Of a stretch of 47,102 nt of DNA, positions 1 to 47,102 are shown one piece after another. The translations under genes were made by a program, and so were the position numbers. The first letter of the stretch is position 1, and each line of letters begins with the position of its first letter. The notes under the pieces are model-generated. The model had not been told where the DNA came from, did not search any database, and was given only the letters and a program-made list of their open reading frames with translations. Source of the DNA: a virus. Location: positions 1-47,102 of IMG/VR virus record IMGVR_UViG_3300032820_001714; one strand, given 5' to 3'.

Positions 1-13
1 AATAATAATATTT

Positions 14-865
14 TTAAACATAAGGCTCCAATTCTTTTGCTAATTGCTCGTGCAATATCCGTCCTGGATGGGCATTATCAGGAAAATCATCTGACTCTTT
101 CATATAATTAACAATTTCTTCATAGTCATTTACTATTTTTTTAAATTCTTCTGTTTCCGCTAAATCAGATCTTAGAGAACTAATATTATTAATTGCTTCC
201 CAAGATGTAATTAAAGGTATATCTCTACCTAGTATTTTTTTCAACCAATCTTTATGAACGTGCTTAATAAAAGAATAATCGTTTTCCATTCCCCATGTAC
301 GTCCCCATCCTTCTATTACAATCCAAGGAATGTTTGTTTCATCATAAACACGTTGAGCACCTTCAAATGCAACTTGCATTAAAGTACGATCCAATTCACG
401 AATTGTTTTAGTATAATCTATACCAGCTTTATAACTTGTTTGAAAATGTTTTTCTAAATCAACTAACCCTGCCTCTACTGCCGTCTCACGTTTATCTTTA
501 ATTCTTGTATAATTTCTAGCAGGTTCTGTTAACATCCAAATAATAACATCGGGATTATAAAATACAGGAGATGTAAAAGGAGGTGCTAATCCTAAGGCTT
601 CTTCTGCTCTAAAAATTGCTTCAAAGTTTCCAGCACCGCCAAAAGAATAATTAGCAACTGCATGACCAAACAATTTTTCTAAAGAATAACCAAAGCCAGG
701 CCAAACTAATTGAAAGGGTTTAGGATATTTTATCTCAAGATATTGATCTTGATTAAACGGTCTAAAAATAGTATTATCTCTTAGTGAAGCACACCCAGGG
801 CCAGGAGTAATTGTACCCCATTCACCTAATCCGTTACTGTCTCCAACTATTAATATTCTTTTCAT
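14..865 (-). CDS. SGNH/GDSL-type hydrolase
   Basis: This 283-residue protein is probably an SGNH-fold esterase or acylhydrolase, which would remove or transfer acyl groups, for example on sugars. The N-terminus carries a block-I-like motif (GDSN at residues 8-11). A block-II-like stretch with GGAGN follows near residue 77, then a hydrophobic strand ending in W-x-L-T-E-P-A-R. A C-terminal D-N-A-H-P could supply the catalytic Asp/His pair. No signal peptide or membrane segment is visible, so it should act in the cytoplasm or on virions. It is the last gene of a two-gene string: its ATG overlaps the stop of the upstream dehydrogenase by 4 bases (ATGA), which suggests translational coupling. A second SGNH protein is encoded at 3546-4478. 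The family call is fairly sure; the substrate is unknown. Confidence 0.72.
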   Translation of the reverse strand: MKRILIVGDSNGLGEWGTITPGPGCASLRDNTIFRPFNQDQYLEIKYPKPFQLVWPGFGYSLEKLFGHAVANYSFGGAGNFEAIFRAEEALGLAPPFTSPVFYNPDVIIWMLTEPARNYTRIKDKRETAVEAGLVDLEKHFQTSYKAGIDYTKTIRELDRTLMQVAFEGAQRVYDETNIPWIVIEGWGRTWGMENDYSFIKHVHKDWLKKILGRDIPLITSWEAINNISSLRSDLAETEEFKKIVNDYEEIVNYMKESDDFPDNAHPGRILHEQLAKELEPYV

Positions 866-2046
866 CGTGTGTTGCCATAATAAATTACCTTGTGTTTAGT
901 TGATTTATACTTCCTCCAAGGATCTACTACAATACTATCGTCATTCAAGAAGCAATATAATTCAGAATGTGCTAATAAAACAATTGCACTAAAAGGTCCT
1001 TTCTGCGGACTTACCAATGGATCGACATGGATACAATGATATCCGATATCTAAACAATAATGACCAACTAATAAACTATAACTACCATCTGTTATTTCTA
1101 CTCCTGGCTTATAACTAACTCCATTTAAGAGTATTGGCAGTTTAGTTTCATTGGCTAAATTAACTAACTTCTTAGCCATATTTTTAGCTTGTACTTCTCG
1201 TGTCTTCATTATAGCATCAAACAGATCATATTGCAAGTCCAATTTTTTGGCCATATGCCGTAATGCAATATTATCTCTTGGATGACAAGATCCACCATCA
1301 CCCATTCCTGCTGTCATATATTTTGAACTAATAATCCGTTTTTTACTTTTTGAAAGAGCGTTAGTGACTACATCGACATTAATGTTACCTTGCTTTTCAG
1401 CAACATCTTGGATCATGTTAACAAAACCAATTTTCATACTAATAAAAGTATTATAAAAGATTTTAATACACTCAGCTTCGTCCCACGTTCCTACTTCATA
1501 ACGTGGTTTATTTTCCATTATAGTTTTATAGAACTCTACTAACTGTTCTGCATCAGAAGTTAATTTTCCATCTTCAGTTCCTATAATTACCATTTCAGGA
1601 TTTATCATATCCCACGCCACAGTTCCCATAGCTATAAAATAAGGATTATAAACAAACCGTGTGTTAGTAACTAATGGAACAAACTGACTACGAGTAGTAC
1701 CTGGCAAAACAGTACTAATAAGAACTAATAATTGATCCTTGTTCATATGAAGATTTGCTTCACGTAAAACATCAATAACAATATCGTAACTAAAATCTTT
1801 AGGTTCTAAATGTGCCGTAGGGGCTTTACCGTCATAATCAGGATGATGCGGTGTAGGAACAGCAACAAAAACAATATCCCTATCTTGAACTGTTTCAACA
1901 ATATTAGCTTTAATAGATATATCGTCACTTGTTACATTGGTAATATCATACCCAGTTACATCATGACCTTTTTCAGCAATTACAGTAGCACACGGTAAAC
2001 CTAATTTTCCTAATCCAATAAACCCAATCTTCACACTATTCTCCAT
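862..2046 (-). CDS. UDP-glucose/GDP-mannose-type nucleotide-sugar 6-dehydrogenase
   Basis: This 394-residue enzyme belongs to the family that oxidises a nucleotide sugar at C6 to the uronic acid using NAD. The N-terminal Rossmann motif GFIGLGKLG lies at residues 8-16. A central helical domain follows, with the active-site motif G-G-S-C-H-P-R-D that holds the family's catalytic Cys. The C-terminal UDP-binding domain is present (GVSYKPGVEITDGS). Length is slightly below the usual 410-450. The first codon used is ATG at 2046; a GTG four codons later sits 6 bases after GGAG and is an alternative start. It heads the string with the SGNH hydrolase, and a late-promoter-like CATAAATA lies 30 bases upstream. 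Whether the substrate is UDP-glucose, UDP-GlcNAc/GalNAc or GDP-mannose cannot be read. Confidence 0.88.
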   Translation of the reverse strand: MENSVKIGFIGLGKLGLPCATVIAEKGHDVTGYDITNVTSDDISIKANIVETVQDRDIVFVAVPTPHHPDYDGKAPTAHLEPKDFSYDIVIDVLREANLHMNKDQLLVLISTVLPGTTRSQFVPLVTNTRFVYNPYFIAMGTVAWDMINPEMVIIGTEDGKLTSDAEQLVEFYKTIMENKPRYEVGTWDEAECIKIFYNTFISMKIGFVNMIQDVAEKQGNINVDVVTNALSKSKKRIISSKYMTAGMGDGGSCHPRDNIALRHMAKKLDLQYDLFDAIMKTREVQAKNMAKKLVNLANETKLPILLNGVSYKPGVEITDGSYSLLVGHYCLDIGYHCIHVDPLVSPQKGPFSAIVLLAHSELYCFLNDDSIVVDPWRKYKSTKHKVIYYGNTR

Positions 2047-2060
2047 TCATTATATGCGTA

Positions 2061-2068
2061 TATAAATA
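2061..2068 (+). promoter_or_regulatory. T4-type late promoter (TATAAATA)
   Basis: An exact match to the T4 late promoter -10 box TATAAATA, 29 bases before the ATG of the plus-strand gene at 2097, in a 50-base gap between divergent genes. The window encodes gp55, the sigma factor that reads this motif in T4. The exact octamer supports the call; transcription itself is not shown. Confidence 0.7.
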
Positions 2069-2075
2069 CTAGCAA

Positions 2076-2083
2076 TATTTATG
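2076..2083 (-). promoter_or_regulatory. Late-promoter-like CATAAATA
   Basis: On the minus strand this reads CATAAATA, 7 of 8 bases of the T4 late box, 30 bases before the ATG of the dehydrogenase at 2046. It lies 8 bases from the plus-strand TATAAATA, so the two would fire in opposite directions from one short gap. Confidence 0.5.
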
Positions 2084-2096
2084 GCAGATTTTCAAT

Positions 2097-3401
2097 ATGC
2101 AAACTATAATTGATCAGATCAAAAAAAATATATATGTCCGTGAAGTATCAATGTCTATTGCTTCAGAAAAATTGCAAGAAGCATTTAAAGAACATAATAT
2201 TTGGAATGACCAAATACGCTTTTTTCATGCTATGATACAGTATCCTCCAAAATGGCATAAAGAGAGTGATATTTTTACATTTTTAAGAAAAAAAATGTTA
2301 AAGAAATTACGTAATGATCGAAACATATTTTATTTGTTAGATGCAAGTACTGAAGGCTTTAGTACCATATATGGCTCTACTCCATTTTTTGATATATTAT
2401 ATTTTAATTGTATAAAACACAATATTTCACCTAAAAAAATAATTTTTGTTTCCTCTAATATGGTTGAGGAACGAAATATAATTAGATATAATATGGAAAA
2501 CAACATAAAAGAATCTATTCATGTTGCTTGTTTTAACAACTTTGAACAGATGCTTTTTAATTTAAAAGATTACACAAGAGTAGATCCTGAACTTGTAAAG
2601 CAAAAAGACTTACTTGATAAATTTACAGAGGACAGGTATCGTACAGTAGTTAAAGAAAGTACAAGATTTTATTACGGTAGAAAATACTTTTTAAGTCTTA
2701 GTAGAGTAAATAGACCTCATAGAATGTTAAGTACTTATGAAATATTTAATAGTGACATATTTTCGAGAGGTATGGTAAGTCATAACAAACTTCTTGAACG
2801 AGAAAAAGTAAATCAGATGCATGAAGCTCTACCTATTAATTGTGGCATAACAGAAGTTGAATTAGAAAAATTTATTCGAATTTTACCTTTAATTGTTGAC
2901 ACTGAAGACTTTAAAACTAATCATGCTATGTCATTTAGTTCTCATTTACATTGGGCTACTTTATTTCAAGTAGTCAATGAAACATTTGCAGAAAATTGGC
3001 TTAACACTAGCAGATTCTGGAGCGAGAAAACATTTCGTGCTATATATCATATGCAACCATTTATTATTTGGGGGCAACCCGGTGCTAATAAAAATTTACA
3101 AGATTACGGTTATAAATTATATGATAAAATGTTTGATTATCATTTTGATAGTATAAAGGACACAACAAAGCGATGGCGTGTACTTATGAGAGTACTTACT
3201 GATACTGTAAAATATTTAGACAGCTTAAATACAAATAAGCAATTAGAGTGGCGTTTTCAGTGTCAAGACATTTTAAAACATAACTACTCAGTAATGTATC
3301 GTGAAGAACATACTAAACGTGCTATGAAAGACTTGGCATTTAAAATAAAAGCAGTTGTTGATGGAACAGATCCATGGAATGGAATTAAGTTCCTTAAATA
3401 A
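2097..3401 (+). CDS. Putative glycosyltransferase-like protein of unknown specificity
   Basis: This soluble 434-residue protein has no membrane segment. I do not recognise the N-terminal half (about 1-200). The C-terminal third holds S-E-K-T-F-R-A-I followed by Q-P-F-I-I-W-G-Q-P-G and D-Y-G-Y-K near residues 303-345. This pattern recalls a widespread marine-phage protein family with (S/T)EKT..P....PF...G.PG..K.L...G(F/Y)K, which in turn resembles the acceptor/donor-site region of GT-B and fucosyltransferase-like enzymes. That link is from memory and is inference. The gene is the first of three on the plus strand, with an exact late box TATAAATA upstream. No strong ribosome-binding site precedes the ATG at 2097; an in-frame ATG at 2151 is an alternative. 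The surrounding sugar genes support a role in glycan tailoring. Confidence 0.5.
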   Translation: MQTIIDQIKKNIYVREVSMSIASEKLQEAFKEHNIWNDQIRFFHAMIQYPPKWHKESDIFTFLRKKMLKKLRNDRNIFYLLDASTEGFSTIYGSTPFFDILYFNCIKHNISPKKIIFVSSNMVEERNIIRYNMENNIKESIHVACFNNFEQMLFNLKDYTRVDPELVKQKDLLDKFTEDRYRTVVKESTRFYYGRKYFLSLSRVNRPHRMLSTYEIFNSDIFSRGMVSHNKLLEREKVNQMHEALPINCGITEVELEKFIRILPLIVDTEDFKTNHAMSFSSHLHWATLFQVVNETFAENWLNTSRFWSEKTFRAIYHMQPFIIWGQPGANKNLQDYGYKLYDKMFDYHFDSIKDTTKRWRVLMRVLTDTVKYLDSLNTNKQLEWRFQCQDILKHNYSVMYREEHTKRAMKDLAFKIKAVVDGTDPWNGIKFLK

Positions 3402-3407
3402 GTAATT

Positions 3408-3545
3408 ATGACACCTGAAGAGAAAAAAGAAAAGAAGGCCAGAGAACGCAAAGAACTAATGAAGAAGTTTCTTGCCAAGGGTGGAAAAATTGAAAAAATT
3501 CCATATAGCGTAACAAAAGAACAGTTGAAGCGAGGACAATTTTAA
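3408..3545 (+). CDS. Small basic protein, 45 residues
   Basis: A short reading frame from ATG at 3408 to TAA at 3543-3545. The first 20 residues are nearly all charged and would form a Lys/Glu/Arg-rich helix. The rest contains L-A-K-G-G-K-I-E-K-I-P and ends K-R-G-Q-F. It fits exactly between its neighbours: six bases after the stop of the upstream gene, with its own stop directly followed by the ATG of the next gene. The perfect fit and the composition, unlike random AT-rich translation, support a real gene. Small proteins with a G-G-K-I-x-K-(I/L)-P core are familiar to me from T4-like marine phages, but no function is known. A nucleic-acid-binding role is only suggested by charge. Confidence 0.62.
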   Translation: MTPEEKKEKKARERKELMKKFLAKGGKIEKIPYSVTKEQLKRGQF

Positions 3546-4478
3546 ATGACTAGTATGAATATGAAAACTCATAAGAATTTAAACAAAAAACGATTAGTAC
3601 ATCTGCAACCTAAGAGAATTTTTTGCTTTGGCTGTAGCTTTACAGACTACAACTGGGGTACTTGGGCAAATATTATAGGTTATGAATTTAACGATGCAAA
3701 ATTTTATAACTTTGGTAAATCTGGAGCAGGTAATCAATATATTTTTAATATGGTAATGCAGGCCGATGCCATATATTCCTTTACACACGAAGATTTAGTA
3801 ATGGTCCAATGGACGAATGTAAGTAGAGAAGATAGATATTTTCCTGGGGAATGGTCTACACCAGGAAACATTTATTCTCAAGATTTTTATAATGACGATT
3901 GGATTAAAAAATACTTTACCGAGTATGGTGCAATAGTAAGAGATTTAGCGTTTATTAAAGCGGCTCATTCATTACTAGAACACAGAGCACAATGGCATTT
4001 CATACAAATGAATAATTTAGTTGTATATGCAGACCAATGGGATAGCTTGGTAAAAATTGACAATCGACCCCAAGCGTTTCAAGGTAAAGGACGTATTGAC
4101 GAGTTAAAAGAAATGTATAGTGAAATAGTAGGTATCCTAAAGCCTAGCTTTTATGATGTGCTTTTTAATAATAACTGGAACCAAAAATTTACAGCTGATC
4201 GCAAAATAGTTAATAAAAACTTTCAAGATGGACATCCAAGTCCATTAGAACATTATGATTATTTAAATATAATATTTAAACACGATTGGAAACCACAAAC
4301 TACAACTAAAGTTAGTAACATACAAAAGAGATGGATTGAACTTATGAATAATGCTTCACACTCTTTTAATAAAGATAAATTTAGCATTTATAAACAACCG
4401 AAACGTTGGACAGATATGGTTCGTTATGAATTAATTATACGCCCATCCGATGACATTGATTCTAAAACACACCGTTAA
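3546..4478 (+). CDS. SGNH/GDSL-type hydrolase, second copy
   Basis: A 310-residue protein with the block layout of SGNH hydrolases. Block I is F-G-C-S-F-T near residues 28-33, with Ser as candidate nucleophile. Block II contains F-G-K-S-G-A-G-N with its Gly and Asn. A block-III-like strand reads V-Q-W-T-N-V-S-R, and the C-terminal D-G-H-P-S-P-L-E-H-Y supplies Asp/His. The first 24 residues are basic and not typical of a signal peptide; an internal Met start is possible. It shares the W-T-x-x-R block-III signature with the hydrolase at 14-865, though overall sequence differs. Its ATG abuts the stop of the 45-residue gene. The last 17 bases overlap, tail to tail, the end of the radical SAM gene on the other strand. 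Likely role: deacylation or acyl transfer on sugars; substrate unknown. Confidence 0.75.
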   Translation: MTSMNMKTHKNLNKKRLVHLQPKRIFCFGCSFTDYNWGTWANIIGYEFNDAKFYNFGKSGAGNQYIFNMVMQADAIYSFTHEDLVMVQWTNVSREDRYFPGEWSTPGNIYSQDFYNDDWIKKYFTEYGAIVRDLAFIKAAHSLLEHRAQWHFIQMNNLVVYADQWDSLVKIDNRPQAFQGKGRIDELKEMYSEIVGILKPSFYDVLFNNNWNQKFTADRKIVNKNFQDGHPSPLEHYDYLNIIFKHDWKPQTTTKVSNIQKRWIELMNNASHSFNKDKFSIYKQPKRWTDMVRYELIIRPSDDIDSKTHR

Positions 4479-5640
4479 GTTCTGGAAACGTTTTATTAAA
4501 GTCTCTATTCCTTATTTTATCATAATGCTTTGTATGAAATTTAAACTTACTATGAGCTTCAGAATCATATTCTGAATTATCAATATATCTTAATACCCCT
4601 CTTAACTGAGTCATTAACCCATCACTAGTAGCTGTTTGCAAATATTGTGCAATCTTTTGATAAGCAATTTGCTTTAGAGCTATTGGCATTATATTAATAG
4701 TATAATGCCTAGGATTTACAATATTATATAAAACAACACTTGAAGTATCAAACCCTTTACTTACCATATACGCTAAATGATCTGTAACAGTCATAATATT
4801 AAATACACTTACTACAGTACTAAAATTTACCTTAACATGAGGTGATTCTGTTTTAATAAGATTTAAATTATTTTCAATATCGCTCCAAATAGTTCCTTCT
4901 CTAATATATTCAGCACGTTCACCCCAACTATCTAAACTAGCATCAATTTGAACAGTTTTAAATTTATTCCATAATTTAGTAATACATTCTTTTTTATAAA
5001 ACAAATTACTAAGATTTGAATTATATTGTAATGTAACATCAGTTCTATTATTATCAATTAAATATTCTAAAATATCATAATGCTTATCAGTAAGTAACGG
5101 TTCTCCACCAGCAAAATAAAAAACTTTTATATCTTTATAATAAGGTTTAAATTGTTCATATAATGAATCATTATTTTCTCCACCTGCAAAAATAAAAATA
5201 TCTTTATTACCATCTTCTTGGGCCCAACTAGAACTATATGTTGCACTACACGTTCTACACTTAAAATTACAAATATTACTCCAACGTACATCCATATAAC
5301 GTAATTTCATTTCATCTAAACTACCATCTGCATTAGTTTCATCAATAAATGACATAAACTTTGCAAATTTTGTATTCATATGTATACGTGAACTTTCATT
5401 ACCCACTCGTTCATGTTTCCAACATTGATTACATACGGTAGGCTGTTCGCCATTAAGCATTTGTAAACGTAATTTTTTATATTCAGGACTATTCCATATT
5501 TCTTTTATAGGAGTATCGCGAGTATTACCTAAAGGAGTATTGTAATCACCTATACAACAAGGTAATACTTTACCATCTGCATTTGCATACATATGGATCC
5601 ATGGTAGAATACATATTGTTTTAGATTTGTTTGCAGTCAT
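4462..5640 (-). CDS. Twitch-domain radical SAM enzyme A
   Basis: This 392-residue protein should use a [4Fe-4S] cluster to split S-adenosylmethionine and start radical chemistry. The cluster motif is C124-x3-C128-x2-C131, followed by F-A-G-G-E-P near residue 180, the usual SAM-contact strand. Before the barrel is a Cys-rich module (C10, C28, C29, C70, C73, with C-I-L-P-W and C-N-Q-C-W) typical of SPASM/twitch auxiliary-cluster domains, here at the N-terminus as in many marine phage proteins. The gene is last in the minus-strand string from 11826, and its start overlaps the end of radical SAM B by 20 bases. No peptide substrate or tRNA-modification signature is visible. The setting among glycosyltransferases suggests sugar or peptide tailoring, which is inference. 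Confidence 0.85.
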   Translation of the reverse strand: MTANKSKTICILPWIHMYANADGKVLPCCIGDYNTPLGNTRDTPIKEIWNSPEYKKLRLQMLNGEQPTVCNQCWKHERVGNESSRIHMNTKFAKFMSFIDETNADGSLDEMKLRYMDVRWSNICNFKCRTCSATYSSSWAQEDGNKDIFIFAGGENNDSLYEQFKPYYKDIKVFYFAGGEPLLTDKHYDILEYLIDNNRTDVTLQYNSNLSNLFYKKECITKLWNKFKTVQIDASLDSWGERAEYIREGTIWSDIENNLNLIKTESPHVKVNFSTVVSVFNIMTVTDHLAYMVSKGFDTSSVVLYNIVNPRHYTINIMPIALKQIAYQKIAQYLQTATSDGLMTQLRGVLRYIDNSEYDSEAHSKFKFHTKHYDKIRNRDFNKTFPELNGVF

Positions 5641-7006
5641 TATAAAATTTTTCTAATTCTGGAAATGTTTCAACTAAATTACAATCCCTTCGTTTATCAA
5701 ATTCAGTAAACCAATGATAAAAATCAGTACGTGCTTGTTTAAGTTTTACTTCTTCGTAATGAGTTGTTTTCATATAGTCTACTACACGACGAAACTTTTC
5801 AACTTCTAAAATACTAAATTTTGAACGATCCCCTTCTTGCTCATTATCTTCTAAAAACTGTAAATGCTTATACATATATGGCATAAACTCATCTTTCGGT
5901 AGAATGTTCATATCATATATACTGGGTTCTTTTAAATGCGGAGTATCAAATTGGACTTTTTGCCATCTTACTTGATTATCTACAATCCCGTTATATTTAG
6001 AACGCCATTCTAATATTTTTTCTAATAATAAATTAAAACTTGTAACACTAAAAATATTAAATGTAATCATAAAAATAATAGAAAAAGGAGTATTCCTTAA
6101 AAAGTAATCTAAGTTTTGATTCCATAACTCTAAATCTAATCCTGTACGAATATATTCAGCTTTAGGTCCCCACGTATCAATACTTGTGTATAATTTAAAA
6201 CTTTTAATACAATTTTTTGCTTTAAGTCTTAATACTGTCTTTGTTAATTTCTCAACTAAAGAATGCTTAACACCCATATTACTATTAACTTCTATTTGTA
6301 TATGGGGTTTAGGATCTTCTTCTAACTTATCAAATAAGTCCCACAAACTTTTGTGCATTAAGGGTTCTCCGCCAGTAATACGTAATATGTTTAATGTTCT
6401 GCTAACTTGCGGCCACCATTTCCACCATGCTTCTACATAGGGATTCTCTTCTTCCCGTTCGTACACCTTAAACCAATCAATATCCTGTCTATGTGTGCTT
6501 GACATCTTATAAGGACCATGATCTTCTATTTCTTTCCAGTATCTACTACTAGCTTTAGGATGACAATACCCACATTTAAAATTACATTCGTTTGAAAAAC
6601 TAATTTCTATATACTCTGGATCTATATTAAAGTCATCATCTGCATTTTGAATTTCTTGAACTCGGCCTGGTGTAAATATACTTGCTGTTTTAATATGTCT
6701 ATCACTGATATAGCTATCACCCATAGCTTCAATTTTCCAACAATAGCTACACCCTTCTGGTTTTTCGCCACAAAGCATTTGCTTACGCTGATCTTTTTTC
6801 TCTTTAGTATTATGTAATGCACTAGGATTATCTTTTAATTCTTCTAATGGTATAGGGTGCGGAGCAGGATGATAACAACTATGTGTTTCTCCTGTAGCAA
6901 GATAGATAGTAGTATGATGCCATTTAGCTAAACAAAATGTTGGACTAAACATTTCATTTGTTACAGGTAATATTCGGCCAATCTTTGTTATTTCATTCTC
7001 AACCAT
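5621..7006 (-). CDS. Twitch-domain radical SAM enzyme B
   Basis: A 461-residue relative of the enzyme encoded just downstream. The catalytic cluster motif is C141-x3-C145-x2-C148, followed by I-T-G-G-E-P near residue 210. The N-terminal Cys module is C25, C44, C86, C89, with a C-S-Y-C-W match to the neighbour's C-N-Q-C-W. It lacks the double Cys (CC) of enzyme A, having C-Y-H instead, so the auxiliary cluster may be ligated differently. Both proteins share a (D/S)-x-W-G-x-(K/R)-A-E-Y-I-R segment in the barrel. The ATG overlaps the stop of the next upstream gene by one base (TAATG). Overlap and shared architecture suggest an ancient duplication and perhaps action on one substrate. The product is unknown. 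Confidence 0.85.
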   Translation of the reverse strand: MVENEITKIGRILPVTNEMFSPTFCLAKWHHTTIYLATGETHSCYHPAPHPIPLEELKDNPSALHNTKEKKDQRKQMLCGEKPEGCSYCWKIEAMGDSYISDRHIKTASIFTPGRVQEIQNADDDFNIDPEYIEISFSNECNFKCGYCHPKASSRYWKEIEDHGPYKMSSTHRQDIDWFKVYEREEENPYVEAWWKWWPQVSRTLNILRITGGEPLMHKSLWDLFDKLEEDPKPHIQIEVNSNMGVKHSLVEKLTKTVLRLKAKNCIKSFKLYTSIDTWGPKAEYIRTGLDLELWNQNLDYFLRNTPFSIIFMITFNIFSVTSFNLLLEKILEWRSKYNGIVDNQVRWQKVQFDTPHLKEPSIYDMNILPKDEFMPYMYKHLQFLEDNEQEGDRSKFSILEVEKFRRVVDYMKTTHYEEVKLKQARTDFYHWFTEFDKRRDCNLVETFPELEKFYNDCKQI

Positions 7007-7302
7007 TATCCTACCCAGTTTAAATCTTTCGCATATTCTTCTCTTCGAATTTTTTCTGAAGGTCTAACTTGTGGATACTTTAATTGAAACAACATAGCTT
7101 TACGTTCATCTTTAAATGTTGCATATACGTGACAATGCATTACATCAAAGTCTTTAGGTACACTTCTTTCTTCCATTAATTCTCCACCATAGAGAAATGC
7201 ATCACTTAATACATCACCTAATTGCTCTAGCATAATTGTATCATGCCATATATCAGAACTTTCATCATCTTTCATACGAAATGTTCCTATATAATATCTC
7301 AT
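7006..7302 (-). CDS. Hypothetical protein, 98 residues
   Basis: I do not recognise this protein. It is soluble and rich in acidic residues and Met in the first half, with a basic stretch near the end (about residues 82-90). It has one Cys, in M-H-C-H-V, and no repeats or membrane segment. The gene is held on both sides by coupling overlaps: ATGA (4 bases) with the glycosyltransferase upstream and TAATG (1 base) with radical SAM enzyme B downstream. It is therefore co-translated with them. Its position directly before the radical SAM pair would suit a small partner or substrate-carrier protein, but nothing in the sequence shows a leader-peptide layout. Confidence 0.6.
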   Translation of the reverse strand: MRYYIGTFRMKDDESSDIWHDTIMLEQLGDVLSDAFLYGGELMEERSVPKDFDVMHCHVYATFKDERKAMLFQLKYPQVRPSEKIRREEYAKDLNWVG

Positions 7303-8195
7303 TTTCTACCTATTACCCTATCTGTATTAATATAAACAGTTTTAAAAAACTTACTTTGCTCTGCTGACAACGGTTGATGATCCATTGGCAAGCCTAATTC
7401 ATTTAAACGCCAACCAAGTTCACCTATTCTATGATATACTTCTTCATCCGCTACTTTACTATATTTCTCATTCCACATTTTATTAAGAATAGTAAAGTCT
7501 CTTGTTTGCGAAACGTCCCAATCAGTAAGTGCGAGTTTACATCCTTCTCTAGCACCATAAATTGCCCATAGACCATGCTCTACATCTGTGCCAACATTCA
7601 TCCATATTAACAGTCTATGATAATTTTGCCACCAAACATCTTTTGCTAGGTCAGTAACTTTAGCACCTCTGTTAAGACTCATCTTAACACCTTCTCTAAA
7701 CCCTGCTCTAAAGGCTTGGGCTTTAGTTGAGTTAATAATACTTTCACTATAATTGTCATTTAACTGATAGTAATTGTCAAAATAGCAAAACTCTATCATA
7801 GTATCATCATTACCGTCGGTGTTTTCGTGTGTACGCATATTCTTAACAAAGTCTTTGGTCCACATTTTCAAACTACCATTACCGTACATTAACCCATTGA
7901 CGTTAACTTTACCACACCAACTAAATTGATAGTCATCATCTACACCTAATTCTTCTAATTCAAGAACAACATTTAAAAATTTAGGATCAATAATAGTATC
8001 ACCATCTACAGTAACAAAATGTTTGGTCTCAGATAACTCTGCACACGCCTTATGAGCGGCATCTGAACCTTCTACACCATGAACACGTTTGGCCCATGGC
8101 ACTTTTTGTACTAGGTCAACGTAATTCTTTTCACAATTAGGTTCATCGTAACTTAAAAAAATTATATCTTGTTCTGCAATTTTAATATTGCTCAT
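7299..8195 (-). CDS. Glycosyltransferase (GT-A-like) protein
   Basis: A 298-residue protein that looks like a GT-A fold sugar transferase. Its N-terminal half runs from the strand I-I-F-L-S-Y-D-E-P-N, through G-S-D-A-A-H-K-A, to H-F-V-T-V-D-G-D-T-I-I-D near residue 62. The D-G-D matches the metal/nucleotide-sugar-binding DxD of this fold. The C-terminal half has many Trp and Tyr residues and no membrane segment. It overlaps both neighbours by 4 bases. The family call is from motif order; the donor sugar and acceptor cannot be read. Marine T4-like phages commonly carry similar genes near tail-fibre modules. Confidence 0.68.
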   Translation of the reverse strand: MSNIKIAEQDIIFLSYDEPNCEKNYVDLVQKVPWAKRVHGVEGSDAAHKACAELSETKHFVTVDGDTIIDPKFLNVVLELEELGVDDDYQFSWCGKVNVNGLMYGNGSLKMWTKDFVKNMRTHENTDGNDDTMIEFCYFDNYYQLNDNYSESIINSTKAQAFRAGFREGVKMSLNRGAKVTDLAKDVWWQNYHRLLIWMNVGTDVEHGLWAIYGAREGCKLALTDWDVSQTRDFTILNKMWNEKYSKVADEEVYHRIGELGWRLNELGLPMDHQPLSAEQSKFFKTVYINTDRVIGRK

Positions 8196-8461
8196 GCTTT
8201 ACGCTTTCTCCACCATAGTGGAATGTACCAAACAATCATAAAAACAGGTACAGCTATTAAAACCCAAACATATTTTGCTTCCCACAAGTAAATCATTCCT
8301 CCAACAGCAAGAATGTCAATAGTACTATGAACAATTAGGAACCATTTCCTAGTCATTCTATCCATAAGACGTTGTCTAACATCACGTAGGTATGGACTAT
8401 AATGACGGATCATACTAAATCCATCATTTAACAAAAAAATTAATAAAAGTACATAAAACAT
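8192..8461 (-). CDS. Small membrane protein, 89 residues
   Basis: A short hydrophobic protein with a first segment at about residues 1-14 (FYVLLLIFLL) and two further segments near 43-59 and 66-83. Arg-rich loops lie between (RDVRQRLMDRMTRK), and the tail is W-W-R-K-R-K-A. The positive residues predict a cytoplasmic loop and C-terminus. The gene sits inside the glycosyltransferase string with a 4-base overlap downstream and a 1-base overlap upstream. It could anchor the sugar enzymes to the inner membrane or alter surface polymer export, but no family is recognised. Confidence 0.6.
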   Translation of the reverse strand: MFYVLLLIFLLNDGFSMIRHYSPYLRDVRQRLMDRMTRKWFLIVHSTIDILAVGGMIYLWEAKYVWVLIAVPVFMIVWYIPLWWRKRKA

Positions 8462-9024
8462 TATCGTATTACCTCCAAGGCATATTTGTCAAATCTTTTC
8501 ATTGTATAAATTGAAACCGGCTCACCCAGAAATTCAAAGTCTTCCGTAAACGGTAGTATAAGATACTTACTATTTTCTAGTTTACTAAAATCAAATCGCA
8601 ACGTTTTATAAAGAATATTAGGATCATTTTTTCTAGTAACACTAAAACTTAATTTATTATTAAAACTTACTTTTTGTGACAATAAATTAACTTTAAGGTT
8701 ACCTCCTATACAAACTTTCCAACAAGTATCTTTAATATTTTGTGTTATAGTTAAATCTGCATTACTAGTTTTTCTAGTGGGAACTTCATATATGAGATCA
8801 TTGACATTATATGAGTCTATTTCATCTAGTAAGCGAGATTTTAACTCATATTGTTTTTTACGTTTAGAGTATTCAACACAATAATGAGATAATTGTTCAA
8901 GCCCTTTTAAAATACCTTCAACACTCGTTGGCTCTACTTTGATAAAACTTCCTTCTGTTGGTTTAACATTAGGTAGTGATAAAACTTCGCCTGTGTCTGG
9001 GTTAAAAATAACGTAACGTTCCAT
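8461..9024 (-). CDS. Hypothetical protein, 187 residues
   Basis: I do not recognise this protein. The N-terminus has a strand-like V-I-F-N-P-D-T-G-E-V. A charged helical stretch (about 53-85) follows, rich in Lys, Glu and Leu, then a beta-rich C-terminal half with alternating hydrophobic residues. It has two Cys close together (D-T-C-W-K-V-C) and no membrane segment. The stop and start codons are shared by single bases with the genes on either side, so it belongs to the same translated string as the membrane protein and the short dehydrogenase. Confidence 0.58.
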   Translation of the reverse strand: MERYVIFNPDTGEVLSLPNVKPTEGSFIKVEPTSVEGILKGLEQLSHYCVEYSKRKKQYELKSRLLDEIDSYNVNDLIYEVPTRKTSNADLTITQNIKDTCWKVCIGGNLKVNLLSQKVSFNNKLSFSVTRKNDPNILYKTLRFDFSKLENSKYLILPFTEDFEFLGEPVSIYTMKRFDKYALEVIR

Positions 9025-9797
9025 TATATCGTTCCTTGTTCCCTTAATAACTTTAAATCTTTTCTAACTCCGCGATTATATTTTAAAACTTCGACTAATA
9101 TAGACAAAGTTTCTGGATCTGTATTAAGTAACGCTTCAACATCTTTCGGTAAACAACGACCACCATAGCCTTGCAGACCATCATCACCAGGTACTGCGGT
9201 ATGACTATGTCCTATACGTTTATCAATAGCAACTAAACTATTAACTGTATTATAATCTAACTTGTGTTCTGTACAATAATCGTATACTTGATTAAAGAAA
9301 GTTACTTTCGTGGCTAAAAAAGCATTTCTAAATAGCTTCGAAATTATTAATGCTCTTGGATTTTCTACAGTTACAGTAAAATAAGGATTAAACACCTTTG
9401 TCCAAAACTTTGTAGCACCACCACCTATATACATCATACCTTGCTTCTGAAAATCTTCAAGCGGATTTGCGGCAGTAAGAAATTCAGGACTAAAAGTTAT
9501 AGGCTTATTACCAAACATTGTTATTAATGTTTCCCATCCACGTAAACTTATTGTGCTTTTTATTAAAATAGGTATTCTATTAGGCACTTGCTTTACAACA
9601 TCAATAACATTTTTCATTTGACAAACACCTTGAAACGTTGGAGTATCTACGCATATGATTACACCGCCTGGTTTATTCCACCAAGGTGATATTGTCTCTT
9701 TATTATACTTAGGATCTACAATTTTTGCGTTAGTTAAAACACTATGAACTGCTTTGCCTACGTATCCATATCCTGCTATCGTAATTTGAGGTCTCAT
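9024..9797 (-). CDS. Short nucleotide-sugar dehydrogenase lacking the C-terminal domain
   Basis: A compact relative of UDP-glucose dehydrogenase. It shows the Rossmann motif A-G-Y-G-Y-V-G-K-A, then S-T-I-S in the linker region, and the catalytic motif G-G-R-C-L-P-K-D. It ends soon after the central domain, so the C-terminal UDP-binding domain of the full-length family (and of the enzyme at 862-2046) is missing. I chose ATG at 9797, giving about 257 residues, because it forms an ATGA overlap with the stop of the upstream gene, as elsewhere in this string. ATG at 9809 would add four residues (M-V-K-S). The catalytic Cys and its motif are intact, so it may be active in altered form, work on a different substrate, or pair with another protein that completes the site. 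Confidence 0.78.
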   Translation of the reverse strand: MRPQITIAGYGYVGKAVHSVLTNAKIVDPKYNKETISPWWNKPGGVIICVDTPTFQGVCQMKNVIDVVKQVPNRIPILIKSTISLRGWETLITMFGNKPITFSPEFLTAANPLEDFQKQGMMYIGGGATKFWTKVFNPYFTVTVENPRALIISKLFRNAFLATKVTFFNQVYDYCTEHKLDYNTVNSLVAIDKRIGHSHTAVPGDDGLQGYGGRCLPKDVEALLNTDPETLSILVEVLKYNRGVRKDLKLLREQGTI

Positions 9798-10630
9798 ACT
9801 TTTAACCATTTTGTATATTTCTTAATTTTGTCATACGTAACAAAATCTTTCTCAGTATAATGAAAAATTCCTTGTTGCATATGGTTTCCTATTTTTAATT
9901 TTAACTCTGGAGTCAAATAACTCCCTACACGGTTCTGCCATTTACTACTAGGCTGTTCCCATCCTTGCACATATGATTTCATATGTGTAAAACTTGGAAA
10001 TAAACTTTTATTATTTGTAATCTTCTTATCACAGTTAAGTATTTTAGCAACTATTGACGCACTTAAATCAACACTTAAACTTTTTTGGTATAATTCCTTG
10101 GCATATTTGCTATAAAACAGTTCCCAGTTATTCATTACTAATTCTAACCATGTATAAAACTCTTTTGCAAACTCTGACTTTTTAAAATAATGAAATCCTG
10201 CATATAAATTAGGTAATTTATTTGCTGTAAAAGTTTTACGGTAATAATCGCTTGTTATTAGTTCTCCTCTATACGTATAAACATTACTAACAAAAAATAA
10301 ATCATAATTTTTTAAAAATGCCCACCAATTTTCTAAGTCTTGTAATACTAACATATCAGTATCAAGCACAATTGTTTCGTCGTATGGTGAAGCATGATAT
10401 AACTTCCAACGATTATCTACTTTCCAGTCTTTATCTTCTGCACTATCATTCCATGGTATCTCTTTAATGACGTCAAATAGCTTTTTATACTTTGCTGGAA
10501 CATCATCATTAGTAATTAAACAAATATTACACTCTTTTTGAGTTGCTTTTAAGCTCATGGCTAATAGACACGCTTGTTTTACGTAATCATTTTCACTATT
10601 TTGTGCTAAAAATACAAAACCTTTACGCAT
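9794..10630 (-). CDS. Glycosyltransferase with DxD motif, paralogue 1
   Basis: A 278-residue GT-A-like protein. It begins with a strand and helix (G-F-V-F-L-A-Q-N, D-Y-V-K-Q-A). The sugar-nucleotide/metal motif follows in Y-D-E-T-I-V-L-D-T-D-M-L-V near residues 89-99, as in GT8-like and related nucleotide-diphospho-sugar transferases. It has no membrane segment. It is clearly related to the protein encoded next upstream: both share D-Y-V-K-Q-A, Y-D-E-T-x-x-L-D-(T/S)-D and a C-terminal H-(Y/V) segment, so they look like a tandem duplication that has diverged. Its 5' end overlaps the upstream gene by 8 bases. Donor and acceptor are unknown. Confidence 0.74.
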   Translation of the reverse strand: MRKGFVFLAQNSENDYVKQACLLAMSLKATQKECNICLITNDDVPAKYKKLFDVIKEIPWNDSAEDKDWKVDNRWKLYHASPYDETIVLDTDMLVLQDLENWWAFLKNYDLFFVSNVYTYRGELITSDYYRKTFTANKLPNLYAGFHYFKKSEFAKEFYTWLELVMNNWELFYSKYAKELYQKSLSVDLSASIVAKILNCDKKITNNKSLFPSFTHMKSYVQGWEQPSSKWQNRVGSYLTPELKLKIGNHMQQGIFHYTEKDFVTYDKIKKYTKWLKV

Positions 10631-11486
10631 TATCTATTATCCTATTAAGACTAAACTTGTTCATGACATGAACACTAGTACCTCTTATTCTTAGTGGCGT
10701 ATATTCTCCTAAATACTTTTCCTTTTGTATTAAGAACAAAAAATTATCCTTTTGTAATTCCCATAAAATATCCCTATCACTTGTAAAAAACATTTTACCT
10801 GGCATTGTATGAGAAAAATCTCCACGTTGATAACCATTCATTATATGGATTGCAATACTAAACACCCAATCATTACGAAATGTTCCTTTATTAATTTGAA
10901 AGATACTATTATAGTGTTGCCAGTTTTCTTGGATATGCTTTGTTAGTTCAAAAAATATCTTATTAGTTTCTGTTTTTCTAAAAAATACACACGTGGCCCA
11001 ATAAAAATCAACACTAGTATCACTAACATGAACAAATTGTGGGTCATTTCTAAAACCACTTAAATCATGTGCTTCTTTGTAAATTAAAAAATCATGGTCT
11101 TGTGTAAAACAATGCTTAAACAACTCATCACTTACAACATAATCACTATCTAACATTAATGTTTCGTCATAAGGTGATAAATCAAATGCACTAGTTCTTA
11201 GGTCGTTCTTAAATTCTAACTGTTTAAAGATATTAGTACCGTCATAATAACGTTTATGACTTGGAGATTTTGCTAATGGAACTTTGATTACTTGATCAAA
11301 GACTGTTTTATAGTCTTTATATGTGTCTTTAAGATATTCAACACTATCAGTAACTACAGATGTAGGAAGATCAAGATACTGCTTAATACGTTTTGCTAGG
11401 AAATGTGCTTGTTTTACGTAATCTATCTGGGCATTATTTCGAGCAAAAATTAATACACCTTTTTTATTGCTCTGGCTCATAGTCAA
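10623..11486 (-). CDS. Glycosyltransferase with DxD motif, paralogue 2
   Basis: A 287-residue paralogue of the downstream enzyme. The N-terminal region has G-V-L-I-F-A-R-N-N and D-Y-V-K-Q-A-H-F-L-A. The DxD motif is in Y-D-E-T-L-M-L-D-S-D-Y-V-V at about residues 107-119. Here it is preceded by an insertion including K-S-P-S-H-K-R-Y-Y-D-G. The listed start at 11486 overlaps the upstream gene by 23 bases; an ATG two codons later (11480) reduces this to 17 and is equally possible. It is likely a cytoplasmic sugar transferase in the same pathway as paralogue 1, perhaps adding successive or alternative sugars; that is inference. Confidence 0.74.
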   Translation of the reverse strand: MTMSQSNKKGVLIFARNNAQIDYVKQAHFLAKRIKQYLDLPTSVVTDSVEYLKDTYKDYKTVFDQVIKVPLAKSPSHKRYYDGTNIFKQLEFKNDLRTSAFDLSPYDETLMLDSDYVVSDELFKHCFTQDHDFLIYKEAHDLSGFRNDPQFVHVSDTSVDFYWATCVFFRKTETNKIFFELTKHIQENWQHYNSIFQINKGTFRNDWVFSIAIHIMNGYQRGDFSHTMPGKMFFTSDRDILWELQKDNFLFLIQKEKYLGEYTPLRIRGTSVHVMNKFSLNRIIDNA

Positions 11487-11826
11487 CTAATCCTGGTATA
11501 GTTCTTTTGGTCCTAATTTTTTCGTATTCTGTTTGATATTCATTAGTTGCAGTAAAGTAAATGTCTAGAATGTCATCAAAGAACTTAATTAAATCTTTAA
11601 TTTTAATAGGAGTGTCATTGTCATCAAGTAATACTATATCAGCATCATTACCTTTACTAACAAGCATACTTACAAAAGTAATTAATTCTTGAGTAACTGA
11701 AAATTGGCCGCCGCTGAAATAATGAACAGCACTTTGATAATACTTTTCTTTTAAAACACGCTTTTGATTATTCAGCGTGACCATGTAATTCGAAAATTCT
11801 AATGCTTTGGATAATCGTTCATCCAT
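11464..11826 (-). CDS. Hypothetical protein, 120 residues, first gene of the sugar string
   Basis: An acidic, mostly helical protein with F-S-N-Y-M-V-T-L-N-N-Q-K near the start and a central L-L-D-D-N-D-T-P-I-K-I-K-D-L. It ends Y-E-P-E-Q. I recall similar short proteins next to fibre genes in marine T4-like phages, with no assigned function. It opens the minus-strand string running to 4462. An AGGAGAT ribosome-binding sequence lies close before the ATG, and a weak late-promoter-like ATTAAATA lies 24 bases upstream. Position between fibre genes and glycosyltransferases would allow a fibre-assembly or chaperone role, but the sequence does not show one. Confidence 0.62.
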   Translation of the reverse strand: MDERLSKALEFSNYMVTLNNQKRVLKEKYYQSAVHYFSGGQFSVTQELITFVSMLVSKGNDADIVLLDDNDTPIKIKDLIKFFDDILDIYFTATNEYQTEYEKIRTKRTIPGLVDYEPEQ

Positions 11827-11849
11827 AACTATCTCCTATATAATATACG

Positions 11850-11857
11850 TATTTAAT
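11850..11857 (-). promoter_or_regulatory. Weak late-promoter-like ATTAAATA
   Basis: Minus-strand ATTAAATA, 6 of 8 bases of the T4 late box with the conserved TAAATA half, 24 bases before the ATG at 11826 in the 56-base gap after the fibre genes. It lies inside an imperfect 26-base inverted repeat (11835-11860). It is the only candidate found for the ten-gene sugar string, and the weakest of the series. Confidence 0.35.
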
Positions 11858-11882
11858 AGGAAAATGTTTTGGAGATGTTGAA

Positions 11883-12797
11883 TTAGGTTAGATCGGTGGA
11901 CGGGTCATTAGCATACGTTGGTGTTGGAACCGAAACGTTCACGCCTGTTGCACGGAATTGAGTAATGACGCTTGTAAGTGTACCTAGTACGTCTTCATCA
12001 GTTGGTGTACCTGGATCTGTAGGATCATCGTCATTAAAATTAATTTTAAATGTTATAATATTTGGATTAACTGCTATATTACCTTTTACTTCAATAATAT
12101 AATGGTTTTCTGTATATTGTCCTGTGCCTTGCTTATCAAAAACTGCTTGATAGCTTGTAGTAAGATCATGATAACCAAGACTTGATCCTGTACCTGTTCC
12201 ACCAATAGATGCTGTTTCTGTATAGTCAAATTTTATTGTTTGCATATTAACTAGCATTGTAGCCCAGTCAATTGTTTTAGCTTCTGTAATTCCAGGAGCA
12301 TTAATGTTTGCAGAAAAACGAACTTCGCTTCCTGAATTGAAAAAGTGTCTTGCATGATCACTATCTGTAAACGTTACATTTACTATATGAGCAAGTTGAT
12401 TCTTCCAAGGTTGAGTATATTGGCCTTGAGTTCCTGTTGCTTCAACAGTACCTTGATTTACATCAATAGAGAATCTTTCATTTTCAAGTGTTTGACTTAA
12501 CCCTTCGTATTGGGCAATACCCTTTTTATTAATAGCATTACTATCTTCAATTAGATCAGTCTGGGCAATAAGAGTTATTTCACTAGGTGATGTATTTGTT
12601 TGGTGTATTCTACCCGCCGCTAGATCATCAAAAAGCAACGACATATGAGTTGCTGTTACTTTTTCACTAACAGATACTTGTGAACTGTTCAAGGATTGGC
12701 CGTAACCTTCATCACCGGAGCCATTCCCCATAATCGTTGCAACCCGACTCTGTAATAAATTGTATCGAGCCGCTTCAATAAGATCGCCTACTGCCAT
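11883..12797 (-). CDS. Putative virion structural protein, tail/fibre associated
   Basis: A 304-residue protein with no enzyme motif. The start contains L-I-E-A-A-R-Y-N-L-L-Q-S-R-V, then M-G-N-G-S-G-D-E-G-Y-G-Q. This opening is familiar from structural proteins of marine T4-like phages, often near the fibres. The middle is beta-rich with many Thr, Ser, Asn and Gly. A low-complexity acidic stretch near residues 258-270 (N-D-D-D-P-T-D-P-G-T-P-T-D-E-D) looks like a linker. It follows the fibre gene at 12802 with a 4-base gap and a plausible AAAGG ribosome site, so the two form one transcript. Probably a small fibre or fibre-attachment protein. Confidence 0.55.
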   Translation of the reverse strand: MAVGDLIEAARYNLLQSRVATIMGNGSGDEGYGQSLNSSQVSVSEKVTATHMSLLFDDLAAGRIHQTNTSPSEITLIAQTDLIEDSNAINKKGIAQYEGLSQTLENERFSIDVNQGTVEATGTQGQYTQPWKNQLAHIVNVTFTDSDHARHFFNSGSEVRFSANINAPGITEAKTIDWATMLVNMQTIKFDYTETASIGGTGTGSSLGYHDLTTSYQAVFDKQGTGQYTENHYIIEVKGNIAVNPNIITFKINFNDDDPTDPGTPTDEDVLGTLTSVITQFRATGVNVSVPTPTYANDPSTDLT

Positions 12798-12801
12798 TTT
12801 A

Positions 12802-14307
12802 CTATACCTTTAATATACATTCAACTAGTTTTTCAGAAGTACTAGCATTTGATTCGAGAGCAACACCTACTATTAATGCATCATTTTCAATTACGGTAGT
12901 AGCTGTTCCTGTTCTTCCTGCGTAAATACTTTGTCCTTTAACTACTGGTCCTGTTACTCTTACTGGAACTCGTCCTTTAAGTGCAACATTTTGTCCTGAT
13001 GCATCTTTATTCATTAAGAAAGCTGGGTTTTCACTAATAACACCAACTGGTGCTGGAGGAGTAAATCCTAAAGCCTTGTCTTCATTTGTTACATCACATT
13101 CTTTAAGTTCTGTTCCAGCTATACCTGATACTGCTACGACTGTACCAATATCATATTCTTTATCAGTTGTGTATTTTTCCGCCAAGTCAGCGTATTGTGC
13201 CGCTGTAGCTGTACCATGAAACTCGTTTGCAAATATATTAGCACTTCCATCTCTAACTGCAACTGTATTATTACTTGAGGCAGTATCTGCAGATCTAAAA
13301 TTAGCACCTACTTTAAGTGTTTCAGCTTGTGAAGCCAACCCAGTAAATGCAGTTGCATAAATGTTTGCAAATTTTAATGCTGTTTTTCCTAATTCAAATG
13401 TATCAGTTGTTGGTGGATACATTCCTGTTGCATCCATTGTAAGCGGTTCTTTAACATTTCCTAAATTGTCATCTAATTTAAACTTAATTAACGTACCAAC
13501 CTGATTCTGTATAACGCCTTCATTGTCATTCTCAATGTAAATCTTCATGTCATTGGAATCACCAATGGCAATACCAGCATCTGCAAAAGTTGTTAATGAC
13601 GTAAATGCACCTGATCCTGCAAGAGCAAAATCTGTATCAGATTTACCATTTAATAGTAAGGCGTTACTTGCAGTTCCCCAGTAAAAGTCTGTTGAACTAG
13701 TTACTCCGCCTGTTGCGTTTGTTGTATTACGTAATGTTGTACCCTTTTTAATACTATCAAAACCTGTAATAGCATTTGATGGGTCTGTTGAGTCAATTGT
13801 AAATGCTACTGAACTAATAATAAAGATTACTTCATCATTTACAACTGCTTTGATAATAATTCTGTTTACACTAGTGGTATCACGAACAGTTGTAGTAACC
13901 ATTTGTGAAACAGTAGCGCCAACGCCTTGAGGTCCTATTAATACATATCCTGAACCGTTATAAGCATATAATTGTTCATTTGCAGAATCCCACCATAAAT
14001 CACCAGTGGCTAATCCTGCTGGAGCAGTAGTGGCAACTTCAGCGCCACCTGTAGTTCTAAATTTAGAACCATCATAAAATTTTAATTTACTTGCTGTAGC
14101 ATCATACCAAATTTGCCCTGATATGGCTTTTGGCGGCTGTGCCGCTCCACTAAAATTTTCTAGTAAGTGTAAGAAATTCTCATTCTGAATTTCGCCGTAT
14201 CCTGCATAGTTTTTACCTACTAATTTGATATCAGTAGTTTGGTCAACCGTACCGTCTTCTACGACTACTAGTGTTACACCACTATATCTATCTATTGTAT
14301 ATGCCAT
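12802..14307 (-). CDS. Tail-fibre-like protein (fibre A), 501 residues
   Basis: This is one of three adjacent fibre proteins with the same N-terminal domain. Residues about 28-80 hold V-G-K-N-Y-A-G-Y-G, N-F-L-H-L-L-E-N-F and G-Q-I-W-Y-D. A second short unit with G-D-L-W-W-D and Y-N-G-S-G-Y follows. I infer that this shared part docks to the baseplate. The middle is beta-rich with fibre-like repeats such as D-T-F-E-L-G-K-T-A-L-K-F-A-N-I-Y-A. The C-terminal 130 residues, starting Y-A-D-L-A-E-K-Y, with G-R-V-P-V-R-V-T-G-P-V and K-G-Q-S, match a domain I know from other phage fibres. A ribosome site AGGGG precedes the ATG, and a late-promoter-like GATAAATA lies 21 bases upstream. It is distal in order to the collar-bearing fibre at 16209. 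Confidence 0.75.
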   Translation of the reverse strand: MAYTIDRYSGVTLVVVEDGTVDQTTDIKLVGKNYAGYGEIQNENFLHLLENFSGAAQPPKAISGQIWYDATASKLKFYDGSKFRTTGGAEVATTAPAGLATGDLWWDSANEQLYAYNGSGYVLIGPQGVGATVSQMVTTTVRDTTSVNRIIIKAVVNDEVIFIISSVAFTIDSTDPSNAITGFDSIKKGTTLRNTTNATGGVTSSTDFYWGTASNALLLNGKSDTDFALAGSGAFTSLTTFADAGIAIGDSNDMKIYIENDNEGVIQNQVGTLIKFKLDDNLGNVKEPLTMDATGMYPPTTDTFELGKTALKFANIYATAFTGLASQAETLKVGANFRSADTASSNNTVAVRDGSANIFANEFHGTATAAQYADLAEKYTTDKEYDIGTVVAVSGIAGTELKECDVTNEDKALGFTPPAPVGVISENPAFLMNKDASGQNVALKGRVPVRVTGPVVKGQSIYAGRTGTATTVIENDALIVGVALESNASTSEKLVECILKV

Positions 14308-14327
14308 AGTTTAACCCCTGTTAGTTA

Positions 14328-14335
14328 TATTTATC
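14328..14335 (-). promoter_or_regulatory. Late-promoter-like GATAAATA
   Basis: Minus-strand GATAAATA, 7 of 8 bases of the T4 late box, 21 bases before the ATG of fibre A at 14307, with AGGGG between. It lies in the 33-base gap after the fibre gene at 14341. It would serve fibre A and the structural gene at 11883. Confidence 0.55.
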
Positions 14336-14340
14336 GATTA

Positions 14341-16209
14341 TTACCATAAACCACCGCTGGATGAACGAAGACTCTCAAAAACCCAAAAGCCACCATTTAC
14401 GATAAAACGTCTTAATCCTCTATCAATATCTACATTAACAGTACCACTTGCGGCTGTAAATGCAATATCCTGTAATACACTTTCATTCTGTACACCATTT
14501 GAATCAACTGCAATAAATGATTTGCTTAAAACTGGTGTATCTACATTAATTCCTGTTACCTGTGCGCCTGAAATTGAATTAATTAAAACATAAGCATACG
14601 AGCCAGTCTTTTTATTTCCCGCTGGATATATATCATCAATTATCGTGGCAATTTCTGCGTTTGATAGTGAGTTGCCTATGCCAGGCAATGATATATCCAT
14701 AGTCAAAATAACAGGCTCTTCATTTAATTGGTCATCTACATAAAACTTGGTTGCAACTGATGAATTAGTTGTAGGCTCAGCTACCCCTGTAATTTCTTGT
14801 GGACCACCTCGAAGGGTAGGTGGATTTGTTGAGTTATCAGTGTCTAAAACAAGTTCAATAGGTCCGTCACTAGCAATTTGTAATCCATCACCATCAGTTC
14901 TAATTCTAACAGCCTTAAACTCTAATTTATCAACATTTAGTTTTGCAAGGGTTCCAACACTTGTTAAAGCTGACTCTAATACTGTATCACCTAATTTTGT
15001 TTTGTTTAATATTTCTACTCCGTCTGCTTTATAACCTTTTGTCGCGGCTAAATCAATATTTTCTGAACTAGTCCACGCTTGAGCTGTATTTTTCCACAGC
15101 CATTCTTTATCACCCTCTGATGATTTAAGTATGATTCCTCCATCATTAATTCCAGCATCATTAAGTGCACCACCACTTGGTATTCCTAATTCAATATTCT
15201 TGTCTTCTACTTGTAAATTTTGTGTTTCTACAAAAACAGTTGCACCAGCTACACTAAAGTCACCATCAATTCTCATATCTCCACCAACATGAAGTGCATA
15301 TTGTGGATCTGATTCAAAAATTCCGAAATGTTCTTCTGATGTATCGACTACAAGAGCATCAATAAACCCTTGTGGTTTTCTAACCCTAACTTTCCAGTCA
15401 TGATTAGATAATTGATTTTCACTAACAAACGATGTACCTACTACTTTTAAAATATTATTTTGTGCTAACCCAAGAGTAAGTCCGCCTGAGTTTTGTATTG
15501 TTAATGTTCCAGTTGTAGTCGCATTAGCATCTGCAGGCAAAAATTGTGCGGCTGATTTTACATTCCCTTGAGAATCTCTTAATGCACTAGCTTGGTCGGC
15601 AATACCTCTGAATCTAAAATCTGTAATACTAACAGGTGTAAATCCATGTTTAATATCTCCAGTTATACCAGAAATTGTAAATCCTACTGCTGGTGTAAAT
15701 TCTGTGTTGCTCCATACACCTACAATAGTTCCTGCAATAAAATATTTCATTACAATGTGAGTATTATTAAATGTATCTACAAGTGTAGCAATTTCAAATC
15801 CACTCTTACCTTGTGTACTACTATAAATCGGCCCAGCTAATTCTAATTCACTTCCATCATAAAAATAAAGTTGGTTAGCATCACTATCAATCCAAAGGTC
15901 GCCTGCAACCAAATCACTTGGCTGTGAGGCTTGTACCGAAGGTGCTCCACTAGTTCTAAAACCTACACCGTCATAAACTTTTACTCGTTGTGTTGATGTA
16001 TCATACCATAGTTGTCCTGTTAATGGATTACTAGGAGCAGAGGACTTCGCAAAGTTCTCTAACATTTTAATTAAGTTTTCGTTTAACGGTTCACCAAATC
16101 CTGAATAGTTTTTACCAATTAAAGAAATATCAGCTGTAGTTGTATCTAATTGGCCGTCAACTAAATCAACTAATAAAGTTCCATCTGTTTTGTTTAGTTT
16201 ATAACTCAT
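14341..16209 (-). CDS. Tail-fibre-like protein (fibre B), 622 residues
   Basis: The second member of the three-gene fibre family. The N-terminus repeats the shared pattern (I-G-K-N-Y-S-G-F-G, M-L-E-N-F-A, G-Q-L-W-Y-D, then G-D-L-W-I-D and Y-F-Y-D-G). The centre contains V-E-D-K-N-I-E-L-G and D-G-G-I-I-L-K-S-S-E-G-D-K-E-W-L-W, a unit familiar from cyanophage fibres. The end is distinct from fibres A and C, with R-R-F-I-V-N-G-G-F-W-V-F and a Ser/Gly-rich tail. No collar domain or adhesin is recognised at the tip. The start codon overlaps the stop of fibre C by one base, so it is coupled to it. Likely a trimeric fibre or fibre segment on the baseplate. Confidence 0.75.
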   Translation of the reverse strand: MSYKLNKTDGTLLVDLVDGQLDTTTADISLIGKNYSGFGEPLNENLIKMLENFAKSSAPSNPLTGQLWYDTSTQRVKVYDGVGFRTSGAPSVQASQPSDLVAGDLWIDSDANQLYFYDGSELELAGPIYSSTQGKSGFEIATLVDTFNNTHIVMKYFIAGTIVGVWSNTEFTPAVGFTISGITGDIKHGFTPVSITDFRFRGIADQASALRDSQGNVKSAAQFLPADANATTTGTLTIQNSGGLTLGLAQNNILKVVGTSFVSENQLSNHDWKVRVRKPQGFIDALVVDTSEEHFGIFESDPQYALHVGGDMRIDGDFSVAGATVFVETQNLQVEDKNIELGIPSGGALNDAGINDGGIILKSSEGDKEWLWKNTAQAWTSSENIDLAATKGYKADGVEILNKTKLGDTVLESALTSVGTLAKLNVDKLEFKAVRIRTDGDGLQIASDGPIELVLDTDNSTNPPTLRGGPQEITGVAEPTTNSSVATKFYVDDQLNEEPVILTMDISLPGIGNSLSNAEIATIIDDIYPAGNKKTGSYAYVLINSISGAQVTGINVDTPVLSKSFIAVDSNGVQNESVLQDIAFTAASGTVNVDIDRGLRRFIVNGGFWVFESLRSSSGGLW

Positions 16210-18239
16210 TAGCTCGCCTCTGGTCCTGTGTATATAATATAGTTAATTGACATATATGGATTCATAATATCTGCAGGTGTTCCTAATGTTACTTGTTGAT
16301 CAGTTAATACACCACCACTTGTTGGATAGGCTTGTCCTGCACCTGTCCCAGTTGGTGCATCATATACAATGCCTTCTGCATCATTAGGTGTTCCTTGAAT
16401 ATCTCTAATAACATAATATTGATCGCCACTATCACCTCTTAAATCGTGTTCGTGTTCTGGTAAATTTGTAAGTGCTATACTTTGTGTTTCTTGTCCTGAA
16501 TGTGTTCCTATATTATCAGCCGCCGAACTTGTAACTACATTAGCACTTGTACCATTCATGTTATCTAAACCTAATGGGAATCTACCTCTTAAATCTGGTA
16601 AACAGAAAAATCCTGCTGTAACTAATCCTTGATCTTTAAAATTATATTCAATAGCACTAAACAAATTTTGATATAATGCTATAGGAACTTCACGTCCATC
16701 ACAAAGTAACCAAGTAGGAGGAGCAAGTACTCCACCATATGGAGTAATCATTCCGATTGGCATTGTTGGTATTGAAGCAAACAAGTTCTGTCTATTAACT
16801 TTAAATACACCAGTATCTCCGCTTACTCTATTAACTAATATCTCATCATCAACTTGACTAGTAGCACTTTCTGTTTTATCAGCAATAAAACTATTTGCAA
16901 TAGTTGTTGTAAATGTTTTAGTACTTTCATCTTGTCCATCAAAACTAAATGACGGTGCTGAAACATCTCCTATCATTTGGAACGTTGTTGGACTTGCAAG
17001 TTTATCTGCTGATCCTGAACGTCCGCTAACTGTACCTGTAATATTTCCTGTTAAGTTACCTATAAAATTCTGTGCATGAACATTTAACCATTGTTCATTT
17101 GCAGTTCCCAAATTCCGTGCTAGTGTTAAGTTAGGAACAATATTTTGCGTTGTAAGTAATCCTGCAATATTACTGTCGCCGCCGACAAATAATTTTTTCG
17201 CAATTCCTACGCCACCTTTTGTTGTAATACTTCCTGTACTAATAGTTGACGCATCTGTAGTTCCTTCTACTAACAATGCACTATCAGTTTGGATATTACC
17301 TACAACATCTAATGACTGGTCTGGTGATAAATTATTAATACCTACTCTAGCTTGTGCATCAATTCTAACAACTGTTTTAATTTCGCCAGCATCATTAACT
17401 CTTATATCAATATTAGATCCTGATGTTTGATGGGCAATAATACCTGCTTGGCCTTCAACGCCAATTGACATGGCACTATCCGCTCCAATAATAATACCTG
17501 AATTGTTTTTAATTTTAAGTGGAAATAAACTTGTACTGAGTACATCATTTCTTAAAAAACTAGACGCTGTTACTACTGCACCAGATACAATTAAATTTTC
17601 TGCTTTTTCTGCCGTACCGTAATATTTTCCTGAACCATCGCCTGTAATATTAGTTGTACTTAAATTATATCCTGGAAAAATCTCAGTGAACCCAGTAATA
17701 ACACTCTTTGGTGTAAATTTTTCTGTTGAGATTATTGCAAGTATTTTTGCTTTAACTTCTACCTCTAAAACTGTATAAGAAACATTATCTGTTCCAATAA
17801 GGACTGCTGGCTTAATACCTGTTGACAATCCGTCACTAAATGTTGGACCTACTAAAATCCATCCCGAACCAGTGTAAAGATAAAGTTGTTGATTATCTGT
17901 ATCAACCCAAAGGTCACCTACTACTGATTGATTAGCGGCAGGTTCGTTTGTTGCTTTTTTTAATCCACTTGCAGAAATCCAGTTTGTACCGTCATAAATT
18001 TTTAATTGGTCAACACCTACAGTAGTATCATACCATAGTTGACCTTCTACAGGATTTCGTGGTGATGTATTAAAAGCAAAATTTTCTAATAAGTGTAAAA
18101 AGTTATCCGCAATGGCAGTACCATAAGCAGTAGTATTACGTCCAGGTATATCTAAACTAGTAACCTGGTTGATAGTATTATCTTCAACTGTAATAGTACC
18201 CTTATTTGCTAGGTCAGTATGTGATACTAAATATGCCAT
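16209..18239 (-). CDS. Short-tail-fibre-like protein with tail-collar domain (fibre C), 676 residues
   Basis: The third fibre of the family. The shared N-terminal domain reads I-P-G-R-N-T-T-A-Y-G, L-L-E-N-F-A and G-Q-L-W-Y-D, then G-D-L-W-V-D and Y-T-G-S-G-W. A beta-rich shaft follows. From about residue 495 there is a phage tail-collar domain: P-I-G-M-I-T-P-Y-G-G, W-L-L-C-D-G-R-E-V, and L-P-D-L-R-G-R-F-P-L-G-L-D. Past this, L-P-E-H-E-H-D supplies a His pair like that used for metal binding in T4 gp12-type fibres. The protein ends P-Y-M-S-I-N-Y-I-I-Y-T-G, the usual collar ending. It may be the functional equivalent of T4 gp12, the short fibre that locks on to the cell. Confidence 0.82.
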   Translation of the reverse strand: MAYLVSHTDLANKGTITVEDNTINQVTSLDIPGRNTTAYGTAIADNFLHLLENFAFNTSPRNPVEGQLWYDTTVGVDQLKIYDGTNWISASGLKKATNEPAANQSVVGDLWVDTDNQQLYLYTGSGWILVGPTFSDGLSTGIKPAVLIGTDNVSYTVLEVEVKAKILAIISTEKFTPKSVITGFTEIFPGYNLSTTNITGDGSGKYYGTAEKAENLIVSGAVVTASSFLRNDVLSTSLFPLKIKNNSGIIIGADSAMSIGVEGQAGIIAHQTSGSNIDIRVNDAGEIKTVVRIDAQARVGINNLSPDQSLDVVGNIQTDSALLVEGTTDASTISTGSITTKGGVGIAKKLFVGGDSNIAGLLTTQNIVPNLTLARNLGTANEQWLNVHAQNFIGNLTGNITGTVSGRSGSADKLASPTTFQMIGDVSAPSFSFDGQDESTKTFTTTIANSFIADKTESATSQVDDEILVNRVSGDTGVFKVNRQNLFASIPTMPIGMITPYGGVLAPPTWLLCDGREVPIALYQNLFSAIEYNFKDQGLVTAGFFCLPDLRGRFPLGLDNMNGTSANVVTSSAADNIGTHSGQETQSIALTNLPEHEHDLRGDSGDQYYVIRDIQGTPNDAEGIVYDAPTGTGAGQAYPTSGGVLTDQQVTLGTPADIMNPYMSINYIIYTGPEAS

Positions 18240-18243
18240 TTAC

Positions 18244-18858
18244 TTACGCCTCATTAAAGCCAGTTAGACTTTGTACCCTTACGGTATAATCTATTTGAAT
18301 TAATCTATTTAAACTCTTCTGTACTGGGTGAAAAACTACATGAGTTAACAATCTGCCAGTTCCTGATTTTGCATAACTTATAAGACCTAGCTCATCAAAT
18401 ACATAAAGGCTTTCACTTCCTGTTGCATTATCAATTGCATCTTGTCCGCTAGGCTCACCATAGTCTAGTAAACAAGTTGCTAAAATATCTGTATAATTTG
18501 TACCACTAACATGACGAGTTTCTAGCTTATTTCTTGTAGGATCTGTATTGTTAACTGAATTATCATCAATTATTTTAGTGTACGTTTGACTATATAAACT
18601 AGCATTAGTACCTGTTGAATTAGGTGACAAATATGTAATAATTCCTGTAGGATCTACAGAAGTACCACCGTTCCCAAAAACCATACTATTAACAAACCCT
18701 TCACCTTGGTTTGCTAAACTATCTGCTAACGCAAGACTCATATTTTCATAATGAATCGCATTTCGCTTATCTACGAAGATTTTGCCCGAATCCGGGTCAT
18801 GAATTTTAATGTGTCCTTGTAAAAGTACACCGTTTTGCTCATTAAAGTTATCTATCAT
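18244..18858 (-). CDS. Putative baseplate/fibre-associated structural protein, 204 residues
   Basis: I do not recognise a named T4 equivalent. The N-terminus contains G-H-I-K-I-H-D-P-D-S-G-K and N-A-I-H-Y-E-N-M, a pattern I recall from marine T4-like structural proteins near the baseplate. The middle has M-V-F-G-N-G-G-T-S-V-D-P and a Thr/Asn-rich beta region, and the C-terminal part holds further strands. There is no signal or membrane segment. A ribosome site AGGA and a late-promoter-like AATAAATA lie before the ATG. It leads the transcript that continues into fibres C and B. Position just after the giant structural gene suggests it links baseplate and fibres. Confidence 0.55.
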   Translation of the reverse strand: MIDNFNEQNGVLLQGHIKIHDPDSGKIFVDKRNAIHYENMSLALADSLANQGEGFVNSMVFGNGGTSVDPTGIITYLSPNSTGTNASLYSQTYTKIIDDNSVNNTDPTRNKLETRHVSGTNYTDILATCLLDYGEPSGQDAIDNATGSESLYVFDELGLISYAKSGTGRLLTHVVFHPVQKSLNRLIQIDYTVRVQSLTGFNEA

Positions 18859-18876
18859 ATTAATATCCTACAAGTG

Positions 18877-18884
18877 TATTTATT
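18877..18884 (-). promoter_or_regulatory. Late-promoter-like AATAAATA
   Basis: Minus-strand AATAAATA, 7 of 8 bases of the T4 late box, 19 bases before the ATG at 18858. It overlaps the last codons and stop of the giant gene, so the fibre transcript would start inside the end of that gene. Confidence 0.55.
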
Positions 18885-21800
18885 TAGGTAACGTTGCCTC
18901 TGCACTTCTTAAGAAACGTCCTATTGTATTTTCCTGTCTATGCAACGGAACTCCTGGATCAGTCCATAGTTTTCCGAGCTTTCTCACCACTATAATTTTA
19001 CTATTAATAGCTGGTGTATCCAACATTGTAACCGTTGAAGTTGTTCCATCCACACTAAATTCAGCGGGTAATGTAACATCTGCTTCAGGACTATCTAAAT
19101 TAACAGTTTCATCAAATGAGCTAATTGCATTCTTACGTAATCGCTTACCTGCTACAAAAATCTCAAACTCATTTACAGATTTTGGTATAAAATCTACTGT
19201 TATAGCCGCTGTTGAGCCGTCTGCATCAAACACTTCAGTTAGTATTTCATCCTTATAAGGTACTGTTTGCGGAGTACTTTGATCAAACACATCTGACCCT
19301 TTCTTATGTAACTCTGCAATACCTGTGCCTAATGTGCCTCTACGTAACTGCCTAATAGCATTACCTTCTTTTAGGTAATATTCTATACGCTCTCCATTTA
19401 TGAAAATTATACCAGGAATCCCTTTATCTTTATTAGGAAGTGGCAAATTATCATAATTTGTTACATAAATCTTAGTATCGTACCAATTTAAGTCTTCTGC
19501 TAAAGTGTATTTATTATCATCTCCAAGGCGCTTATAATGTGTTCTATTAAGCATATCCTTGAAAATTCTAAATCCAAATTTAGGAATCATTACAGGATTG
19601 GTAAAGTGTATAACTTCTATCGTATCATTAGTATCGATATCAACTACAATTCTAATATGTTTTTTATCATCTGTAACATAGTAATCAATACTTGGCGTTA
19701 ATAATACATCATTTAAACTAATCCATACATACTCAGCATCAATGGCTTCTTCACGTAATCTAATTATTCCATTAGTTAATTGATGATACTCTGTATAACT
19801 ATCTGTTCCAATTGTAACAGGATTTCTAGCTACTACATCAAATGTTTCTCTTTCTATTTTTCTAATATCATGCTTACTAAACTGATAAACAGTTAAAGTT
19901 TCACCATTAGCTAGAGGAGTATCTAAATAAACTTCATCAGGTGTACTAACAAATAAACTTGTTTGCTGATCAAAAAATCCTAATTGATAAGCACCACTAT
20001 CAATAACAAACACTTCTAACTTATCTCCAACTGCTCCAATGCCAGCAAATAATACAACTGATCCATTAAACGTGTCCCAACGCCACTGTTGGTTTAACTC
20101 TATCGCAACGCCATTTAAAAAGACTTTAACATTTTCAGCACTAATTGTTGCTGTTGAAATTTGCCATTGTCTTAATTGATATTCACGTCCTAAAACAACT
20201 GTAAATTGTTGATTGTAACCTGCATTTAAAATCTTATTACCAACTTTAACTATAATATTATGACTAGTTGGTTTACTAGCAAATGGTGTTTGACTTAAAG
20301 TAAATTTCGTTGTAACGCCATTACCTGTAAAATCATCTGTTGTTACCTGACTAAATGCTTGGCTAGTACTATCATAAATTACATATTGAATTACAGCACC
20401 AGGATTAGGAACTGTTCCTAATTTAAATACAGCTCTATTTGGAGTTTCATAAGTGTCATCTGTTTCATCTAAATCAGTCTGTACTGTTTCACCATCTACT
20501 GTTAATGTATATGTTAATCCTGTTTTATAAAGAACAGGTGTTACAAATTGTGACGTTGATCCATCACCTACAAACTTGTCTAAGTCAAAAATCTTTTCTC
20601 CATTGTTAGACATTGTTGAAATATGTATTGAGTCGCCGGTTTGTACTGGATTAGTAAATACAACTTGTTTAGTTTGATAGTTTACAGTAAAGTCTGTTTG
20701 AGGAATTAAAATATTTCCATTTAGTTTTACAAATAAATCATTTTGACTTGCAGGTAATCTAGTAACAGAATATCCAGTAACTGCTTGGTCACCAATATAA
20801 TTATGACTACTAATAATACTTGATCCATCTGCTGTTCTATCATAAACTTTAAAATCAACAGTATCCATAATTTGTCCTGGAACTAATTCTTCAGGACCTT
20901 TAGAGGATAATACTGTAACAAACCCATCACCATCAACAACTATTTCTTCTGATAAAATTCCTTTAGCTGTTGAGTAAGCTAAATCGCCACCTTGTAATGC
21001 TGTATCATAAGCATCAGGGTCTGGAACAAAACTACCATCACTACTTGCTTTTCTAATAATAATTACATCATCAGCAACTGTTGGAATTAATTCTTCATTT
21101 ATTTGAATTGTTTGTGTAACACCATCACCTACAATTGATTCCATTACTGCATTTGGATTACCTGTTACACCAATAGTACTTCCATCAAATTGTGGATCGT
21201 CTACACGTATACCATTTTTATAAACATTGTAAGTTACACCATCTTCTAATGGTTTACTGAGTTCAAATACATTTGTACTCCCATCTAATGTAAATACTTC
21301 GTCTTCATATGTATTATCAAACGTATCCCACGTTGATGTAAACCAAGGTTGTGAGAACCAACCTGCTCCGCCACCAAAATCAAAAGCTCTAACTTCTACA
21401 CCACCATAATCAATACCATCCATTAATTGTGCTATATCATTTCCAAGCATTCCGTCAGTTGGTTTATAAAATAAATTAATACGATCTTGTGCTTGAAGCA
21501 TATCAACAGCTTTACTATACTTGATTACTATTGACGCATTAAGTTTAGGAGGTTCTGTAAAAAATATTTCTCCTGTATATCTTGTATATCCTTTAGTTGT
21601 GTCTGCAACGTTTTTAAAAGTATATTCACTCGTTAATGCTTCAACATCGCTAATAGTAATATAAATCTGACTTGGTCGTAAATCCATAGGCCACTTTAAC
21701 GAAATCTTTTGCTTACTTGCATTACCAGTAAACGATTCAGTTTCTTCAAGAGTTGTAATTAAAAATGTTCCTGTAACCCTATCAAATCTTGATATAATAT

Positions 21801-24800
21801 GAGCATTACGTACTTTTCCATTACCAAGTTTAGCAGAAACAACAGCCGGTACACCGCCATCAGATTGTGTTCCATTAACTGCAACTGTTGGTGCTGATAA
21901 ATATCCTGAACCAACATTTGTTATTTTAATGTGTGTAATTTTTCCACCTGTACCAATGTATGCTTGTGCTTTAGCACCTGTTCCGCCGCCACCACTTAAT
22001 GTAATGACAGGAATCTCAAGATATTTTGTTCCACCATTTTTAATCTGGATCTCTTCAACTTCATAACCTAAGTTATCTTTCCAATGTTTATTTGGATAAT
22101 TTATAAGTCCAGGATCTACACCATATAATGCATCATCTTTAACTTTTAATGACGCCGGTATAATTCTTCCAGCTTGTATATCATAAGCTGGAGGTAAATC
22201 AAAATCTGTTGTTACTGATTGAGTATTATCTAATTTTGTATAAGAAGTTAAATATTCTCTAATTTTAGTTTTATACGGTTTAGTTTCTTCAATAAATTTT
22301 TCATAACTTGGAAGATTATCATTTTGGAATGTAATTTTTTCAGCTAAATCTCCAATGTTATGTTTTGCTTTAAGGAAACTTGTTTTAAATGCCCAGTCAA
22401 CAAATTTTTGTTCAGAAAGCACATAACGTAAACTTGACAAGAATAATTTATTATATTCAACTGCAAGATCATTTATAAAAATATCATCACGTAATGCTTC
22501 TAAGATTAATCTAAATTCATGAACTGGTTGATTATCATAATTAGATGTATCATAACTTAAACTATCATAACCTATATACCAACCTTGATAATTATATAAA
22601 CTTGAAGAAAACTGTATTGTTCCGTTTTCCCTACCAATTGTTTCATAATTTGTAGTATAATCTACATCAGGAACATCATTGATTTTTTTCAATAGTAACC
22701 AACCACCTGAACCAACTGTTTTAATTTTAACAACATCACCTAGAGTATCGTCTAATGCAGTTAGTTGATAACTTTCATCAATTAAATAATCTACCTGTGT
22801 AAACTTATTATATCCTGTTGCGTACCAGTTAGCATAATGCCAATATGCAGGAACATTAAATGCCTGACTATCTGTTCTTTCCCATAATTCAGATACAGAA
22901 TTATAAGCATGAATAGACCATTTGTCACCAATACTTTCGTCTGCTTTAATAAGTGTGCTATATTTTCTAACTGTTAATTCTGTATTTAAACTATACTCTC
23001 TACCAGAGTGTTTTACAGTTACAGTAGAAATTTTTCCTAAAGTATCAATTGTTATAATAAGTTCAGCACCTTGCCCGTTACCTACTTTACTAAATTGGTA
23101 TGTTGGTGCTACTTTATAACCTCTACCAGGATCAGCAATATCAACTCTAGCTAATCTACCATTTTCCCAAATAGGTGTTAAGACTGCTTGTTTAACATTT
23201 GCAGTACCAACAAATACTATTTCTGCATAGATATCAACAGCTTGATCAAATTTGCCAGAATTAATAGTTGGCATTGGATCAATTGTACCCAATTTATTAA
23301 GATCGTATTCATCAACAATAATATGTTGTATAAGAACTCTATTAACTCTTTCAATAAGTTGTTTTACTGCTTCAAGTCTGTTTACAAACCAACTTTGTCG
23401 TGGTCTATTTAAAATACCGTATTTTTCTTTTACACTTAACTCAGGATTCGGAACTGCTCTATAATTTGTGTCCCAACCAATTAAACTATCAAACCACTTA
23501 CGTTCTACATCTGCTTTTGGCTTACTAGTTTTTAATCCTTCACTTATAAGTTGATATTCATTATGAATATTAGTATAAACAGGAATAGTCCAGTAGCGGA
23601 AATTAACTGCTGAATCATTAGCAGTAAATAATGCATCACAATTATACAATGCAAATCTACTATCACTATACAATGCCGCATACTTATAACCTTGAGCTTT
23701 AGGATCTTCAATTAATTGTGCTACATCATATGCACTTGTTTTTCTCCAATCCATAGAAGGAATATGTTTTTTATTTTTAACCCAATAATAATACTGAGTT
23801 GAAAAACTTTGTGCTTGTTTGTTATAAATTTGTCTTGTTGATAATGTACTATCATCAGCAAACTTAGGTTGTCCACTAATTCCTTGTGCTAATCCTTCTT
23901 CTGTATCTGCTAATTCTGACCATTCAGATGGTTTAAGTGTTGTTTCAACCCATTCATAAATATCAATTGACGCTCCTTTAAATAACTTACCCCAAGTTGC
24001 TGTTTGATAAATTATACTTCCTTGATAAGGATTATGATATTTTGCCGTACTTAAATCCCACCATATTTTTCCAACATAATTTTTGCCCCAGGCCGCGGAT
24101 TCATCAACAACAGATATTGTTCCACCTATTGTATATGTTGCTGGGTCATATAATGTTTTAAAAGCAATTTCTTCTTCGGCACTACCTGCAATTTTTCCTT
24201 GAACTGGGTCAATATAATCTATTTGGCTAGTAAGTACATTCTTTGAAGTATTATAAACAAATACACCTTTAAATTTTGATACATCAACTTGATCAAGTGG
24301 GTATCGTAATGTTTGCCATGACAAAACATCTCTATTACGTCTAAAATCAATTATAGTTCCCTGATAATTGTCTCCAGGAGTAGTAGTTAATTCTGGCATT
24401 GAAACATAAACATGATTATCTGTAAATAATAAATAATCACCGAAGCGTCTTGTTACAGGATTATTATAAACAAATTTTTCACTATAAAGTAATGTATCAT
24501 TAAATCTTTGGAAAATAAGAACTTGTCCACTATCTTCATTTGAAGTTTTATACTGAGTAAGATTATTATCAAACGATGTAGGTAAAACTGTAGTATTTGC
24601 ATCAAATGTTGTTGTTGATATAAGATCACCACCACGTGATGAAACAGCTAAATTATCTTTATCAAAATCTAATGTTGCTCCGAATCTTTCTGCTACATCG
24701 TTTTCTGGACTATAAAGTGTTTGTGACCATATGAAGCTACCCGCTACTTGCCTATACACATAAACAGCACCATTGTTAGTATCTATTTCATCTTGTAATG

Positions 24801-27800
24801 GGGCTCCAACTGCAACTATAGTTCCATCATCTGAAACTGCAATAGCATTTCCAAACCCTATACCTGCTTTAGGTGTTACTATTACTTGACTAAATTCATA
24901 ATGACCGTTGTTTATTCTGTATATAAGAACTTTAGGATCACTATCAGTAAACTCAGCTACAACAACTAAAATGTTTCCATCTTTATTAATTGTAAACGGA
25001 GTAGCAAAACCCGTTAATGTAGTATGATCTACAATAGTTTCGTCGTCAACTGTTAACCCTAAATCATTAGGAACATATCCTACATAATCTATATGACTTG
25101 ATAATTGTGTCCATAACGATGAATCAAATGCACCAGCTGGTAAATTAGTTTTACTTTGATAAAAATACTGTTGATGTAAAACAATATCATTTTCAAAATA
25201 TGCTACAGTATCACTAAACACACCTTTATAATTTTTATCTTTGCCAACTGCATAATCATATGATATTCCATCAGCATCAGTACCATGATTATAAAAATAT
25301 ACCCTACCAGCAGTTCCAACTGTACTACCATCATATTCTACGCCTGAACTTACATGAAGATAATGTAACTTACTATTTGTAGCAAATTCTAATTGCTTAC
25401 CGAAGTATTTGAAACCAAAAGTATTACTATCCTCTTCGGCCGCATACTCAGAAACATATCCATGATTTAACGAATACTCACCATTGGCTGTTTTATCATA
25501 AGTTAAAATTATTCCTTGGTTAACATAAGCACTTGCCACACCTTCAGTATGGGCCTGAATATTAAATGTTTGTACCCAGTCTTTGTTTAATGGTGTTGGA
25601 TAATTTGGTATTCTAGAAATTCCGCTAACTGTACTGCTAGAATAAAAATGTACTTCTAACTCGTTTTGAAAAGCCGGCGAAGTAACAGGTAACTGAGACG
25701 AATCCGTGTTTTTAATAACAACCATTTTACCTGCAATCGATGAATCCATATCTGCATGATCTAATCTCCCTGATAAACGATTAACACCAGAACTAATAGC
25801 ATCTTTAATACTAAGAGTACTACTAGCACTATTATTAAATCCGAAGCTAAATGTCCCTACCCTATCTTTTACATAAAGGCGGCACGTTAATAATTGTTCT
25901 TGTAAATACGTTACTTCGGCTGTAGCGCCTGTGGTGTCATCAATAATAATTTCACCTACTTGAGGAATATAAGGATTTCCTAAATTGTCAAAATTTGTAA
26001 ATGTAACATCAATAAATCCACTCCATAAGTCATATACAGCATGAGCTGAATTTACATATGAAAATGTTAAACCTAATGATGCAGGATCAAATACTGAGAT
26101 AGGTGCAACACCTCCTCTAATAGTATTAAGCCACATTGTAAAGTTATCTGTTACATTAAGAGTATCTGTAAAAACTTTTGCTCCTCTTATAAACCAAAGC
26201 TCACTTAAATTAGGCAATCCTTGTTTATCATAATAACTTAAATGACCTAAACGACCGCCTCTGGTAGGATCAAGAACTAAACTTAATGCACGAACATCAT
26301 CCATTGTATTACCAAAGACAACAGGTGAACGTGATTCAGCTTGAGTAATAAAATCTTGTCCTATAAGATTAGGTATTGAAATCTGTTGAGCTGACGTAAC
26401 TGTTGTAGTAAATGCTGGAATCCCATCAATCTTCCACCAACCGCCAAATGTGTCTGCCGCTGAAGCTGGTCTAATTAATTCAAAGTCTCCACAACTTACT
26501 GCATTGTAGAAAAGTTCACCAGTAGGATCAAATGCACCACTAACATCTGTCATATAAATTATTGATTGACTAACATTTTCAATTCGAATATATGCTATTT
26601 CACCAACCGCAGTATCTGATGATAATGAATCACCAACTGTTGGAATACGTATTAAATTATCAATGTACAATACTGCATCAATTTTATTTGCAATAACTTT
26701 CTGTCCTTCAAGTGCCGCAACACCTGGACCTGTATTCCCCCAAGGTAAAACACCATTTGGATAATTTTGTGAAAATTCGTTCCAATTAAGAACTACTTTA
26801 TCACCATCTGTTGATCCTTCATATTGTGCAAGTGGGGCTCTAATTAATACGTGATCTGTAGAAACATCTATTCCATAGTCACCTCTTATAGCGTAAACTA
26901 TAGTAGGGTATGAATTATTACCTATATCATAATTTGCTTCTTCTATAAACGATGTTGACCAAAAACTTGGAAACGTTAATGCACCGGTTGCCGCTGAGAT
27001 TGGAAATTGTGCTTCCCAGGTTGTTTCTGAATACTTAACAATGTCTCCAGCAACATAAGGTAATCCTCCATCAAAGTCGCCTTTGAATTTAGTTTTTACA
27101 TAACTGGCATTTGGAGCGCCAATAACTAAATGATCTCCATTATCAGTTAATGCAATACTAGAACCAAATTTTCCTGGTCCTGTATAAAGTCCATTAGGTG
27201 CTGAAATTGTTTGTCTATGATAATAATCTACATTATCTGCAACTCTATTAAAAACATAAACTTTTTCTTGCTCACTTGCTGATGCAATTAAAATAGTATT
27301 TCTTTCATCAGATGCAATAACTTTACCAAATAAATGATCTTCCCCAGGTGCTAAATTAGAAATTAATTGGTGTGAACTATATGTTGGTTTATTTTGTAGT
27401 ACGATCCACTTACCAGTATCATCATCATCAACCCAAATTAATTCACCTACTTGTAATTCACTATTAATAATTCTAGTATTTGCATCTGCCATAGAAGCAA
27501 CTCTAGCCGAAACAAATTTTGTAATAAATCCTTGTTTTGTAGTATCAAAGTTTTCTGATAGTTCTACATCTGGAGTTTCACCATTTGCATAACAAATTAT
27601 AGTATCTAATGATACACTTTTAACTTTAAAGAATTTTTCAATTGGTTCAGCTTCGTCCTGGCCGACATCAAGAATACCTATAATATCATTAGCTTCGTAT
27701 CTTGCTTGTGTCTTAAGTTGTAATGTAGTTGTCCCAGCTGTAGTATCTGAACTTACTGCTATAACATTATCTGTTGTTCTAACATATTTGACAACATCCC

Positions 27801-30800
27801 AAGTTGTTCCTCGTAATCCTACCCATACATAATCGCCAACATTTAAATCAGAAATTGTTGCATCTAAAATATCATCAAACTTTGCAACTGTTAATTTAAC
27901 ATCGTCTTCATTAACAAACCCTGCTGTCTGAATGTACTCAAGAAATGTTGAACGGTTAGGAAATGGTTTATGATTATAATTGTTAGGTTTAAGATAAACT
28001 TCAAATGGTCTTAGACGATAAATTAAATCAGTTTCTAGTCCTGACACAGTATCAACTAATTCTACTGGTTGCGGAGATAACTTAAATTTAGCTTCGTCTA
28101 ATTTAAATTCTACTTCATCAAATCCATCCGATGAACCATATTGTCCTAACTTAACAGCCCATTCTTCATAAAAGTCAATACTGTCTTTGTCTGCACTACT
28201 TAAAGCATCAAATAATTTTGTTAAACTATTTTGTGTCCCTTTGTCTTGAATATATCCTTGATAAAACTTATACTGACTAACATCATCTTGAATAATATTT
28301 GCAAGATAGTCTCTCTTTTGATATCCAATAAGATGTTGTGCTATTCTTTGTTGTTCTGTATCGAAATTATCAGTATCTAAATCATAAAAATCTTTAAATT
28401 GTTTTGCTTTATAGTCTAGATTGGGGATTAATTTAGCTTCTGGTTTAGCTGTTAGTCTTTCCCACTTAGACGAATCAAAGTTTTCTGTACCAGGACTTTT
28501 TGTTATAGAAATATAATAAAATTCTTTATATTTTACTGTATCACCTAAAACATAATCTTGATAAGATTTCCATTCATTAATAATAGCATTATCATAAACG
28601 AATCCTGGAATATTTAAAGAGCCTTTCCAGTCATCAGTTCTATAACCTAAAACTTTAATTCGTTCTTGTCTATACCCTGGTTCTAAATCAAAAATAATAT
28701 CATTAAAAACTGTATGGTTGTCAATTAAACAAACGTGCTCTTTTTGTATTAAGGGTAGCTTAACAGCATATATACCATCAGCAGTATTTTGCGTAGTTAT
28801 TTGAAATTCATTATCGTTACTTCTATAAATTTTAGCAAATTCAGAATCTAATTTACGTCCGTCTGCTCTTAGAAGTGTATAGTCATGAAAATTATCAAAG
28901 ATATTATCAGAAACATAATAATCTCTTTTAAATTTTAATCTATTACCAGCAGGACTTAAAGATATAACACTATCTTCACGCCAATTTTGTGTAGTCCAGA
29001 ATAAAAATTCTTTAGCACTTAACTCCCAATTTTCAATTACATTAATTTCAGGATTAAAAAAGTTAAAATCAAATCCTTGTGTTTCTAACCACTTACCATA
29101 ACCTAATAAAAAGTCAACAACTTCTTGAACAGTTGTTAATAAAGTACCATAAGCTAATTCTTTTGTGCTATTAATAATATTCGGAGAAAGATCAAACTGA
29201 CGTCTAAAGAATGCTTCCCTACCTCCAGTAACTGGTAACTCAATTAATCTAGCAAAAAATTGTTGTTGAAATGTTGTTGAACTAGTATGAGCTTCTTTAA
29301 CTCTATAATAATCATTATTAAATTGAACTGTTTGTCCAAGTACATATACTTGATTTTCTGTCCAGTCAAGAAAGGGATCAGTAACGCCGCCAATTTTTAC
29401 AACAGGATCATCTGATAACTCACGAGCCGCAAAATATTTAAAATATGGATTAGTTTTATCATATCCTTTTATAACAAATCCTGCTGGTCTTTTTTCAATC
29501 ATAACTCCGCTATAACTTACTAAATCAACTACCGAACTTTTATTTAAAAATATCTTATAGTTTTCATCAGGAACAAAAACATTACCTTCATTAAATGGAG
29601 ATCTACTGTCTAATACTAATTTAAATTTGTCTTTATGAGTAAATCCTGCAACCTTAAACCCTATCTGATTTTTTACAGATTTTAATGCAGTTGTATAATC
29701 ACTATACGTACCTAATGACTCTGAATTAATATAATCACAAATATAATTAACTAATCCTGAAGTGTTAACTCTATCTTCATCAGTTATTACCATAGGAAAG
29801 ATTAAATCTTTTAATCTAAGTCTTTTATCAGTTTCACTATAAATGATTTCTTTTGCTGGATTTCGAATTATTCGTGATCTATCAAATCCTAATCCCATAA
29901 TTTTAGTTGGCTGATTAAGAATCCAACTACAAATAAATGCGAATGGATATTCACTACTTCTGCGCCAGGCTGTTTCTGTTGGTGCTTCGTCCCCAAATAC
30001 AAATTCTTTATTTGTTAAAACAAGAACATAATTTTTAGCAAAGTTACTATCTAATGGACTTAATAAATTACCTTCACCATCAACTGGAATATGCTTTGTA
30101 ATATCTTTTCTTGCATACGCTGTAAGATATTTTAATGCTTTACCAGGTTCTCTAACAATTCCATCTTCAATATCTTGCCATAAAATTTTATTTTCTCTAG
30201 TATATGGCGCTGGTCCGTAAACTGTTTTCCACCATGTCGGTTCAATAGTATAACCTAGAATTTCCCAAGGATGGGTATGCGGACGATCAGTATCAAAGGC
30301 TTCTTTATAAACACCTCTCCAATACCCAGGTAATTGTTTACCACTTGGTGCCGTCATAGCACTATAATTAAATGTAAAACTATTTGACCTTACATAAAAA
30401 TCATGATCTGTATAATCTATATTGCCAACATTTTCTAACCAAGCTACAAAGTCTGTAATTAATGCTTTATCTCTTGCCCATTTTGTAAATTTTGTATCTC
30501 TTGATTCACCGCCAATAAATTCATGTATATCTAAAATAGTTGAATCATACTCTGATTTTATATTGTTAAAAATTCTTTGTTCTAACTCTAACAGTAAGTC
30601 ATCGCGAAAATCACCAAAGCAAACAAATATGTTACCGTCGTGTCCTTGAATAACTTCTGTTGGTACTTGGTAAGTGTTATCAATATATTTTATGGGTTTA
30701 TATTTTGGATATAAACCTAATTTAGTAGGAGTTGGTGGAATATAACTTCCATCAGTAGTTTCATATTCATAAATTTCAATAATATCATCAACGACTTTAG

Positions 30801-33675
30801 TTGCTGTAATTGTTACAAAGCCTGGATGGTCTGTTTCAAACTGATAATCTATACCATGATATAATTGTACTTTATTTTTATAAATGTAAACTGCTTTATC
30901 TGATAAAGCACTTAAATTAAAATCACTTGACAATGCAAAAAATTGTGTATCTTTATCTTTTACAGTATGACTTGTTTTAGTATATGTTCCTATACCCATC
31001 ATATCGCTAAAGAAAAACGGCATATTATTAGTTTTATCTTTAACTACTGCCTGCATTACTTTTTCAAAATGAGGTACTGTCTCTCCTGTAAATCCTACAG
31101 TATTTGCTTTTTGAAGAAATACTCTTCTAAATTTTCCATACTCATTACTAGCATATCTAATTGCTTTAATAATATTTGCATTAGTATCAGTAATATGATA
31201 TAAAGCAAGATCTACTTGTCCGCTATGTTGTACAAAGCGACGACCATATGGAGCAAGATTTCCTATATCTCTTAAATTATTCATACCAGGCATTGAACCT
31301 AAAAACTCATCATTATATTCACTCAATGAATGAACATGATCGTTAACTTCACCTAATGTAAAAGTAAGAACATTATCATTTAATGGATTTCGTTCTAAGT
31401 TATGCGGTATTTCATAATACCCGTTTTCATTTTTCTTTGTAGCACTATTAGATAGAATTTTAACTACATCATCTTTTACTAACTCTTTAATAAACGTAAC
31501 ATAAGCTACACCATTAATTCTATTAATTGCAAAATCTGTTATATTAAATTTTCTTATGTTATTAACATACACTCTTAACCATAAATCATTTAAGTCACCA
31601 CTACGATCATAAACATCAACAGCAAAACTATTTGTTTGATTAGAAACAACATATTGTCTTACCACGTGTTGTCTACTATTTTTAATAGCTTTAATCCATC
31701 CTGACGTATATGTAAAAGTACTAATATCACTATACTCTTTTAATAATGTTACATCAGTATTTCCTTTTACTTCTGCATTATTTTGTTGATAGGTATATGT
31801 ACCACCTAATAAATTAAAATCAAATAAAATATCTCCTGAATTTTCTAATGCTCTATAACTTAACGAAAATCCTAACTCTGGATCTTTAACTTCACCAGCA
31901 CCTACTTTATAACTAAAAAGTTTATTTCCAACAAATGTTGATGATGGGTAATAAGTTATGTCCGATAATGAATAACCACTCTTATCAAATAAATCAAATA
32001 AAGGCGGTTGGTTTGCATCAATTTTATCTTGTCCAGCTTTCCACTCGGTACCATTATAATACCACATCTTACCTTTATACTCATCACCGTTTCTAACTAA
32101 TACTGTTTCGTTTTCAATTGGGGTTGTATCTGTTTCTTCAATAAGACTAATTTGTCTTATAAGATTATGTGTAATAAATTTTACTTTAAAAATTTTTCCT
32201 GATACTCTACTATCAGGATCAGCAGTAAACAATACACGCATATTGTCAACAATATCTACACCATCAACATTATACCCTATTGCACCTTCAACATTTGAAA
32301 ACACATCATTAGTAAATGTATCTAATAAATCAATATCAGCTTTAGCACTAGTACCAAAATTATGTAATTTTAATCCTGCACTAAATTCAATAATAGGACG
32401 TTTTGCTCTATAATCTTGATCTAGTTCTGGAGGTGTACCTGTAAGTGTTGCAGACAGTTCAATAACTTCTCTATGAAACCATCTGTTATACCTTGCCCAA
32501 GGATTTCTACTTTTAGATGCTTTATTAACTACAAGATAATCTTTTACTCCTGCAAAACTATTAGCATTACTATATGGTAACCTATCAAATCCTACGCTGT
32601 CAAACAAAACAGGTTTATCTGTTGCATACGTAGCCGGAATTTCTAAATCTTTTTCATTAATTAAAGTAATTTCAGTTCCAACACCTTCAATATACCATTC
32701 ACCAGTAGCATATTTTGTAGGAGTTACTGTTCCTTGGAAATAAACCTTTAAACCATTTGAAAAAGCTATTCCACCAGTACTTGTATAAGTTTTTTTACCT
32801 AAAATTTCAGCTTCTACATCTATTTCTGTATTATCAACTGCATCTGCAATTTGTATTAACCCACTTGCATTAATATCATTTCCATTTACATAAAATAATG
32901 TATCAGGTGCATTATCAGGAATTGTCCAAGTAATAGTTCCAACATCAACTGTTTGAGTACTATCATCTAATCCTGTAGTATACAATAAACTAGGATCTAA
33001 TGAACGTGCAGTTCTAAATGTTAATGGCATTCCTACTGCATCAATTTCAAAGATGTATGTTTGTCCTCTAAATAATTTTAAAGTTGGATTAGATGTTAAT
33101 CCGTCAGGTGTGAAAATATAACTATTGTTGTCTATATTATCTTTTTTAGTTACTTTATAAGTACTTTCAACATCTTTAGCATTACCGGCAATGCCTATTC
33201 CTATTGGACCATTGGGTAACCAATAATATTCTCGAAAATTTGTAAACTTATCCCATTCAATATGCGGGTTCCAAGCATAATATTCTTGACTATTAAGTTT
33301 ACTATGATCATCTACAGTACCGCCAAACGCTCTTATTTGATTAATATAATCATTGTAGTCTTTATAAAAAGTAACATTGTTTAAATTATCTTTTACTACT
33401 ACCGCTGGGTCTAATTGATAACTTTCTCTATCAGAATTATGTTCAGAAATATAAGTATCATCGGCTTTGTATGCTTTAGCAGTACGTCGGCCAAAGTATC
33501 CACTTAACTTTTCTGCCACACCGGGTTGAATTAACTGATCTAAAGTTGCATTAAGAAACTTTTTATTAGTTATACTACGAAAATATCTAGGAAGTAATTC
33601 CGCACTAGGTCTTCGTGGCGGTTTTACACCACCAGTTGGTAACGGATATTCATGTTGGTCATCGGAAAAAGCCAT
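18880..33675 (-). CDS. Giant virion structural protein, 4931 residues, at the gp7 baseplate position
   Basis: One unbroken frame of about 14.8 kb, directly after gp6, where T4 has baseplate gene 7 (about 1030 residues). The N-terminus (F-R-S-I-T-N-K-K-F-L-N-A-T-L-D-Q-L near 32-48) recalls gp7-position proteins of marine T4-like phages. Visible parts: four short carbohydrate-binding-like modules (about 1437-1480, 1700-1742, 2199-2242, 2817-2862), and FG-GAP-like propeller blades (about 2112-2189, 2892-3020, 3074-3097). Two G-x-G-Y-x-x-(A)-P-T beta units lie near 3515 and 3880-3935. At least five F-x-G-D/N-G-x-T beta repeats run from about 4127 to the end, and near 4754-4786 lies P-G-I-I-F-I-N-G-E-R-I with R-R-G-T-L-G-T-G. 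No enzyme motif or membrane segment is seen. It probably combines a baseplate wedge base with a long fibre-like or receptor-contacting extension. ATG at 33675 shares one base with the gp6 stop. Confidence 0.8.
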   Translation of the reverse strand: MAFSDDQHEYPLPTGGVKPPRRPSAELLPRYFRSITNKKFLNATLDQLIQPGVAEKLSGYFGRRTAKAYKADDTYISEHNSDRESYQLDPAVVVKDNLNNVTFYKDYNDYINQIRAFGGTVDDHSKLNSQEYYAWNPHIEWDKFTNFREYYWLPNGPIGIGIAGNAKDVESTYKVTKKDNIDNNSYIFTPDGLTSNPTLKLFRGQTYIFEIDAVGMPLTFRTARSLDPSLLYTTGLDDSTQTVDVGTITWTIPDNAPDTLFYVNGNDINASGLIQIADAVDNTEIDVEAEILGKKTYTSTGGIAFSNGLKVYFQGTVTPTKYATGEWYIEGVGTEITLINEKDLEIPATYATDKPVLFDSVGFDRLPYSNANSFAGVKDYLVVNKASKSRNPWARYNRWFHREVIELSATLTGTPPELDQDYRAKRPIIEFSAGLKLHNFGTSAKADIDLLDTFTNDVFSNVEGAIGYNVDGVDIVDNMRVLFTADPDSRVSGKIFKVKFITHNLIRQISLIEETDTTPIENETVLVRNGDEYKGKMWYYNGTEWKAGQDKIDANQPPLFDLFDKSGYSLSDITYYPSSTFVGNKLFSYKVGAGEVKDPELGFSLSYRALENSGDILFDFNLLGGTYTYQQNNAEVKGNTDVTLLKEYSDISTFTYTSGWIKAIKNSRQHVVRQYVVSNQTNSFAVDVYDRSGDLNDLWLRVYVNNIRKFNITDFAINRINGVAYVTFIKELVKDDVVKILSNSATKKNENGYYEIPHNLERNPLNDNVLTFTLGEVNDHVHSLSEYNDEFLGSMPGMNNLRDIGNLAPYGRRFVQHSGQVDLALYHITDTNANIIKAIRYASNEYGKFRRVFLQKANTVGFTGETVPHFEKVMQAVVKDKTNNMPFFFSDMMGIGTYTKTSHTVKDKDTQFFALSSDFNLSALSDKAVYIYKNKVQLYHGIDYQFETDHPGFVTITATKVVDDIIEIYEYETTDGSYIPPTPTKLGLYPKYKPIKYIDNTYQVPTEVIQGHDGNIFVCFGDFRDDLLLELEQRIFNNIKSEYDSTILDIHEFIGGESRDTKFTKWARDKALITDFVAWLENVGNIDYTDHDFYVRSNSFTFNYSAMTAPSGKQLPGYWRGVYKEAFDTDRPHTHPWEILGYTIEPTWWKTVYGPAPYTRENKILWQDIEDGIVREPGKALKYLTAYARKDITKHIPVDGEGNLLSPLDSNFAKNYVLVLTNKEFVFGDEAPTETAWRRSSEYPFAFICSWILNQPTKIMGLGFDRSRIIRNPAKEIIYSETDKRLRLKDLIFPMVITDEDRVNTSGLVNYICDYINSESLGTYSDYTTALKSVKNQIGFKVAGFTHKDKFKLVLDSRSPFNEGNVFVPDENYKIFLNKSSVVDLVSYSGVMIEKRPAGFVIKGYDKTNPYFKYFAARELSDDPVVKIGGVTDPFLDWTENQVYVLGQTVQFNNDYYRVKEAHTSSTTFQQQFFARLIELPVTGGREAFFRRQFDLSPNIINSTKELAYGTLLTTVQEVVDFLLGYGKWLETQGFDFNFFNPEINVIENWELSAKEFLFWTTQNWREDSVISLSPAGNRLKFKRDYYVSDNIFDNFHDYTLLRADGRKLDSEFAKIYRSNDNEFQITTQNTADGIYAVKLPLIQKEHVCLIDNHTVFNDIIFDLEPGYRQERIKVLGYRTDDWKGSLNIPGFVYDNAIINEWKSYQDYVLGDTVKYKEFYYISITKSPGTENFDSSKWERLTAKPEAKLIPNLDYKAKQFKDFYDLDTDNFDTEQQRIAQHLIGYQKRDYLANIIQDDVSQYKFYQGYIQDKGTQNSLTKLFDALSSADKDSIDFYEEWAVKLGQYGSSDGFDEVEFKLDEAKFKLSPQPVELVDTVSGLETDLIYRLRPFEVYLKPNNYNHKPFPNRSTFLEYIQTAGFVNEDDVKLTVAKFDDILDATISDLNVGDYVWVGLRGTTWDVVKYVRTTDNVIAVSSDTTAGTTTLQLKTQARYEANDIIGILDVGQDEAEPIEKFFKVKSVSLDTIICYANGETPDVELSENFDTTKQGFITKFVSARVASMADANTRIINSELQVGELIWVDDDDTGKWIVLQNKPTYSSHQLISNLAPGEDHLFGKVIASDERNTILIASASEQEKVYVFNRVADNVDYYHRQTISAPNGLYTGPGKFGSSIALTDNGDHLVIGAPNASYVKTKFKGDFDGGLPYVAGDIVKYSETTWEAQFPISAATGALTFPSFWSTSFIEEANYDIGNNSYPTIVYAIRGDYGIDVSTDHVLIRAPLAQYEGSTDGDKVVLNWNEFSQNYPNGVLPWGNTGPGVAALEGQKVIANKIDAVLYIDNLIRIPTVGDSLSSDTAVGEIAYIRIENVSQSIIYMTDVSGAFDPTGELFYNAVSCGDFELIRPASAADTFGGWWKIDGIPAFTTTVTSAQQISIPNLIGQDFITQAESRSPVVFGNTMDDVRALSLVLDPTRGGRLGHLSYYDKQGLPNLSELWFIRGAKVFTDTLNVTDNFTMWLNTIRGGVAPISVFDPASLGLTFSYVNSAHAVYDLWSGFIDVTFTNFDNLGNPYIPQVGEIIIDDTTGATAEVTYLQEQLLTCRLYVKDRVGTFSFGFNNSASSTLSIKDAISSGVNRLSGRLDHADMDSSIAGKMVVIKNTDSSQLPVTSPAFQNELEVHFYSSSTVSGISRIPNYPTPLNKDWVQTFNIQAHTEGVASAYVNQGIILTYDKTANGEYSLNHGYVSEYAAEEDSNTFGFKYFGKQLEFATNSKLHYLHVSSGVEYDGSTVGTAGRVYFYNHGTDADGISYDYAVGKDKNYKGVFSDTVAYFENDIVLHQQYFYQSKTNLPAGAFDSSLWTQLSSHIDYVGYVPNDLGLTVDDETIVDHTTLTGFATPFTINKDGNILVVVAEFTDSDPKVLIYRINNGHYEFSQVIVTPKAGIGFGNAIAVSDDGTIVAVGAPLQDEIDTNNGAVYVYRQVAGSFIWSQTLYSPENDVAERFGATLDFDKDNLAVSSRGGDLISTTTFDANTTVLPTSFDNNLTQYKTSNEDSGQVLIFQRFNDTLLYSEKFVYNNPVTRRFGDYLLFTDNHVYVSMPELTTTPGDNYQGTIIDFRRNRDVLSWQTLRYPLDQVDVSKFKGVFVYNTSKNVLTSQIDYIDPVQGKIAGSAEEEIAFKTLYDPATYTIGGTISVVDESAAWGKNYVGKIWWDLSTAKYHNPYQGSIIYQTATWGKLFKGASIDIYEWVETTLKPSEWSELADTEEGLAQGISGQPKFADDSTLSTRQIYNKQAQSFSTQYYYWVKNKKHIPSMDWRKTSAYDVAQLIEDPKAQGYKYAALYSDSRFALYNCDALFTANDSAVNFRYWTIPVYTNIHNEYQLISEGLKTSKPKADVERKWFDSLIGWDTNYRAVPNPELSVKEKYGILNRPRQSWFVNRLEAVKQLIERVNRVLIQHIIVDEYDLNKLGTIDPMPTINSGKFDQAVDIYAEIVFVGTANVKQAVLTPIWENGRLARVDIADPGRGYKVAPTYQFSKVGNGQGAELIITIDTLGKISTVTVKHSGREYSLNTELTVRKYSTLIKADESIGDKWSIHAYNSVSELWERTDSQAFNVPAYWHYANWYATGYNKFTQVDYLIDESYQLTALDDTLGDVVKIKTVGSGGWLLLKKINDVPDVDYTTNYETIGRENGTIQFSSSLYNYQGWYIGYDSLSYDTSNYDNQPVHEFRLILEALRDDIFINDLAVEYNKLFLSSLRYVLSEQKFVDWAFKTSFLKAKHNIGDLAEKITFQNDNLPSYEKFIEETKPYKTKIREYLTSYTKLDNTQSVTTDFDLPPAYDIQAGRIIPASLKVKDDALYGVDPGLINYPNKHWKDNLGYEVEEIQIKNGGTKYLEIPVITLSGGGGTGAKAQAYIGTGGKITHIKITNVGSGYLSAPTVAVNGTQSDGGVPAVVSAKLGNGKVRNAHIISRFDRVTGTFLITTLEETESFTGNASKQKISLKWPMDLRPSQIYITISDVEALTSEYTFKNVADTTKGYTRYTGEIFFTEPPKLNASIVIKYSKAVDMLQAQDRINLFYKPTDGMLGNDIAQLMDGIDYGGVEVRAFDFGGGAGWFSQPWFTSTWDTFDNTYEDEVFTLDGSTNVFELSKPLEDGVTYNVYKNGIRVDDPQFDGSTIGVTGNPNAVMESIVGDGVTQTIQINEELIPTVADDVIIIRKASSDGSFVPDPDAYDTALQGGDLAYSTAKGILSEEIVVDGDGFVTVLSSKGPEELVPGQIMDTVDFKVYDRTADGSSIISSHNYIGDQAVTGYSVTRLPASQNDLFVKLNGNILIPQTDFTVNYQTKQVVFTNPVQTGDSIHISTMSNNGEKIFDLDKFVGDGSTSQFVTPVLYKTGLTYTLTVDGETVQTDLDETDDTYETPNRAVFKLGTVPNPGAVIQYVIYDSTSQAFSQVTTDDFTGNGVTTKFTLSQTPFASKPTSHNIIVKVGNKILNAGYNQQFTVVLGREYQLRQWQISTATISAENVKVFLNGVAIELNQQWRWDTFNGSVVLFAGIGAVGDKLEVFVIDSGAYQLGFFDQQTSLFVSTPDEVYLDTPLANGETLTVYQFSKHDIRKIERETFDVVARNPVTIGTDSYTEYHQLTNGIIRLREEAIDAEYVWISLNDVLLTPSIDYYVTDDKKHIRIVVDIDTNDTIEVIHFTNPVMIPKFGFRIFKDMLNRTHYKRLGDDNKYTLAEDLNWYDTKIYVTNYDNLPLPNKDKGIPGIIFINGERIEYYLKEGNAIRQLRRGTLGTGIAELHKKGSDVFDQSTPQTVPYKDEILTEVFDADGSTAAITVDFIPKSVNEFEIFVAGKRLRKNAISSFDETVNLDSPEADVTLPAEFSVDGTTSTVTMLDTPAINSKIIVVRKLGKLWTDPGVPLHRQENTIGRFLRSAEATLPK
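24388..27340 (-). other. FG-GAP-like beta-propeller blades within the giant protein
   Basis: Blade-like units recur: G-K-F-G-S-S-I-A-L-T-D-N-G-D-H-L with V-I-G-A-P; G-F-G-N-A-I-A-V-S-D-D-G-T-I-V with A-V-G-A-P; E-R-F-G-A-T-L-D-F-D-K-D-N-L; and R-R-F-G-D-Y-L-L-F. Each is followed by V-Y-V-F/Y-like strands. This is the F-G...D-G...V-G-A-P signature of FG-GAP/integrin-alpha-type propellers. The blades lie in two blocks separated by unrelated sequence, so they may form one interrupted or two partial propellers. Confidence 0.55.
25092..29367 (-). repeat. Four dispersed carbohydrate-binding-like modules within the giant protein
   Basis: Four copies of a 43-46-residue pattern lie at 29238-29367, 28450-28578, 26950-27081 and 25092-25227. 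Each has Y-(V/F)-x-(G/N)-(Q/D)-x-V-x-(F/Y/H), then a paired aromatic near the middle, and ends F-x-x-x-(W/F). The second reads Y-V-L-G-D-T-V-K-Y and F-D-S-S-K-W; the fourth F-E-N-D-I-V-L-H and F-D-S-S-L-W. The layout recalls family 5/12 carbohydrate-binding modules. This is a protein-level repeat; DNA copies have diverged. Confidence 0.55.
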
Positions 33676-36600
33676 TAGACACCATATCCCCCAGAGCCTG
33701 ATGAAACATTACCTGATGTGTATGTTCCAGCACTTTGTATACCTGAATTAGTTGACGTTGCTACAGTTAAAACTTTACCTGAAGCTTTTAATCTACTTGC
33801 TGTAACGGCATCTATTACTTCAACATTATCAACAGTCGCTCCACTAACAAAAATTTCATCTGATTCAGATTTAATTTCATACAAACTACCAAACCCTTGC
33901 AGTTGTTGGTTAGGAACAATTACAATTGTTACTAACTCAGGTGCAACGGTCGCCATAATAAAAGTACTCAACTCTGAGAAATAAAACGTGTCTCCAAAAT
34001 CCCAATTATCTAAAGCAAAGAATTGGTTGATTGCTGAAATAACTTTTGCCTTAATTGCATTAGTATTAACAACTTGGTCTGGATTTTTAACTATCTTAAA
34101 TGTTGCTTGTAAATCTATATCAGCATTTGCTCCAAATAAAACTTTATACTTTACAGGATGATAAATTACTTCATCACTAATTGATTTAATTTTATTAATC
34201 TCAGATCCATAATTATTAAACAAATTATCGCTACTTGGCGGCAATGGTCTTTCTGTTACTGTACCATCTAAAAATTCTCTAAATAAATCATCATAACTTT
34301 TCGTTAATAGATATGTGTCAATAATATTACTGCTACTTGGATCAATTCTATTATCGTCATCTGCCGCGTGTACATATTGAAATTTAAGTTTGTCTCTTCC
34401 AACAAACGCTCTATATTCTGTCGTTAATACCAATGCACCAGCTGTATATATTTTAAATACATTCTCTGTAACTAGATAAAAAATTTGTCCAGCAGTATAT
34501 TGACTTAATGCACCTACAACACTTTCAGATTGTTTTACATTTACTACTGCACCATCAATATAACTATAATCTTCAATTCCATCAGTAGTAATATACCTTT
34601 TCTGGAAAATATATTTTGTTAATGGATTCGTTGTTTCTTTAACAATTTCAAGAAAGGTTTCAGGATCATCAACAACTCCGTCTTCGTCATCATCATAAAA
34701 ACTTACTTCAACTTTTTTACTATCAACATATCCATCAGCATCACGATATGCATCAGAAATTTCCCAATCATGCTGTACTGTAAATGGTATTAATTCGTCT
34801 GGTTTTAAATTAATAGATAAGACTGAAATTTTATCCTTAATAATTTGTCCTGTTTTATTGTCAAATACTTTATCAGCACTATCAAAATAAAATCTAATTT
34901 CTTCATCACTTTCAAAAATATATCTTAAACTACGATATGTAATTGTATATTTTTCACCATCTGTTTCAAGTAATAACAACCAACTTGCATCTAATTGTTG
35001 ATTAGTAGTATCTCCGGTTTTACCTAAACTGAAGTCTCCGAGAATACTTAAATTATTTTCAACTACAATTCTCCATTGTCTTAAATTAGTATCATATCTT
35101 AAACCAAATGTTTTATTAGCAAATAATTGATCGATGATTTGTGTTTTTACAGTTTCTACCAATGTTTTAGAAAATTTAGGTACAATTTGCTGTAAAACAG
35201 CCGTTGACGGAATAATATCATTAAGTATAATTGGTCCTGAACCATCTGTATTATCAACAGCACCGTCACCAACAATACTAACTACTTTAACCCATTTATA
35301 ATCAAGTGCCCCTATATGATCTGGATCGCCTAACATTAATGTACCATCTGTCATAAAATGATATCCATCAGGCGCTAAAAATTTTATTAATGTGCCTTCT
35401 TCAAGAAATCTTAATGCACTACCTGTAAATCCTGCAACTTGAAATCTTGTTCCGTCAACATCTTCAAAATGACCAGTTGTTTGATTAGTTCCTTTTGTAG
35501 TTTGTACCCAACTTGCTCCTAAATCTGAAACAATTGTTTTAGGAAAGTTTGTCAAATAATAATTTAACAATTGTTTTTCAGCTAAAATAGGTTGAATTAC
35601 TTCTTCAACAATTCCTTCAAGGTCTACTTTTGTTGTATATACAAAATTCTTATATTTCGTTAATGTCTCTTTATATACAACACCATCATTACCAAATAAA
35701 TTTGTACTAGAATATTTTCCAGTACTATCTAGTAAATCAAAATAACGTGAAATACCACTTGATGCTCTATTAACACTTTTAACTTTAACAATTTCTTGAC
35801 TAATTCTTAAAGGTGCAACTTGATAATCTTCACCAGTAACCATTCTATTTTGTGTATAATAAGTTGCAGGTGCATTTTCACGGATACTTACATTTGTTTC
35901 AGTAGTAGTTGCATTGTCTACTGTATATTTTAATGACAATGTTACGTTTAATGTTTCTTGATTCCCAACTGCTGACGTATACGGAATTGCTATTCCTACT
36001 GACGTCATATCTGCAGGAATAATACTATATGCTTGATTAATACTTGTTCTGTAATAAACTCTAAAATCACCGTTAGGTAAATTACCAAAGACACCGTCTG
36101 AGAACATTAAATTAATTTTATCTTGAGATTGTGTAAGAACAGCATAAATGTTTCTAACACTTTTACGTAAACTATTATAAACAATATTATTACCTTCAAC
36201 TGCTTCAACCTTAGTCCATAATTCGGATTCAGCACCAATTGAATTTAATTTGTAAAGCCATACATCTGAATGATTAACATTAGTTGCATCAACAGAAATT
36301 GTTTGATTAGTACTAGGAGTATTAACAGTAAATGTTCCTTGGTCTAATGTACCTTGTCTAAAATGACCGAAGTACCCGCTATTAGCACTTCCTGGTCCAC
36401 GACCATCATCTCTATATAAAAATGCTAAACTGTTACCAGGTAAAGGTGGCTCTTCAGATATAACTCCGTCAATAACATCAACTGATGTTATTTGGAATGG
36501 TAAATTTCTTCCATCAATATTTTTATTATAACTATAAACCGGAACATCTGTATTACTTGCTCTATATCTGTATTGATGTGTTAACACACCTTCTACTGTA

Positions 36601-37130
36601 TCTTTTTTTACTGGACGGCCAATAGTAGAATTTACCGGTAATGCCGCATTAAGAATCTTTTCAAACTGTTCTCGCCAATCTGGATTAGCTGGATCATTCC
36701 AAACAACTGTTTGGTTAGCTAAATTAGTACCATTTGAATCTACTATTTCTTCTGATGACGATACTGCTTCAAATTTAATTAACCCATTAGCTGTTTGATT
36801 CCGCTTTGGATTATATGACAATAGTCGTGCTAAACGTAATACTGATTCTCTACGTTCTGCTAATTCAAGAAAGTTCTCTCTAGAGTTAAGATCAATACGA
36901 TAAGAAATATTTTGCCCTAAGAATGCAATAAGATCTATTAACGCTAGGTATTCACTTGAATCAATATAATCATTAAAATCTTCTGGATAGTTCTCGCGAA
37001 TATAAGCAATCATAGTGCGACGTAGACCATCAAAATCATACGATCTAAAGTCTGCATTTCTAAATGTTTGATATACACGCTTCCAGTCTTCTGCAAGAAG
37101 CAATCTATTTTGTCTATTTGTTACTGACAT
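33675..37130 (-). CDS. gp6: Baseplate wedge protein gp6
   Basis: At 1151 residues this is longer than T4 gp6 (about 660), as is usual in marine relatives. The N-terminal region is characteristic: F-R-N-A-D-F-R-S-Y-D-F-D-G-L-R, then Y-I-R-E-N-Y-P-E-D-F-N-D-Y, then L-I-A-F-L-G-Q-N and R-E-N-F-L-E-L-A-E-R-R-E-S. This is the conserved start of gp6/gpJ-type wedge proteins. In T4, gp6 dimers form the ring that joins the six wedges and contact gp53, gp25 and gp7. The C-terminal 200 residues look like the conserved gpJ-like domain ending in a flexible Ser/Gly tail. The ATG has AGGA upstream and a late-promoter-like AATAAATA 20 bases away, so gp6 and the giant gene form one transcript. Order gp25-gp6 is as in T4. 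Confidence 0.92.
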   Translation of the reverse strand: MSVTNRQNRLLLAEDWKRVYQTFRNADFRSYDFDGLRRTMIAYIRENYPEDFNDYIDSSEYLALIDLIAFLGQNISYRIDLNSRENFLELAERRESVLRLARLLSYNPKRNQTANGLIKFEAVSSSEEIVDSNGTNLANQTVVWNDPANPDWREQFEKILNAALPVNSTIGRPVKKDTVEGVLTHQYRYRASNTDVPVYSYNKNIDGRNLPFQITSVDVIDGVISEEPPLPGNSLAFLYRDDGRGPGSANSGYFGHFRQGTLDQGTFTVNTPSTNQTISVDATNVNHSDVWLYKLNSIGAESELWTKVEAVEGNNIVYNSLRKSVRNIYAVLTQSQDKINLMFSDGVFGNLPNGDFRVYYRTSINQAYSIIPADMTSVGIAIPYTSAVGNQETLNVTLSLKYTVDNATTTETNVSIRENAPATYYTQNRMVTGEDYQVAPLRISQEIVKVKSVNRASSGISRYFDLLDSTGKYSSTNLFGNDGVVYKETLTKYKNFVYTTKVDLEGIVEEVIQPILAEKQLLNYYLTNFPKTIVSDLGASWVQTTKGTNQTTGHFEDVDGTRFQVAGFTGSALRFLEEGTLIKFLAPDGYHFMTDGTLMLGDPDHIGALDYKWVKVVSIVGDGAVDNTDGSGPIILNDIIPSTAVLQQIVPKFSKTLVETVKTQIIDQLFANKTFGLRYDTNLRQWRIVVENNLSILGDFSLGKTGDTTNQQLDASWLLLLETDGEKYTITYRSLRYIFESDEEIRFYFDSADKVFDNKTGQIIKDKISVLSINLKPDELIPFTVQHDWEISDAYRDADGYVDSKKVEVSFYDDDEDGVVDDPETFLEIVKETTNPLTKYIFQKRYITTDGIEDYSYIDGAVVNVKQSESVVGALSQYTAGQIFYLVTENVFKIYTAGALVLTTEYRAFVGRDKLKFQYVHAADDDNRIDPSSSNIIDTYLLTKSYDDLFREFLDGTVTERPLPPSSDNLFNNYGSEINKIKSISDEVIYHPVKYKVLFGANADIDLQATFKIVKNPDQVVNTNAIKAKVISAINQFFALDNWDFGDTFYFSELSTFIMATVAPELVTIVIVPNQQLQGFGSLYEIKSESDEIFVSGATVDNVEVIDAVTASRLKASGKVLTVATSTNSGIQSAGTYTSGNVSSGSGGYGV

Positions 37131-37149
37131 AGTTTTTTCCTATTAACTC

Positions 37150-37157
37150 TATTTATT
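37150..37157 (-). promoter_or_regulatory. Late-promoter-like AATAAATA
   Basis: Minus-strand AATAAATA, 7 of 8 bases of the T4 late box, 20 bases before the gp6 ATG, in the 56-base gap between gp25 and gp6. An AGGA ribosome site lies between. The same octamer at nearly the same distance occurs before 18858. Confidence 0.6.
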
Positions 37158-37186
37158 TAAATTCATTAACCACATAGTTAATTCTA

Positions 37187-37630
37187 TTAAAAATTACCTG
37201 CATCCTCATCAAATGTTAACTTCATTTTTTCTGAAATATTATAAGGAAGATATGTTAATGTACAATCAATTACAAGACCAGCTTCATACTGATCAATAAT
37301 AATACTGTCTACACTTACCCTTGGGTCTGAATTAACAATCTCAGTAACATTTTGAGCTATAACAGTTTTTAAATTTTCTGTTAATGGTTCGTAAATAACG
37401 TCCCAAATAATAGTTCCGAACTCTGGATTTTCTAACTTTTCGCCCTGGCGTATATGAAAATGATTTATAATATCTTGCTTAATTAATGCAATATCATATA
37501 AAATATTACTTTTATTAGCTGGATCAACAGTACTCAGTCCACGATACGCTCTGCTAGTTGCAGGCTTTTTTTGAGCTTTTGCAGTAGTTACTCGAATTTG
37601 TTTATATAAATCTCTATCTGATATACTCAT
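37187..37630 (-). CDS. gp25: Baseplate wedge protein gp25
   Basis: A 147-residue member of the GPW/gp25 family (T4 gp25 is 132). The family core is clear: D-I-A-L-I-K-Q-D-I-I-N-H-F near residues 45-57, then G-E-K-L-E-N-P-E-F-G-T-I-I-W-D-V-I-Y-E-P-L-T near 62-83. After it come the amphipathic helix and the strand pair with V-I-D-C-T-L-T-Y. In T4 it is part of the wedge near gp53 and gp6, close to the sheath start. It precedes gp6 and follows the gp5-like gene with an 8-base gap. No independent promoter is seen, so it should be read through from the tail string starting at 43258. Confidence 0.93.
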   Translation of the reverse strand: MSISDRDLYKQIRVTTAKAQKKPATSRAYRGLSTVDPANKSNILYDIALIKQDIINHFHIRQGEKLENPEFGTIIWDVIYEPLTENLKTVIAQNVTEIVNSDPRVSVDSIIIDQYEAGLVIDCTLTYLPYNISEKMKLTFDEDAGNF

Positions 37631-37638
37631 AACTTACC

Positions 37639-39225
37639 TTACTTTTTTGCTTCCTTTTTAAACGGATCGGCTGTTGGGACAAACGTTAACGGATTAACTG
37701 CCGTTACTACATTATCTCTATCTGTTAATACAATTTTAAATGCTAAAGGATTTGAATTTTCATGATGATTCCAAGGTTCGTGCATCGGTGCTCTTTGTGA
37801 TAAAGTTCCTAACGCATTATTTGTTGGCACTCCAGGCAAAATATGTGTATTAAGTGGTGAAACAATTTGAGAAGCTGACGCCATAGGACCATTCATATGA
37901 ATTTGTGGAGCAGTTTCTAAATGATTGCCACCTGACTTAATATGTGAGCCTCCTCCTGATGTAATTTTAGTTTCACCATTTGTTTTATACTCAGTATTAC
38001 CTATTGTAGTAACCCATTGATTACCTCCAAACAAACATTTAAAATCATTAAGTGTTTCGATTTGAATGTTACCTTTACGTAATTTAGGTTCCCCATCTAA
38101 TACACTATAACTTCCACTTGCTTTTAAATCTATATTAGCTCCTGCTTCAATAGTAATATTTCTATCTGCTGTTAAATTTAAATCATTTTCAGTATGTACA
38201 CTCATACTGTCTTTTGCATAAATGTCTATTTTTCCATCTGATGTTAATTCAACCCATGCTGATCCTTTTGAATTAGCAATATAAATTAAATCTTCTGTAT
38301 TATGTAATAAAATTTGATGACCAGTTCTAGTTCGTATTCTAACTAATTCATTATGTGGTAATTCACGTTGCCCATCTGTTTCATTAATAGATACGTTAGC
38401 ATATTCTGGTGGGCCGTCACTTGCTGGTGTTTTTCTTAAAATTTTATCATTACCATCATCCATTACAAATGTCGTGCCGCCTAATCTAGCTCGATGTACA
38501 TTAACAGGTCCATCAGTCATTCCAATTATTCCAAGTGGTGACCCAACACTTTTATCAACTGGTCCAGGTGTACTCATCCCAAATACTGCACTAGGTACTT
38601 CACGTCTAGCACTTGATGTTGTTATACCTCTAAACTCATCTATAAAATCTTTTGTAACTAATCCTTGTTTTTGAAGATCTCCTAAAAACCTTGCTTGATA
38701 TGGTTTTAAAAATTTTGTAGGATCTTGTTGGATGCCTGTTTCACTTTGTCTATTATATTCAGCTACCGGAATTTTTTTACCTTTATAATCTGTTGGTGCA
38801 TTTTTTGTAATTGTAGTTGCCGGGTGTCCTGGCATAGCAAAATTCATATAACGATCTTGAATACAGCCTAACCAGAAACATTGATTAGGATTACCTTCTG
38901 CAAATATTACTAAAACCATAGTGCCAACATCAGGTGGAATCATCCACCAACCATAACTTTGTTGACTATATCTGTAATCTTCGTTTTTAGTTACTGACCA
39001 TGCAGGTGTTTGTCCTGCAAATGGTGACAAATATTTTGCATTAAAAGTTTGTCCTGGAGTTGCACCATCATTACCAGCTGTAGTTTTTTTCAATAATTCT
39101 ACTTGTATAGTACCCATGAAATGAGGATCAAGATGACTAATGACTCTAGCCTCAAAAGGACCAGGATTAGGTGGATCTGGAAAATCTGCACTAATTTTCT
39201 CGACTAATGTATTAAGCCACGCCAT
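37639..39225 (-). CDS. gp5: gp5-like baseplate hub spike, without lysozyme domain
   Basis: A 528-residue protein with an N-terminal OB-fold like that of T4 gp5 (residues about 20-150: F-E-A-R-V-I-S-H-L-D-P, G-T-I-Q-V-E-L-L, P-D-V-G-T-M-V-L-V-I-F, N-Q-C-F-W-L-G-C). The C-terminal third has regularly spaced strands of the spike beta-helix type (D-I-Y-A-K-D-S-M-S-V, D-L-N-L-T-A-D-R-N-I, I-T-I-E-A-G-A-N-I-D-L-K-A). It trimerises in T4 to pierce the outer membrane. T4 gp5 has a lysozyme domain between; here the middle is Gly/Pro-rich and I see no lysozyme-like motif, as in other marine T4-like phages. The start shares one base with the stop of the 933-residue gene. Confidence 0.8.
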   Translation of the reverse strand: MAWLNTLVEKISADFPDPPNPGPFEARVISHLDPHFMGTIQVELLKKTTAGNDGATPGQTFNAKYLSPFAGQTPAWSVTKNEDYRYSQQSYGWWMIPPDVGTMVLVIFAEGNPNQCFWLGCIQDRYMNFAMPGHPATTITKNAPTDYKGKKIPVAEYNRQSETGIQQDPTKFLKPYQARFLGDLQKQGLVTKDFIDEFRGITTSSARREVPSAVFGMSTPGPVDKSVGSPLGIIGMTDGPVNVHRARLGGTTFVMDDGNDKILRKTPASDGPPEYANVSINETDGQRELPHNELVRIRTRTGHQILLHNTEDLIYIANSKGSAWVELTSDGKIDIYAKDSMSVHTENDLNLTADRNITIEAGANIDLKASGSYSVLDGEPKLRKGNIQIETLNDFKCLFGGNQWVTTIGNTEYKTNGETKITSGGGSHIKSGGNHLETAPQIHMNGPMASASQIVSPLNTHILPGVPTNNALGTLSQRAPMHEPWNHHENSNPLAFKIVLTDRDNVVTAVNPLTFVPTADPFKKEAKK

Positions 39226-42026
39226 TATCCAACCCTCCGATGCGGACTTCCAGTACTAGCGACGCTAGTACGTGTAGCCAAACCAGTTTGTACAGTACCA
39301 GGTGGTCCATCAATCATCTCTCTATATTTTGCTTCTGTCAAAGCTGTTCCTGATTCGCTATCCTTAGCCGCCTTCTTAACATTTTTAGCTTGTCTGGCTT
39401 GGTTTCGTTGTCTTAACATTGTTAGTGTTTGGTCGAACCTGCCAGCCGCAAAAGTGCTTTCAACTTCAGTTACCCAATATATACCGCTAAATTTTTCTAG
39501 TTCTGTAGAAGCTTTGTTCTCATTATCATTAGGAGTATTAAATATAGCTATCCCATTAGAACCATAATCTATTGGAGTTCTAAAACCAACATTAACAAAA
39601 ACTTGTTTTGATTTATATACCATCTGACCGCGAGGATCAATCATTGACTTTTTACCTTTGCCAGCACCTACACTATTGTAATTTCCTACACCACTATCAC
39701 TAATATAATATGGGTCACCCCAAATTTTTAATTTAAGTTGCATTAAGTCAACAGTATGATTTACTAACGCATTATGAAACGTTCTAGCAATATCTTCTTT
39801 TTCGTTCCCTGGAACCCCTCGCACACTAGCTGTGGGATTTTCTATAGAAACAGCACCTACTTTTCTTAATGGTCCTGTAATATTATCTTCAGCTCCTTCT
39901 TTATCTGCCATTGGGTGATGATTTTCTCTTTGTTGTTTAGATGTAGCAAAATTCCCTTGAGATTTTACATCAGTTTGATTACTTCCTTTATCTGGAGACA
40001 CTGGTGTTAAAAATCTATTTTCAAAGTTTATTTCTATATCTTGTATATCTTTATTTTGTCCTGTGTACATATATTCATAATATTTGACAATATTATTTCT
40101 AATATCATCTTCGCCATGCATTACCTCAGTTGGCTTTTCTATTAATGAAATATTAACATCATAAGGTACAACTCTAAAAACATATATCTTTGGTGGCCGA
40201 CCTTTTATTACTTCAACCTCTGGTATAGGAATATTAAAAACCTGTGTTTCAATTCTAAACCATTCTTTAGCCCCAGAAGGTTTAATTGCTCTATCTAATA
40301 ATCCTCGACCAAACTCACTTAATAATACTACCTCTTCAATAATTTTATTAACTTTAGTACCTTTTTTAAATTTGAGTTCTCTAGATTCTGTAGAAATGTT
40401 AATTGCAGATGTAACATGAATTTTCTTTTTTGAATCGTATATAAGTCCTTCAGGGTTTGGCTCTTGAGCTCCGTCTTGTAATTTATCAAATACGATTGTT
40501 GCTTCACCGATTTTATTAATATTAGTTTGTGTAAATGAATTTACTTTTAATTGTTCACTTAAATCATTTCGTTTAATAGATATTCCTAAGATTTTTTGGG
40601 CCCAGTTCTCATAACTAAATTCTTCTGTAACTGCTTTAATTTTTGTAAATTCTTCTTTTGTTAATGTACCTTCGTGAAATTTTTTCTCAGCTTCTTCGGC
40701 ACTGAGAATATGAGGACTAACCGCTGTATTTGTGGATTTTCCTTTAGTTCCCATCGCGGCACTTTCTTCTTTAATTGGAAATAAAATTACATACTCGTCA
40801 GCGTACGATCTTTCATTACCCTTTTCACGTTTTAATAAATTTGTATTAAGAACAGTTGCTAAACTATTCTTTCCGGATTGTAAAAGTGTTTCTACATTCC
40901 CGCCTGATATTGCTACATCAATTGGAACTTTTTGCACAAGGTCTGTTAATGCACCACCATTATAAGCTATTGCTGTACAATTATATTCAGAACCTTTAGT
41001 AGTTACATTAAATGTAGCATTTGTTATCATTATAGGTAAATGCCTCTCTGATTGACCGTTCATTTTTGAAAGACGTATGACATCACCCACATTATCATTA
41101 AAGTCTAGTCCATATCTTGTAGACGGTTCTTGAAGGTACCCTACCCAGTCTATTGAAAGCATAAATGGAGCACCGATATAATTAACGTGTCCTGCTGTTC
41201 TAGCCCCAATTTCTAATGCTTCTAAAAATTGTCCCATACTATAAGGTTCTACAATACGAAAAGTCATCTGATGATATGCAGACGTTCTTGATTTAGGATT
41301 TGGAGAAATAATAGATCTTATATTTAAATCTTCTATAAAATATTCTGTTCTACCATGCTTTCCTTCCATTGCAGTTGTGGCTTTTTTCTTGCCGGTGCCT
41401 TGTGTACCACCTCCAGATTTAAGAATTATAATCTGTGGTCCGTTTTTCATATATGTACCATCAGGATCTGCTAATTCGTCATTTGTTAAACAACTTAAAG
41501 TAATAACATAGTTAGCACTAACATATCTTTCTAATGGATTTCTTTGTGGCCTTACACCATGGACAGTTACATCGTCCATCATTTTAGGATCTTCTCCTGT
41601 TTCTTCAACCGCGTCGGCACTAGCTAAAGGATCATCTGGAGCAAATTGACGAGGGTCGCCAGTTTTTTGACCTAGACCTGCAACAACCTCACCGTTTGCA
41701 TTAATGGCCTTATTTGAAATAGGAATTCCGGCGGCCATTGCAACCCCTTGCATTTCGCTTGTAACTGCTTGTATTGTTTTATCTAATACAGGAGCTATGT
41801 TGTGTTTTAATGTTTCCATTTCAGCTGTAGCTGTATTTTTAAATTGTTCAAATTGTTCAACGCCTCCGAAATTAGAACCTTCAAACAATGCGGTTGCATT
41901 TGTAACATCATTAGTAAATTGATTCTGAACATTACTTAAATTATTTGTTGCAAGATTGGCTTCTTCAACAAGTTTATTACCTTCCGGTAGAGCTGTTTTT
42001 AAAATACTTTTAAGATTAAATGACAT
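39225..42026 (-). CDS. Putative baseplate hub structural protein, 933 residues
   Basis: This large structural protein lies between gp53 and the gp5-like spike. The N-terminal 120 residues are helical and Asn/Thr-rich. From about residue 165 there is a conserved-looking block (R-Y-V-S-A-N-Y-V-I-T-L-S-C-L-T) followed by F-R-I-V-E-P-Y-S-M-G-Q-F. The C-terminal region holds W-G-D-P-Y-Y-I and Y-W-V-T-E-V-E-S-T-F-A-A-G-R-F-D-Q-T-L, a hub-like ending that recalls T4 gp27-type and gpD-type proteins. T4 gp27 is only about 390 residues, so equivalence is inferred from position and ending. A long disordered-looking stretch near 700-745 is Gly, Asn and Lys rich. A weak AGGA ribosome site lies 11 bases before the ATG. 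Confidence 0.6.
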   Translation of the reverse strand: MSFNLKSILKTALPEGNKLVEEANLATNNLSNVQNQFTNDVTNATALFEGSNFGGVEQFEQFKNTATAEMETLKHNIAPVLDKTIQAVTSEMQGVAMAAGIPISNKAINANGEVVAGLGQKTGDPRQFAPDDPLASADAVEETGEDPKMMDDVTVHGVRPQRNPLERYVSANYVITLSCLTNDELADPDGTYMKNGPQIIILKSGGGTQGTGKKKATTAMEGKHGRTEYFIEDLNIRSIISPNPKSRTSAYHQMTFRIVEPYSMGQFLEALEIGARTAGHVNYIGAPFMLSIDWVGYLQEPSTRYGLDFNDNVGDVIRLSKMNGQSERHLPIMITNATFNVTTKGSEYNCTAIAYNGGALTDLVQKVPIDVAISGGNVETLLQSGKNSLATVLNTNLLKREKGNERSYADEYVILFPIKEESAAMGTKGKSTNTAVSPHILSAEEAEKKFHEGTLTKEEFTKIKAVTEEFSYENWAQKILGISIKRNDLSEQLKVNSFTQTNINKIGEATIVFDKLQDGAQEPNPEGLIYDSKKKIHVTSAINISTESRELKFKKGTKVNKIIEEVVLLSEFGRGLLDRAIKPSGAKEWFRIETQVFNIPIPEVEVIKGRPPKIYVFRVVPYDVNISLIEKPTEVMHGEDDIRNNIVKYYEYMYTGQNKDIQDIEINFENRFLTPVSPDKGSNQTDVKSQGNFATSKQQRENHHPMADKEGAEDNITGPLRKVGAVSIENPTASVRGVPGNEKEDIARTFHNALVNHTVDLMQLKLKIWGDPYYISDSGVGNYNSVGAGKGKKSMIDPRGQMVYKSKQVFVNVGFRTPIDYGSNGIAIFNTPNDNENKASTELEKFSGIYWVTEVESTFAAGRFDQTLTMLRQRNQARQAKNVKKAAKDSESGTALTEAKYREMIDGPPGTVQTGLATRTSVASTGSPHRRVG

Positions 42027-42035
42027 AGTGTTGTG

Positions 42036-42332
42036 TTATCCTAGTTCTGATTTTACATCAGTTACATTTGGTAAAAGGATCTCAACTCCGGATTCGATAT
42101 CATAAATTGGATCTTCTATGATATCCATATTTCGTTGTGCAAATACCCACCATAATTTTGGATTGTCATATAAGTCATAAGCAAGTAAGTCTGGCCTATG
42201 ATTATATTGTGGTTCTATAACATAAGGTACATCGTCAGGTGATGCTGGAACTGGACGAATTTGAAAATATCCTAAAGAAGATCCGTTGTCAATATAAAGT
42301 GTATTCTTCCACGGTGATGATGCACTTGGCAT
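42036..42332 (-). CDS. gp53: Baseplate wedge protein gp53
   Basis: A 98-residue protein (T4 gp53 is 196) with the characteristic Y-N-H-R-P-D-L-L-A-Y-D-L-Y near residues 43-55, then W-W-V-F-A-Q-R-N near 61-68, and D-P-I-Y-D-I-E-S-G. This is the conserved gp53 core, which is LysM-like in structure. In T4 it joins the wedge to the hub and sits near gp6 and gp25. The short length means mostly the core is kept. Its start has a strong AGGAGG ribosome site, placed inside the end of the upstream gene, and the ATG shares one base with that gene's stop. Confidence 0.82.
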   Translation of the reverse strand: MPSASSPWKNTLYIDNGSSLGYFQIRPVPASPDDVPYVIEPQYNHRPDLLAYDLYDNPKLWWVFAQRNMDIIEDPIYDIESGVEILLPNVTDVKSELG

Positions 42333-43258
42333 TAAATAAATCCTCCTGTGTTCTTACCAACATACGCACCTTTAACAAATTTATCAAGGCTGAATGATTC
42401 AACTGCCGTTCTGCTGTAAAGAGGCTGTACTGTTACTGCAAATAAACTTTGTGTCGGTGCCCAACTACTTTTTGTATCTTTAGGATTTGCATTTCCACTA
42501 TGATGTCTAGCTTGTGCATTTTTTGTCATCATAGGTCCCATTATACCGCCTTCATACTCACCTATTGCAGTAGAAATATAATCAACTTCTTGTGGCATAT
42601 CAATTGTAAACTGTACTATAACAACAGGAACATCATTGAATACATAATCACCATAGCCATTTAATTTAACTACTGGTGGCGGAGCACCTTGTGTTACAGA
42701 ATTATCTCCACCATAAAACATTTTTGTACAGCTTCTTAAATAATGAAGTGCTGACACCCAATATTGTGCTTCAAAGCCGTTCTGTACAAAAAAGTCACCA
42801 GTAATAACTAACTGGTCCACTTGTGATGCTGTATAAATTTGGTACGGATAATTAGTATGTGTAGGAGCTAACGCATTATAACTTGCACTATGACTTACTA
42901 GCACAGCAGGAGTAAACGGAAATACTAATCCATTTGTTTCACGTAAAGGGGCTAATAACTCTGACTCATTCTTAAAAGGTTCGATATTGGGAATACTTAA
43001 ACGCACTCGCCAGTCTTGTTCTTGGGCTTTAGGAAAACTTCCTACAGCCGCTGATTTAACAGGACCAAATACCCCGTCCGGTAGATTCTTCTTCCGGGTT
43101 TCCTTCATAAAGGCCTTAGAACTTGTAATATCTTCAGCCCACGTTTGGGCTTTTCGAATTCCGGGTTCTAAATTTTTTAAATTTGGTGCTACAAATTCAT
43201 TTACAGCATCAAATCCACCTTGTATTTTATTAGCTACATTTTGTACAAAACCTACCAT
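42332..43258 (-). CDS. Tail-tube/baseplate junction protein, gp48-like candidate
   Basis: A 308-residue structural protein at the head of the tail string. Residues about 80-165 have a tube-protein-like beta region (W-R-V-R-L-S-I-P, F-P-F-T-P-A-V-L-V, I-Y-T-A-S-Q-V-D). The centre holds Y-G-G-D-N-S and V-K-L-N-G-Y-G-D-Y-V-F-N followed by V-V-I-V-Q-F-T-I-D-M-P. I recall this kind of protein beside gp53 in cyanophages, annotated as the tail-tube cap gp48, but I cannot align it with T4 gp48, so the name is tentative; gp54 or another tube initiator is possible. The ATG has AGGAG and a late-promoter-like box 20 bases upstream. Confidence 0.5.
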   Translation of the reverse strand: MVGFVQNVANKIQGGFDAVNEFVAPNLKNLEPGIRKAQTWAEDITSSKAFMKETRKKNLPDGVFGPVKSAAVGSFPKAQEQDWRVRLSIPNIEPFKNESELLAPLRETNGLVFPFTPAVLVSHSASYNALAPTHTNYPYQIYTASQVDQLVITGDFFVQNGFEAQYWVSALHYLRSCTKMFYGGDNSVTQGAPPPVVKLNGYGDYVFNDVPVVIVQFTIDMPQEVDYISTAIGEYEGGIMGPMMTKNAQARHHSGNANPKDTKSSWAPTQSLFAVTVQPLYSRTAVESFSLDKFVKGAYVGKNTGGFI

Positions 43259-43277
43259 TTGGCTATACTCCTACAAG

Positions 43278-43285
43278 TATTTAGT
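43278..43285 (-). promoter_or_regulatory. Weak late-promoter-like ACTAAATA
   Basis: Minus-strand ACTAAATA, 6 of 8 bases of the T4 late box with the constant TAAATA half, 20 bases before the ATG at 43258. The spacing matches the better sites before gp6, 18858 and 14307. It overlaps the first base of the plus-strand -35 box of gp55. Confidence 0.42.
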
Positions 43286-43313
43286 TGACTTTATTAAGTG
43301 TATAGTTTATAAT
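43285..43313 (+). promoter_or_regulatory. Host sigma-70-type promoter of the gp55-gp47-gp46 string
   Basis: TTGACT at 43285-43290 and TATAAT at 43308-43313 are 17 bases apart, the ideal spacing for a bacterial housekeeping promoter. The -10 box is a perfect match and the -35 box matches 5 of 6. The gp55 start codon is 24 bases further on. This is the only near-consensus sigma-70 promoter I found in an intergenic gap. Confidence 0.78.
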
Positions 43314-43336
43314 AAGTTATTACTATGGAGAATTTC

Positions 43337-44188
43337 ATGAGGAAAGTAAACTATTTAAACAACAGAGATCTACTAGCAGAGATCCACAAATCAAAAAACA
43401 CATTTTCTAGCTACACAGATGAGGGGTACGATCAATTTGATGTAATTTTACCGAGCATTGATAAGATTAATATACGTACAACCGCAGAAGCCAAGCGAGC
43501 TAGAGCTAAACGCATAGGTCAAAAAGACTATGAACGACGCAAAGCTGACGGTGAAAAAATAAAACAATCAGAATGTGATATAGACTATAGAAAAATAAAC
43601 AAAGAAGACGTAATTTTTAGGGTAATGATGTTTGATCATATACCTGATGACAAAGGACGCAAAAAGAAACCTAAAACTATTGCTGATACTAAAGAAAAAC
43701 TAAATTTCCCACCATTCCAACATTATAAGTTTAATGAAGAAGGCCAACTTCAAGTTGTTGGCAAAAGTCATTGGGTTGGAGGTATGGAAAACGGTTATTA
43801 TGATAAAGGCTGTGGTCAAGCAACTAATAAACTTGCTATGATGTGGATGAAGTTATGTGAACGATACGCAACTAGAGGCAATGTTAGAGGATATACGTAT
43901 AATGATGAAATGAAAGGACAAGCAATTTTACAACTTGCACAAATAGGCTTACAATTTGACGAATCTAAATCAAACAATCCATTTGCATACTATACTGCCG
44001 CAGTTACAAACTCATTTGTTAGAATTATTAACATTGAAAAACGCAATCAAAACATTAGGGACGATATTTTAGAAATGAATCATATGAACCCATCATTTAC
44101 TCGACAAAACCAAGGAGCGTGGGAACGAGAAATGAAAGAACATAATAAAAATTATAAAGCACCCGAAAAAAAGGTAAAAGAAAAGTAA
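43337..44188 (+). CDS. gp55: Late sigma factor gp55
   Basis: This sigma-like protein directs RNA polymerase to T4 late promoters. The C-terminal half carries the family core: G-C-G-Q-A-T-N-K-L-A-M-M-W-M-K-L, N-D-E-M-K-G-Q-A-I-L-Q-L and N-P-F-A-Y-Y-T-A-A-V-T-N-S-F-V-R. At about 283 residues it is far longer than T4 gp55 (185). The extra length is a Lys/Arg-rich N-terminal region around residues 45-110, with A-E-A-K-R-A-R-A-K-R and D-K-G-R-K-K-K-P. I chose ATG at 43337 because GGAGA (43327-43331) lies 5 bases before it; the in-frame ATG at 43325 overlaps that site and would add four residues. The gene has its own host-type promoter and runs directly into gp47. Confidence 0.92.
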   Translation: MRKVNYLNNRDLLAEIHKSKNTFSSYTDEGYDQFDVILPSIDKINIRTTAEAKRARAKRIGQKDYERRKADGEKIKQSECDIDYRKINKEDVIFRVMMFDHIPDDKGRKKKPKTIADTKEKLNFPPFQHYKFNEEGQLQVVGKSHWVGGMENGYYDKGCGQATNKLAMMWMKLCERYATRGNVRGYTYNDEMKGQAILQLAQIGLQFDESKSNNPFAYYTAAVTNSFVRIINIEKRNQNIRDDILEMNHMNPSFTRQNQGAWEREMKEHNKNYKAPEKKVKEK

Positions 44189-45205
44189 ATGTTTAAAAAG
44201 GCCGCCGTCTTTACGGATATACACTTTGGATTAAAGTCAAACAGCAAAGTACACAATGATGATTGTGAAGAATTTATAGATTGGTATATTGACCAAGCTA
44301 AAGAACATAATTGTGAAACCGGTATCTTTATGGGTGACTGGCATCACAATAGAAATAGCTTAAACATTACTACCATGGACGCTACTATCCGAAGTTTAGA
44401 AAAACTTGGGAAAGCATTTGACAATTTTTACTTCTTTCCTGGTAATCACGACTTATACTATAAAGATAAACGTGATATTCATTCCATAGAGTTTGGTAAA
44501 CACATTCCTGGCATTACTATTATTAACAAAATTACAACAAAAGGTGATACTACTTTAATACCTTGGCTTGTTGGTGACGAATGGAAACAGATTTCAAAGA
44601 TTAAAAGCAAATATATATTCGGTCACTTTGAATTACCAACGTTTTATATGAACGCTATGGTGCAAATGCCTGACACTGGCGAACTCCAACCTGATCATTT
44701 TAAAAATCAAGACTATGTGTTCTCCGGACACTTCCATAAAAGACAAGTTAAAGGCTGTATCAATTATATAGGTAATGCATTACCTCACAACTATGCTGAT
44801 ACTTGGGACGATGAACGCGGTATGATGATATTTGAGCACGGCGGCGCTCCTGAATATCTTAACTGGTGGAATTGTCCCAAGTATCGCACGGTTAAACTAT
44901 CACGCTTATTAGATGAAAAAGATACATTAATTAAACCAAAGATGTATTTGCGTGTTACATTAGACTTACCGATATCATATGAAGAAGCAAGTTTCATAAA
45001 AGAAACATTTATTAATGAATATAAGTGCAGAGAAATTACACTTATACCAAATAATAAAGATGATGAGATTAATACCGACATTGATATTACAAAATTTGAA
45101 AGTGTTGACCAAATTGTTGCTAAAGAAATCCAAGCTATTGAGTCAGACAACTACGATAAAGCAAAATTACTTAACATTTATAACAAGCTAGGGCAAGATG
45201 ATTAA
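44189..45205 (+). CDS. gp47: Recombination nuclease subunit gp47 (Mre11/SbcD-like)
   Basis: A 338-residue metallophosphatase, the same size as T4 gp47 (339). The phosphoesterase motifs appear in order: T-D-I-H-F-G near residue 9, G-D-W-H-H-N-R near 48, F-F-P-G-N-H-D-L near 80, G-H-F-E near 154, and S-G-H-F-H-K-R near 188. These hold the Asp, His and Asn residues that bind two metal ions. In T4, gp47 pairs with gp46 to process DNA ends for recombination-dependent replication and to help degrade host DNA. The ATG follows the gp55 stop with no gap and its end overlaps gp46 by 8 bases, so the pair is translated together. Confidence 0.95.
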   Translation: MFKKAAVFTDIHFGLKSNSKVHNDDCEEFIDWYIDQAKEHNCETGIFMGDWHHNRNSLNITTMDATIRSLEKLGKAFDNFYFFPGNHDLYYKDKRDIHSIEFGKHIPGITIINKITTKGDTTLIPWLVGDEWKQISKIKSKYIFGHFELPTFYMNAMVQMPDTGELQPDHFKNQDYVFSGHFHKRQVKGCINYIGNALPHNYADTWDDERGMMIFEHGGAPEYLNWWNCPKYRTVKLSRLLDEKDTLIKPKMYLRVTLDLPISYEEASFIKETFINEYKCREITLIPNNKDDEINTDIDITKFESVDQIVAKEIQAIESDNYDKAKLLNIYNKLGQDD

Positions 45206-46970
45206 AATACAAGACATAACTGTTAAAAACTTTATGAGTGTAGGTAATACTACACAAGCAATTAACTTTAATATAGATCAACTAACTCTTGTTTTAGGTG
45301 AAAACTTAGATCAAGGTGGAGACGATGCTGGATCACGTAATGGTACAGGTAAAACAACAATAATCAATGCTTTAAGTTATGCATTGTTTGGTCAAGCCCT
45401 TACAAACATTAGACGTGATAATTTAGTAAACAAAACTAACAACAAAGGTATGTTAGTTACTTTAAGTTTTGAAAAAAACGGAGAAAAATACCATATTGAG
45501 CGAGGACGTAAACCTAATTTACTAAAATTCTCTATTAATAACGAAGATCAAGAAATAACTGATGAGAGTCAAGGTGATTCTCGTAAAACACAACAAGACA
45601 TTAATACATTACTAGGTATGAGTCATAATATGTTTAAGCATATACTGGCATTGAACACATATACTGAACCATTCTTAGCAATGAAGAACAATGATCAACG
45701 TGCTATTATAGAACAATTATTAGGTATTACTATACTATCTGAAAAAGCAGAACTATTACGTGAGCAAATGCGTATTAATAGAGATAGAACCACTGAAGAA
45801 AATGCAAGACTAACCGCAGTTCAAGATAGTAATGAAAAAATTAAAGAAAACATTGAACGCTTACAAAGTAGACGTAAGGCTTGGATAGCACAAAACAAAG
45901 AGACTTGTGTTAAACTGCAAAAAGGAATTCGTGAATTAGAACAATTAGATATTGACAGTGAATTAGAAGACCATGAAAAGTTAGCTGAGTGGACTGACCT
46001 TAATAAACACCATAAGAATCTTACAAAAGAACTAGCAACTGTTGAACGTGCATTAGAACAAGCAGATAAAAATGTACAAAAGATAGGTAGTGATCTTGAT
46101 AACCTTGAACACGCCAAGTGCTATGCTTGTGGACAAGAACTACATGACGAGAAACTTGAAGAAATGAAGAACTCAATTCAAGCAGACTATGGTGATGCAC
46201 ACACTTACATGATTGAAATTGCTAATAAGCAAGATAAAGTACAAAAGAAATTAGAAGACATTGGTGATCTAAGTAGAAAACCTAATCCGTTTTATGAAAC
46301 AGCTAAAGAAGCCTATGAACATAGAGGTAATGTTGAAAACTTAAAGAAAGTATTAACAGAAAAAGAAGAAGAAACTGATCCTTATCAAGAACAAATAGAT
46401 GATCTAAAACATACAGCATTACAAGAAGTTAACTGGGACATTCTTAATGAACTAACGTCATTAAAAGACCACCAAGACTTTTTATATAAGCTATTAACAA
46501 ACAAAGATAGCTTTATAAGGAAGAAAATTATTGATCAAAATCTTGCATACTTAAATAACAGGCTTACTTACTATCTTGATAGAATAGGATTACCACATAC
46601 TGTTACATTTTTAAATGACTTAAACGTAGAAATTACACAACTTGGTCAAGACTTAGACTTTGATAACTTGTCAAGAGGTGAACGTAATAGATTAATCCTT
46701 GGATTAAGTTTTGCATTTAGAGATGTTTGGGAAAGTTTGTACCAACATATTAACTTACTGTTTGTTGATGAACTAATAGATAGTGGTATGGATACAGCAG
46801 GTGTTGAATCCTCTTTAAGTATATTAAAGAAAATGGGTAGAGAACGTAATAAAAACATATACCTTATTTCACATAAAGATGAATTAATGGGTAGAGTAAC
46901 TAACGTATTAAAAGTTATTAAAGAAAATGGCTTTACCTCCTATGACAATGATGTAGAGGTTATGCAATAA
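45198..46970 (+). CDS. gp46: Recombination nuclease subunit gp46 (Rad50/SbcC-like)
   Basis: A 590-residue SMC-like ATPase (T4 gp46 is 560). The Walker A motif is G-S-R-N-G-T-G-K-T-T near residue 50. Two coiled-coil arms, rich in Glu, Lys and Leu, run at about 180-300 and 320-410, joined by the zinc hook C-Y-A-C-G near residue 308. The ABC signature is L-S-R-G-E-R-N near residue 490, followed by Walker B in L-L-F-V-D-E-L near 520 and the switch His in Y-L-I-S-H-K-D. All expected catalytic parts are present. It works with gp47 on DNA ends. The next gene starts within its stop codon. Confidence 0.95.
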   Translation: MIKIQDITVKNFMSVGNTTQAINFNIDQLTLVLGENLDQGGDDAGSRNGTGKTTIINALSYALFGQALTNIRRDNLVNKTNNKGMLVTLSFEKNGEKYHIERGRKPNLLKFSINNEDQEITDESQGDSRKTQQDINTLLGMSHNMFKHILALNTYTEPFLAMKNNDQRAIIEQLLGITILSEKAELLREQMRINRDRTTEENARLTAVQDSNEKIKENIERLQSRRKAWIAQNKETCVKLQKGIRELEQLDIDSELEDHEKLAEWTDLNKHHKNLTKELATVERALEQADKNVQKIGSDLDNLEHAKCYACGQELHDEKLEEMKNSIQADYGDAHTYMIEIANKQDKVQKKLEDIGDLSRKPNPFYETAKEAYEHRGNVENLKKVLTEKEEETDPYQEQIDDLKHTALQEVNWDILNELTSLKDHQDFLYKLLTNKDSFIRKKIIDQNLAYLNNRLTYYLDRIGLPHTVTFLNDLNVEITQLGQDLDFDNLSRGERNRLILGLSFAFRDVWESLYQHINLLFVDELIDSGMDTAGVESSLSILKKMGRERNKNIYLISHKDELMGRVTNVLKVIKENGFTSYDNDVEVMQ

Positions 46971-47102
46971 TGGATGATACACACGACTTACTAACAAAAG
47001 CATACTTAGAATACTATAAAGCTAATGAAAACTTTGAAAAACGTAAGAGCGAAAGTACAAAACGTGATGCTAGACGATGGTTAAGCGAAATAAGACGCTT
47101 AT
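46970..47102 (+). CDS. Partial hypothetical protein, cut by window end
   Basis: An open frame starts with ATG at 46970, sharing one base with the gp46 stop (TAATG), and runs to the window end with 44 complete codons and no stop. The visible part is charged and helical, with A-Y-L-E-Y-Y-K-A-N-E and R-D-A-R-R-W-L-S-E-I-R-R-L. I recall small proteins with an A-R-R-W-L-S-E-I-R motif downstream of gp46 in marine T4-like phages, without known function. The coupling overlap supports it being real. Confidence 0.6.
   Translation, partial: MDDTHDLLTKAYLEYYKANENFEKRKSESTKRDARRWLSEIRRL

Follow-up and report, generated by a model that had tools for sequence, protein, structure and literature searches.

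A set of five genes, u120-GT287-GT278-u187-GT298, constitutes a fixed unit that is linked to tail-fibre genes and that stands behind them in more than 100 uncultured marine and freshwater phage sequences. One copy lies in the window, that is, the whole stretch of 47,102 nucleotides analysed here, a 47-kb fragment of the virus record IMGVR_UViG_3300032820_001714, from a marine T4-like phage, that encodes homologues of the T4-like proteins gp55, gp46/47, gp6, gp25 and gp5. By their late sigma and baseplate proteins, the nearest cultured phages are jumbo phages of the PA5oct and Phosso types and phages of the Atu_ph07 type (36-45% identity), and HTVC008M is absent among the cultured matches listed for these proteins; tblastn searches of cultured phages with u120, GT278, GT298, a GT298 from the minimal clade described below and the paralogue gave no match. 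Our interpretation, which we put forward tentatively as a possibility somewhat short of probable, is that the core is a glycosylation unit whose target is the fibre, and that the sugar-tailoring genes next to it are exchangeable and optional.

In the window, the core is embedded in a string of ten minus-strand open reading frames that runs from 11826 to 4462 in the window's ORF list without any gap (Table 1), in the transcription order u120, GT287, GT278, UGD2, u187, mem89, GT298, u98, RS2 and RS1. Successive genes overlap by 23, 8, 16, 1, 1, 4, 4, 1 and 20 bases, the first value falling to 17 with the ATG at 11480 as the start of GT287. An earlier note, made from the sequence alone, had described this overlapping string, and its inventory held up: two twitch radical SAM enzymes, which score 387 and 308 bits against the NCBIfam model NF033640 for radical SAM proteins with a twitch domain (cut-off 170), three glycosyltransferases, two recognised by sequence profile and GT298 by fold only, a UDP-glucose/GDP-mannose dehydrogenase without its C-terminal UDP-binding domain, one membrane protein and three unknowns. 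At its far end, the 3' end of RS1 overlaps that of a plus-strand gene by 17 bases, end to end; this convergent gene has no Pfam match. The left end of the window falls within a larger island and cuts it.

Table 1. Positions of the ten-gene string and of neighbouring features in the window.
Feature	Position	Strand	Description
UGD1	862..2046	-	longer nucleotide-sugar dehydrogenase, same island
Convergent gene	3546..4478	+	SGNH-hydrolase-like by a GCSF motif (by eye)
RS1	4462..5640	-	second radical SAM enzyme, N-terminal twitch/SPASM; accessory
RS2	5621..7006	-	radical SAM enzyme with N-terminal twitch
u98	7006..7302	-	no assigned function; accessory
GT298	7299..8195	-	GT-A-fold, probable glycosyltransferase; best conserved core glycosyltransferase
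mem89	8192..8461	-	small membrane protein; accessory
u187	8461..9024	-	beta-rich, fast-evolving protein; core
UGD2	9024..9809	-	truncated UDP-glucose/GDP-mannose dehydrogenase; accessory
GT278	9794..10630	-	GT8-like (glycogenin-like) glycosyltransferase with DTD motif; core
GT287	10623..11480	-	GT8-like glycosyltransferase; ATG start at 11480, TTG at 11486 as alternative; core
u120	11464..11826	-	first gene of the string; small protein without assigned function; core
TAAATA late-type motif	11850..11855	-	29 nt upstream of u120
Four tail-fibre-type genes (304, 501, 622 and 676 aa)	11883..18239	-	located ahead of the core in nearly every relative

The fixed character of the core emerged from a comparison of about 240 IMG/VR loci. 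The order fibres-u120-GT287-GT278-[..]-u187-[..]-GT298-[..]-RS2 recurred in the 80 loci found with RS2, and UGD2, mem89, u98 and RS1 were present in only part of them; UGD2 is missing from most relatives, and the position of u98 holds u98, an 81-aa ORF or nothing. A second set of 123 distinct loci was selected by GT298, with counts restricted to loci with enough upstream DNA: u120-GT287-GT278 lay upstream of GT298, in this order, in every one of the 90 loci that extend 4.5 kb or more upstream, and 81 of the 82 loci that extend 6.5 kb or more have a fibre gene on that side. Once RS2-selected loci were pooled with these, there were 3 exceptions in 129. The order of the core holds over RS2 identities down to 65% and also in clades without RS2. 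The gene that follows GT298 in the GT298-selected loci varies, being RS2 (75), a GT298 paralogue (27), RS1 (8) or others, and contigs of 161, 116 and 82 kb from the group with the paralogue keep the core and contain no NF033640 gene. RS2-like genes also occur without the glycosyltransferase core in other phages (L248, L251, L254, L257, L267 and others). Since the genes after GT298 vary and since the core and RS2 each occur alone, the boundary between what is fixed and what is exchangeable falls after GT298, inside the ten-gene string.

These comparisons divide the earlier proposal of one pathway made in fixed proportion. It does not hold for the string as a whole, for UGD2, mem89, u98 and RS1 are missing in many relatives, RS2 is missing in a whole clade and overlaps are ordinary. 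Independent shuffling of the genes in related phages, which the note had named as a finding that would speak against it, is indeed seen for the accessory genes, and u120-GT287-GT278-u187-GT298 stay together. The sugar-tailoring character of the region, the placement of radical SAM enzymes beside sugar transferases and the link to fibres are supported.

The overlaps themselves, which had suggested coupling, were rejected as proof of a single pathway. Neighbouring genes on the same strand overlap at 96 of 178 junctions in the closest 200-kb relative (54%, a somewhat inflated figure as it was counted on longest-start ORFs), and runs of 7-8 overlaps are present there, so that overlaps alone are weak evidence. 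What does go beyond chance is that the gene order is kept and that the overlap is conserved at most core junctions across relatives.

Motifs upstream of u120 suggest that the core is transcribed on its own, with the proviso that our promoter calls are consensus scans only and that the counts refer to distinct but related sequences rather than to independent events. TTGACA/TATAAT with at most one mismatch was found upstream of u120 in 74 of 148 distinct regions, and the same sigma70 consensus in 0-3% of those before the fibre gene and most inner core genes and in 8% before GT298. Before the fibre gene F501, TAAATA is found in 95% of cases. Among 80 genes with a 5' gap in the 200-kb relative, 42 have TAAATA, 12 a near-consensus sigma70 promoter and 2 both, so that the two classes hardly mix. 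In the window, gp55 is preceded by TTGACT-N17-TATAAT; the region upstream of u120 contains no sigma70 match (4 mismatches, p 0.42 against shuffles), and in the window's clade the late-type TAAATA precedes u120 as it precedes F501. With such promoter-like motifs upstream of u120, the core seems to be transcribed as a separate unit, apparently of early type in some lineages and of late type in the window. TAAATA appears to serve as the late motif. The corresponding T4 word, TATAAATA, was rejected for this role, with 1 match in the whole window against 13 expected from shuffles; such strong avoidance occurs here in a phage that encodes gp55.

The three transferases of the core differ in how they could be recognised. 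GT278 matches glycogenin at the profile level (E 1e-4) and carries a DxD, which places it in GT8, and GT287 is homologous to it (hhalign, E 1e-25); as neither has a Pfam GT8 match, their membership in this family is remote. The LPS core is also a target of GT8 enzymes. GT298 has no sequence-family match; its predicted model (mean pLDDT 84) weakly matches GT-A type structures (E 2.5e-4 to 1e-3, TM about 0.3), including SunS, which acts in peptide glycosylation, and a PBCV-1 capsid glycosyltransferase, and D64 and D66 of a D-x-D motif (D64-G-D66, D-A-D in some) are invariant. By this predicted fold, GT298 is a probable glycosyltransferase. The glycosyltransferases of the string appear soluble, and neither a GtrA flippase nor a GtrB bactoprenol glucosyltransferase was matched among the ten genes. 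Judged by identity to the nearest large relative, GT298 (92%) and GT278 (91%) are better conserved than most virion proteins (67-83% for fibres, 83% for gp6 and 68% for gp5). UGD2 comprises the NAD and central domains, with GYGGRCLPKD and its Cys present, and falls short of a full UDP-glucose dehydrogenase as the UDP-binding domain is missing.

The most diverged member of the core is u187, which was recognised in 111 of the 129 pooled loci and for which a fold search returned uncharacterised viral proteins only, with no PDB match. In its long homologues, a region of repeats is inserted that matches CBM5/12 below threshold, and the homologues in L188, L266, L167 and L132 are split by one or two such CBM5/12-like repeats (Y-GIHVDVWY..GQHVW.N.VYK). 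A single gene of 4931 codons (18880-33675), nearly one third of the window, encodes a virion structural protein (phrog_10938) that has a CBM5/12 domain scoring above cut-off and also matches an FG-GAP repeat. Together, the repeats and this domain suggest that u187 may be a carbohydrate-binding part of the tail.

Both radical SAM enzymes score well above the NF033640 cut-off. The CxxxCxxC motif and the N-terminal auxiliary cysteines are invariant in 25 RS2 and 15 RS1 sequences (in RS2, C141-xxx-C145-xx-C148 and C25/C44/C86/C89), and RS2 is the most conserved enzyme among aligned relatives (mean column identity 79%). To our knowledge, NF033640 has no assigned reaction. A viperin (pVip) identity was rejected, the only matches being weak (38 and 24 bits, far under the cut-off of 180), as was a RiPP cassette, since no conserved small ORF of at least 45 aa lies beside RS2 in 80 loci. 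A single frame of 862 codons joins RS2 and RS1 in the 199,810-bp relative (G001; L106, G001:60001-80000, 12150-14738), through either a genuine fusion or a mistake in assembly. The island of this relative also holds class III and class I/II aminotransferases, an AMP-binding enzyme and more radical SAM proteins, and long-contig relatives mostly have 4-13 NF033640 matches, strong and weak ones pooled, clustered downstream of the core. The cultured phages K566 and KVP40 have distant members of the family, around which no fibre or glycosyltransferase genes are annotated. In phages without the core, two genes that carry no label, about 477 and 485 aa long, often precede the RS2-like gene. Bacteriovoracaceae and related MAGs (L099, L100, L101, L102) carry a single conserved RS2-like gene (38-39% identity), a chromosomal gene near rplU/obgE that was rejected as evidence for the host.

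How might these genes work together? We propose that the core, with its own promoter region directly behind the tail-fibre genes, would supply the GT8-like GT287 and GT278 and the GT-A enzyme GT298 for the assembly of a short glycan from nucleotide sugars, and that the acceptor would be phage-encoded, most likely a tail-fibre protein. UGD2, mem89, u98, RS2, RS1 and further downstream genes would represent the start of an exchangeable sugar-tailoring island, whose dehydrogenases and radical SAM enzymes would, in the lineages that have them, alter the sugar by oxidation, epimerisation, deoxygenation or similar, giving a lineage-specific glycan on the fibre. Gene order, its conservation, promoter-like motifs and a form without radical SAM genes are seen directly in the sequences; we infer the glycosyltransferase activity, the fibre as acceptor and the radical SAM substrates. 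The fixed fibre link, the slow rate at which GT298 and GT278 evolve and the minimal form without radical SAM genes together favour a phage-encoded acceptor and hence fibre glycosylation. That tail-fibre glycosylation extends over uncultured aquatic T4-like and jumbo phages, with a bank of radical SAM enzymes diversifying the fibre glycan by lineage, is a broader proposition that we consider unlikely as a whole.

A competing possibility, which we regard as rather doubtful though worth weighing, is that the core and the island alter the host glycan bound by the linked fibres, blocking superinfection or the loss of progeny on debris, so that fibres and masking enzymes form one host-recognition module. 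The kept position of the core would fit such a receptor or receptor-masking module as well as it fits fibre decoration, variable O-antigen-like accessory genes adjoin the core, and the same idea was proposed for the pelagimyophage host recognition clusters with their GT8 and radical SAM cassettes (PMC7029224). The sigma70 promoter before half of the u120 regions, with hardly any before fibres, would allow expression by the host polymerase independently of the late fibre genes; expression ahead of the fibres suits host takeover and is compatible with fibre decoration, which does not require it. In the window's clade, however, the u120 motif is late-type, and the core contains neither a flippase or polymerase nor a GtrA/GtrB-type membrane partner. 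Its glycosyltransferases are, moreover, better conserved than fibres and almost never replaced, which would be unexpected if they faced diverse host glycans in an arms race and better suits a phage acceptor. The presence of SunS and the PBCV-1 enzyme among the GT298 fold matches also speaks for the fibre, but these matches are weak and GT-A folds are generic. On balance, we lean slightly towards fibre decoration rather than host-surface remodelling as the putative role. It is improbable, in our judgement, that the radical SAM enzymes are instead peptide maturases acting on a protein such as the fibre or u187, with the neighbouring sugar transferases a separate matter: many peptide maturases have an N-terminal twitch/SPASM architecture and such enzymes appear as secondary matches of the string enzymes, RS2 is highly conserved and it occurs without glycosyltransferases in Bacteriovoracaceae chromosomes and other phages, but no precursor-like small conserved ORF adjoins it, and twitch radical SAM enzymes that act on small molecules exist (BtrN). 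Least probable of all is a loose set of auxiliary genes without a shared product, held together solely by compact late transcription, as the commonness of overlaps and the coming and going of accessory genes could suggest; against it stand the almost unchanging order in which fibres and the five core genes occur in more than 100 distinct loci and the in-frame RS2-RS1 fusion.

Virus-encoded glycosylation of virions is known from PBCV-1 (A64R) and from the capsids and tails of mycobacteriophages. Fibre decoration by the core would resemble the A64R type in that a viral glycosyltransferase lies beside structural genes and in the weak fold match of GT298 to the PBCV-1 enzyme, whereas the glycosyltransferase families differ. 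Compared to gtrABC serotype conversion, phage glycosyltransferases that could change host glycan are present in both, but here GtrA/GtrB were not detected and the glycosyltransferases appear soluble. Closest in content is the host recognition cluster of pelagimyophages, a hypervariable island in the structural region of marine T4-like phages that contains tail fibres, GT8 glycosyltransferases, a UDP-glucose 6-dehydrogenase and radical SAM cassettes and that was described as non-syntenic (PMC7029224). Fibres, GT8, dehydrogenase and radical SAM genes in marine T4-like phages are common to both and thus already published, whereas here five genes keep an invariant order behind the fibres with or without radical SAM genes; in a limited literature search, we found no description of the invariant five-gene core, its radical SAM-free form or the two promoter types.

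Tail fibres set host range, and a transferase cassette practically never parted from them in hundreds of aquatic phage contigs, with no cultured phage found to carry it, points to a general step, in receptor masking or in the maturation of fibres, that work on laboratory phages would not reveal. The radical SAM-free clade offers a minimal system that is testable in a standard expression host, and the island is a source of uncharacterised radical SAM enzymes. If the broader proposition on aquatic T4-like and jumbo phages is true, phage receptor-binding proteins would carry radical-modified, lineage-specific glycans.

The relatives also resemble, by description, the T4-like environmental genome TARA_ERS488813_N000010 (about 183 kb, 12 radical SAM genes; PMC5332604), being of similar size, T4-like and endowed with many radical SAM genes and an A-type Fe-S carrier (PF01521). 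PMC5332604 relates such Fe-S/radical SAM-rich genomes to Fe-S metabolism rather than to fibres or glycans. Among host and Fe-S clues, no psbA-type gene was found in 14 contigs and no IscU in the relatives searched, and the 200-kb relative has 2 tRNA genes. The carrier was found in 4 of 12 relatives, e.g. G001 (L364), G013, G018 and G021, where it perhaps serves the numerous Fe-S enzymes; it occurs also in one relative without NF033640 genes.

Follow-up and report, generated by a model that had tools for sequence, protein, structure and literature searches.

The window, by which we mean the whole 47,102-nucleotide stretch of viral DNA analysed here (IMG/VR record IMGVR_UViG_3300032820_001714), is about 98% coding. 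Towards its right end a 78-bp gap (43259-43336) separates a virion gene read leftward (start 43258) from the late sigma factor gene gp55, read rightward (ATG 43337). The genes concerned, all identified with PHROGs, are:

33675 to 37130, minus strand: gp6, baseplate wedge gene (phrog_10646, 1.8e-293), the second regulon member
42332 to 43258, minus strand: virion structural protein gene (phrog_12050, 3.7e-46), predicted to be read from the leftward late promoter
43337 to 44188, plus strand: gp55, late sigma factor, 283 aa (phrog_12791, 1.5e-71; phrog_234, 1.7e-22)
44189 to 45205, plus strand: gp47, SbcD-like nuclease subunit (phrog_100, 4.6e-66), downstream of gp55
45198 to 46970, plus strand: gp46, SbcC-like nuclease subunit (phrog_77, 1.7e-97)

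This order, with gp55, gp47 and gp46 to the right and the tail string to the left, had been described in an earlier note on this DNA and is both real and conserved: the same genes diverge from baseplate genes in PA5oct, RaK2, Vibrio 2.275 and Atu_ph07, and also in Phosso, there with extra genes in between. The PA5oct and RaK2 counterparts of the leftward gene are annotated as virion structural protein. By sequence as well as by fold gp55 belongs to the T4 gp55 late sigma family, since its profile matches T4 gp55 (7d7c) with an E-value of 9e-10 and its predicted model superimposes on T4 gp55 over 122 residues (Z 13.3, rmsd 2.9). Compared with T4 gp55, the protein in this clade has about 100 more residues, with the T4-like sigma core matching, by sequence, from about residue 132; a PDB fold search with the predicted protein taken as a whole returned convincing matches only to sigma-type structures (T4 gp55/sigma region 2). 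Relatives mostly begin at the equivalent of ATG 43337, or align from residue 5, and this ATG is most likely the true start, which fixes the limits of the gap. The gap includes TATTTAGTTGACTTTATTAAGTGTATAGTTTATAAT, its positions 43278-43316 read TATTTAGTTGACTTTATTAAGTGTATAGTTTATAATAAG on the plus strand, and its elements are:

43268 to 43272, minus strand: Shine-Dalgarno AGGAG of the leftward gene, with a late leader of about 14 nt predicted from the sequence
43278 to 43285, minus strand: T4-type late box ACTAAATA, reading into the tail/baseplate string, predicted start about 43272
43285 to 43290, plus strand: -35 of the gp55 promoter, TTGACT, having base 43285 in common with the late box
43294 to 43309, no strand: palindromic -30 box, TTAAGTGT and ATAGTTTA on the two sides of its axis, clade consensus TTAASTRC and GYASTTAA
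43308 to 43313, plus strand: -10 of the gp55 promoter, TATAAT, predicted start about 43320
43327 to 43330, plus strand: Shine-Dalgarno GGAG of gp55, serving ATG 43337

A near-consensus sigma-70 promoter reading into gp55, a late-box-like site reading left into the tail string, and the meeting of the two at base 43285 had all been proposed in the earlier note, and all three hold: the -35 occupies 43285-43290 and the late box 43285-43278, and the latter is conserved in all fused relatives. The gp55 promoter, TTGACT-N17-TATAAT, is likewise conserved and carries 11 of the 12 sigma-70 consensus letters; it is the joint top among 42 promoter-like matches in the last 7 kb of the window. It has the form of a sigma-70 promoter (TTGACA-N16-18-TATAAT with a gene start downstream), and we predict that it is of the early type and makes gp55-gp47-gp46. 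A second strong sigma-70 promoter, TTGACTTTATTAAGAAAATGTAGTATAAT, lies near 55637 in one relative (G002), at about the end of gp55 and ahead of the next gene.

The late box ACTAAATA lies 19 nt upstream of the ATG of the leftward gene, and its start was predicted by the T4 convention that places the box at -13 to -6 (PMC1524935). By itself the 8-mer was dropped as evidence, since its count (two in the window, seven expected) is not beyond chance, and the case for a late box therefore rests on position and on relatives. At 14-24 nt upstream of starts the window has seven copies of TAAATA, where permuted hexamers give 0.86, and a relative (G001) has 22, where they give 7.8; across the whole window it is depleted (56 vs 126 expected from dinucleotide shuffles), and the coding sequence of relatives strongly avoids ATAAATA. 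The late-box consensus in relatives, before virion genes, is GATAAATAY. Positional enrichment and gene identity thus mark the site as a T4-type late promoter (TATAAATA-like box before virion genes), and with a gp55 homologue present it is a candidate site for gp55-RNA polymerase. In all nine records scanned the gp55-side late box reads CTAAATA, off the GATAAATA norm, which hints weakly at activator dependence, as activator-dependent promoters would show such a departure. The two predicted starts are 48 bp apart, so that two polymerases cannot sit on both sites simultaneously.

The string TATTTA(G)TTGAC, in which late box and -35 are fused, is kept in 79 of the 80 closest gp55 loci, the contig of the remaining one beginning too near gp55 to show the gap; every close relative that does show the gap has the fused arrangement, and the TTGAC of the -35 is invariant (47 distinct close relatives). 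Relatives' records are environmental contigs, many of them partial and with gene calls from a simple script, and orthologous promoters are not independent events in our counts; the wider set holds 125 distinct fused loci, including that of Agrobacterium phage Atu_ph07, with gp55 identity reaching down to 37%. Late box and -35 are separated by 1 nt in 115 of these loci and by none in 10, and the sigma-70 spacer is exactly 17 bp in 119, whereas distances to the flanking genes vary on both sides. When the pattern was scanned across IMG/VR, 73 of 80 loci matched gp55 directly, six more ended inside an apparent gp55, and one was a chance match in coding sequence rather than a gp55 5' end. With 125 distinct relatives retaining the pair, and a pattern scan that finds almost only gp55 5' ends, the arrangement is not due to chance. 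Nor does the composite recur at other gene borders, as the fused string occurs once per record, at gp55, in 15 long records, one extra variant match (in G003) aside. The late box is also present, but no fused -35, in relatives of the TAGGC type (see below) and in those whose gp55 promoter is separate, and the overlap is thus not a general requirement.

The spacer of the gp55 promoter had been treated as neutral in the earlier note, which missed the conserved palindrome at 43294-43309. Across 987 pairs with less than 65% gp55 identity, the spacer is 65% identical, compared with 34-36% for both flanks. The sigma-70 promoter does not explain this conservation, because other strong promoters of the clade (in G001, G002 and G004) have unrelated spacers, which rules out the spacer letters as a general sigma-70 trait. 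The axis of the palindrome (43301/43302) and the centre of the late box are 21 bp apart, and the palindrome lies two helical turns behind that box, centred at about -30 from the predicted late start. It overlaps the spacer of the gp55 promoter and extends two bases into the -10. Its core palindrome, AACTACGTAGTT, considered as the invariant unit, gave way to the wider TTAA...TTAA symmetry after the gp6 promoters were aligned; the core types in the clade are RCGYA, TAGGC and AACTAGTT. In TAGGC-type relatives (L282-L348), TAGGCRC direct repeats adjoin the late box and a hairpin-like GACCTGTTTGTGGTC precedes gp55.

The same box is found behind the late promoter of gp6:

37150 to 37183, minus strand: gp6 late boxes TAAATA (37150-37155 and 37154-37159) with the -30 box TTAACCACATAGTTAATT at 37166-37183

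Collected independently, 54 distinct gp6 promoters have AASTGCGTACTTAATT at the identical late-box offset, and a scan matrix was built from gp6 late promoters only. In this matrix one axis of symmetry stands out (correlation 0.78, with most other axes near 0), and at register 0 the matrix scores 16.4 bits at the gp6 promoter of the window and 9.8 bits at the box in the gp55 gap. Over nine records (1.02 Mb) it gave 33 noncoding matches of at least 13 bits, against 0.4 expected from the coding rate; several box-like sites fall in gaps without an in-register late box. Among 178 late boxes, 19 have a -30 box at register 0, and at most one has it at any of 52 other registers. The 19 belong to the gp55-side gene (9/9 records), gp6 (seven), a gp26-like hub gene (two) and one 421-aa tail gene; without gp6, the training set of the matrix, 12 are left. 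The set of late boxes that bear the element is small. Run over 192 gp55 gaps, the gp6 matrix peaks at offset 0 or -1 in 129 of 129 fused loci; its peak in the TAGGC-type loci is at -1 or -2 (29 of 29), while shuffled controls scatter.

In other relatives, which have no fused -35, the core at the gp55 gap is another one, ATTAAAACTAGTTTTAAT, and the element also stands at other late promoters, including those of gp25 and a gp26-like gene. In L280, L284 and the L274-L289 group the gp55 promoter lies further right, and a similar element is found with its distance to the late box unchanged. Being carried by other relatives without a fused -35, the -30 box is, on sequence comparison, independent of the early promoter. 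The gp55 gaps of Phosso and Atu_ph07 fit an ATWAA-N8-TTAAT frame; directly upstream of gp6, no late box with the element was seen in the isolates Atu_ph07, Phosso, PA5oct, RaK2 and Vibrio 2.275.

T4 late promoters are the textbook example of promoters that have no upstream element and are activated by the sliding clamp. They are described as lacking any upstream or -35 element (PMC2988020), and we saw no -30 palindrome in the 13 T4 late promoters that we inspected. The leftward promoter resembles them (gp55/gp33/gp45; PMC2988020) in its gp55 homologue, its TAAATA-type box about one turn upstream and its virion genes, but this clade bears a conserved palindromic -30 box on a subset of late promoters. 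Since that box is conserved at the leftward and other late promoters, and the T4 control is negative, we class the leftward promoter as T4-type but in a variant form, distinct from that of T4 itself. In T4 middle promoters a box near -30 for the activator MotA is combined with a -10 element; the box here is similarly activator-like and near -30, but it is a palindrome, and a late box takes the place of the -10. Cyanophages are without motA/asiA (PMC2984593). The late box itself is shared with phage Aeh1 (CTAAATA, including the C at -12 seen here on the gp55 side; PMC1524935) and with cyanophages (NATAAATA; PMC2984593), for neither of which did we find a reported upstream palindrome; the gp55 gap of cyanophage S-SSM5 has no leftward late box, and a search for late promoters in pelagimyophages was reported as unsuccessful (PMC7029224). 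T4 DsbA, a small DNA-binding protein whose role is unresolved, has A/T-rich sites over two late promoters (PMC2988020), but its site is not defined as a palindrome of the kind seen here. Overlapping early and late promoters in RB49 and S-PM2 (PMC2984593) are similarly placed together to time genes, although there both precede the same gene, whereas here they diverge. In the papers that we searched, we found no description of this palindromic -30 box.

A parallel in logic is offered by phage phi29, in which p4 binds between opposed early and late promoters (A2b/A2c/A3), acting there as a repressor of the early promoters and an activator of the late promoter (PMC3100819). Its anatomy, opposed promoters with a regulator site over the early one, is also that of the gap, as read from sequence; the likeness is one of proposed logic and not of membership, since in phi29 the host polymerase serves both promoters and p4 cooperates with p6, whereas here a phage sigma acts on the late side, the box is one palindrome and the factor is putative. 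By analogy, the sigma-70 promoter, starting at about 43320, would make gp55, gp47 and gp46, while the gp55-type late promoter, starting at about 43272, would read left into the baseplate and tail genes. Once infection has advanced, a dimeric, probably phage-encoded factor would bind the palindrome; at about -30 it would be placed to touch the late polymerase and could help gp55-polymerase at these late promoters, and the same bound factor, as its site extends over the spacer and into the -10, would exclude sigma-70 polymerase and turn gp55 transcription off. That the gap is a compact switch of this kind, on which a dual-acting, probably phage-encoded putative factor activates late and represses early transcription, stands in our view about an even chance of being correct. 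The wider claim, that throughout a large T4-like clade a phage-encoded dimeric factor on the -30 box at tail/baseplate late promoters also silences the early promoter of the late sigma, is possible, and we put it somewhat below that. Among the few small conserved proteins scanned, none had a regulator match; a 68-aa basic protein encoded after gp46 in the gp55 operon (in G001), considered as a candidate, had no PHROG match and only DUF6300 in Pfam (E 0.07, below cut-off).

One may also consider explanations without such a factor. It is unlikely, though worth serious consideration, that, as proposed in the earlier note, gp55-polymerase sitting on the leftward late site simply covers the rightward -35, so that gp55 limits itself with no extra factor. 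The 0-1 nt between late box and -35 in 125 relatives, kept though gene distances vary, would agree with this, as would the distance between the starts, from which the footprints must overlap. However, such occlusion leaves unexplained both the conserved palindrome and its recurrence at the late promoters of gp6 and other genes, and TAGGC-type relatives have late box and palindrome without a fused -35. Because the conserved palindrome is common to other tail/baseplate late promoters, a separate factor is better supported than occlusion alone for early shut-off. A factor that binds the box need not be an activator, and the palindrome might be the site of a repressor, which would silence gp55 together with selected late promoters of tail/baseplate genes and release them on its loss or on titration by replicated DNA. 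A palindrome over spacer and -10 lies where repressors classically bind, it has the same location behind late boxes, and as judged from the sequence a position at -30 would suit a repressor of the late promoter equally well. We nevertheless regard this as quite unlikely, since a single repressor would then control the late sigma as well as a few tail genes, and the box-bearing gp55 late boxes are off-consensus and better suited to activation.

It appears improbable that the late polymerase itself, through gp55 or a gp33-like partner, reads the -30 box and so defines a second class of late promoter. While the fixed register to the late box and the roughly 100 additional residues of gp55 would fit such direct reading, the box is present at just 19 of 178 late boxes, its symmetry suggests a dimer, and the gp55 model, searched as a whole, gave matches to T4 gp55 and sigma region 2. 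The density of coding sequence in the window makes it conceivable that two promoters were squeezed into the 78-bp gap with no regulatory coupling, but the conservation of the spacer far above its flanks, the exact register and the recurrence at other genes make this very improbable, and we disfavour it.

If the switch with a dual-acting factor is real, many T4-like phages would time virion assembly by means of a specific transcription factor, and the -30 box at a small tail/baseplate regulon would offer a sequence handle for finding it. Atu_ph07 carries the arrangement, and Sinorhizobium phage Phosso carries it more weakly; the occurrence in Atu_ph07 makes it testable in a cultured phage.

Some further sites were seen in the window and its relatives. 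At 2047-2081, between the divergent genes at 862-2046 (minus strand) and 2097-3401 (plus strand), a box-like TTATATGCGTATATAAATACT leads directly into the one perfect copy of TATAAATA in the window, and an equivalent site lies near 77125 in G001. In L464, L468 and L471 a late box stands only about 7 nt before an ATG (that of a gp25-like gene in L468), which would give a leaderless late mRNA. Eight relatives (L274, L275, L277, L279, L286, L289, L304 and L317) have a rightward TAAATA that precedes the -35 of gp55 by a few bases (TAAATACTTATTGACA); this would be a further arrangement by which a late site might overlap the early promoter of gp55.
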